From Cymbomonas tetramitiformis (Eukaryota > Chlorophyta > Pyramimonadophyceae > Pyramimonadales > Pyramimonadaceae), in NCBI GenBank assembly GCA_001247695.2, contig LGRX02024735.1, forward strand, positions 1 to 39,024: a DNA stretch of 39,024 nt, in the 5' to 3' direction. A program made the translations under genes and the position numbers. The notes below the pieces were generated by a model, which did no database searches, was not told the origin of the DNA, and worked only from the letters and a program-made list of their open reading frames with translations. Each line of letters starts with the position of its first letter. The stretch's first letter is position 1. Shown piece after piece: positions 1 through 39,024 of this stretch.

Positions 1-1500
1 CGCGCGTGCAGGGGGTCTTCCCGAGGAGCGCCGCGGGTGCAGGAAGTGCTCCTTTGAGCATCAGACTGGCACGGGGCTTAATTTGATTTCACCTGAGAGG
101 GTGCTACAGGGTGCTACAGGGTGTTTCATTTTTTGATGCGGACTGATACAAATGCTGTTGCGTCAGCCGGCGAGGGGTAGCTGGTCACGGGATGACCGTC
201 GCGAAAGCTGACGAGAGGAATTTGGACACGGAAGGGCGGCGGTGGAGACCTGCGAGGCGTAGCTGGTCACGAGAGGTAGCTGGGCACGGAAGGGCGGCTG
301 TGGGAGCTGGGACAATCTCGCGTGACGCATGTTTTTGTAATCACAGAAATATACATGCTTGGTAGTAGCAAGGTGGGTTATTAGGGAGGTTAGGCCCGCA
401 AAGGGCAGGGGGGGGGGGCAAATCTGTGGGGCACCCACAGCCATTCCGTGTGGTGCTGGTTTTCCACCTCGAACCACAACTGCACGTTCTTGTACCATTG
501 TTGGCGCTTGATTCGTTGAAATCCGGCTGCAACGAATAGCTTGATCTCACTGCACCCGAGCCAACCGCTCCCCTCGCGCCAGCAGGGCGCACACCTCACA
601 CGACGGCCGGCTCTCTGCCGGGGCTTTTCCGGGCCGCTCCGCGCAAGGCTCTGAGGAAGAGGCGGCCCGAAACCGCCCCCTTCCATGCCGCGCACGCTAT
701 CAGCAGAGTCTGGGCCGGTCTACACGGGGAGCAGGCACGTGATCCACAGACACTGGACGCAGGCGCCAATTCACCTGGGAACTCCGGGGCCATCCACGTG
801 GCGCATGGGAAGCAGGAGATCTTTGGAATCTTGTAACCCATCTGCACCCCAGATCGCCCCTGTTTGCGTTCAACGCTAACACCCTGTGGCAGACTCTGTG
901 CACACATGAGCCCGCCCGTGCCCTCCTCCCTCCCGCTCAACGCAACCCCTGTGCAAACAGAAGCCCGCCCGTGCCCCCCCTCCCTCGAGGTCACTGCCTC
1001 CTGTGGGAGGCGCTGTGCGCAGAAGCCCTCCCTCCTGTGCGTGTACACGTACTGCGGGCTTGCATCCTCTAGCTTCACCTCTGCTGCGCGCTTAGTGCAC
1101 GCGACGGCCGCGCGCCCGTCTGCAGCGCTGCGGCCCTGCGGACTTTGGTGATGACTGCCAGCACATGGCCCGTGCCACAGCCACTAGAGGAGTCTGCAAC
1201 ATGCTGATCTAGCGAACCATGAGCGTCACACGCGCCGAGACCGAGAGCTCTGAACATGGCATTGGCAGAAGTGAAGAGAATCGCCAGCGGCCCCGGATGA
1301 GACGCCCTCAGCAGGGGGGCTGCGGAGCGCACCGAGCACGTTGGGAACAACGTTGTGCTTAGCCACGTGCTTCCTGCTCTCGATGATGTTCTTCTTCCTC
1401 CTGCCAGCTCAGCACGCCGCCACAACGCTCATCTCCAGCCTGGCTAGCTTCCCGCCGCCACGCAGTGCCGGGTTGCACACATCAAGACACAGAGTTGCCA
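1..1500. other. GC-rich region without a gene I can support
   Basis: No convincing coding exon was found. Open frames on both strands are low in complexity and lack a family signature. Short direct repeats of the block GGTAGCTGGTCACG and a tandem GTGCTACAGG are visible between about 100 and 300. Part of this may be intron or 3' flank of the minus-strand exon-like segments further right. Confidence 0.4.
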
Positions 1501-1534
1501 TCAGCGGAGGCTACGGGGGGATAGAGCAACAATG

Positions 1535-1624
1535 TGACGCACGCCTTCCTCATCGCAATCGACTCCTCCCTCCGTTTCTCCAGCATCTTCTCCTCCTGAA
1601 GATCCCACTGCTTCACCAGCGCCT
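1535..1624 (-). CDS. exon-like segment, charged coiled coil
   Basis: A minus-strand frame opens after a possible acceptor (GGCAG before 1624). It encodes a Lys/Glu/Arg-rich helix with heptad-like spacing, including QEEKMLEKRREES. The composition differs sharply from the surrounding low-complexity frames. The 3' splice point is unclear, since the sequence after the helix could be a GC donor. It may belong to the same gene as the IQ and coiled-coil segments at 3217-3400 and 4116-4240. I do not recognise a family. Confidence 0.25.
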
Positions 1625-3216
1625 CTGCCTGGACCTCGCACCGACAAGCCCATCCAAGCCCGACCTCGCGAAGCGGCACTCCCGCGATCCGCAGTTGACG
1701 CGCATTTCAGCGCTGCCGGCCGGCCGCTGCGCCTGTGCACACCACGCGCGCCTCGGGGCCGGCGAACAGCAGTCTCTCTCGGTGGCTACCTGGACACGGC
1801 GAGCTGAGCCTGCCCGCGCCTGAACATTTGCGGTCGCTTCGTCCCAGCATCCTGTCACTGACACTTTCACCCGAGTGGCGCAGAACTCGTGGTGACTCAA
1901 CAGGTTGATAGGCTCGCGGGTCAAGGCGCCTCGTGGATCAACCAATGCGTCCTCCAAAGCCCAAAACAAGCTCTCACTTTTCAAAGGCCCCTCGCAGTCG
2001 CTCGATGCCAATGCCCTCGTGAGATACCAGCATCGATGCGAGATACGACCGAGGTCCTGTTGGTGCTCCAACCGAGTCTGAGCATCCCGCCTCCGTAACG
2101 CTCGAGACATCCTACAGTCTCCCTGCCGCCTGCTTGGGCCCCGACGAGGCGTGCACACACGGGCCCGCGCTCGGAGCAGCCAGGTGTCACCTGCCCCCGA
2201 AATTTCGCAATGATACCACGGATCCGGTGTTGTATCTTGAGCACTGTGACCGCCCATCCCCGTCCCATCGCTCTCCATCCCCCCTCGCAACGGGACTCAG
2301 TGCCAGTCACCAGCGTCGCTTCGGGCGGCGCAACCTGCATGCGAGCGAGATGGCCCCGCGGCTACCCACTCCTCAGAAGTCAGCCTCGGGCCACTCTCAA
2401 ATCACCGAAGCTGCATGTGACCCATCCGAGAATTCAGACTTCGCTTGTGGCGGGACTCTCAGAGAACAAGGTTCAGCACTCCTCCTCCCCAACTTTGCAA
2501 CACCATCTCTGTGCTCGGGCAGAAACCTCGCCACCGCGAAGCACAGAACCACGGGATACTAGCCTCGGGCCTGCCCAAATGTCGCTGCCGAATGGGCCAG
2601 GCGCCGCCACGTGGCGTGAGCATCGAAGCCCCTCTCCCCGGCCCCCGAATGCCTCCCCTATGCAGCGCGCGCCTGATGGCCGCCAGAGACGCGCCAGCAG
2701 CGCGCAATATCTGTGCGCCAAAGTTTATGGTTCAATGGGAAGTACGGCACGTGACGAGGACCAGCTCCCACGGCCTGGTATGGAGGGCGCGGCAGGTGTG
2801 CCGGCAGGTGCGCGGGCAGGTGTGGCCGCCGAGCACAACCTTGGGTGTGGAAGCGCCTTATGGCGAAAGTCGCCCTGCTGCCGCGCTCCGTTTGCTGCCT
2901 CCGCGACAACCCCCGCATCCACGCCACCAACTTAGCCCAGCTTATTCTCCATCTGTGTGATGTGTATGCCATCTGACCACCAAGACCGTCCGATCGCCTT
3001 CATCTCACCCACATGGCATCCACCGCCGTCGCTGTGCGGAGGGCTCGTGACGAATAAATCGGCCACACTCCGCCTAGGGCAAGATGCTTTGCACCCACCT
3101 CAGATTAGAAGATGGCAAAATCACACAACAAATGATGCCTTCAGGTGCTACCGCTGTGTTGCGCGGCGTCCCATGCTGTCGGCGTGAGGAAGGAGGCCCC
3201 TCAGGGGTTGACGGAC

Positions 3217-3400
3217 CTGGAGGAAGGCGAGGAGCTTGATGGACAAGACCGAGCGCATGATGTTGCGGCGCAGCACGTGGCGGCGCCACGCGGCCTGGAT
3301 GCGTGATACGGCCACGGCGACTCGGCGTATCCGAGTCTGGGAAAGTCTGTACATGCGCTGGAGGGCCCGGGCCTGGGCATCCATGATCATGAGACGCACG
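3217..3400 (-). CDS. IQ-motif exon of an unidentified gene
   Basis: This is a 184-nt minus-strand segment bounded by an acceptor (GGTGTGCAG before 3400) and a donor (CTCCAG followed by GTCCGT after 3217). One frame is open throughout, with one leading base and 61 codons. It contains a classical calmodulin- or light-chain-binding IQ motif, IQAAWRRHVLRR, preceded by a basic helix. IQ motifs occur in myosins, spindle proteins and many ciliary proteins, so the family cannot be named from one exon. The upstream exon is uncertain: a GTAAAC donor at about 3440 would join, but the frame before it is not convincing. Confidence 0.5.
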
Positions 3401-4115
3401 CTGCACACCTCCCACCCACGAGCCTCTCCCCGTTTACCATCGAATTTCGTGCACATTGCCTGCTCCTGGATTCCCAGTCGTGACATGCTCCCCTGCGCCC
3501 ACGCTTAAAATACACTCTCCTCCTTTCGCTGTCATCATCGATGGGTTCTACCCACCTGTTTCTGAAATCCCTTGCTTCGCCTCGCGAACCTGTCTGCCGG
3601 CAGTCGACCGCGCTTCTGCAATTTAACTCCGGCCCTCGGACACCCAGCACTTTGCCGTGGCCGTAGATTTTGGGGTTTAAATACTCATATGGATGATCGT
3701 GCGCACACGTCTCCCTCCTGTTCGCCGGTTGGCCGGATGTCGCCAGCATAGAATGCACTGAATCCCGAAGGTGGCGACTGACGGAGGAGGGTGAGGGTTC
3801 GCTTTGCAGTTGAAGCAGTCGGGAAAATGTGTGCTGCACACTTCAGGGTGAGTGGACGGGGGAGGGAGAGGGGGAGGATGTGAGAGCTGTCTGCAGACTC
3901 CAGGGTGAGGGACGGGGAGGGAGAGCAGGGGGGTGCACAAGGAGGAACATACATATATCCTGGATCCCGAGGGCGATGATGACAGAAGGGCGATGATGAC
4001 AGAAGGGCACGATTCTGCGAGGGGCGAGAAGAGGGAGCAGGGTGTAGAGAGTGCAGGTCTTGCGGAGGGGGGCCCCCGGGGGGTACCGCTTCCGTTGCAC
4101 ATGTTTCTCCTTCAC

Positions 4116-4240
4116 CAGGGCATGGAGGCGAGAGGCCAGATGCACGAGTTTCAGCAGTTGCAGCATCTTCTGCTGCTCTGCCAGATGCCTCTGCCGCTCC
4201 CTCTCCTCTTGCTCCCTGCGGCCCCCCTCGCCCCCCCCCT
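4116..4240 (-). CDS. exon-like segment, Gln/Glu/Arg coiled coil
   Basis: A minus-strand frame runs through a strongly helical, charged stretch containing REQEERERQRHLAEQQK and then LLKLVHLASRLHAL. It ends at a good donor (GCCCTG followed by GTGAAG, last exon base 4116). The 5' limit lies in a G-rich tract and is approximate. It may be in the same gene as the IQ exon at 3217-3400, which is downstream on this strand. The helix and donor are seen; membership in one gene is inferred. Confidence 0.35.
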
Positions 4241-5018
4241 CGGGCCCGCCTCAGCCCGAGGCGGCTGCAGCGCGTCGGAGCGCCCCCCACGGAGCCCTCC
4301 CGCTGCGCAGAGCCCCCCTCCTGCGCACTGCACTGCGCCCTCGGGGGAGACCGCCGGGGACCTGAGCCGCCCGCCTGGTCAGGGCCACGCCGCACAGCTC
4401 AAGGCGAGGCAAAGGAGGCAACGCACCGCAAGAGGCAGGTTGCCGCCACCCTCTCGTCGTGCTTGTTCATCAAGTCCACCGCCCGCTTCCTCGACACCTG
4501 CTCTCCCCGCAGCCGCGCAGTGTAAACCTCAACGCCAATGCTTCAACCCCCAGTACCCTGCATGCCCAGCGAGTGCCTCGAGCCAGCCCTCGGCCCGGCG
4601 TGTTTGCAAGAGGTCGGGGGCCGGCCCCGTGACGTAAGAACAAAGCTCGGGAGCGGGGACACTTCTCTCAACTTCAGACCACCCTCCTCTTCGGGGCAGA
4701 CCGCGCCCGCGCATCAGCGTCCACGTCAAGCTGGGGAGGTGCTCCGAGCGATCTCGGGGACACTCACAGGGGGGCGCGGGGGGGGCCTCGACCGCGTGTG
4801 AACGAGCCCGGGTCCAATTTGGGCTCCCGAGAAGCGGAGCGCACCCCGCTTGGCGATGCCCGGTGCCCAATCTACCTCGGACCTCGCGCCCACGTGCTGG
4901 TCTGCACGGAGCCTGCGCTTGCCCACCGGGCACGCCCGCACCTGGTCCCAGTGTCGCCGGCGCTCCACCACATCCACGGCGTGGGCGTCGCGCGCCTCCA
5001 TCTGTCACCCCGACTCAC

Positions 5019-5100
5019 CCGAGTCCACATCACTGCCTCTTCGCGGCACCCAATTTTCTTGCCAAATTTCTTCCACCTGGCGCCTGAAGCGGCGCGAGGC
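5019..5100 (-). CDS. weak exon-like segment
   Basis: A minus-strand frame encodes RRFRRQVEEIWQENWVPRR, an amphipathic, plausibly coding stretch. A GTGAGT donor follows base 5019. Another frame over the same bases is also open, and the acceptor is not clear. Treat this as a lead rather than a gene model. Confidence 0.22.
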
Positions 5101-5232
5101 GCCTGAGCCTCACCACTCCCCATCCCGTGAGGAGCCGCGGAGCTTTGCGAGCTGCCATGGGGCCGCCGAGCAGTTCGCCTCACTGCAAACAGCTCAACGC
5201 GACCGCAAGGATACAAGCTGTGGCTGTGTCGA

Positions 5233-5339
5233 CCAATGGGAGCGCGGAGAGTAGTCAGCCGAGCTTCTTGATGCTGCTTAGTGGCAGCCAATGGGAGTGC
5301 GAAGAGCGATCACCCGAGCTTCTTGATGCTGCTTAGTGG
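5233..5339. repeat. 55-bp tandem duplication
   Basis: Two copies start with CCAATGGGAG at 5233 and 5288, and both end with the block GAGCTTCTTGATGCTGCTTA. They differ at several positions in the middle, so the duplication is not recent. Confidence 0.7.
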
Positions 5340-5520
5340 CGTCCGGATGCAAGCTGCGAATCGCCTTCCGATTGGTTGCAGCGTAGTCCATTCCGCTCGG
5401 GTTCCATCGGCGCTTAAATTCCGCCTCGAGGTCCATTGCGTACTTGGCTGCGGAGCGTGGACAAGGGGCGGGGCGTGGCCCCAGGTGTTGCCGCCAGGGG
5501 GGGGGGGCAGAGCGCGCCAG

Positions 5521-5697
5521 TCAGCTGCTCTGGGTGCGCAGGAAATCGGAAATGAGGCGGGCGATGTGAGCGCCAGTGGCGGCTCCCATCAAGTGCACCA
5601 CGGCGGGCCTCTCCTCTCTGAGGAAAAGAAGGCGTCCCATGGCCAGACACCACCAGCGCGATGCGAAGGTGCGGAGGGAAAGCAAGGGCTCTGAGAT
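5521..5697 (-). CDS. terminal-exon-like segment
   Basis: The minus-strand frame is open from 5697 and contains an ATG at 5640 followed by 39 codons and a stop at 5521-5523. The product has a natural-looking composition (HLMGAATGAHIARLISDFL), with a hydrophobic helix and no low complexity. It could be a small protein from the ATG or the last exon of a longer gene whose earlier exons lie to the right, such as 5863-6112. No family is recognised. Confidence 0.35.
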   Translation of the reverse strand: MSEPLLSLRTFASRWWCLAMGRLLFLREERPAVVHLMGAATGAHIARLISDFLRTQSS

Positions 5698-5862
5698 TCA
5701 TGGGGCGGGGGCGGATCGCTGTGTTAGGGAGACTGTTGGAGATTGTTACATAACCCTACAGAATTCTAGGGGTTGCCAGTGAAGATGGTTGAATTGGACG
5801 GGTGGGAGATCTGGAATCGAAGCAAGCGATGTAGCGAGCGGAATGGCCGAGGCTGGATATAC

Positions 5863-6112
5863 CGGTGCGCTCCTCCAAACCGCGGCGCGCCGCTGGATCG
5901 TACTTATAATGCGCGATCCGGTGCTCTATGTACAGCGGGGGGCGGAACTCCGATCGAGCTCGCACCTGCCACACAGGACAGGATTTCTCAACTCCCGTGT
6001 GGCACACTGCGAAAGGAATTCGCTTCATTCCGGGGAATTGAAGCCTCTCAAAACACGAGTGCTTTCTTTTGGCCACAGACAGAAGCCACGCCACGCAGCG
6101 GCGAAGACCGCG
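5863..6112 (-). CDS. exon-like segment of an unidentified gene
   Basis: This 250-nt minus-strand stretch starts after the acceptor CTCCACAG (before 6112) and ends at the donor GTATATCC (after 5863). It is open in one frame throughout, including LYIEHRIAHYKYDPAARR. The composition is balanced and protein-like, unlike the minisatellite to its right. A second short acceptor-led frame (KLQQVAEWLGMCQIR, about 6135-6182) lies just upstream and may be the preceding exon. No domain is recognised. Confidence 0.35.
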
Positions 6113-6264
6113 CTGTGGAGACGAGCGACCACACATTCGGATCTGGCACATTCCCAACCACTCCGCCACCTGCTGCAACTTCTGCAGACGTGAGGGTCGC
6201 GATTCTGCCACAGCTGCAGCGGCACAGCGCCCAGCAGCTTGCGGGGGACTAAGCAGCATTTGCA

Positions 6265-7310
6265 ACCCTCCCGTGATATGCACACCCCTGGCTCGACCTC
6301 ACCCGCCTCCCGTGATATGCACACCCCTGGCTCGACCTCACCCGCCTCCCATGATATGCACACCCTGGCTCGACCTCACCCATCTCCGTGATATGCACAC
6401 CCCTGGCTCGACCTCACCCGCCTCCCGTGATATGCACACCCCTGGCTCGACCTCACCCGCCTCCCGTGATATGCACACCCCTGGCTCGACCTCACCCGCC
6501 TCCCATGATATGCACACCCTGGCTCGACCTCACCCATCTCCCGTGATATGCACACCCCTGGCTCCTGGCTCAACCTGTCTCCTGTGATATGCACACCCCT
6601 GGCTCGACTCTCACCCGTCTCCCGTGATATGCACACCCCTGGCTCGACCTCACCCGTCTCCCGTGATATGCACACCCCTGGCTCGACCTCACCCGTCTCC
6701 CGTGATATGCACACCCTGGCTCGACCTCACCCGTCTCCCGTGATATGCACACCCCTGGCTCAACCACCCTGGCACCCAGTCTCCCGTGATATGCACACCC
6801 CTCTCAACTCTCACCTGTCTCCTGTGATATGCACACCCCTGGCTCGACCTCACCTGCCTCCCGTGATATGCACACCCCTGGCTCGACCACCCGCCTCCGT
6901 GACTGCTCCTCACCTGCCTCCCATGATATGCACACCCTGGCCTGACCTCTGCCATCTCCCGTGATATGCACACCCCTGGCTCGACCTCACCCGCCTCCCG
7001 TGCGGATATGCACACCCCTGGCTCGACCTCACCCGTCTCCCGTGATATGCACACCCCTGGCTCGACCTCACCCGTCTCCCCATGATATGCACACCCCTGG
7101 CTCTGACCTCACCCGTCTCCGTGATATGCACACCCCTGGCTCAACTCACCTGTCTCCTGTGATATGCACACTCTGGCTCTCACCCGTCTCCCGTGATATG
7201 CACACCCCTGGCTCAACCTCACCCGCCTCCCAAGAAAATGCACACCCCTGGCTCAACCTCACCCGTCTCCCGTGATATGCACACCCCTGGCTCAACCTCA
7301 CCTGTCTGCG
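6265..7310. repeat. 39-bp minisatellite, about 26 units
   Basis: Units of about 39 bp carry the core GTGATATGCACACCCCTGG followed by a CTCGACCTCACCC block and repeat head to tail across about 1,045 bp. Units vary by single-base changes and small indels. Because 39 is a multiple of three, open frames appear on both strands with a 13-residue period, but indels break each of them, so they are not taken as genes. Confidence 0.92.
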
Positions 7311-7480
7311 CTGCGGCGTGAGGCACCTGAAGCAGAAGGGCGCATACACACGACCTTGCTGTAGCGAGTGTTCGACGCGAGGCGCATTCGTGCGCTCCTA
7401 GACAGAGTTTTAGCCTCCGAGGAGAATCTGACCGGACTACTCCAGGAGCAGTTCACAAATCGTTTTTTGGGGGGGGGATC

Positions 7481-7606
7481 TTATAGATCAATTTTGTCAC
7501 AAGGACTCCGCATCAGGAAGGGGGCGACAAGGTGGTGGGCGAGCACCGGGATAGGCACAGGAGGGTCGGCTTTGGCCTTGATCCTCTTGACCACATCTAC
7601 ATTCGT
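7481..7606 (-). CDS. exon-like segment ending in a stop
   Basis: After a good acceptor (CCTTTTGCAG before 7606) the minus strand encodes 41 residues, including DVVKRIKAKADPPVPIPVL, and stops at 7481-7483. The composition is ordinary for a protein and the acceptor has a pyrimidine-rich run. The segment may be a terminal exon; the preceding exon is not identified. A plus-strand frame nearby (about 7380-7470, RIRALLDRVLASEENL) also looks protein-like, so the coding strand here is not settled. Confidence 0.33.
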   Translation of the reverse strand, partial: TNVDVVKRIKAKADPPVPIPVLAHHLVAPFLMRSPCDKIDL

Positions 7607-7609
7607 CTG

Positions 7610-7940
7610 CAAAAGGTCGCGATGGCGGTATGGGGTTGAAGTACAGTCAGTTCTCCCGTACACCGGTGGCAATAAATTGCGTGAGAGAAGCGGCATTCAG
7701 CTGGGGCAAGTCGATACCTTGGAGGGCGGCACCAGACGCATGAACACCTCATTTACCGCGGAGTGTGTGGGTAGATTCAAATCATCACCGCCATTTTGAT
7801 GGATATTGAGGCCCGAGATTTTGGGGCCGTCAGAGTGCCTCTGCTAGCCCAAGAACCCGCTTCATTGCCTCATTATGGGATTCAGCACCTCCCTTGATAT
7901 CGCTAGTGTCTTCTTATATTCTCTCTCTCTCTCTCTCTCA
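7610..7940. other. no gene seen; CT microsatellite at its right end
   Basis: No supported coding segment was found. A (CT)n run spans about 7919-7938 and leads into the ~45-bp repeats. Confidence 0.5.
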
Positions 7941-7944
7941 GCCC

Positions 7945-8078
7945 CTTCAATATCCCAGATGCATCCTTGTCTTCTCTCTCTCATCCCCCTCAATATCCCA
8001 GATGCATCCTTGCCTTGTCTCTCTCAGCCCCCAATATCCCAGATGCATCCTTGTCTTGTCTCTCTCACCCCCTCAGCT
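7945..8078. repeat. ~45-bp tandem repeat, three units
   Basis: Three copies of a unit built on CAATATCCCAGATGCATCCT followed by a CT-rich tail lie head to tail. Confidence 0.85.
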
Positions 8079-8083
8079 CGACG

Positions 8084-8265
8084 CCCAGCTGACCCCCAGG
8101 CAGTCCCCTGCAAGACGCCCAGCTGACCCCCAGGCAGTCTCCGCTGCAAGACGCCCAGCTGACCCCCAGGCAGTCTCCGCTGCAAGACGCCCAGCTGTCC
8201 CCCAGGCAGTCTCCGCTGCAAGACGCCCAGCTGACCCCCAGGCAGTCTCCGCTGCAAGACGCAGC
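8084..8265. repeat. 36-bp minisatellite, about five units
   Basis: Units carry AAGACGCCCAGCTGACCCCC followed by AGGCAGTCTCCGCTGC. The 36-bp period gives 12-residue periodic frames on both strands, which are not taken as coding. Confidence 0.92.
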
Positions 8266-8347
8266 AAAGTACGGCCTGAGCCTCTCCAAAAGGAAAGGCA
8301 CACACTATTTAGCCATAAACAATGACATCGCTGCCTGGACTCGACCA

Positions 8348-8682
8348 CTATTCACGCTCGACTGTGAGGGCGAAGCCCGTTGTAGGATGCACCGCTCCCA
8401 GCTGGACGAAGCGGCCGTCACACAGATTCTGCATCGGGCATTCCGTCGTGCCGCTCTGAGTTGGACGTTCTCACTCACGTCACTGGAAACACCACACTGA
8501 TAAAAAAAAAGGGCATTTTGGGCGCAAGTCTCACAAAAGCTGCCTCCAGGGCAGAGCGCCACCTGCAGCCGGGGCTTGAGTTTGGGCGGTGGGAGCACAG
8601 TGATGTCGGTGATCGATGAGCTATCTGGGCAGCAGACCACCCGTGTCCTCTCCCGCACTTTCTTCATAGAGATCTCGGCCAT
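8348..8682 (-). CDS. three-exon gene for a 72-residue protein
   Basis: The model has exon 1 at 8563-8682 (40 codons from ATG), exon 2 at 8479-8496 (18 nt) and exon 3 at 8348-8428 (27 codons with stop TAG). Introns of 66 and 50 nt have good signals: CTGCAG/GTGGCG with a poly-T acceptor ending ATCAG, then AGTGAC/GTGAGT with an acceptor ending GATGCAG. All junctions are phase 0, and all three exons are open and well composed (for example LPPPKLKPRLQ and DGRFVQLGAVHPTTGF). A TATA-like ATATATAC lies about 12-19 nt upstream of the ATG. Exons further upstream cannot be excluded. No family is recognised; Pro/Lys-rich and Gly-containing segments suggest a small soluble protein. Confidence 0.5.
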
Positions 8683-8849
8683 TGGCACCGTATATATGTT
8701 ATGAAACAAACATGTTAATATATACACTATTGCAATGAGCAAGTCGTATTTCCTCGGCATACCCTCTGCCTCCGTACCAGCACAAAATGCGCGGTAAGAA
8801 GCTCCAGGGGCTCCAAGTGCACCCCCACAACAACAGGCCCACAACAACA

Positions 8850-9011
8850 GGAACAACAGGAAGACCAGGAAGACCAAGAAGACAAGGAAGACCGGAAGGA
8901 CAGGAAGGACAGGTAGGACAGGTAGGACAGGAAGGACAGGTAGGACAGGAAGGCCAGGAAGGACAAGAAGGACAGGAACGCCGGGAACGAAAGTAACAAC
9001 AGCAACGACAA

Positions 9012-9043
<32 letters not shown>

Positions 9044-9048
9044 ACACC
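8850..9048. repeat. GGACAGGAA-type repeat and CAG/CAA microsatellite
   Basis: A purine-rich array of ~9-10-bp units (ACAGGAAGG, ACAGGTAGG and AGACCAAGA variants) is followed by a CAG/CAA run at about 8998-9048. The minus strand reads as a Val/Leu/Pro repeat, which is low-complexity translation rather than a gene. Confidence 0.85.
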
Positions 9049-9260
9049 CCATCGACCCCTGCCTGTGGCACGGTGGCCATTATCCGCTCCTTCTTGTGCC
9101 ATGGTGATGGGGACTTCAATTGAAGAGGTTTTTTCCACCAGAAATTGAAGCGTGAGCTCGGGGCCCATGGGGGCGGCCTGTGGGGCAGTTCAGGCGCCTG
9201 GCGGGAGCTCCGAGGGCTCCGGGGGACACAGATGAATGCGAGGGGCTGAGGGACGCCTAA

Positions 9261-9609
9261 TCAACCAACCCAACAAGGCTCCATAGGGCAACCGGGCGCA
9301 CCATCGGAGCCACACCAAGATTCCCTTGCTGGCTTCGCCTCCTGCTCCTCCGTCGTCTTTGCGTCTGCGTACTCCTCAGCCTCCATGGCGAGAAGCAGCT
9401 CGCCTTGTGCAGTATGCAAGGTGGTACTGTTATGGGGCACTTGCCCGACGTCGAGGGTGTCATAATGCCATGGGAACTGGGTCGGTAGTTTAACAGGATT
9501 CGCTTGATGTCTAAAAAAGTACGGGGCAGTATCTGTAGTTGCACCAGGACCAGGGAACCAAACCGCCTTCTCAATGGTTGGCCTCAGGCAAGAGATTGCC
9601 GCTACCACA
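9261..9609 (-). CDS. probable terminal exon, unidentified protein
   Basis: A long minus-strand frame with good protein composition ends at a TGA (9261-9263). It contains FFRHQANPVKLPTQFPWHYD, then a Glu/Ala/Lys-rich helix (MEAEEYADAKTTEEQEAK). No ATG lies at its start; a TAG acceptor after a T-rich stretch (about 9610) would fit a spliced 5' end. The pattern of aromatic and proline residues followed by a charged helix recalls small ciliary proteins, but I cannot assign a family. Confidence 0.4.
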
Positions 9610-9649
9610 TTAACACAGAAAACCAAGGGCAAGGTAAAAGGCGATCACA

Positions 9650-11090
9650 TGGGAAAAGGAACACTTGAGGTCATGCACAACAAAACTTGGCAGCAAACAT
9701 GGTATCTGCGCCATAGTAGTGGGGAGCCGCATAGTAACAAGATAGTAAACATGGTGCATGCGACGTGCAGCGAGCGTGGTGCATGTGACATAGTGTGGAG
9801 AAGGGTACTAACGTGGTGTATGCGCCATAGTGGGGAAACGTGTAGCAAACATAGGATATGCACCCTCGTGGGGAAAAGGGTATTAAACGTGGTGAATGCG
9901 AGATAGTCGGGAAAAGTGTAATGAATGTGGCATATGCGCCAGAGTAGGGAGATTTATTATAGTTAACGTGGTGTATGCTACACAAGTGGGGAGAAATGCT
10001 GTTTACGTAGTGTATGCACCATACGGGAAGAATGCAGTAACTGTGTGCATGCACCATAATGGGGAGGTGTGTAGTATACGTGCTGTATACGACATAGTGG
10101 GGGGAGGGTTTGGTAAACCAGGTGTATGCGACATAGTGGGGAGACTACAATAAAGTTGGTGTACCATAGCAGGGGTTTAGGGTTTTAGGGTTTAAAACCC
10201 TAAATATGCAGTGAATGTGGTTCATATGCCATAGTGGGGAGAATTGTAGGAAACACAGAGTATGCGTCATGGTGGGGAGAAGTGCAGTAAACATGGTGTA
10301 TACGCCATAGTGGGGAGAAGTGTAGTAGTTGTGGTATATGTGGCATAATGAAGAGAAGTGTAGTAAACATGGTATACTATATATGCGACATAGTGGGGAG
10401 AATTGTAGTGATTTGGTATATGCAACATCGTAAAGAGAAGTGCAGTAAGCGTGGTGTGTGCAGTTTAGTGCGGAGCTGTGAAGCGAATGTGTTACTTGTA
10501 CCATAGCAGGGAGGTATGCAAAAAATGTATAGTGAATATGCCATCAAGGGGACGATGCAACCATTGAGGTGTATGGACAATAGTCGGATGGTATGTAGCG
10601 CTTGTGGTACATCTGGTACCGCGGAGGGATGATAGGTAGTGGTTGTGAATTTCTATAATCTTAGTCATTCAGTAACATTGGAGACACATGTAGCAAGCAT
10701 GGTGGACGCGCCACAACTGAAACATGTATCATGAACACGGTCCGTTGTCGTGTTTTAATGTCGCAGGGAGCTGGATGCGTCATATATGAGAGCTAAGTAG
10801 CATTGCGTCATAGAAAGGTCTGACATGTCGAATGTGATGCATGTGAAAAAGTGGGGAGCTATGTAGTTATGCGGTGTTGTATGCGCCAGGTCGGAGGAAT
10901 AAACCGGATGTGATGCAAGTGTAGTGGTGGGGCAATATCGCAAACGTGGCGCATCCGCCATGGTAGGTGTCGCATTGCGAACGCCGAGCATGTGTAGTTC
11001 ATGGTGAAAGTGGCGGAAGTGCCAGAGTGGGAGCTAAGTAGCGGGCGTGAACATAAAGGGTTGCGGTGTTGTCATCGCAGTGCATGTGCA
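9650..11090. repeat. degenerate 38-40-bp satellite
   Basis: About 1.4 kb is built from strongly diverged units of the type GTGGTGTATGCGACATAGTG followed by GGGAGAAGTGTAGTAAAC. At least 25 units can be followed by eye, with many substitutions and small indels. The open frames across it simply repeat this unit. Confidence 0.8.
10172..10204. repeat. interstitial telomere-like repeats, head to head
   Basis: The sequence reads GGGTTTAGGGTTTTAGGG and then TTTAAAACCCTAAA. Two G-rich telomere-type units (one TTTAGGG, one TTTTAGGG) therefore face one C-rich unit across a short AT centre. The tract sits inside the degenerate satellite. Confidence 0.6.
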
Positions 11091-11153
11091 ATTTTGGGGA
11101 GTGTGTCTGCTAGTCACGTCAAGATAGCTTGCACAGCACACACAGCTCGGTAT

Positions 11154-11822
11154 TCAACTACTTGTAAGCAAGCAACCTTTGTTTTGAGGGCCCTTTTTCG
11201 GATGTCGACCTTGACGGCGCTGTAGTCGTTGCTGACGCTCCATACCGTAAGCAGCAGCGATTTCAGCTGGTGTTTCGATAACTGCACAGTGGCGTGGCAA
11301 CTTGGAGAGAGACTTTTCACTTGAAGAAGAAGGCAGTGAATCGCTATCGCGAAGGAAAGAATGAAAGCCGCCTGTAGTCAACGGCGTTAAAGGCGACTGA
11401 ATGGAGCTCTTGGTCGTATATGAAGAGTCGGTAGCCCCCTTGCATAGAGGCGATGAAGACGGAGAGGGGCTTGATTGTATGCCGCTCACAGTCGACGGCA
11501 AACAAGGCGACTTGCTATCAGGCGTAGACGGCAGATGGACGCTGGTCATAAATATTGAAGGTGCCGAATGACAAAGGGGAATGGCATCGAGGAAACCATA
11601 AGCCGACGTGGTGCCGTCGTTCACGTCAGATTTGGCGTCAGGGGTTCTTGGTTCAGAGAGATCCTTCACCCCAGCAGGTCGGATTCTGCTGTGCATCGTC
11701 TGGGGTCGTGGTCGACCCACTGCCTGAATGCTCATCGGAGAGGAGGATTTCGCACACACTGGACGAATAAGCTCATCAAGAAACACCCTGGTAGATCCAT
11801 GAGGGCTCTCACGCTGCGCCAT
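11154..11822 (-). CDS. hypothetical Ser/Pro/Thr-rich protein
   Basis: An ATG at 11822 opens a 222-residue frame on the minus strand. The protein is rich in Ser, Thr and Pro with many SP/TP sites (SSPSPSSSPL, SPLTPLTTGG), so it is probably disordered. It ends in a basic tail (MERQQRLQRRQGRHPKKGP). The frame is open for 24 more codons upstream without another ATG, so an earlier exon is possible. Codon third positions vary freely, which favours real coding over a repeat artefact. No domain or family is recognised. Its left end touches the degenerate satellite. Confidence 0.4.
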   Translation of the reverse strand: MAQRESPHGSTRVFLDELIRPVCAKSSSPMSIQAVGRPRPQTMHSRIRPAGVKDLSEPRTPDAKSDVNDGTTSAYGFLDAIPLCHSAPSIFMTSVHLPSTPDSKSPCLPSTVSGIQSSPSPSSSPLCKGATDSSYTTKSSIQSPLTPLTTGGFHSFLRDSDSLPSSSSEKSLSKLPRHCAVIETPAEIAAAYGMERQQRLQRRQGRHPKKGPQNKGCLLTSS

Positions 11823-12227
11823 GAAGGTGATACAGCCCAGCCACCGGCCACAACACCCGGAAGGTCCTACACTACCCTCGGGCACATATATCACATATCC
11901 CTCGCCTTAAGATGCCTGTGATGACGGTGGTGATCCAGAACTTGCCCCGGAGGACGGCAACCGTCGCGAGGGCAAAGTTCGCGCTCTGGAGCACTTGCGG
12001 ATAGCTCGTATGAGATAGCACCCTAATTTGTACCAGAAATTAAGGAAGAGCGCCGATGACGAAGAAACAGGCAATCTGCGGGTCTCTGAGCCGAGGTATT
12101 AGGATTTGACTGCTGAAAATTTACAGTAACAGCAATCGATAGAAGGATAGCTTCGCTTGGACTCCCTACAAATTTGCGTGAAGTCAATTGAGTAGAGGTC
12201 CGACTTACAACAACAATAGTACGACGG

Positions 12228-12313
12228 CTAAGCTTTAAGCTGGAGTGCAATTGCACCCAGATACGACAAAACTTCCCCAGGCGAATATTCATCAATTATA
12301 TGCCTTTTGAAGG
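12228..12313 (-). CDS. short terminal-exon-like segment
   Basis: After the acceptor GCGTTTGCAG (before 12313) the minus strand has two phase bases and 27 codons, including IDEYSPGEVLSYLGAIALQL, then a TAG at 12228-12230. The composition is convincingly protein-like for its length. Upstream exons are not identified. Confidence 0.3.
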
Positions 12314-12840
12314 CTGCAAACGCTCTTCAAGTGGGTACGACGTGCGATAAATTGTTGGTCTAGTTTTGATATTACTATAGTCCGAGTCGTGCTTGAGATA
12401 GCTATTGTCAAGGTAGAGGGTTCAACGGGTCAAGAGGGTCTCCGCATTTCGAGGGTGATAAAAGGAGGGAAACAATTGTGCGTGCCTTGTAATACAAACG
12501 TATTTCCTGTAATAAGATGCCTAATAAGATCCTGTTTTCACCGATGTGAAAACATTGGAAATTCCCTGGTATGATAGAAAATTAGTTTCCAGTGAAAAGA
12601 AGTATGAATTTCCCTCCTATCAAGTAAGATAGTCATACGATAGTCATAGAGACTACAGTACAGACTTCAGACTATCATCGTGATACAGACCATACAGAGC
12701 GAGAGGTTGTAACGGTAACACAGAGGGGCAGAAATTTCTCCCCCGTGACACTTCCAAAATAATTTAGAAATAAATTTCTCAATTATTTACACAGATCGTT
12801 CGATTGGTTTGTGACTATGACTTTCAGTTTCACGATGTGT
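12314..12840. other. AT-richer flank, nothing assigned
   Basis: This stretch lies left of the retrotransposon end. I see no supported gene. Short local repeats such as GATAGTCATA occur near 12630-12680. Confidence 0.5.
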
Positions 12841-12981
12841 ACAGTGATACTGTTGATCCTGCGGATTCCCCGTAAATCGGATGACCGCCCAGTCACCTTG
12901 TCCGATCCGCTCCCGTTGGGTAGGAATGGCGAGAAAAAGAGCGGAAAGTAAGGCGAAGCAACAAGGCAGCACTCCAGCGTC
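12841..12981. repeat. split direct repeat A, outer copy
   Basis: The 141 bp are nearly identical to 13271-13411; the only difference seen is AAGGCAGC against AAGGCACC. This copy forms the 3' end of the element in coding orientation. Confidence 0.95.
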
Positions 12982-13040
12982 AGATCGGAGCCTGAGTTGG
13001 AGAACCCATTTTTAAGGGTGGGCGGGCAGGGAAGAAAAAT

Positions 13041-13275
13041 TGCGTTAGGAAACGAAGAAGAAAGACGCAGCAATCGTCAGCAGGTAGGAAAAGTGAAGTA
13101 TTTTCACCAATTTCCGACTTAAGAGCGACACTCTGCGACACTTGGACTACGAAGCTGGAGGTGAACCGCCACTTCGCGATTCTTCATTTCCGCGATCCGA
13201 GGAGTGAGATCGGACGATCCGTCTCCTGAATGACGGTCATCACTGATGACGGAAGGAAAGTCGGCGATCAACAGT
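13041..13275. repeat. split direct repeat B, internal copy
   Basis: The 235 bp match 21572-21806, with AAACGAAG here against AAACGGAG there. Its last five bases (ACAGT) are also the first five of the internal A copy. Confidence 0.95.
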
Positions 13276-13288
13276 GATACTGTTGATC
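13266..13288. promoter_or_regulatory. probable recombinase crossover site (palindrome)
   Basis: Perfect 10-bp inverted arms, GATCAACAGT and ACTGTTGATC, flank a GAT spacer exactly where repeats B and A meet. Paired arms around a short core are typical of tyrosine-recombinase target sites. Half of this site remains at each end of the element (ACAGT at 12841, GATCAACAGT at 21797-21806). The role is inferred from position and symmetry. Confidence 0.7.
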
Positions 13289-13411
13289 CTGCGGATTCCC
13301 CGTAAATCGGATGACCGCCCAGTCACCTTGTCCGATCCGCTCCCGTTGGGTAGGAATGGCGAGAAAAAGAGCGGAAAGTAAGGCGAAGCAACAAGGCACC
13401 ACTCCAGCGTC
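13271..13411. repeat. split direct repeat A, internal copy
   Basis: This matches 12841-12981 and directly abuts and overlaps repeat B. The overlap has the structure expected of a circular intermediate's joined ends. Confidence 0.95.
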
Positions 13412-13503
13412 GCCTCTCCGCCAACACTCACAACCCCCGCCTCTTGACGCCTTTTCACCCCAACTCTCAAACTCGAGCCAACAGAAATTAATAATCAAAT
13501 TAC

Positions 13504-14691
13504 TCATACAAATACCCGCACGAATGATTGTGCCGCATTCAGCTCCATGTATTCTTTCGTCGAGACTTTCTCTACCTGCCTTGAGGATGACATTCCCAAG
13601 ACTTGCCACACTTTCATATAATGTCTAGCAATCCTCTCTGTTTTCCAATACGCCTGTCCCATAACCTGCTGCAGGTCGGCTCCTTCAAGGAAAAGTTCAA
13701 TTGCTCCCGCTGTCCGAATGCTGAAGAATGTTTCCCCATTGAACAGCCCCGCTTTTTGCAACCAGTATTTGAGGTCTGAATTCATCTGCTTCCTGGAAAT
13801 CGGACTATTTTCCACTTTGCCAGACCTGACTGGTCTGAACAAGAATCCTTGTGCAAGGTTCAGACCCAAATTTTTCATCACTTGGAGGTAGTCCTCCAAC
13901 GCTGAGATGGGGCATTTAGATTTATCAGGGAGTCTTTTGATTCCGAAAACGTGTTCATCGCCCGAACGGAGTGTCTTCCCCCACTGGTAGTTGAAGAGAA
14001 AACCGGAGTTATCGGGAAATCTTATGATCCCTTCCACCCTTGTGGCGCCCAGCTCCGCCGGTCTCTTCAGAGCGTATAAGTCCATCGGGATCATTGCCTT
14101 ACATCTAAGAGTGATGAACAAAAGTATCCAATCTTGTGTCGAGGCAAAACCAGCTGCCTCTGCGTTCATGTGAATCACTAGCTTGTCGATCGTACAACTG
14201 AAAAGTGGTGTTGCCTGATTTGGGGTGATTCTTGCTTGCAACTGTTCATTCCTGGTCATCGTTTCATAGACCTTAACCACCCTACCTGTGCACGGGTTGT
14301 CCGACCCGCCCCTTCCGAAATCCTGGAAGGCACTAGAGAGTCTGCCGATAAGGGAATTCACCGAACTTGCGGCTTGCCTGACTGGGCAACTACATCTTCC
14401 CAGTTGAGGGCACGTGGCCGAATGAACGTTAGTCTTACCGAACTGTTCCAAGTAAATAAGATACCATAAGATGTGTTGCGCTGTACACGAATCCAATGAT
14501 TCTGGTGGGGTCATGCAAGCCAGGAATTCCCCGAGGGCCCGCAAATTTCGGAGTTTGGCCGATTGGTACACATCCCTGGCCCTTGCTTCCTGAAGCTCCT
14601 TCGTTCTTAGATGTATGGCGGCCCAGTCAGGGGATTTTCTCAACAGGCTCTTGCCACCACCCTGTATCCTCAAAATTTTCCCCTTCCCCAA
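13504..14691 (-). CDS. tyrosine recombinase of the DIRS-order element
   Basis: This 395-residue frame replaces the integrase of other retroelements by cutting and joining through a tyrosine. The catalytic domain occupies the C-terminal half. I see Arg210 (KRPAEL), Arg326 (FSIRTAGA), Trp349 (AYWK) and the nucleophile Tyr358 (RHYMKV), numbered from the frame start. The usual His three residues before the second Arg is Phe323, which is unusual. A Cys/His-bearing segment (TCPQLGRCSCPV) lies in the N-terminal half. The frame opens with TTG and the first ATG is codon 60 (14514), so translation probably depends on splicing or a polyprotein. It lies about 100 nt downstream of the RT frame's stop. Confidence 0.88.
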   Translation of the reverse strand: MGKGKILRIQGGGKSLLRKSPDWAAIHLRTKELQEARARDVYQSAKLRNLRALGEFLACMTPPESLDSCTAQHILWYLIYLEQFGKTNVHSATCPQLGRCSCPVRQAASSVNSLIGRLSSAFQDFGRGGSDNPCTGRVVKVYETMTRNEQLQARITPNQATPLFSCTIDKLVIHMNAEAAGFASTQDWILLFITLRCKAMIPMDLYALKRPAELGATRVEGIIRFPDNSGFLFNYQWGKTLRSGDEHVFGIKRLPDKSKCPISALEDYLQVMKNLGLNLAQGFLFRPVRSGKVENSPISRKQMNSDLKYWLQKAGLFNGETFFSIRTAGAIELFLEGADLQQVMGQAYWKTERIARHYMKVWQVLGMSSSRQVEKVSTKEYMELNAAQSFVRVFV

Positions 14692-14795
14692 AAGTTACAG
14701 GCGTTCAACAATTTATTTTCCAGGGTAAACGGATTACTATGGGAGGCTTATTAATATATCACATGAATTTTGTGTTTTTGGAATACGAAGTGTTT

Positions 14796-16533
14796 CTAAG
14801 AAAAATCGAATCTAAAAATCCAGACTGCCCACGGGAGTGGGCCTGCTTCTGACCATCTTCCATTTCTAAGTTGTTGGAAACAGACCTCTCCTACTTCAGC
14901 GATTCTGAACTTTTGTTTGCACAGCTTATTGTACGTAGTCCACCAGAACCCATCTGGAGAGAAACCATCCCACTGTGGAGCAACCACAGAGGCTGACGCT
15001 TTCTGTTCTCTAAGATACATCAGGAACGGTCCCATTAATGCAAAAGGCGGATTAGCATAACAGTTCAGTCCAGCTAGTGGATAGGCAAAGACATTGGTGC
15101 CACAAGCTTCTTTCTCTGGCAGCCTTGAGCAAAATCGCATTTTGGGACATCCCCGAACATTAGCCGTTGTTGCGAAGCAGTCGATGTTGTGCCGTCCAAA
15201 CATCATGTTCAACAGAGGAGAGAACCGTGGCATTAATGAATAATGAGACTCTTCATCCGGGACTACAATAGTTCCATCAGGTCCCCTTGAAAAGGAAACC
15301 ACCTTCAGCTCCAAGTTGTTATCCGCGACAAATCTATAGAGCTTTTCTGCCAAGTCCTTGCATGCTTTCGCGCCCAGGTTAGACGAGAGGATTCTCGATG
15401 AATCCCAGATATTTTTGTCCAAGATTATGTCCCAGCGCTGCGGGACCCGTTCTACTGGGATTTTGAACAAGGCTTCAGAAATCAACATTGACTGATCCAC
15501 CGACGAGCAGGTTCTCAAATCTCGATAGCACGAAATTTCATCTTGGAATTCCCCTGCTCTGATTGATGCCGTGACTTTTGTACCATCGACGTTTGTATCC
15601 ACGAGTATCGAGCAGTGGGCCTGCTTCCTGAATGCGGACACCTTAATCAGCGACGGCTGGAAGAGTTGACCCAAGTAGAGTTTGAAATGCCTCATCTGCT
15701 TACTGTTCAGGAAAAAACTTTTTCTGCAGAATTCGTGCCTCTTTGCCAGGAAGGCATACAGCCTCCTGCATGCAATAAGGATGCCCGGGGCTGCGATTGA
15801 CATTGAAACCAACTTTCCTGCCACTCTTTCCAGGTCCCTGGCCGAAATACTTGACGAAGCTCGCAGGTCCGTTGCCAGGCTCAAGAACTTATCCCATTTT
15901 TTCTGCGGGATGAAGAATTCCTGCTTCGCAAGGTCAATACCAATGCCTAGCCAGGTGATGGTCAAGGACGGAATGAACTCCGTCTTCTCCAGATGAATAA
16001 AATATCCTGCCGCCGTCATGCATGACGAGACAACGAACGCCGAGATTTTGGCTCTTTCATGTTTCGTAAGAGTTGAAGCTCCCACTGGGGCCGGCCCCCC
16101 GGCATTATCATCAATGTAGTATAAATATGGTATCCCCAGCCGCCGGATGAATCCCGCGAATTCTCCCGCGAAGGCGCTATAAATGACCGGCGCTAGCTTC
16201 CATCCAAAATTGAGAACTGTATAGACGTAATAAACGCCATCCCACAGGAAACCCATGTACTGTTGCGACTCCTCTGTAAGCATCACATGGAAGAATCCGT
16301 TCGCTTGGTCCATAATAAATGCCGGATCCCCCACCTCTAGGATTTGTGGAAGCATTGTCACCGACTCGTAGGTAAACGGAATATCCTTACACCAAAGGTT
16401 AAGGAATCTTGCATCGTTGATCTTTCTTGGTTTGGCTGGCTCCACTCCTACCGGCATAACAAGATGCGGGGGAGAGCATTCCCCTTCTTTGCCCCAGACT
16501 CTTATCGCTCCCCACCTGAGCTCGTCCTGTATC
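14796..16533 (-). CDS. reverse transcriptase, degenerate RNase H and methylase-like tail
   Basis: Counting from the ATG at 16457, 553 residues are encoded; conserved RT sequence (ELRWGAIRVWG) continues upstream in frame to about 16533. RT motif A is MDQANGFFHV (Asp50), motif B is LNFGWKLAP and motif C is YYIDD (Asp116, Asp117). A weak RNase H-like segment follows (ILVDTN near residue 300 and ILDKNIWDSS). The C-terminal ~150 residues carry DCFATTAN and an intact NPPF motif (about 469-472), as in the adenine-methylase-like domain of DIRS and PAT elements. The frame overlaps the upstream RNase H frame by 59 nt or more, and protein homology crosses between frames near 16533. A single extra base or a +1 frameshift probably separates parts of one polyprotein. 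Confidence 0.9.
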
Positions 16534-17448
16534 TTCCCAGGAGATCCAGGGGATCAAATGATCTGGGATCGCATGATTCTTGAACTGCATCCTCGGGGGT
16601 GTTCTTGAGTCGAAACGAGCCCCTTCGTAAGTGCCTGAAAAGTGTTGGAAGAAATCCAAGATGGAGACTCCATTCTTTGCCCATTCTTTGACCAGCAATC
16701 CCATCTCTGATGATGTTACCACCGTGTCCCAGAACTGGGTACACTCATGGATAGTTCCCACCCGGAACTCCCCCGGATCCCTAGCTGGTGCGGAAAGGGG
16801 GTCCGGGACCAAATTACCACTGAGGGCATCAATTACTGAAGGGGCCAAGGTGTCCCGCCCTTGGGCTTCACATGGCCCTAAGGACTGTTGCCTGTCCATC
16901 ACTTCCCGGGCACTGTCGAATCCTTTTACTGCCATGGTAATAAATGCAAGCGGGTCTCTCACACTTGTCGTAGCCGGCATGCCAGAATCCAGTGCGAAGT
17001 TGGCCAGGCTGTCAGCCAGTTTATTGTGGTCCCGTGCCACATGCTTGAAATTGAAAACACAATCCGGGCGCAAGGCCATGTGAGCTTTCCCAACGATAAG
17101 TAGTCTCTCCAAGTCTTTTGCGATAACGTTACGGGAGCCCGAGAATGCTGACACCACCAGCTCCGAGTCCCCAACAATTGTTGCTGTGGTCAAGTTCCAT
17201 TCTATTGCTCTTTGGATTGCAATCACGGCCCCCACGAATTCTGCATAATTATTCGTCTTGGATCCAAGGCGCCCGTAGTCCCGGGTCCACTGTTGACCTT
17301 GTTCTGAGCAGAGTGCCACCCCGAACGAGGCTTGCCTCAAATCCGGCGATGCGTTAAAGCGGCATGCACCATCGAAGAAAAGCAATCCCTTCCGTGGGGC
17401 TGAGTTTGGCTCGTGTCCCTGTTCGAGACAACAACCACACCAGAGCAC
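16399..17448 (-). CDS. archaeal-type RNase H joined to the start of the RT region
   Basis: Residues 22-155 form an RNase HI of the archaeal/plant (RVT_3) type. Catalytic positions are Asp26 (FFDGAC), Glu70 (YAEF), Asp94 (GDSELVV) and Asp146 (DHNKLADSLAN). All are present, so the enzyme could be active against RNA in RNA-DNA hybrids. Residues ~220-310 (FWDTVVTSSEMGLLVKEW, then FDSRTPPRM) look like the N-terminal extension of the reverse transcriptase, so RNase H and RT probably form one product across a frame change near 16533. The frame begins with GTG and stays open upstream to about 17490 without ATG, which suggests expression as a fusion with gag or by splicing. The element already has its own degenerate RNase H after the RT. 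Confidence 0.85.
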   Translation of the reverse strand: MLWCGCCLEQGHEPNSAPRKGLLFFDGACRFNASPDLRQASFGVALCSEQGQQWTRDYGRLGSKTNNYAEFVGAVIAIQRAIEWNLTTATIVGDSELVVSAFSGSRNVIAKDLERLLIVGKAHMALRPDCVFNFKHVARDHNKLADSLANFALDSGMPATTSVRDPLAFITMAVKGFDSAREVMDRQQSLGPCEAQGRDTLAPSVIDALSGNLVPDPLSAPARDPGEFRVGTIHECTQFWDTVVTSSEMGLLVKEWAKNGVSILDFFQHFSGTYEGARFDSRTPPRMQFKNHAIPDHLIPWISWEDTGRAQVGSDKSLGQRRGMLSPASCYAGRSGASQTKKDQRCKIP

Positions 17449-17763
17449 TCTTCCTTTCAGGAGAAATGCTCCTCGAAAATCGCACCCCGGTCTCTACCGG
17501 GCCCCAATCTTGTGGAAAGGGATGGACGATTTTCGAGCCTGGCCACTTCCGGTGTGCTACTCGTGTAGAGTAACCCACCCGTTGTGGTCAGTACTCTAAC
17601 CGTCCAGCATCCCCATGTTAAAGGGAGGCTTCTATGACGGACGGGACCAGGTGGTCCGTGCAGGCAAGGTAATTGGCATTAATTGCCTGTATCCGCGAAG
17701 CACTCCAACTTGAGATATGCATCCCAAAGTCCGAAACCCAGTGTTCCGAAGCTGATCCCGAAA

Positions 17764-18108
17764 TCTAACGTAGAGCAAAAAAAGCAAATCCAATTATCGA
17801 AATCCAGGATCCCGAAGGCTGAAATCTGAAAATTTAACGTAGAGCAAAATCAGCGAAATCGAAATTTCGAAAATCTAACGTAGAGCAAAAAAACAAATCC
17901 AAAATTCGAAAATCCAGCATCCCGAAGACTGAAGACTGAAAATCTAACGTAGAGCAAAATCAGCCAAATCGAAATTTCGAAATCCAACGTAGAGCAAAAA
18001 TACCAAATCCAAAATTCGAAAAATCCAGCATCCCGAATTTGAAATCTGAAATCTAACGTAGAGCAAAATCAGCCAAATCGACATTTCGAAAATCTAACGT
18101 AGAGCAAA
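17764..18108. repeat. seven boxes of CTAACGTAGAGCAAA, ~110-bp higher-order unit
   Basis: Boxes start near 17765, 17833, 17874, 17944, 17984, 18052 and 18093. The spacing alternates between about 68-70 and 40 bp, so pairs form a ~110-bp unit repeated three times. CCAAATC, AAATTTCGAAAATC and CATCCCGAA blocks lie between them. The array lies between the gag and RNase H genes of the element. Its role is unknown; it may be structural or regulatory in the transcript. Confidence 0.85.
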
Positions 18109-18293
18109 TTCACAAAAATGCAAAATTAACTTATCAAGCAAATCCATATCACATACAACAATGCATTTCAATTTGGTATTTAAACATGGAATCCGATGTT
18201 ACAAGGTAAGACAGGCATCCTGGCCCGCTCCCGAATATTGATACACTATATACATATTATACAGACCAGCATTCTGGCAACTTTTGACGATTT

Positions 18294-19010
18294 CTAAACA
18301 GGCTCCCTCTGAGGAGGTGGTGGCAACTGAGGCAACTGGTTTTGGTTATTCCTATTGTCATTCTTATTTCGTTTGTCCACCCAAGTCACATTGATGGATC
18401 CATCCTTGTTCAACGCATAAGGGGACTTGCAGTCCCGCAGCATATGTGACCCCTGGCATTTTGGACATTTGGCATTACCATCTGCAGGGGCTCCCGGTTT
18501 TGCAGTAACCTGCTTAGTGGCTCCTGATAACGAGGCCTTCTTGGATTGGGTTTTAATGAACATCTGCAATTCTGACTCGTGCGTATCATCCTTCTCACAC
18601 TCTGGAACTGTAGCCCTTATTTGTTGATGTGCAAACAGGGCAATGTGATTGTCCGGCAAGGACGCATCCCTAGTACCTCCCGCCAACTCCCTCTCGATGA
18701 GAGTGGCGAGGGAATACAAGGACTGAGGAGTCTCCGGCTCCCTCGAACTGGCTCCCAGCAAACCAAAGGCAGCTGCCACCTTTCGCATCAGCTTCGGTAT
18801 CTCCGGCACCGATTTCCCCGGGGTCAGGCACCAGTCCAACAGCTCGCTTCTCAATCGGTGGGCTTTCAACCAGTTGGAGACCCCCTTGGTCTCCTCTTGC
18901 ATGGATCTTTGGAGCACCGAGTCCACGTACGCCTGAATGTCGACTCCCGGCGTCATCGATGATGCCAATCCCAAAGGAGCCTGCTCCCTCATGCCACCAT
19001 CCATCTTCAT
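18294..19010 (-). CDS. gag-like zinc-knuckle protein
   Basis: An ATG at 19010 opens 238 codons on the minus strand. The N-terminal ~130 residues are helical and resemble a capsid-like region in composition. A zinc knuckle, CPKCQGSHMLRDC, sits at residues 182-194. Its spacing C-x2-C-x3-H-x4-C is one residue shorter than the standard C-x2-C-x4-H-x4-C. The tail is basic and rich in Asn, Gln and Pro. Such proteins bind the element's RNA and form particles. Position before the pol genes fits gag. About 800 nt with the box repeat separate it from the RNase H frame. Confidence 0.75.
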   Translation of the reverse strand: MKMDGGMREQAPLGLASSMTPGVDIQAYVDSVLQRSMQEETKGVSNWLKAHRLRSELLDWCLTPGKSVPEIPKLMRKVAAAFGLLGASSREPETPQSLYSLATLIERELAGGTRDASLPDNHIALFAHQQIRATVPECEKDDTHESELQMFIKTQSKKASLSGATKQVTAKPGAPADGNAKCPKCQGSHMLRDCKSPYALNKDGSINVTWVDKRNKNDNRNNQNQLPQLPPPPQREPV

Positions 19011-19617
19011 TTACTTGAGGTTGAGGAAACACTCACATATCGTCCTTTGCCTCGATACAAACATGCATAATAATGTGTTACAACAATAACATCTTCTCGC
19101 CCCCACTCTGACAATGCACGTAATGCAATAATCATAAGGGGTCATAATCTGAGGCAATCACATCACCCTCCCTAATCATTAATTCCAGCATCAGCTTGTC
19201 ACGAGCATGCAATTTTTCATCGATCGGATCAAAGAAATTTTCATACCTATCCTCACATCGAACAAAGCAATCATAGTCATCATAAATGCAGTACTTATTG
19301 TCCAACATTACAGGAACTATTTCGTCATAATTAGAGCAACTTCATCATCATGATAACAGCAATAATTTCAATCCTATTTTCAGCAATCCTCACAGCAATT
19401 CAAGTTGTAACATAACAAATTCATATTTTCAATATAAACAAATTCATATTTTCAAATAGCATTCATCTCAATTGCAGCAATTATTTATCATCATAACAAC
19501 AGCAAACAATTTTGATCCTAATCACAACAATTAATGCCAAATTTTTGAAACAATGCAACAATCAGGAAATTACAACTCTCATGCAAGACTGCCCTCAGAA
19601 AAATAATACAACTATAT
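19011..19617. other. AT-rich spacer inside the retrotransposon
   Basis: About 600 bp of AT-rich, CAAT/ATCA-rich sequence without a supported frame separates the RING gene from gag on the coding strand. It may be untranslated leader or intron. Confidence 0.5.
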
Positions 19618-20112
19618 CTACCACAGATATGTGAATCTGTCCTCCCCATATGGGAGTTCATCCACAATCAGCACAGATCTACACAATGGACATCTGACTA
19701 CTTTTCTATAGGTCATGGTGAAAAACAGCATGTATTGCTGCTGGCTGGACCAAGCTGGTCAAATGGTACATTTCATCCAGGCCATCGAAACAGGCTACAT
19801 GATAGTGGTGATTGCATGCAGTTGAAACACACGGCATTTCTCCTAGCAGGCTGGCTAGGCAAATGGCACAATCATCTCCCACCGTTGGGGCAGTCAGAGT
19901 TCTTGTGAGCACCACTTCATCATCAGCCTCCCGAGCCTGCAATATCAGCCAATTTTTGTCAAGAAGGCCCATAACCAGGAGCTTACATCCGACCAGATAT
20001 TTTGGAACCAATTGTCCACATAAACAACCCCCACGGGGTACAATGTCCCTCCAAGAGGAGACACTTCACAGATTGAGGATTTCAAACAACAAAAAACCCC
20101 CACGGGGTACAT
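19618..20112 (-). CDS. spliced RING-H2 finger protein carried by the retrotransposon
   Basis: The model has exon 1 at 19987-20112 (42 codons from ATG), exon 2 at 19770-19936 and exon 3 at 19618-19705, with introns of 50 nt (GTAAGC...TTGCAG) and 64 nt (GTACCA...CTATAG). The product has 126 residues. The spliced sequence gives a full C3H2C3 RING: CAIC, 14 residues, CNHHYHVAC, 11 residues, CPLC. The last two cysteines come only after removal of the second intron, which strongly supports that intron. RING-H2 domains usually recruit ubiquitin-conjugating enzymes, so the protein may be a ubiquitin ligase. The first exon is less sure: its frame runs upstream, and a TACCCCGTGGGG block is duplicated within it. 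The gene lies between the Pro-rich ORF and gag, on the same strand. Confidence 0.72.
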
Positions 20113-20497
20113 ACTCTTCCAAGAAGAGCCTCACTCAGTGTGAGGATAACCAAGTTCTTGTTGTCCCCACGGGACACAAGCAGCATTTTAAATTCAAACT
20201 TTTTAAAGCAAGTCAAAACTTTTTAAATTGGCAGGCTACAAACAGCAGCATAAAAGTTTACAAGAACCAAATTTCACCACCTAGGAAGCGCCCACAAGCC
20301 CAGGCACTGCGCTCCTAGATTACTGCAAGGGCCCTAACTAATTACTCTTTGTGACACGAGGACGGGGACCGGACTATTCTAAAAGAGGGGAAGAATTCCT
20401 AACTAGTGAAAACGGGTTGAACAGGCTGATTAAGTTTGTATCAAACTACAGGGAAGGAGAAGGCCCTAGCAAATTAAACCGAAACGAATTCAAATTT

Positions 20498-21553
20498 CTA
20501 AAGGAAAAGGAGAGGGCAAGCAGGAGCGCTCGGGCTAGCTACCTGGGCTGGTTGCAGAGGTTCTTGTGCTTGGCTTGCGGGGGGGTCGAGGCCAGAGAAA
20601 AGACCTTGCTCCGCATTCGGGTCCGTGTGCGGGCCGAACCCCGGCGGGTACGTCGGGGTCTGCGCGGCTCCCGGCCGGACGTACAACGGGGACGGGGGCC
20701 GCCGGGGGCCCGTGCCCTCGGTGACCGGGACAACTGGAGGCGTTTGGTGTCCCGATTCCCGGGACACCAAGTCAGTCGGGACGTCCCCCATTGGCGGGGG
20801 GACCGGCCCCCCCGCGTTCAGATCAGTACGCGGGGTCAAAGTCACGGGTGTAGCCATATCCCCCGTCGGGGGCGTACGTGACCTCTCCAGCACCTCGCGG
20901 AAGCTCTCCAAATTCCGAACCATAGTTGCTCTGGACTGGTTGTTCGACACCTCCAGACCGGGGACCTTGGCACAGATCTTCCGAAGGTGCTCGGTCTTAA
21001 AGATTGAGGGGTTCAAAAGTAATTCCTTGCTAGGCAGCACGAAGAAGTTAAGTCCAGTAAAGGCGTTCACCGTCAGGTCGGGAATAGTCAGCCTTTCCTC
21101 CGTCGCGTGGTGGACTTCATCGCGGGACGCCTGCGGACGGAGAGGGAGGCTGCCCCCCCCCGCAACATCCTCCGCCAAGGACGTTCTCTGCAGCACATTT
21201 CTTGCCGGAGGAGGAGAGTCAGCGCGTCCAGGGGCAGCTTGGTCGCCAAACGACAATTCCTGCAACAAGGACGGTCCGGACGGCGACTCCGGCGTTTCAA
21301 CATTCTCTCGGGACCACCTTTCCCCCGCGTCGACCACCTCGTCACCGTCTTCAGATTCATTAAGACCCAACGAGCGAAAGATTGCGGGCTCCTCCCGCGG
21401 AGGGGAGACCCGCAGAGCCGCGGTCGCTGCATTAAACGCGGACGACATAACGTTGGGCACGGAATTCTCATCAAGCAGACGGGGCCGTGCGCTGCGGGAG
21501 GCGCGGGTCGCCCTCCGCAAATCAGAACTAGTAGCGATTGCTGCGGAAGCCAT
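20498..21553 (-). CDS. Pro/Ser-rich first ORF of the retrotransposon
   Basis: The ATG at 21553 lies about 20 bp inside the left limit of repeat B and opens 351 codons. The frame is also open upstream into the repeat, but only from a TTG. The protein is largely disordered, with acidic, Ser- and Pro-rich ends. A compact central segment (about residues 165-240) includes LTVNAFTGLNFFVLPSKELL and a helix with REVLERSRTPP. No known domain is recognised. As the first gene after the terminal repeat, it could be a structural (gag-like) or regulatory protein. Introns linking it to the RING exons cannot be excluded. Confidence 0.6.
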   Translation of the reverse strand: MASAAIATSSDLRRATRASRSARPRLLDENSVPNVMSSAFNAATAALRVSPPREEPAIFRSLGLNESEDGDEVVDAGERWSRENVETPESPSGPSLLQELSFGDQAAPGRADSPPPARNVLQRTSLAEDVAGGGSLPLRPQASRDEVHHATEERLTIPDLTVNAFTGLNFFVLPSKELLLNPSIFKTEHLRKICAKVPGLEVSNNQSRATMVRNLESFREVLERSRTPPTGDMATPVTLTPRTDLNAGGPVPPPMGDVPTDLVSRESGHQTPPVVPVTEGTGPRRPPSPLYVRPGAAQTPTYPPGFGPHTDPNAEQGLFSGLDPPASQAQEPLQPAQVASPSAPACPLLFL

Positions 21554-21571
21554 GATTGTAAGAAGAAAACT

Positions 21572-21806
21572 TGCGTTAGGAAACGGAGAAGAAAGACGCA
21601 GCAATCGTCAGCAGGTAGGAAAAGTGAAGTATTTTCACCAATTTCCGACTTAAGAGCGACACTCTGCGACACTTGGACTACGAAGCTGGAGGTGAACCGC
21701 CACTTCGCGATTCTTCATTTCCGCGATCCGAGGAGTGAGATCGGACGATCCGTCTCCTGAATGACGGTCATCACTGATGACGGAAGGAAAGTCGGCGATC
21801 AACAGT
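21572..21806. repeat. split direct repeat B, outer copy
   Basis: This matches 13041-13275 over its full length and ends with GATCAACAGT at the element's right boundary. In coding orientation it is the 5' end, so the promoter is expected here. Confidence 0.95.
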
Positions 21807-21817
21807 ACATGTACTGT
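21802..21817. other. 16-bp perfect palindrome across the insertion boundary
   Basis: ACAGTACATGTACTGT reads the same on both strands. The first five bases belong to the element and the rest to flanking DNA. The genomic ACTGT therefore mirrors the element's ACAGT, suggesting that the recombinase chose a target resembling its own core site. Confidence 0.75.
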
Positions 21818-21873
21818 ATGTCGTATCACATGTGTCCGAAGCAACGAACAAAGGAACATGGCATTGGCATGCG

Positions 21874-23237
21874 ATGGCATCGATTTCCTTCAACCTGACC
21901 ATTCGTCCCGAGATCAACCTTGAGATGCATTCCAATAAGACAGCCCTGTATACAATATACGTGAATATTGTGCTATTTGCGCTTTGCTATCAGTTGCAAA
22001 GTCCTCTTGAACCATATCTAGTTTCCAAGCTTTCCGATGGCGACGACAATCGGGCGTATTCTTCTGTGCAAGCCTGGTTTTCTTTTATCCAAACCATTGG
22101 AAGTCTTCTCATGGGGTCTCTTCTGGATAAATTCGGGCTTCAGGGCGGTTTTGTACTGACTTTCTTGTCATCCGCTGTGCACTATGGCATCCTGGCCAAC
22201 GCAACAACCCTTCAGTTGCTCTACATCAGTAAGGTACGACAGTGCCGCTCATGACTTCTTCTGGTGAAGGATTTGAATAGGTTACCTTATCACAGCGCGT
22301 TTAGTCCATCGAACTGAAGTATCATTCGCTCCTTCCGCAGATCCCAACACTCTTCATGCACGGCTTCCTGTGCGCACAGACGGCTGTCTCACAGCTGACG
22401 ACTGATGGTTCCTCGAGAATGGCGGCTTTGGGCCGCTTGACGGCATGTTACACTGCAGGAGCGACAGTCGGCCCGGCGTTAGGAGGCTACTTGGGTGCTT
22501 CAGGAGACTACTATTTTGGTGCAAAGTTAGCGGTGTGTGGGTCGTTACTCTCGGCCGTGCTGTCATACGCTTTTGTGCCAGCTCATCTCGTCACGAGTGC
22601 TTCGGAAACTGAGCCACCGAAAGCCGATGTGAAGACGAGCTTGAAAACAGTCTTCCTCAGTGCCTACGATCTCTTTCTAGTCAAGGGTGTGACTGGAGTT
22701 GCAAACAGCATGCAAAGCACAGCATTTCCGTTGATAGCCAAGAACTACTTCAGTTTCCAGGAGGAACAAATGGGCCTTGCCCAGTCGGCCATGACGTTAG
22801 CAACGACCGTGTGCAGTATTTTCCTCCCCGGGCCTCTAACGTCCGCTCTTGGCTCTTCCATCGCCGTTGTTCGATTATGCTTGTGGGGCTCTATTCTGGG
22901 CCTTGCCCTCCAAACACTTTTGCTAGCTTACGCAGTGGAAAACCTCATCACTCTCTTTTTCATTTCAAAGCTCTTCGTGTCCGTTTTTCAATTCTTGCTG
23001 TCCACAAGCCTCACCGGGGAAAGTGTTGGCCGCGTGCCCGCGGAGTGCAAAGGAACTTTGATGGGCACCGAGCACGCACTGTTTTCCGTCGTTCGTGTTT
23101 TCACTCCCGCGCTGGCAGTGGCGGTGCTGGAAGCCAACGGTGTGATCGGGGTATCAGCATACGCCGCAGTGATGTACACCTCGGGTACAGGACTATTTGC
23201 GATGACAACCCGCTTCATAAAGCAGAAGGAGGCGTAG
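21874..23237 (+). CDS. major facilitator transporter, SLC22A18-like
   Basis: Two exons, 21874-22233 and 22341-23237, flank a 107-nt intron (GTACGA...TCCGCAG, phase 0) and give 418 residues, close to the usual length of this family. About ten to twelve hydrophobic segments alternate with short loops. Exon 1 carries the first helices and a typical MFS loop (GSLLDKFG). Exon 2 opens with a helix and AALGRLTACYTAGATVGPAL, which resembles the central segment of SLC22A18 (IMPT1/TETRAN) proteins. The family is thought to export small organic cations; the substrate here is unknown. The in-frame GTG at 21832 is rejected in favour of ATG. Its upstream region is almost immediately the end of the retrotransposon (67 bp), so the native promoter has been displaced or replaced. 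Confidence 0.75.
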
Positions 23238-24351
23238 GATCTTGGGGATAAAACAAAGTTGTCATGTTGAATTTACTTTGATGGCAAGTGTGTATTCCCC
23301 TTGGTTGGGCACTTCGGGAAGTACCCAAGGCCATTGCCGCATGTTGGGTTTATCACTAATTTGCCGGATCCACCACTTATATCGGAGTCACATATGGCTA
23401 ATATATGTTACTCTTAAAAGATATATTAGACCTCGAACCATATACACTGTATACACAACGTCGTATGCACAAGCTCGGCATGTCGAGGACGATTCGTTTC
23501 AGAGCCTTTCTTACTTCTTTGCGCTCGAAATCTGGGGTACTGTGATGGAAATGCACCCCAAATAGACCGCCGTAACTACGAGTTTTCTCACTCACCAACT
23601 ACCTCCCATTCCTTCGTTTTTGTTGTAGGGCATCAGGGCGACCCCCCCCCCCCGGCTTGGGTTGTAAAAATGGGGGTGGCTGACCTCCCCCCCTTCAAAG
23701 TCCCTTAATTATCTGGTGTCGCCCCGCCCTAACGAGGAAGACGTGGGCAGCCTCAAGCTGCATCTTCATTTCAACGTGACCGTCGGCCGTGCACCTTGTA
23801 ACTGCTAGCGTGTTTCGATCGGTTGTCACATTTTACTTTGCTCAACTGAAGGTGGTATACATGCGTTTAGCATCCGCTTTTCATGCTACTTTACTCGGTC
23901 GGCATGCAAGCAAATTGACCAGCATCCATTCGATTTTCGATCTGGCGGGATCCGATCAGCTTTCCGTCGGATTTGTATAAGTAATAAGTGCGTCTGCTGC
24001 CTCACGAATTACGACACGCGTACCCCCTCCTAATGAGATCCGTCCGTTTGCAAAATGTCAAAATCTTAATGGTTGTATTAACATCGATGTGTTGATGCCA
24101 CCAATGAATTCAATTTGAGTAGTCTCGATTCAGCCCATCCACAACCGCCCGCGCATTAGCCCAGTCTGCAGTCGCGAATGCAAGCAAAGCATCGATAGTA
24201 TCCATAGTAATACCAATAGACATACCCGACTAGCAAGGCACATATATAGTGATAACATATGCATGTATAATTGAAGTAGGCACATATATATATAGTGATA
24301 ATGATAATGATACAAATACCAATAATAATAAAGTATTTAGGGCTTATTTCA
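23238..24351. other. intergenic region, no gene seen
   Basis: No frame here has convincing content. A 13-bp C run lies at about 23643-23655. Two copies of AGGCACATATATA followed by TAGTGATAA occur near 24236 and 24278, with local AT microsatellites. Confidence 0.5.
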
Positions 24352-24443
24352 ATATGAGCGTTGGCAAGTGCCGAATATCGCAGTATGAGCGTAGGCAAAT
24401 TATCTAATAACAGTTTGAGCGTAGGCAAATTACTTTAATGTTA
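24352..24443 (+). repeat. 31-bp satellite, left part
   Basis: About three units of AGTATGAGCGTAGGCAAATT followed by ATTTTAATGGC-type sequence end at the LTR element. The register continues exactly across the insertion at 26399. Confidence 0.85.
24439..24443. repeat. target site duplication TGTTA, left copy
   Basis: TGTTA directly precedes the 5' LTR and is repeated at 26399-26403. Confidence 0.9.
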
Positions 24444-24623
24444 TGCTGGAATTGGCACTGTGACATGTTCGTACTGTCACGTGTCATTTCCGGTGTATCA
24501 TCTTCGGTGACTCTGCTTGTGCGTGTCAGTCTAACTATTTATCTCGTCTGTTTCGGTATCAATTCTTGAGTTCGTTCTATATCCGGGAGCGTTCTCCCCT
24601 TGGCTGCTGTGCTTGTTCCAACA
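24444..24623 (+). repeat. 5' LTR (180 bp)
   Basis: It begins TGCTGGAATTGG and ends TTCCAACA. Its first base pairs correspond to TGTTGGAA in the 3' copy, the mirror of TTCCAACA. It contains a TATA-like CTATTTATCTC. Confidence 0.92.
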
Positions 24624-24637
24624 GGTTATGGACCCAC
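24624..24637 (+). promoter_or_regulatory. primer binding site, initiator tRNA anticodon arm
   Basis: GGTTATGGACCCAC follows the LTR with no spacer. It includes the complement of the CAU anticodon and closely resembles the copia site GGTTATGGGCCCAG, which pairs with an internal fragment of tRNA-iMet. One base differs from that classical sequence. Confidence 0.75.
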
Positions 24638-24708
24638 TTTACACTTGCGTATTGTGAATTTTTAAGCGTGAGTTTTATTTCGTATTCGCTCTATCTTTAT
24701 TTTGGGCG

Positions 24709-25771
24709 ATGCCATCGTTAGCATCGCGGCCTACGGAATCAGATTCTCCCTCTCGCTTGGACAGTCAGCAGTCTCGGGAATTTACGGCAGAGTGGTATCG
24801 GCATTTATTCGTTGGTTCGCGCGTTCACTTTATTTCGAGATGACTCTCGCACACGTTTTATCCGATGAGGAGCTCCTTGCTCTTTTGGTGTCTACTGATG
24901 AGAAGATAGAAAGGGCTGACAGTCTCAAGCGCGTGTTGTTGCTTTCTGTATGTCGCACCCAGGGCAAGGCTCTTGCCCATTTTCGGTACATCACACGCAC
25001 TTTGTCGCAGCCTGAGGACTCCGATGGACCGATTATTTTACAGGTCAACGTTTCAGATGCCACAAGAGTTGGTGGTGTTGTTTCCGATGATTGTGGGGCC
25101 TCGGCTGTTTCTTTCAGTGAGAAGGGCGTTGGCGATGCGCCGGTGCTTGCTTCCACCCGATCTGTCTCTTCCCAGATCACCACCACCGGACCCACAGCTG
25201 GGCCATCCAGTTCGCGCAGGCTCACGCAGCAGGCCCCTCCTGTTCGCGTTGAGCGTCACTTCCATCATTCTGTAGATTACCGTTCTTCTATCATTGGCTC
25301 TGAGCGGGACATCCATACAGTTTATGAGGATAGTGAGAGTGAAGATGAATCGGAGTACCCCCTTGGGTATTACGATGAATCTGGCGACGATTGTGAGGAG
25401 GCTGGTGGCCACTTGACCTCTCCGGAATTTTATGCATCACAGTCTGATCTAGCTCCTACCCTGGGCACAGGTTCCCAGGGGGACTCTCATGGCGGTATTT
25501 TGGACGCTGCAGCAGCATATTTTTTCCGCCAACCATTATTTCAACTGGCAGCGCGACTCTGTTTGGGGAGTGCGATGGCCCAGTTGAAGAAGACAACGAC
25601 GACGAGTCCTACACCAATGCTCACTCCGACGATCACGAGGAGCACGACTCTGGTGGTGCTTACGAGGACGAGGCTGACCACTCCGATTACGATTCTGGAG
25701 ACCACTACGACTCTGGGTCTGGTGGTGCTAGCAGCGACTCCTACGAGGGTTATTCTTCTGGGTCATCTTAA
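24709..25771 (+). pseudogene. gag-like gene in three reading frames
   Basis: Protein-like content runs through three frames. The first starts at the ATG at 24709 (SRPTESDSPSRLDSQQS) and stops at 24841-24843. There a second ATG overlaps the stop as ATGA and opens MTLAHVLSDEELLALLVSTD, followed by a Ser/Thr-rich region and an acidic stretch (EDSESEDESEY). From about 25565 to 25771 the acidic, Ser/Gly/Tyr-rich content continues in the third frame (VEEDNDDESY and DSGSGGASSDS). Either introns or frameshift mutations separate the parts; I found no fully convincing intron. No zinc knuckle or enzyme motif is seen. Position inside the LTRs suggests a gag-type structural protein. Confidence 0.5.
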
Positions 25772-26210
25772 TTTCTAAACGGACAGGCAAAGTTTTTATT
25801 TCGCGTTTCGACCACTAGCTGGGATGGGGATCTCTCCGATGTGTTTTGTGATTAGGGTGTTGACCACTTGCGGACAGCTGGTATCAGTAAGTCGAATTCT
25901 TCAGGCAGTTAAAACTCTTTTTATTCAGTTCGCAATCAACGCCCAGCCGACAGGCAGCTCCGATCCTGCAGACATTTTTTCCCCATGAAGAGACAGACGG
26001 CACAGGTACTAGCTGCTGACCACTAGCCGGCAGAAATTTGACTTAGAAATCTTTCCCATGTGAGCTGAGCTGACTAGCTGTATGTTTATCCGGCATCCTC
26101 TTTTAATTTCTTTACACTTGTGATCTGCTAGCTACGAAACTTTGACATTCTCATTAGATGTAAACTCGAGTAGCTGGGGCGGTGACTTGCACAAGTTGTA
26201 GAGCCACCTC

Positions 26211-26223
26211 AGATGAGGTGGTG
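26211..26223 (+). promoter_or_regulatory. polypurine-tract-like sequence
   Basis: AGATGAGGTGGTG ends exactly where the 3' LTR begins, the expected place of the plus-strand primer. The tract is imperfect because it contains T residues. Confidence 0.55.
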
Positions 26224-26398
26224 TGTTGGAATTGGCACTGTGACATGTTCGTACTGCCACGTGTCATTTCCAATGTATCATCTTCGGTGACTCTGCTTGT
26301 GTCAGTCTAACTATTTATCTCGCCTGTTTATCAATTCTTGAGTTCGTTCTATATCCGCCGTGAGCGTTCTCCCCTTGGCTGCTGTGCTTGTTCCAACA
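26224..26398 (+). repeat. 3' LTR (175 bp)
   Basis: It begins TGTTGGAATTGG and ends TTCCAACA, matching 24444-24623 along its whole length apart from a few substitutions and three small indels. Confidence 0.92.
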
Positions 26399-26403
26399 TG
26401 TTA
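26399..26403. repeat. target site duplication TGTTA, right copy
   Basis: TGTTA directly follows the 3' LTR. Removing the element and one copy restores a perfect 31-bp satellite register. Confidence 0.9.
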
Positions 26404-26462
26404 GTTTGCGCGTAGGCAAATGATTTTAATGCTAGTCTGGGCGTAGGCAAATTATTTCAATA

Positions 26463-26509
26463 GCAGTATGCGCGTAGGCAAATGATTTTACTGCCTACGC
26501 GCATACTGC
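26463..26509. other. 18-bp perfect inverted repeat with 11-nt loop
   Basis: The arm GCAGTATGCGCGTAGGCA (26463-26480) pairs perfectly with 26492-26509 around an 11-nt AT-rich loop. It lies at the switch point of the satellite's orientation. Confidence 0.9.
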
Positions 26510-26613
26510 CATTAAAATCATTTGCCTACGCTCATACTGCCATTAAAATCATTTGCCTACGCGCATACTGCCATCAAAATAATTTGGAACCCGGTATTTT
26601 TTGTCGCATGCAT

Positions 26614-26641
26614 GAAAAGAAAAAAGAAAAAAAGAAAAAAT
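26614..26641 (-). other. pyrimidine-rich 3' tail of the LINE
   Basis: On the coding strand this is a run of T blocks broken by single C (TTTTTTCTTTTTTTC and so on), about 73 nt after the ORF2 stop. A poly-A tail, usual for many LINEs, is absent. Confidence 0.55.
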
Positions 26642-26714
26642 GTGACTCTTCCTACTGGAAGCGTGATATTTGAAGGTGCACAGCTGTTACGCCTGCCCCT
26701 AGTCACATGCACAA

Positions 26715-29700
26715 TCAAGGCGGCTTCTTACTGTTTTTTAGAGCCTTCTCCTTCTCCGACCTGCTGTGTGAAATCAACATCTTGGCAGCCCATTCCACCG
26801 CGATGCTACTGATTTTCTTGAGGAGGGCTTCCGCTTCCTTCTTGTTGAAGCCGAGGTGTTGCGTGAGAGCCCTTGCGTTGTGTTCATATACCGACCCCGT
26901 GGTTCCGAAAACCATCGGGTGAAAGAACACTTTATAGCCTTTGGATCTGAGTAGCTCCATAAGGGGCTCATACTTGTTGAGTTTATCGTGAAGGGACACA
27001 TACCAGCGAGTGTCCCACGTGAAGGCCACCTCTATGAGGTGGATTTCTCCCACATCCTCCCTGTGGGTGTTTTCCGGCCTGCCTGGGGGGGCGTCCCTGA
27101 CGTCCTCTGCACCCTTGATCATGACAATATCTACAAAGTGTGGTATGTCGTCCGGGGGGTCCTTCGCCCCCGGGTGGTCCCTTCCGTCCCTACGGCACTG
27201 ACCCCTTCTGAGTACGAAGTCCGGTATCGGGCGGGTACATTTGTTAGTCCCGTCTAGCCCAGCGTGGTGCGCGATCCAGATCGGACTGGCGCCCGTTCGT
27301 CCCTTCCTGATCGCTTCGTAAAGGGTCCTTGCCACTTCGTTGTGCCTGGCTGTGGCCATGTTCATGCTGGTCTCGTCTTTGCATCCAGCCAGCCTGTGTG
27401 CCGGAGTGTCCCTCCTCCCGCAGAGGGCGCAGTCCGGGACCGGGTATTTGTTCGGCCATATGAGGTGCTTTCTGGCAGTCGTCATGAGGACCCCAAACCG
27501 GCACCTTAGAATCAGGGACCTGAGCGTCGGTGGAGTAACCTTCCAGAAGTGATTGGATATTCCTGGTATCGACTTGTCCTGGAGAATTTCCCGCGGGGGC
27601 TCCTCCAATCTTCTTCCCATGTGTGTCTCGACTGCGGCAGCGTCTGCGTGGCTTGTGGCGGCCCTGTCTCCGTTTCTCCGGTGCATGGCCTCCCGGTCCC
27701 TGTTTCTCTTTCTTTTTCTCTCTGGGGCCGCCTCCTGGTAGGCGTCTATCGCTTGTTGTGGAACGTCCGTCAGGTTCTGGAGTTCCGACTCTCCCAGGTC
27801 CATCTCCATCATCGAGCGGCACAGACCTTCAATTGGGTCCTCACGTTCTGCCTCCTCGATTGCTTGCATCATCTCTCTGTCCGGCGAGTTCATGGCCCCC
27901 CTCTCGCCCATGTCCAGAGGCGGCCCCCGCGTCTCATCGAATTCCCAGAGTAGGTCCCACTCGTCCTGAGTGGTCACTTGATCCCGCGGGTGTTCCTGTT
28001 CCTGGTCGCCCGGCTCCCGTCGCCCCGGCGGGTCGTCCTGGCTCCAGGGAGCGTGCTGGAGTTCCTCCAGGAGCATCGGCTCCTGGAGATTCTCCCCTGG
28101 TGTCCCCATTTCCACGTTCTGTCGGCCCCGGTCGGGGCCTTGGGCTGGCCCTGGGGCGCCGGTCGTGGGGTTCTTTGTCATAGAGCCCTCTGCTGAGATA
28201 GCTCCCTCCCGATTTCCCCTGCCGGGTGTTCCCCATTCTTCCCACGGGCTGCTCGGGGGCTGTAGCCATTTTCTCACTGACTTGTGCTGTGTCGCTTTTA
28301 GTGCAATTCTTTCTGCCACATACCTTTCCACCGCCCCCTCCCCTTGCAGGGGCCTCATCGATTCACCATCCCGGGCATTGGCCACGAGCGTGTACATGGT
28401 CCTGTTGTCCCATGGGTCAATTTGGGTGGTGCCCTCCTGGTTTTCTGCTGCCTGTTTGGCCGCCTCATCTGCCTTGTCGTTGCCCTTCACCCCCGTGTGG
28501 CTTTTGACCTTCCTGAGTGAGACCTTCGTTCCCTGGCTGTTATGCTGTTCGACCAGGGAGAGTATATCCTCAAGCAAATCCCTGTGTCTATGGCACTCCA
28601 TCGTGTGGGGTCTGGACAACATGTTGAGTATTTGGTACATACTGCAGAGGCTGTCCGTGCAGATCGCTATCTCGCCCGGTGTTGTGCGTTCTCTGGCCCT
28701 GAGTGCCGCGTGGATCGCCAGGAGTTCCGCCCTGTTGATGGTGAGGTGTCCACCCGTCGACCACGTGCCCCTCCAGGTTCTGGGGTTTTCATCCCCTCTG
28801 GGGTCCCAGTAGGCCGCCCCCACTCTATGTAACCCCCCTTCTTCCTCTGGGTCCAGTCGCGATCCATCCGTATAGAGGAACGAGGTTGCATCCCAGGCTT
28901 TGTTGATTTTCTCTAGGGTTCTGGAACGTCCGGTTTTGTGCTTAATGGGACACGTGGGGAACCTTTCCCTTACTTCCGTGTGTCCCCTGTCCCTGTCTTG
29001 TCTGCTGAAGAGCATGGGAGTGCGCTCCATTGCATTTAGCCATCTGGCCCTCGAGTCCTCTTTGATCTTGTCCAAAGGCCATGCCGTGTTCGCCGCATGG
29101 TACTCCGTGATCGTGACCTCGGCGAGTCCCCTGTCGCGCCATGTTTGTCTCATGGCCCTCGCCGCCTCCGGGGTGCGGTCTTCCTTGGGGACCTCACCCC
29201 CTTCGTTCCCCCATCCCTGTCTGCGCGACATGCTCGGTATTTCCCATTTTCTCATCGGGTGAGGGTCGAAGATCATGTCGTGTTGACTAGTGCTCTCCAT
29301 CGCGTTTTTGACCGCCGCCATGTCTGACACTGCGTCCGAGGTGTGGACCCTCGGGTTGGCCGGCCTGAGGTTCCGAATCGTGTGGTACTTACGGACCGTG
29401 CAGTACGTGCTGCGCTGCAGGGCCTTCCCGACTAGTTCCGCTGCCCCTTCTGGGTCCGGGCAGAATTTTTGCCATCCCTCTGCGTTGGCAACAACTAGGA
29501 TCCTAACTCCCCAGTTGCTGTAGTCCTTCTTCGTGACGCCTGATACTGTGGTGCCTCCCCAGTGGTCTGGGGGAAGGAACGTAAAGCTTTTTCTTGGGAT
29601 CACCCCAAATTCATGTATCCTAGTATCTCCATACCTCCTGCAGTATGCCTTGGCTGGCGTTCTCGTCCAGGCCGGATAAATTCCTACCCCCAGTACCGGG

Positions 29701-32700
29701 GTTTTCGCCATGGTGGACATCAGGGCCTCCTTAAGCGCTTTGTCCAGGTCTGCCGCTGTGTACTCCGGATTGAACTCGAAGGCGCCTAGCTCTCCCCATT
29801 GGGTGTCCCATGCAGACCCTTTGGATCCGAAAATCTTGTCCCTGTCGAACTTGGAGCAGTATGTCGCCGTGTGGCTGTGTACGTTGAGCGGCGACGCGAA
29901 TATCTCCGCTTGGATCCCGAAGGCCTCCTGGAGCGCTTGCATAATTTCTGGAGGGAGCGTCCAGTGATTTTGCAGTGCAGTTTTCTTGACTTCCTCCTCC
30001 TCCTCGCAGGAATATCTTTTGAGCAGGAGGACTACTTCTGTGGCGAATCCGTGGACTGTGCCCAGCTGTGGCTCCCGCTCCTCGAAGGACCGCCGTCGCT
30101 CTTCCCCCGCCTTTGTATGGGTCTGATCTGCGCTGTCCGTGCCCGCCGCGGCCACATATCTGTCGTAGAGCCTATCGAGTACCTCTTCTTTGAGGGCGCC
30201 TACCATCTTGCCTCGCTCGTCGTGCGCGAACACGTGGTGCCTGCCTGTCTCCGTCGTGAGCGTGCATTTGCCCGAGGGTGCTGCGTCCCAGTCTGGGTTA
30301 AAGGGTTCGGTGTCTATGTTGAGCTCGGTGACCCCCGGCCAGTAGCGGGCATGCCTCGTGGGAGCTCCTGACAGCGGTTCTCTTTCTGTGGGTCTCCGAG
30401 CCTGCTGTGCTTCCCGCTCCTTGTTGTGGAACGTGTCGGTCTCTCGTTCGGCCCGGCTCGGGTTCATTCCCGCAATTCCTCCTGTCAGCAGTGTGTCCTC
30501 TTCGACCCATGCTTCCCCCTGTGGGCGAACTGGCCCAAGCAGGTATTCCCTGCTTCCCCAGTGCGTCCTAACCGCTAGGATTGTGGTGCTCTCGGACGCC
30601 TCAACGGCCTGGGGTTCCTCCTCCGTTTCTTCGAGCACTTCCGGATTATTGGCAACCGTCGGGCCAGCGCCTACCGAGAGCTCCATGGTGTCGATCCTCC
30701 ACCACATGTTCCTGCTCCGGCAGTCATTAACAGGGGGGTGCGTTGCCCATGCGACCTGTTCACTGCTTACGAGGTGCGTGGTCATCAGCCTAACCGCGTC
30801 CCTCGGGAATCCGATTTTGTCCGCATGCTGGAACAACTCCCCAGTCCTGACATCTCCTTTGGACAATTGAGCGAGGACCCATGTCCTCAGCATCATGATC
30901 TGCGCCGCGGTCCCCTTCCATTTCGTGCCTCTGCCGTCTTCCAGGCTAACCTTTGTGACCCGGTGGGGGCTTGTTTCCCTCTGGGGCGTCTGCGCAGGCG
31001 GATTCGGCCTGGGTCTGATCTCCTCGCTCTCCACCGTGGCCTGGGGGCTTTGTATGATCTGCCTGGTCCTTTTCTCCCCGACCTTCGGGAGCTCCCGGGC
31101 GTGCCTGGGGGTTGCTGGCACCGTGTTTGCCTGGGTCTGCCTGGTCGGGCTCCTCCCGACTTGCATTGGCCCCGCGCCAGCCTCTTCCTGGATTTCGTCA
31201 TTCACTTCCTCGAAGGAGATTGGGTCATGAGTCTCTCCCTCCCCGTGGAACACGTGGTGGCGCTCCCGTTGTTCCAATTCTCCTATGCGCGCCATGATTG
31301 GGCCTCTCATGGCTTTCCTGTATCCCTTGGAGGTCGTAGCTTCTCCGCCCACCGGGGGCCCATGCAGCCCGATCCAGGACTCCCACTTCTCTCCTGTGGT
31401 GGACCTATTCCATTCCTGCCACTTGTCAATCATGTAGCACACCCAGACGCCGCATTGGTATCCGTCCCGTTGGTGTGCGACCCCCATGTTGGAGACCGTT
31501 ACGTTGACCGGCGGCCATCCCGGCGGTCCTGCCCACTGTCTCAGCGCCGTCAGTAGGCGCGTGTCTTCCCCCCCCATTGGGTCGTAGAGGTAGATTGAAA
31601 CACTGGTGTCCTCATTTTTTCCGAATAGGAGCACATTCCAGTGGCTGCCGTCGCAAGTCAGGACAAAGGAAAATCCCTCGTCCCGGACCGTTTCCATCGT
31701 GTTGCGCATCTGCGCCTCGTATTGTTCCGACTGCTCGAACTCGGTTCCGTTGAGGGCATCCGCGAGTTTCGTTTGGTGCATCGACACTGTGTCCAAGCCT
31801 GTCGTGCAGAGGCTGTGGGTTTCCACTTGTATGGAGCTAAGCCACGCCTCCCTGCCTCTGGTGTCCGAGAAGACCCCTTCCGTCCTGTGCCTGGGGGTGC
31901 CCTCCCCCCGGGGCTCGTTTCCTCTTCTTCCTCCCCCCTTCAGGAGGCTGTCCGCATGGGACCCCTCAGAGCGGTTTCTCCTCATCGCCCTCCTGCTGTC
32001 CATCGCCTCCTTCTCGGTGATTCTTGCTCCAGCTCTGGCTGCGTGTCGCAGGTCTGAGAGGAATTTTTCCGCCTCGGTTTGCCTGGGTCTCACGCCTACG
32101 GAGTCCATTATCATGACTCTACCCCCCGGGTCCTCACGCAGGGTGGGTCTGACTCCAATATCGTGGCATTTAAAGGCGTCTTCGTGGTCTTCTTCGTCCT
32201 TGGCGCAATAACCTGTCGTCATTTGTTTTAAGGCGTTTTTGGCTTGCATGGAGGTCGTGGGGGGTCCTCTTCTTCCTGCGTGCCACAGCGATCGCGGGCC
32301 CCATTTGGATTGAGTGGGGTGGAAGCCCTCTTCCCAAGTGGTTGGTTCTTCCCCTTCGGTCGCCTGGGGTTCTGCCAACCTTTGGAACCCTAGAGCGTTG
32401 TGTGCCTCTTTGGACGGCATAAACTGGGGTTTGAGGGTGAGGTTCTTCGGGTTGTCCCAGAATCGCGCGTCGTTGGGCTTGTCAGCGAGCGCTTCGCATA
32501 TATATGGGTACAGCATGAGCATGAAGGTTCGCATGCGCCCTTGAAACCTGGCGGGGACTTTTGCTTTTGCTTCTCTGAGGCTGCACGCACGGGTGCCCCC
32601 CTTCGCCACATAAAACCCCTCCTCCACGAAAGGGAGCAGAGGCAGCAGCGTGGTCAGACTAAGCGGAATTTCCTCCTGGTCATTGACTGAGTAGATCTTC

Positions 32701-35700
32701 ACGCTCTCCTCACCCGTGTCCTGGTCAACGACCGTTCTGTGTCTGCCTTCGAGCGCACTCGGGAAGGGCTTCCGAACCGCGTTCGCAAGTTTGGAGATAA
32801 CCCCGTGCTGGGTGTTAATCAGGTCCGCCAGCAGCGGTCCGGATCCTGTGAGCGAGACTTGGTGCTCACGTAGCACCGCAAGTTGCCGGGCTGTGCAGCA
32901 CCTGTCGAGTTCCCCAGTTCTGACCGTACCGTCCACCTGTCCCTGTCTGCGGTTGTAATGATACCTGACCAGCCCCCTCGTGGTGGCACTAAGTTGAGAG
33001 GTCTGCTTGACATGAAAGGCCTCACTTTCCCTGAACACCTCTCTCGGTCTTTCTCGAAGGTCTTCTCTGGTGGCGGTGGCCATCTGCAGGGCGCTCGCCA
33101 CACTTTGTGCGTACGTGGCCAGCAGTGGTGTGTGCCCAAGCCCGTAGGAGGTTTTCGGGAGTGCCGTGTAGCAATTAGTGGTGCCTCTTGGCAGTCCATT
33201 AAGGAGCTTGTATGCCCCGCCGATAATCGCGTCTAGGTCCTCGATTTCTTTGGTAGAAAAAATCCCTAGGGGAAGGGCATATCTAAGCTGTCCTATAACT
33301 GCCGAGCGGAGGACCTCCTCTTGCTGTCCGCTCGTCAGAGGGGAGTGGAGGAGCGCCTGTATCCTTTCCCTTGCCTGCAGAAAGGAGGCTTGCTTTTGGA
33401 CCGTCCAGTCCCCCGAGAGGGCTACTTGTATCCCAAGGTACTTGTATGGGTCATCCGGGTGGAGGTACGGGAATCCATGCTTGCCTACCCTGGGGGTGCG
33501 CATGGTAACATCCTCGTATGTCTCCTCAGGGATCGGAGACCCTTTTTCGTCCGTTCCCGTAATTCCGCATTTGGTCTTGTTGATTCGAAGTCCACTCCAA
33601 TTGGAGTAGAGTTCCAGCTTCCTGACTTGCACTGCCAGTTGCGTTGCCGACTCCGCGATCAGGGCGAGATCGTCCACATATGCCGCCGAGGAAGTGCGAA
33701 TTGGTTTGTCCGAATCCGTGAGGCGGTGCATATACCCCTTGTTGCCCGCCTTGAGCCAGCGTAGTAGGGGTTCCAAATAGAGAATAAAGAGCAGGGGGCT
33801 TAGCGAGTCTCCCTGCACTAGTCCCCTTTTGACCATGAGGGGCTCCGAGCTGTAGTGCTCTATCTTTGAGGCCATCCTAAAGGGTGACCTGTGTGCCTCC
33901 CCCCCGTAGAGGTCTGCCACCACTCTGACCGCGTCTTCCGGGATCCCCAGGTACTTCATGGTGTGCTGGAGTCTGTCATGCTCCACCGATCCGTAGGCGT
34001 TCTCGAAGTCCACGTAGAGAACATGCAGTTGGCTGTGGGACAGTTTGCTGTCCTCGATAACATGCTGCAGTCGAAGGAGCTGGTTGATCGTGCTTCTGTG
34101 TTTCCTAGAACCCATCTGCTCCTGGCTGTGGATACTGTTTACCTCGCAGAACGTGGATAGAACATCCGTGACCATTGCCGTATAAAGCTTGAGAATTGTG
34201 CGGAGAAGCCCTATGGGCCTGTAGTTGGAGAACACAGAGGTGTCCCCTTTCTTATGTAGGTAGACAAAGGTGCCCAACTTCCAAGTGCCTGGGGTTATCC
34301 CCGCTTTCCACATCGCCCTCATGAGCGAGAAAAGAAATTCGTGGAATTCCTCCGGCATAGCCTTGAGGATTTCATTTGGTACCGCATCCGGGCCGGCTGC
34401 CTTCCCGTTGGGGAGCCGTTTGACAATTTGTCTGTAGAGTTCAATAGTGAGCCTGCTCCCCAGCTCCGTCTTCCTCGGTCTTTGCCCCGGTTTCATGCTA
34501 TCCGGGGCGTCCGCCGCCAACCATGGCATCTCTTCGTCCAGTTGGTCCGTCCTGGGGTGTTCGAAGCAATATGGGTCCGAGTGGGCCATGTGCCCCGAAA
34601 AGGCCTCCGCGGTGGCCACCGCCCCGACTGCCATTTTGTTGTTTCTGTCCCATATCCCCAAGGTTCTTCCTTTCGGGAGTGCTTCGCGGTCTCTGAAGAC
34701 GAACCTGTGGGCTGACTTTTTCATGCGATAGTAGTTACTACGGAATTTCTGGACGAATGTCTCCCAGGTTTCGGCTTTATGGTCTTTGATAACGGACTTG
34801 GCCTCCTGCCTGAACCTGCTCATCTCAGACTCCGCCCACCAGTGGGGGTCTTCCGGCTCCGCACACGTGTCAGGTCTGCCCTTCGCCGTGTCCCGTGGCT
34901 CCTCCATGGCTTCCTCTAGCAGTGCCGCGCTGGGGGCTTCTCCTGTTGCCCTCTCTATCGCAAGCATCTCCTGTAGGACCGCCGCTGCCTTCAGCGCTTT
35001 ATCACGCTTCCTGAATTTAGATTTTGGTAGTCTGACCCCTGTGTTGGGGTCCCTGGTGACTTTGGGCTTGCACCTGACGGTTTCAAGGGGGATCTCCACT
35101 GCCCGCATGGCTTGCTGAAGAACCCCATCAACTGCCTTCCCGGCCTCATCAATTCTTTCCCTGGCGTCCGGGCTTCCCCTTTCCGCCGCGTCGACCGCGT
35201 TTTCGATCACTGTCTTGAATTCATTTTCCCTGAGACTCGGCTGGAGCGCCGAATCTATTGCCGCCTTCATTGAGCGTTGCAAGGCTTTGGAGATCGGGAA
35301 TTGATATTTCGTGATCGGGTCAGGTTTCGCCTGCTCTTCCACTATCGGTGTGGTCGTGTGAAGCTTCCACAGCGGCACCGCCGCCACTGCCGCTTGGTGG
35401 TCGCTGCAGTGCCTGTGTGCCCTGGTGTCGATCGGGTGCCGTTCGTCAGCGATCCGCTGAAGCTCTTCTGACGCTAACCACCCATCGATTTTGTGGTCCC
35501 CAAACGTGGGTCCTTGCGGGCAGCTGATCTCTGCAAGGCCCGCCCGGTCAGACATCCCTCTCCATGCACGGTGTTCTATCCCGTCTTGCTCTCTGGGGAT
35601 CTCCGCGACGTTGAAATCTCCCCCCACCACCATGTGCTCCCCCTTCCTGGAAGCCACTGCGGCCTCTCGGGCTATGTAATCACGGATACACGTCCTGACC

Positions 35701-37172
35701 ACCGCTTCTTCCGGGTGGGGAGGGTTGTAGACACCGAGCACGTGCACCTTCACGCCGCTTGGCAGCGTAATAACTACGTGCTGTAGATACCCTTTCGCGC
35801 ATCTGGGGACTTCACGGTTAGCGCGCACGTCCGTCCTGTCGTAGGGGCGGCTGAGGGCTAGGACCACCCCCCCTCTGTACGAAGTACCATCCGCCCCCCT
35901 CCTCTGGGTTCCATGGCACGGCGCTGAGTGCCAGGCGCTGTAACCCAGCCCTTGGAGTTTTTTTGGTCCCATGGGGCCAGCCGCCTTTGTTTCTGTGAGA
36001 ACCAGCACGTCCGGCTGGTGTTCCTCGCAACTCCTGGCGAGGTCATAGTACGCGTGGTCGCTTCCTCTGATATTCCAGGTCATCAGGGACAGTCTACCTT
36101 CCTCCCCCACATCTGGTGGGGGTGTTTGATTCTCTTTGTCGCTGTGGTGATTTGGTTCATTTTTAGATTCTCGTGCACTATTGCCCCAGCAGCCAAGTAC
36201 GGTCTTTGCGCCTGCCCTATGCTGTCTCTTCTGCTGAGCTGGCGCCTGTCCGCTTCCCGTCACTTGTTGTAGTGGCCTGAGCACTGCCCTTTTGCCTGGT
36301 ACTCTACTACTCCCGCTCCGGGTGCCGGCCTGGCATTCCGTTTGTTCCTCCTGCTTGGTGGCGATTTGCATGACGATTCTGTGTTGTTTTGCCACCCTAT
36401 TGTTTGTCGTTTTCCCAGTGCCCCCAGCGGCTCTGTGCGCCGCCCTTGGCCAGGTTGACCTCTCTGGGGATTTCGTCCAGTCGCACCATGCTGCCGCCAT
36501 CACCGCGACCCAGACCCCACACTGAAAGTCATCGTACTGAGTACGGAGTTTGATGCACGTGATTTCGGTAGGGACCCCCTGCTTTGTCCTTCTCTCTGCC
36601 CACTTTCGGGTGGCGTCCAGCAGCTCCTCATGCCCCCTCGCTCCTTCCCGTGGGTTGGGTCCGTAGGAGTCAAAGAGGTGCACGTGGGTGCCCCCCCCTT
36701 CCCCGGCCTGTTGGTCAAAGAAGAGGGCCCTCCAGTGCTCTCCGTCACACAGCGGCTGGTACGCGAACCTCCCGTTCGCGAGTAGGCCATCGATCCCATC
36801 TCTGGCCATAAGTTTGGAGAGGAATTTGTGCTGGTTCATCTCCTCCGGCGGAGCCGGGTCAATTGTGTGAAGGTACCGGCTGAGTTGCACATCCGATACA
36901 CGTCCCTCCACCGTGTAGAGGCCCCCCTCCTCTTGGGGGTTCGCGCCCCGTGTCTGGTTCCTTGGGGGGGGGGCGCTTTTCACCCCCCCCACCGCTAAGG
37001 GGGGGGGTGGAGGGTTGATCTTCCCCTCCTCTGCGAGACTTCCTGTTCTTGTCCCTATCTTCGAGCTCTTTCCTGACTTTCCGCAGCATGCCGACCGGAA
37101 CAAAAACACAGTTGCTGTTCCTCCCCGCAAAATTCCTGCGGAGGGAGGTCCTCCCTGCAGCGCTATTGACAT
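26715..37172 (-). CDS. LINE ORF2 polyprotein with two proteases, two nucleases and a PCIF1-like domain
   Basis: ATG at 37172, 3,485 residues. Domains in order: Ulp1-like C48 protease 85-230 (His146, Asp168, Gln212, Cys218); APE endonuclease 360-604 (TWNIRG, LTETKA, GGDFN, SDHQ); reverse transcriptase ~905-1210 (YVDFENAYGS, GLVQGDSLSPLL, AYVDD); second C48 protease 1770-1920 (His1844, Asp1864, Gln1901, Cys1907); a weak chromo-like segment ~2197-2232; a PCIF1-like methyltransferase domain ~2408-2590 (FASPLN, FEFNPEY); RNase H 2765-2912 (Asp2769, Glu2816, Asp2840, His2892, Asp2899); CCHC finger 3248-3264; restriction-like endonuclease 3276-3410 (RHN, PD, EVAF, K-x2-KY). The polyprotein would nick DNA, reverse transcribe RNA in place and process itself. 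It overlaps ORF1 by 314 nt in another frame. Confidence 0.93.
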   Translation of the reverse strand: MSIALQGGPPSAGILRGGTATVFLFRSACCGKSGKSSKIGTRTGSLAEEGKINPPPPPLAVGGVKSAPPPRNQTRGANPQEEGGLYTVEGRVSDVQLSRYLHTIDPAPPEEMNQHKFLSKLMARDGIDGLLANGRFAYQPLCDGEHWRALFFDQQAGEGGGTHVHLFDSYGPNPREGARGHEELLDATRKWAERRTKQGVPTEITCIKLRTQYDDFQCGVWVAVMAAAWCDWTKSPERSTWPRAAHRAAGGTGKTTNNRVAKQHRIVMQIATKQEEQTECQAGTRSGSSRVPGKRAVLRPLQQVTGSGQAPAQQKRQHRAGAKTVLGCWGNSARESKNEPNHHSDKENQTPPPDVGEEGRLSLMTWNIRGSDHAYYDLARSCEEHQPDVLVLTETKAAGPMGPKKLQGLGYSAWHSAPCHGTQRRGADGTSYRGGVVLALSRPYDRTDVRANREVPRCAKGYLQHVVITLPSGVKVHVLGVYNPPHPEEAVVRTCIRDYIAREAAVASRKGEHMVVGGDFNVAEIPREQDGIEHRAWRGMSDRAGLAEISCPQGPTFGDHKIDGWLASEELQRIADERHPIDTRAHRHCSDHQAAVAAVPLWKLHTTTPIVEEQAKPDPITKYQFPISKALQRSMKAAIDSALQPSLRENEFKTVIENAVDAAERGSPDARERIDEAGKAVDGVLQQAMRAVEIPLETVRCKPKVTRDPNTGVRLPKSKFRKRDKALKAAAVLQEMLAIERATGEAPSAALLEEAMEEPRDTAKGRPDTCAEPEDPHWWAESEMSRFRQEAKSVIKDHKAETWETFVQKFRSNYYRMKKSAHRFVFRDREALPKGRTLGIWDRNNKMAVGAVATAEAFSGHMAHSDPYCFEHPRTDQLDEEMPWLAADAPDSMKPGQRPRKTELGSRLTIELYRQIVKRLPNGKAAGPDAVPNEILKAMPEEFHEFLFSLMRAMWKAGITPGTWKLGTFVYLHKKGDTSVFSNYRPIGLLRTILKLYTAMVTDVLSTFCEVNSIHSQEQMGSRKHRSTINQLLRLQHVIEDSKLSHSQLHVLYVDFENAYGSVEHDRLQHTMKYLGIPEDAVRVVADLYGGEAHRSPFRMASKIEHYSSEPLMVKRGLVQGDSLSPLLFILYLEPLLRWLKAGNKGYMHRLTDSDKPIRTSSAAYVDDLALIAESATQLAVQVRKLELYSNWSGLRINKTKCGITGTDEKGSPIPEETYEDVTMRTPRVGKHGFPYLHPDDPYKYLGIQVALSGDWTVQKQASFLQARERIQALLHSPLTSGQQEEVLRSAVIGQLRYALPLGIFSTKEIEDLDAIIGGAYKLLNGLPRGTTNCYTALPKTSYGLGHTPLLATYAQSVASALQMATATREDLRERPREVFRESEAFHVKQTSQLSATTRGLVRYHYNRRQGQVDGTVRTGELDRCCTARQLAVLREHQVSLTGSGPLLADLINTQHGVISKLANAVRKPFPSALEGRHRTVVDQDTGEESVKIYSVNDQEEIPLSLTTLLPLLPFVEEGFYVAKGGTRACSLREAKAKVPARFQGRMRTFMLMLYPYICEALADKPNDARFWDNPKNLTLKPQFMPSKEAHNALGFQRLAEPQATEGEEPTTWEEGFHPTQSKWGPRSLWHAGRRGPPTTSMQAKNALKQMTTGYCAKDEEDHEDAFKCHDIGVRPTLREDPGGRVMIMDSVGVRPRQTEAEKFLSDLRHAARAGARITEKEAMDSRRAMRRNRSEGSHADSLLKGGGRRGNEPRGEGTPRHRTEGVFSDTRGREAWLSSIQVETHSLCTTGLDTVSMHQTKLADALNGTEFEQSEQYEAQMRNTMETVRDEGFSFVLTCDGSHWNVLLFGKNEDTSVSIYLYDPMGGEDTRLLTALRQWAGPPGWPPVNVTVSNMGVAHQRDGYQCGVWVCYMIDKWQEWNRSTTGEKWESWIGLHGPPVGGEATTSKGYRKAMRGPIMARIGELEQRERHHVFHGEGETHDPISFEEVNDEIQEEAGAGPMQVGRSPTRQTQANTVPATPRHARELPKVGEKRTRQIIQSPQATVESEEIRPRPNPPAQTPQRETSPHRVTKVSLEDGRGTKWKGTAAQIMMLRTWVLAQLSKGDVRTGELFQHADKIGFPRDAVRLMTTHLVSSEQVAWATHPPVNDCRSRNMWWRIDTMELSVGAGPTVANNPEVLEETEEEPQAVEASESTTILAVRTHWGSREYLLGPVRPQGEAWVEEDTLLTGGIAGMNPSRAERETDTFHNKEREAQQARRPTEREPLSGAPTRHARYWPGVTELNIDTEPFNPDWDAAPSGKCTLTTETGRHHVFAHDERGKMVGALKEEVLDRLYDRYVAAAGTDSADQTHTKAGEERRRSFEEREPQLGTVHGFATEVVLLLKRYSCEEEEEVKKTALQNHWTLPPEIMQALQEAFGIQAEIFASPLNVHSHTATYCSKFDRDKIFGSKGSAWDTQWGELGAFEFNPEYTAADLDKALKEALMSTMAKTPVLGVGIYPAWTRTPAKAYCRRYGDTRIHEFGVIPRKSFTFLPPDHWGGTTVSGVTKKDYSNWGVRILVVANAEGWQKFCPDPEGAAELVGKALQRSTYCTVRKYHTIRNLRPANPRVHTSDAVSDMAAVKNAMESTSQHDMIFDPHPMRKWEIPSMSRRQGWGNEGGEVPKEDRTPEAARAMRQTWRDRGLAEVTITEYHAANTAWPLDKIKEDSRARWLNAMERTPMLFSRQDRDRGHTEVRERFPTCPIKHKTGRSRTLEKINKAWDATSFLYTDGSRLDPEEEGGLHRVGAAYWDPRGDENPRTWRGTWSTGGHLTINRAELLAIHAALRARERTTPGEIAICTDSLCSMYQILNMLSRPHTMECHRHRDLLEDILSLVEQHNSQGTKVSLRKVKSHTGVKGNDKADEAAKQAAENQEGTTQIDPWDNRTMYTLVANARDGESMRPLQGEGAVERYVAERIALKATQHKSVRKWLQPPSSPWEEWGTPGRGNREGAISAEGSMTKNPTTGAPGPAQGPDRGRQNVEMGTPGENLQEPMLLEELQHAPWSQDDPPGRREPGDQEQEHPRDQVTTQDEWDLLWEFDETRGPPLDMGERGAMNSPDREMMQAIEEAEREDPIEGLCRSMMEMDLGESELQNLTDVPQQAIDAYQEAAPERKRKRNRDREAMHRRNGDRAATSHADAAAVETHMGRRLEEPPREILQDKSIPGISNHFWKVTPPTLRSLILRCRFGVLMTTARKHLIWPNKYPVPDCALCGRRDTPAHRLAGCKDETSMNMATARHNEVARTLYEAIRKGRTGASPIWIAHHAGLDGTNKCTRPIPDFVLRRGQCRRDGRDHPGAKDPPDDIPHFVDIVMIKGAEDVRDAPPGRPENTHREDVGEIHLIEVAFTWDTRWYVSLHDKLNKYEPLMELLRSKGYKVFFHPMVFGTTGSVYEHNARALTQHLGFNKKEAEALLKKISSIAVEWAAKMLISHSRSEKEKALKNSKKPP

Positions 37173-39024
37173 AGAAGAGGCTTCCCCCGTCCATCGCCTC
37201 TCTCCAATACCATTTCCCCCTCTTGTGCATCCAGGGTGTGTTCTTCCTTTGATTCCTCCAAACCCAGACTTCTGGGCCTTGATGTGAGTACACAGTCCCC
37301 CCCGGGGCAGAGTCGTTTATTTGCGTTCGTGTTATTAAGATTCTGATCCCGCGGTGGGTAATAGCCAAGATTCCCATCATTACGAGGCATGCGGAAATAA
37401 GTAATGTGTGCTGCCGGTCCATCACGAGTTTAAAGTGTCCCGGGAGCACGAGACTCGGTGACAAGAAGTGCAGCATTATGCCAAATTTTTCGAACTCTCC
37501 CTCCCTTGGGTGGTCCCCCTCTGTTATCAGATCGGGGGTGTGATTACAATAGGCAGTTAATACAAATAAGCAATAGGTTTCATTGTTCTGCAGGTATTTA
37601 TCATATTTCCTATTGCCACTGCCTCTCCCTGGCCAGCGCGTGCCGGGAGGCGTCATCTTGTGCCCCCTCCAGGCTGTGCCTCCACCAGGTGTGCTCGCCT
37701 GCCTGCATTCTGCATCTCCGTCTACCCTCGTCCGGTGCCTGGTCTCGGCCCATCGTCTCGCATCAGATTCTGTGTGCCTGCGGAGGGGTTGCATCATATC
37801 GGTCAGATCACCATCCTGGCAAGATGGCCAAGCATTCAGAACTGGCAAGGGAGCACTGACCTGAGCCCTGAGCTCGTCGAGGCGCTTTAGTGCCGCCCTG
37901 CCGTCAGGGTTGTAAAACTCCTGTGGAATTGCGGGGCCTGTCTCAGGCCTCCCATACTGCCGAGGGTCCTTGCCCAGGGCCTCCACCAGGGGCCTCGGCT
38001 GGGCAGTGGGCTGGGCAGTCGGCTGTTGCTGGAGCTGTGTGCCCCACTGTGGGTACAGCCCCTGCGCCGGGTGCGAATATTGGGCCTGTGGCGGCCCCAA
38101 TGGCACCTGGTGTGGCAGCTGCAGCGGGGCGGCCGGAGGGGGCTGCAGCTGCTGGGGCTGTTGCTGTTGGCCCAGGTAGCTCTGCCCCCCTTGAGGCATC
38201 AGCTGGACCCCGTGCTGCAGCAGCCCCGTGACCTGCCCAGACAGCTGGGTGATCGCTGACATCTGCCTGTCCGAGGCTTGCACCTGCTGGCTTACCACCT
38301 CGGTGAGAGCCTTCACGGAGTCGGCCAGCGACGCAAGTTCGCCGCCCGCCCGAGGAGCCTGCGCTGCTGGCGGCTCCGGTGGTGGCTGCCTGCCGTACCC
38401 CTGGTCCTGCGCAAACAGCTGGGTCGGCTGTACCTGTCCGTAGTATGAGCCTTTGGCTCCTTTGCCCTGCCCCTTCCCCGCGTATCTGGGCCTCTGTCTC
38501 GGGGGCTGCTGTGGGCTTCGTTGAGTCATCCACCTGGACCTCGGGCTGCAGGCGATGTGAAACTTTACGTTCCCGATGTGGAAGAACATACGGTTCGTGG
38601 TGCGATGCGAGACTGCCTCGTATGTGGCAGCCTCCACTGTTACCCAGTACCTGCAGGCCTCCCTGCTGTCCCTGTCCGGGAGCGGTTGGGCGAGAGTGAT
38701 GAGTTCCCCCACCCCCCTTTCTGATGGGGGGGAGGGAACCGGAAACACCTCGATGCCTGTCTGCGACCGCAGCTCCCGCTTCGCTGCAGAGAGGACCTGT
38801 TCCACCCTGTCTGCAGAGTGCCAGTGTCTGCCCTCCGGTGGCCTGGCAACCACCTCCAGTTCCCACTCCTGGAACTTTGTGATATCTGCAGTGGAGGAGT
38901 ATTTGTGCACTGTGACTGGGTGCCCATAGAACTCATATGGGAGACCCAGCCGCAGTGCCCTGTCAGCCTCGTCCGCTCGCGAGAACACCACAATGGCGAC
39001 GTCCAGTGCTGTCGCCCTGGCCTC
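36859..39024 (-). CDS. LINE ORF1, RRM-like and Gln/Pro-rich, 5' partial
   Basis: The frame is open at the window edge, so the true start is outside. It begins with the last part of an RRM-like fold (DVAIVVFSRADEADRAL, then YGHPVTVHKY). Next come a Gly/Lys/Arg-rich segment (GKGQGKGAKG), a short coiled coil (SLADSVKALTEVVSQQ) and a long Gln/Pro-rich region. The C-terminal part differs: it has a hydrophobic segment (HTLLISACLVMMGILAI, about 37356-37406) preceded by N-glycosylation-type sites. It ends in a Gly/Pro/Arg-rich tail overlapping ORF2. The RNA-binding fold and low-complexity regions suit a LINE ORF1 that packages RNA. The role of the hydrophobic part is unknown. Confidence 0.75.
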   Translation of the reverse strand, partial: EARATALDVAIVVFSRADEADRALRLGLPYEFYGHPVTVHKYSSTADITKFQEWELEVVARPPEGRHWHSADRVEQVLSAAKRELRSQTGIEVFPVPSPPSERGVGELITLAQPLPDRDSREACRYWVTVEAATYEAVSHRTTNRMFFHIGNVKFHIACSPRSRWMTQRSPQQPPRQRPRYAGKGQGKGAKGSYYGQVQPTQLFAQDQGYGRQPPPEPPAAQAPRAGGELASLADSVKALTEVVSQQVQASDRQMSAITQLSGQVTGLLQHGVQLMPQGGQSYLGQQQQPQQLQPPPAAPLQLPHQVPLGPPQAQYSHPAQGLYPQWGTQLQQQPTAQPTAQPRPLVEALGKDPRQYGRPETGPAIPQEFYNPDGRAALKRLDELRAQVSAPLPVLNAWPSCQDGDLTDMMQPLRRHTESDARRWAETRHRTRVDGDAECRQASTPGGGTAWRGHKMTPPGTRWPGRGSGNRKYDKYLQNNETYCLFVLTAYCNHTPDLITEGDHPREGEFEKFGIMLHFLSPSLVLPGHFKLVMDRQHTLLISACLVMMGILAITHRGIRILITRTQINDSAPGGTVYSHQGPEVWVWRNQRKNTPWMHKRGKWYWREAMDGGSLFYVNSAAGRTSLRRNFAGRNSNCVFVPVGMLRKVRKELEDRDKNRKSRRGGEDQPSTPPLSGGGGEKRPPPKEPDTGREPPRGGGPLHGGGTCIGCATQPVPSHN
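36964..37007 (-). other. homopolymer runs in the ORF1/ORF2 overlap
   Basis: On the plus strand, ten G (36964-36973), eight C (36983-36990) and nine G (36999-37007) lie within 44 bp. Both reading frames pass through them. They are potential sites of polymerase or ribosome slippage linking ORF1 to ORF2. Confidence 0.6.

What the first reader, a model, noticed from the sequence alone, without database searches (positions are those of the whole stretch)
28900..30000. PCIF1-like cap-adenosine methyltransferase domain inside a LINE polyprotein
ORF2 residues ~2408-2590 contain FASPLN, a YCSKF segment, GAFEFNPEY and a run with VLGVGIYPAW. These follow the order seen in PCIF1 (phosphorylated CTD-interacting factor 1), the enzyme that methylates the cap-adjacent adenosine of mRNA. 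A retroelement carrying this module could mark its own RNA cap or DNA. The catalytic NPPF is NPEY here, so activity may be changed or lost while the fold is kept. I do not recall this domain in published Dualen descriptions.
Basis: partly seen in the sequence, partly recalled or inferred. Interest (0 to 1): 0.88.

Follow-up and report, generated by a model that had tools for sequence, protein, structure and literature searches.

The report
Methyltransferase-like domain in algal jumping gene
A jumping gene nearly identical to one from the green alga Cymbomonas carries, inside its own copying protein, a relative of the enzyme domain that marks human mRNA caps; its active-site signature is altered (NPEY instead of NPPF), yet 40 of the 102 copies of the domain examined read the same, so it likely still acts on adenine, probably in the element's own RNA or new DNA rather than on caps.

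The parts
26715..37172 (-). ORF2-like LINE polyprotein, 3485 aa, open throughout (P0001)
   Evidence: 98% identical over residues 71-2708 to Cymbomonas tetramitiformis P0003
29325..30317 (-). PCIF1-family methyltransferase domain, residues 2286-2616
29760..29771 (-). catalytic tetrad position, NPEY (residues 2468-2471), aligned with human PCIF1 N553-F556
29883..29900 (-). FASPLN motif (residues 2425-2430), identical in human PCIF1
29961..29969 (-). NHW (residues 2402-2404), aligned between human G491 and P494, in PCIF1's active-site loop; co-conserved with NPEY
   Evidence: loop limits from PMC10544176 passages
29667..29669 (-). W2502, aligned with human W588 (outside the three loops); co-conserved with NPEY
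29577..29585 (-). FTF (F2530, F2532), aligned with H616 and Y618 in PCIF1's substrate-binding loop (low-confidence stretch of the alignment); co-conserved with NPEY
   Evidence: loop limits from PMC10544176 passages
29511..29513 (-). W2554, aligned with H637 at the end of the substrate-binding loop (low-confidence stretch); co-conserved with NPEY
28440..28895 (-). RNase H domain, residues 2760-2911, downstream of the methyltransferase domain
   Evidence: Pfam PF00075 E=1.4e-16; position
33381..34295 (-). reverse transcriptase core, residues 960-1264
   Evidence: Pfam PF00078 E=6.3e-30; R2 retrotransposon protein 9nl2 E=2.1e-26
35394..36098 (-). APE-type endonuclease, residues 359-593
   Evidence: Pfam PF03372 E=4.7e-14
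26811..27437 (-). CCHC zinc knuckle and restriction-like endonuclease, residues 3246-3454
   Evidence: profile of 7 elements against R2 proteins in the PDB, 9nl3 E=1.4e-10; the single sequence alone did not match R2
36447..36782 (-). first Ulp1-like cysteine protease domain, residues 131-242
   Evidence: same profile as the second copy, E=3e-31
31371..31688 (-). second Ulp1-like cysteine protease domain, residues 1829-1934
   Evidence: Pfam PF18242 E=3.2e-5 (just under its cut-off), PF02902 E=0.084
36859..38991 (-). upstream overlapping ORF (710 aa), probable ORF1; its frame stays open to the window end
   Evidence: no confident Pfam match

Best explanation
The polyprotein of this Dualen-type LINE contains a PCIF1-family methyltransferase domain, predicted to have the Rossmann fold and placed just before its RNase H, which with its conserved NPEY active site is likely an adenine-N6-type methyltransferase that would mark the element's own RNA or newly made DNA at the insertion site. 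Shown: the homology, the fixed position, the strong conservation, the NPEY signature and its co-conserved pocket. Inferred: that it binds SAM and transfers a methyl group, and that the substrate is the element's own nucleic acid (most probably the RNA:DNA hybrid or new strand handled by RNase H) rather than an mRNA cap. In lineages where tetrad and pocket have eroded, the domain is likely a catalytically dead scaffold.
Against: No activity was tested. Position 3 of the tetrad is P in the N6-adenine motifs named in PMC8868631 (NPPF/Y, NI/LPY; passages) and E here. In human PCIF1, changing both prolines (NAAF) was used as the inactive mutant (PMC12896973 passages). 59 of 102 domains have lost the tetrad, yet 57 of the 62 elements that do not read exactly NPEY still carry APE, RT, RNase H and RLE, so activity is dispensable in many lineages. 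Two rows without NPEY (P0068 HPEH, P0034 HPPF) keep the pocket. Co-loss rests on only 5 independent pairs on supported branches: on average 3.9 the same way, 0.0 opposite, 1.1 no difference, which cannot reach p 0.05; for N2430 alone only 1.9 of 5. Eroded rows are more diverged in general (mean drop 0.31 over all conserved columns). Equal-cost parsimony slightly favours an ancestor without NPEY (11 against 12 changes) and traces mostly gains, against my reading of repeated loss. A survey of eukaryotic 6mA centres on MT-A70 enzymes and its held text has no PCIF1 (PMC12695648 passages). The substrate idea rests on neighbours, not on data.
Confidence: 0.4

Rival explanations
1. Pseudo-methyltransferase: the domain is kept as a SAM-, adenosine- or RNA-binding module or as a structural platform between RT and RNase H, without catalysis in any lineage.
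Against: The NPEY class keeps N, P and an aromatic residue plus the pocket as a set (40 of 41 rows), and most other rows lack the set (2 of 58 keep it). A pure scaffold would not need this; a binding-only module might.
Confidence: 0.38
2. Cap-specific m6Am methyltransferase: the element methylates the cap-adjacent adenosine of its own mRNA, as PCIF1 does.
Against: The aligned part is human residues 417-668 only. A review places cap binding in the helical domain (PMC10544176 passages), and no upstream block is shared between the early families tried. No WW domain was found. A PHD finger sits upstream in a relative. A tetrad change of F to H in Drosophila goes with absence of m6Am, although honey bees with Y at that place also lack it and there the change is thought an unlikely cause (PMC9479742 passages).
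Confidence: 0.1
3. Passenger or artefact: a chimeric gene model or chance capture without function.
For: One database protein (P0008) does run the LINE end into a Ty3/gypsy element, so chimeric models exist.
Against: The window ORF is open genomic DNA. The domain holds the same place in 99 of 99 elements and is as conserved as RT.
Confidence: 0.01

Closest known systems
[quoted passage not shown] PDB 6irv, 6irx)
   Same: Homologous Rossmann methyltransferase half (residues 417-668), FASPLN and FG motifs, N and P of the tetrad, W588.
   Different: Tetrad NPEY, not NPPF; no WW domain found; no helical cap-binding domain detected; embedded in a retroelement polyprotein.
Giant-virus PCIF1-like proteins (Pithovirus LCPAC101, Hokovirus, Tetraselmis virus 1, Cafeteria roenbergensis virus)
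   Same: Similar predicted fold; Foldseek E 1.6e-12 to 1.4e-6 in BFVD.
   Different: Listed in BFVD as PCIF1 WW domain proteins of viruses, 316-482 residues long, not parts of an RT polyprotein; their tetrads were not read here.
Dualen/RandI non-LTR retrotransposons
   Same: APE and RLE in one polyprotein with RT and RNase H; Dualen is described as encoding both endonucleases (PMC4640811 and PMC3636483 passages).
   Different: The passages seen mention no methyltransferase domain in Dualen; no reference Dualen sequence was at hand to check whether it is there unnoticed.
Retrotransposons with captured cytosine DNA methyltransferases (Symbiodinium, charophytes; PMC5890265, abstract and section list seen)
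   Same: A retroelement carrying a nucleic-acid methyltransferase, suggested to methylate its own retrotranscribed DNA.
   Different: A different enzyme family (C5-cytosine, DNMT); the abstract speaks of distinct retrotransposon classes and does not name Dualen.

Membership tests
PCIF1 (cap m6Am methyltransferase) | Sequence homology to PF12237 | tested here: met
   E=7.7e-20, 71.6 bits against a cut-off of 31.1; 20 of 20 members of alignment A1 match at E up to 1
PCIF1 (cap m6Am methyltransferase) | PCIF1-type Rossmann methyltransferase fold | tested here: met
PCIF1 (cap m6Am methyltransferase) | NPPF catalytic tetrad | tested here: not met
   NPEY in the window; 0 of 102 domains NPPF or NPPY
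PCIF1 (cap m6Am methyltransferase) | WW domain binding phosphorylated RNA polymerase II CTD | tested here: not met
   no WW family among the Pfam matches of P0001 or P0002 at E up to 1
PCIF1 (cap m6Am methyltransferase) | Helical domain that binds the m7G cap | tested here: inconclusive
   model aligns only to residues 417-668; residues 1986-2285 match only 2 proteins by profile and 1935-2285 no Pfam family with confidence; that stretch was not modelled
PCIF1 (cap m6Am methyltransferase) | N6-methylation of cap-adjacent Am | not testable with these tools
   needs an enzyme assay
Dualen/RandI LINE | APE endonuclease | tested here: met
   PF03372 E=4.7e-14
Dualen/RandI LINE | Restriction-like endonuclease in the same polyprotein | tested here: met
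   7-element profile hits R2 CCHC and RLE stretches, E=1.4e-10; single sequence negative
Dualen/RandI LINE | RNase H | tested here: met
   PF00075 E=1.4e-16
Dualen/RandI LINE | Cysteine protease (recalled as a Dualen feature) | tested here: inconclusive
   two Ulp1-like domains, PF18242 E=3.2e-5 just under its cut-off, PF02902 E=0.084
Dualen/RandI LINE | RT groups with reference Dualen elements | not testable with these tools
   no reference Dualen sequence held; seven Haematococcus rows group inside the PCIF1-bearing RT clade

The most novel reading that the evidence does not exclude
A self-methylating retrotransposon: Dualen-type LINEs captured a PCIF1-family enzyme, rebuilt its active site to NPEY, dropped the cap-reading parts and use it during insertion to put N6-methyladenine on their own RNA:DNA intermediate or new DNA copy, giving the copy a mark that in the green alga Chlamydomonas goes with expressed genes. 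This would be a new branch of adenine methyltransferases with a catalytic tetrad that I have not seen described.
Probability: 0.25. Interest if true: 0.9.

Novelty: new variant of a known kind. Interest (0 to 1): 0.72.

Why it matters
The passages seen describe PCIF1 as a cap enzyme found only in eukaryotes (PMC8868631 and PMC10544176). Here a branch of its family is a standing part of a widespread LINE clade, with an altered but strongly conserved active site. If active, these elements would be among the first retrotransposons known to me to carry their own adenine-N6 methyltransferase, a counterpart to the DNMT-carrying retrotransposons of PMC5890265, and a natural source of an NPEY enzyme. 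Even if inactive, the clade holds many changes between an intact and an eroded active site on one scaffold, a ready set for studying how enzymes and pseudoenzymes turn into each other. It also suggests a new module for the Dualen group, and one enzyme assay would decide between the readings.

Tried and rejected
Viral contigs: no locus encodes a relative, with the window domain or with a 5-sequence alignment. Bacterial and archaeal genomes: none. A third protein search with the 20-sequence profile returned 22 proteins of 144-630 residues, apparently fragments of the same kind of element but not examined further; none was named as a cellular PCIF1. So the origin of the domain (host or giant virus) was not resolved. 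The Dam family PF05869 listed for P0008 was considered as an alternative identity and rejected: it lies at 2418-2488, away from the PCIF1 match at 301-435, and it is not among the families that the 20 A1 members match. dN/dS was not computed because no DNA of other copies could be fetched. NCBIfam and Rfam gave nothing. The idea that NPEY is decay private to this copy was rejected. Four polyproteins without the domain (P0027, P0051, P0076, P0095) have no detected RNase H or RLE and end 106-526 residues after RT; P0108 keeps a partial N-terminal match in the right place; P0109-P0111, an RT outgroup, show no significant match.

Papers: 10 searches listed none that describes a PCIF1 domain in a retroelement. 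Only the listings (titles and starts of abstracts) were seen for most, and several lists were capped (20 of 153, 12 of 220, 10 of 5,257), with all four terms required, held 1 paper. Passages were seen of PMC8226300, PMC8868631, PMC12896973, PMC4640811, PMC3636483, PMC3747384, PMC10544176, PMC9479742, PMC12695648, PMC10675990 and PMC5741210; of PMC5890265 the abstract and section list. The library is open-licence only. The original Dualen paper (Kojima and Fujiwara 2005) is known to me only by recall, and a review that might mention retroelement-linked adenine methyltransferases (Iyer et al. 2016, recalled) is not held. Databases already label some of these proteins with PF12237.
Full report
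What is there. The minus-strand ORF at 26715-37172 encodes 3485 residues. Pfam finds an APE endonuclease (E=4.7e-14), a reverse transcriptase (6.3e-30), a Ulp1-like protease (3.2e-5, just under its cut-off), PCIF1_WW (7.7e-20, residues 2373-2506) and RNase H (1.4e-16). The C-terminus is a CCHC knuckle with a restriction-like endonuclease: a profile of seven elements hits R2 proteins in the PDB at 1.4e-10, while the single sequence does not. The RT is closest to R2 among solved structures (2.1e-26) and also matches LINE-1 ORF2. Two endonucleases in one polyprotein is the mark of Dualen (PMC4640811 and PMC3636483, passages). P0003 of Cymbomonas tetramitiformis is 98% identical over residues 71-2708; that the window comes from this prasinophyte (lineage) or a close relative is inferred.

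It is a standing part of the clade. A domain-level protein search returned 9 hits, 8 of them from Cymbomonas, each with an RT or endonuclease label beside PF12237. A search with the RT region returned 111 proteins, of which 60 carry the precomputed PF12237 label. With the two hits that one search did not return and the window protein, 114 were examined. A profile from 10 seeds found the domain in 91 of 114, and iteration found it in 102 of 114. The iterated profile's own E-values are inflated by training, but it had 0 hits at E<1 in 456 reversed or shuffled sequences. In 99 of 99 proteins with detected PCIF1, RT and RNase H the order is RT, PCIF1, RNase H, with 33-187 residues between PCIF1 and RNase H in 98 and 483 in one, P0101, which has a cytosine methylase match in that interval. 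Of the 12 without it, four have no detected RNase H and end 106-526 residues after RT, P0108 keeps an N-terminal remnant at the right place, P0109-P0111 form an RT outgroup with no significant match, and P0112-P0115 are distant, long-branched rows. Named hosts are Cymbomonas (Pyramimonadophyceae) and Haematococcus lacustris (Chlorophyceae), two chlorophyte classes; most other rows come from unnamed sources. PCIF1 and RT distances correlate over 98 rows (r=0.61, 0 of 1000 permutations; RNase H against RT 0.76), as expected for a part inherited with the element.

It is under strong constraint. Between the window element and two other Cymbomonas families, identity is 0.52 and 0.50 in the PCIF1 core, 0.47 and 0.44 in RT, 0.50 and 0.46 in RNase H, 0.32 and 0.28 in APE, 0.30 and 0.26 in the first protease, and 0.12 to 0.32 in linkers. 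The second protease and the RLE could not be compared in this way because they did not align. This is protein identity, not dN/dS.

How strong is that co-loss? The labels change at least 11 times on a careful RT tree of 106 rows. Only 5 independent pairs lie on supported branches; pocket (4 of 6) and tetrad go the same way in 3.9 of them on average, the other way in 0.0 and do not differ in 1.1, which cannot reach 0.05; W2404 alone gives 4.3 of 5, N2430 alone 1.9 of 5, and the scaffold residues N2563 and P2428 give 0.1 and 0.5. Equal-cost parsimony gives 11 changes if the root of the PCIF1-bearing clade lacked NPEY and 12 if it had it, and traces 11 gains, or 9 gains and 3 losses. That leans against repeated loss. 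I still read it as mostly loss because N, P, FASPLN and W588 are shared with human PCIF1 and the eroded tetrads are spelled in 45 ways without gaps, which is unlike one ancestral state; that is inference, and the deep branches of the tree are weakly supported.

How it may work. The three parts of the tetrad that in related enzymes face the adenine (N, P and an aromatic; recalled) are kept, with P to E at the third place. No motif in the review passages has E there (PMC8868631), and the human NAAF mutant is the inactive control (PMC12896973), so catalysis is open. No WW domain was found. The match begins at human residue 417, while cap binding is ascribed to the helical domain. Of eight elements tried, the 300 residues upstream matched 1 to 5 proteins for four early families, the window's included, and 52 to 59 for the other four; in relatives of the latter kind they hold a PHD finger (best 4.9e-8) with weak chromodomain traces. 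I therefore favour a nucleic-acid methyltransferase that acts at the insertion site on the element's own RNA:DNA hybrid or new DNA. In Chlamydomonas 6mA marks expressed genes and 5mC is confined to transposons (PMC12695648 passages), so such a mark could help a new copy stay active; that paper centres on MT-A70 enzymes and its held text does not contain PCIF1. This last step is speculation.

Confidence: domain identity 0.97; position and conservation 0.95; catalytically active in the NPEY class about 0.55; own-nucleic-acid substrate given activity about 0.75, hence 0.4 for the whole statement; DNA rather than RNA undecided. The most useful rival is a non-catalytic binding module.

Novelty. Ten searches of the paper library (several lists capped) listed no report of a PCIF1 domain in a retroelement; the two Cymbomonas genome papers do not contain the word PCIF1 in their held main text. 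Subscription papers were not searchable, and databases already show the Pfam label. Capture of a nucleic-acid methyltransferase by retrotransposons is known for DNMTs (PMC5890265), so I class this as a new variant of a known kind.

Noticed in passing
window 13504-17448 (minus): A DIRS-like retroelement: ORF with an ALOG domain (3.6e-26) and a weak tyrosine-recombinase match, next to ORFs with RVT_1 and RNase H-like domains.
   Followed up: no
window 22356-23237 (plus): Part of a Major Facilitator transporter gene (PF07690 9.2e-15), possibly a host gene.
   Followed up: no
window 36447-36782 and 31371-31688 (minus): Two Ulp1-like cysteine protease domains in one polyprotein; the second did not align with two other Cymbomonas families.
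   Followed up: partly
protein P0101, residues 2004-2077: A C5-cytosine DNA methylase match (3.5e-8) between the PCIF1 domain and RNase H, plus a weak PHD finger upstream: possibly an element with two kinds of methyltransferase.
   Followed up: partly
protein P0008, residues 1920-3117: A Ty3/gypsy-type element of Cymbomonas with a Dam-family adenine methyltransferase match (PF05869, 5e-11) between RNase H and integrase.
   Followed up: no
proteins P0011, P0036, P0038, P0043, P0046, P0053, P0066, P0079 and others: A Josephin (PF02099) match in several Haematococcus and metagenome elements; in P0011 it lies upstream of the APE endonuclease, where the window element has a Ulp1-like protease.
   Followed up: no
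protein P0109: A SET-domain label (PF00856) on an outgroup LINE polyprotein without PCIF1.
   Followed up: no
window 26400-26660 (minus): A T-rich tract followed by short direct and inverted repeats just after the stop codon of the polyprotein; perhaps the element's 3' end.
   Followed up: no
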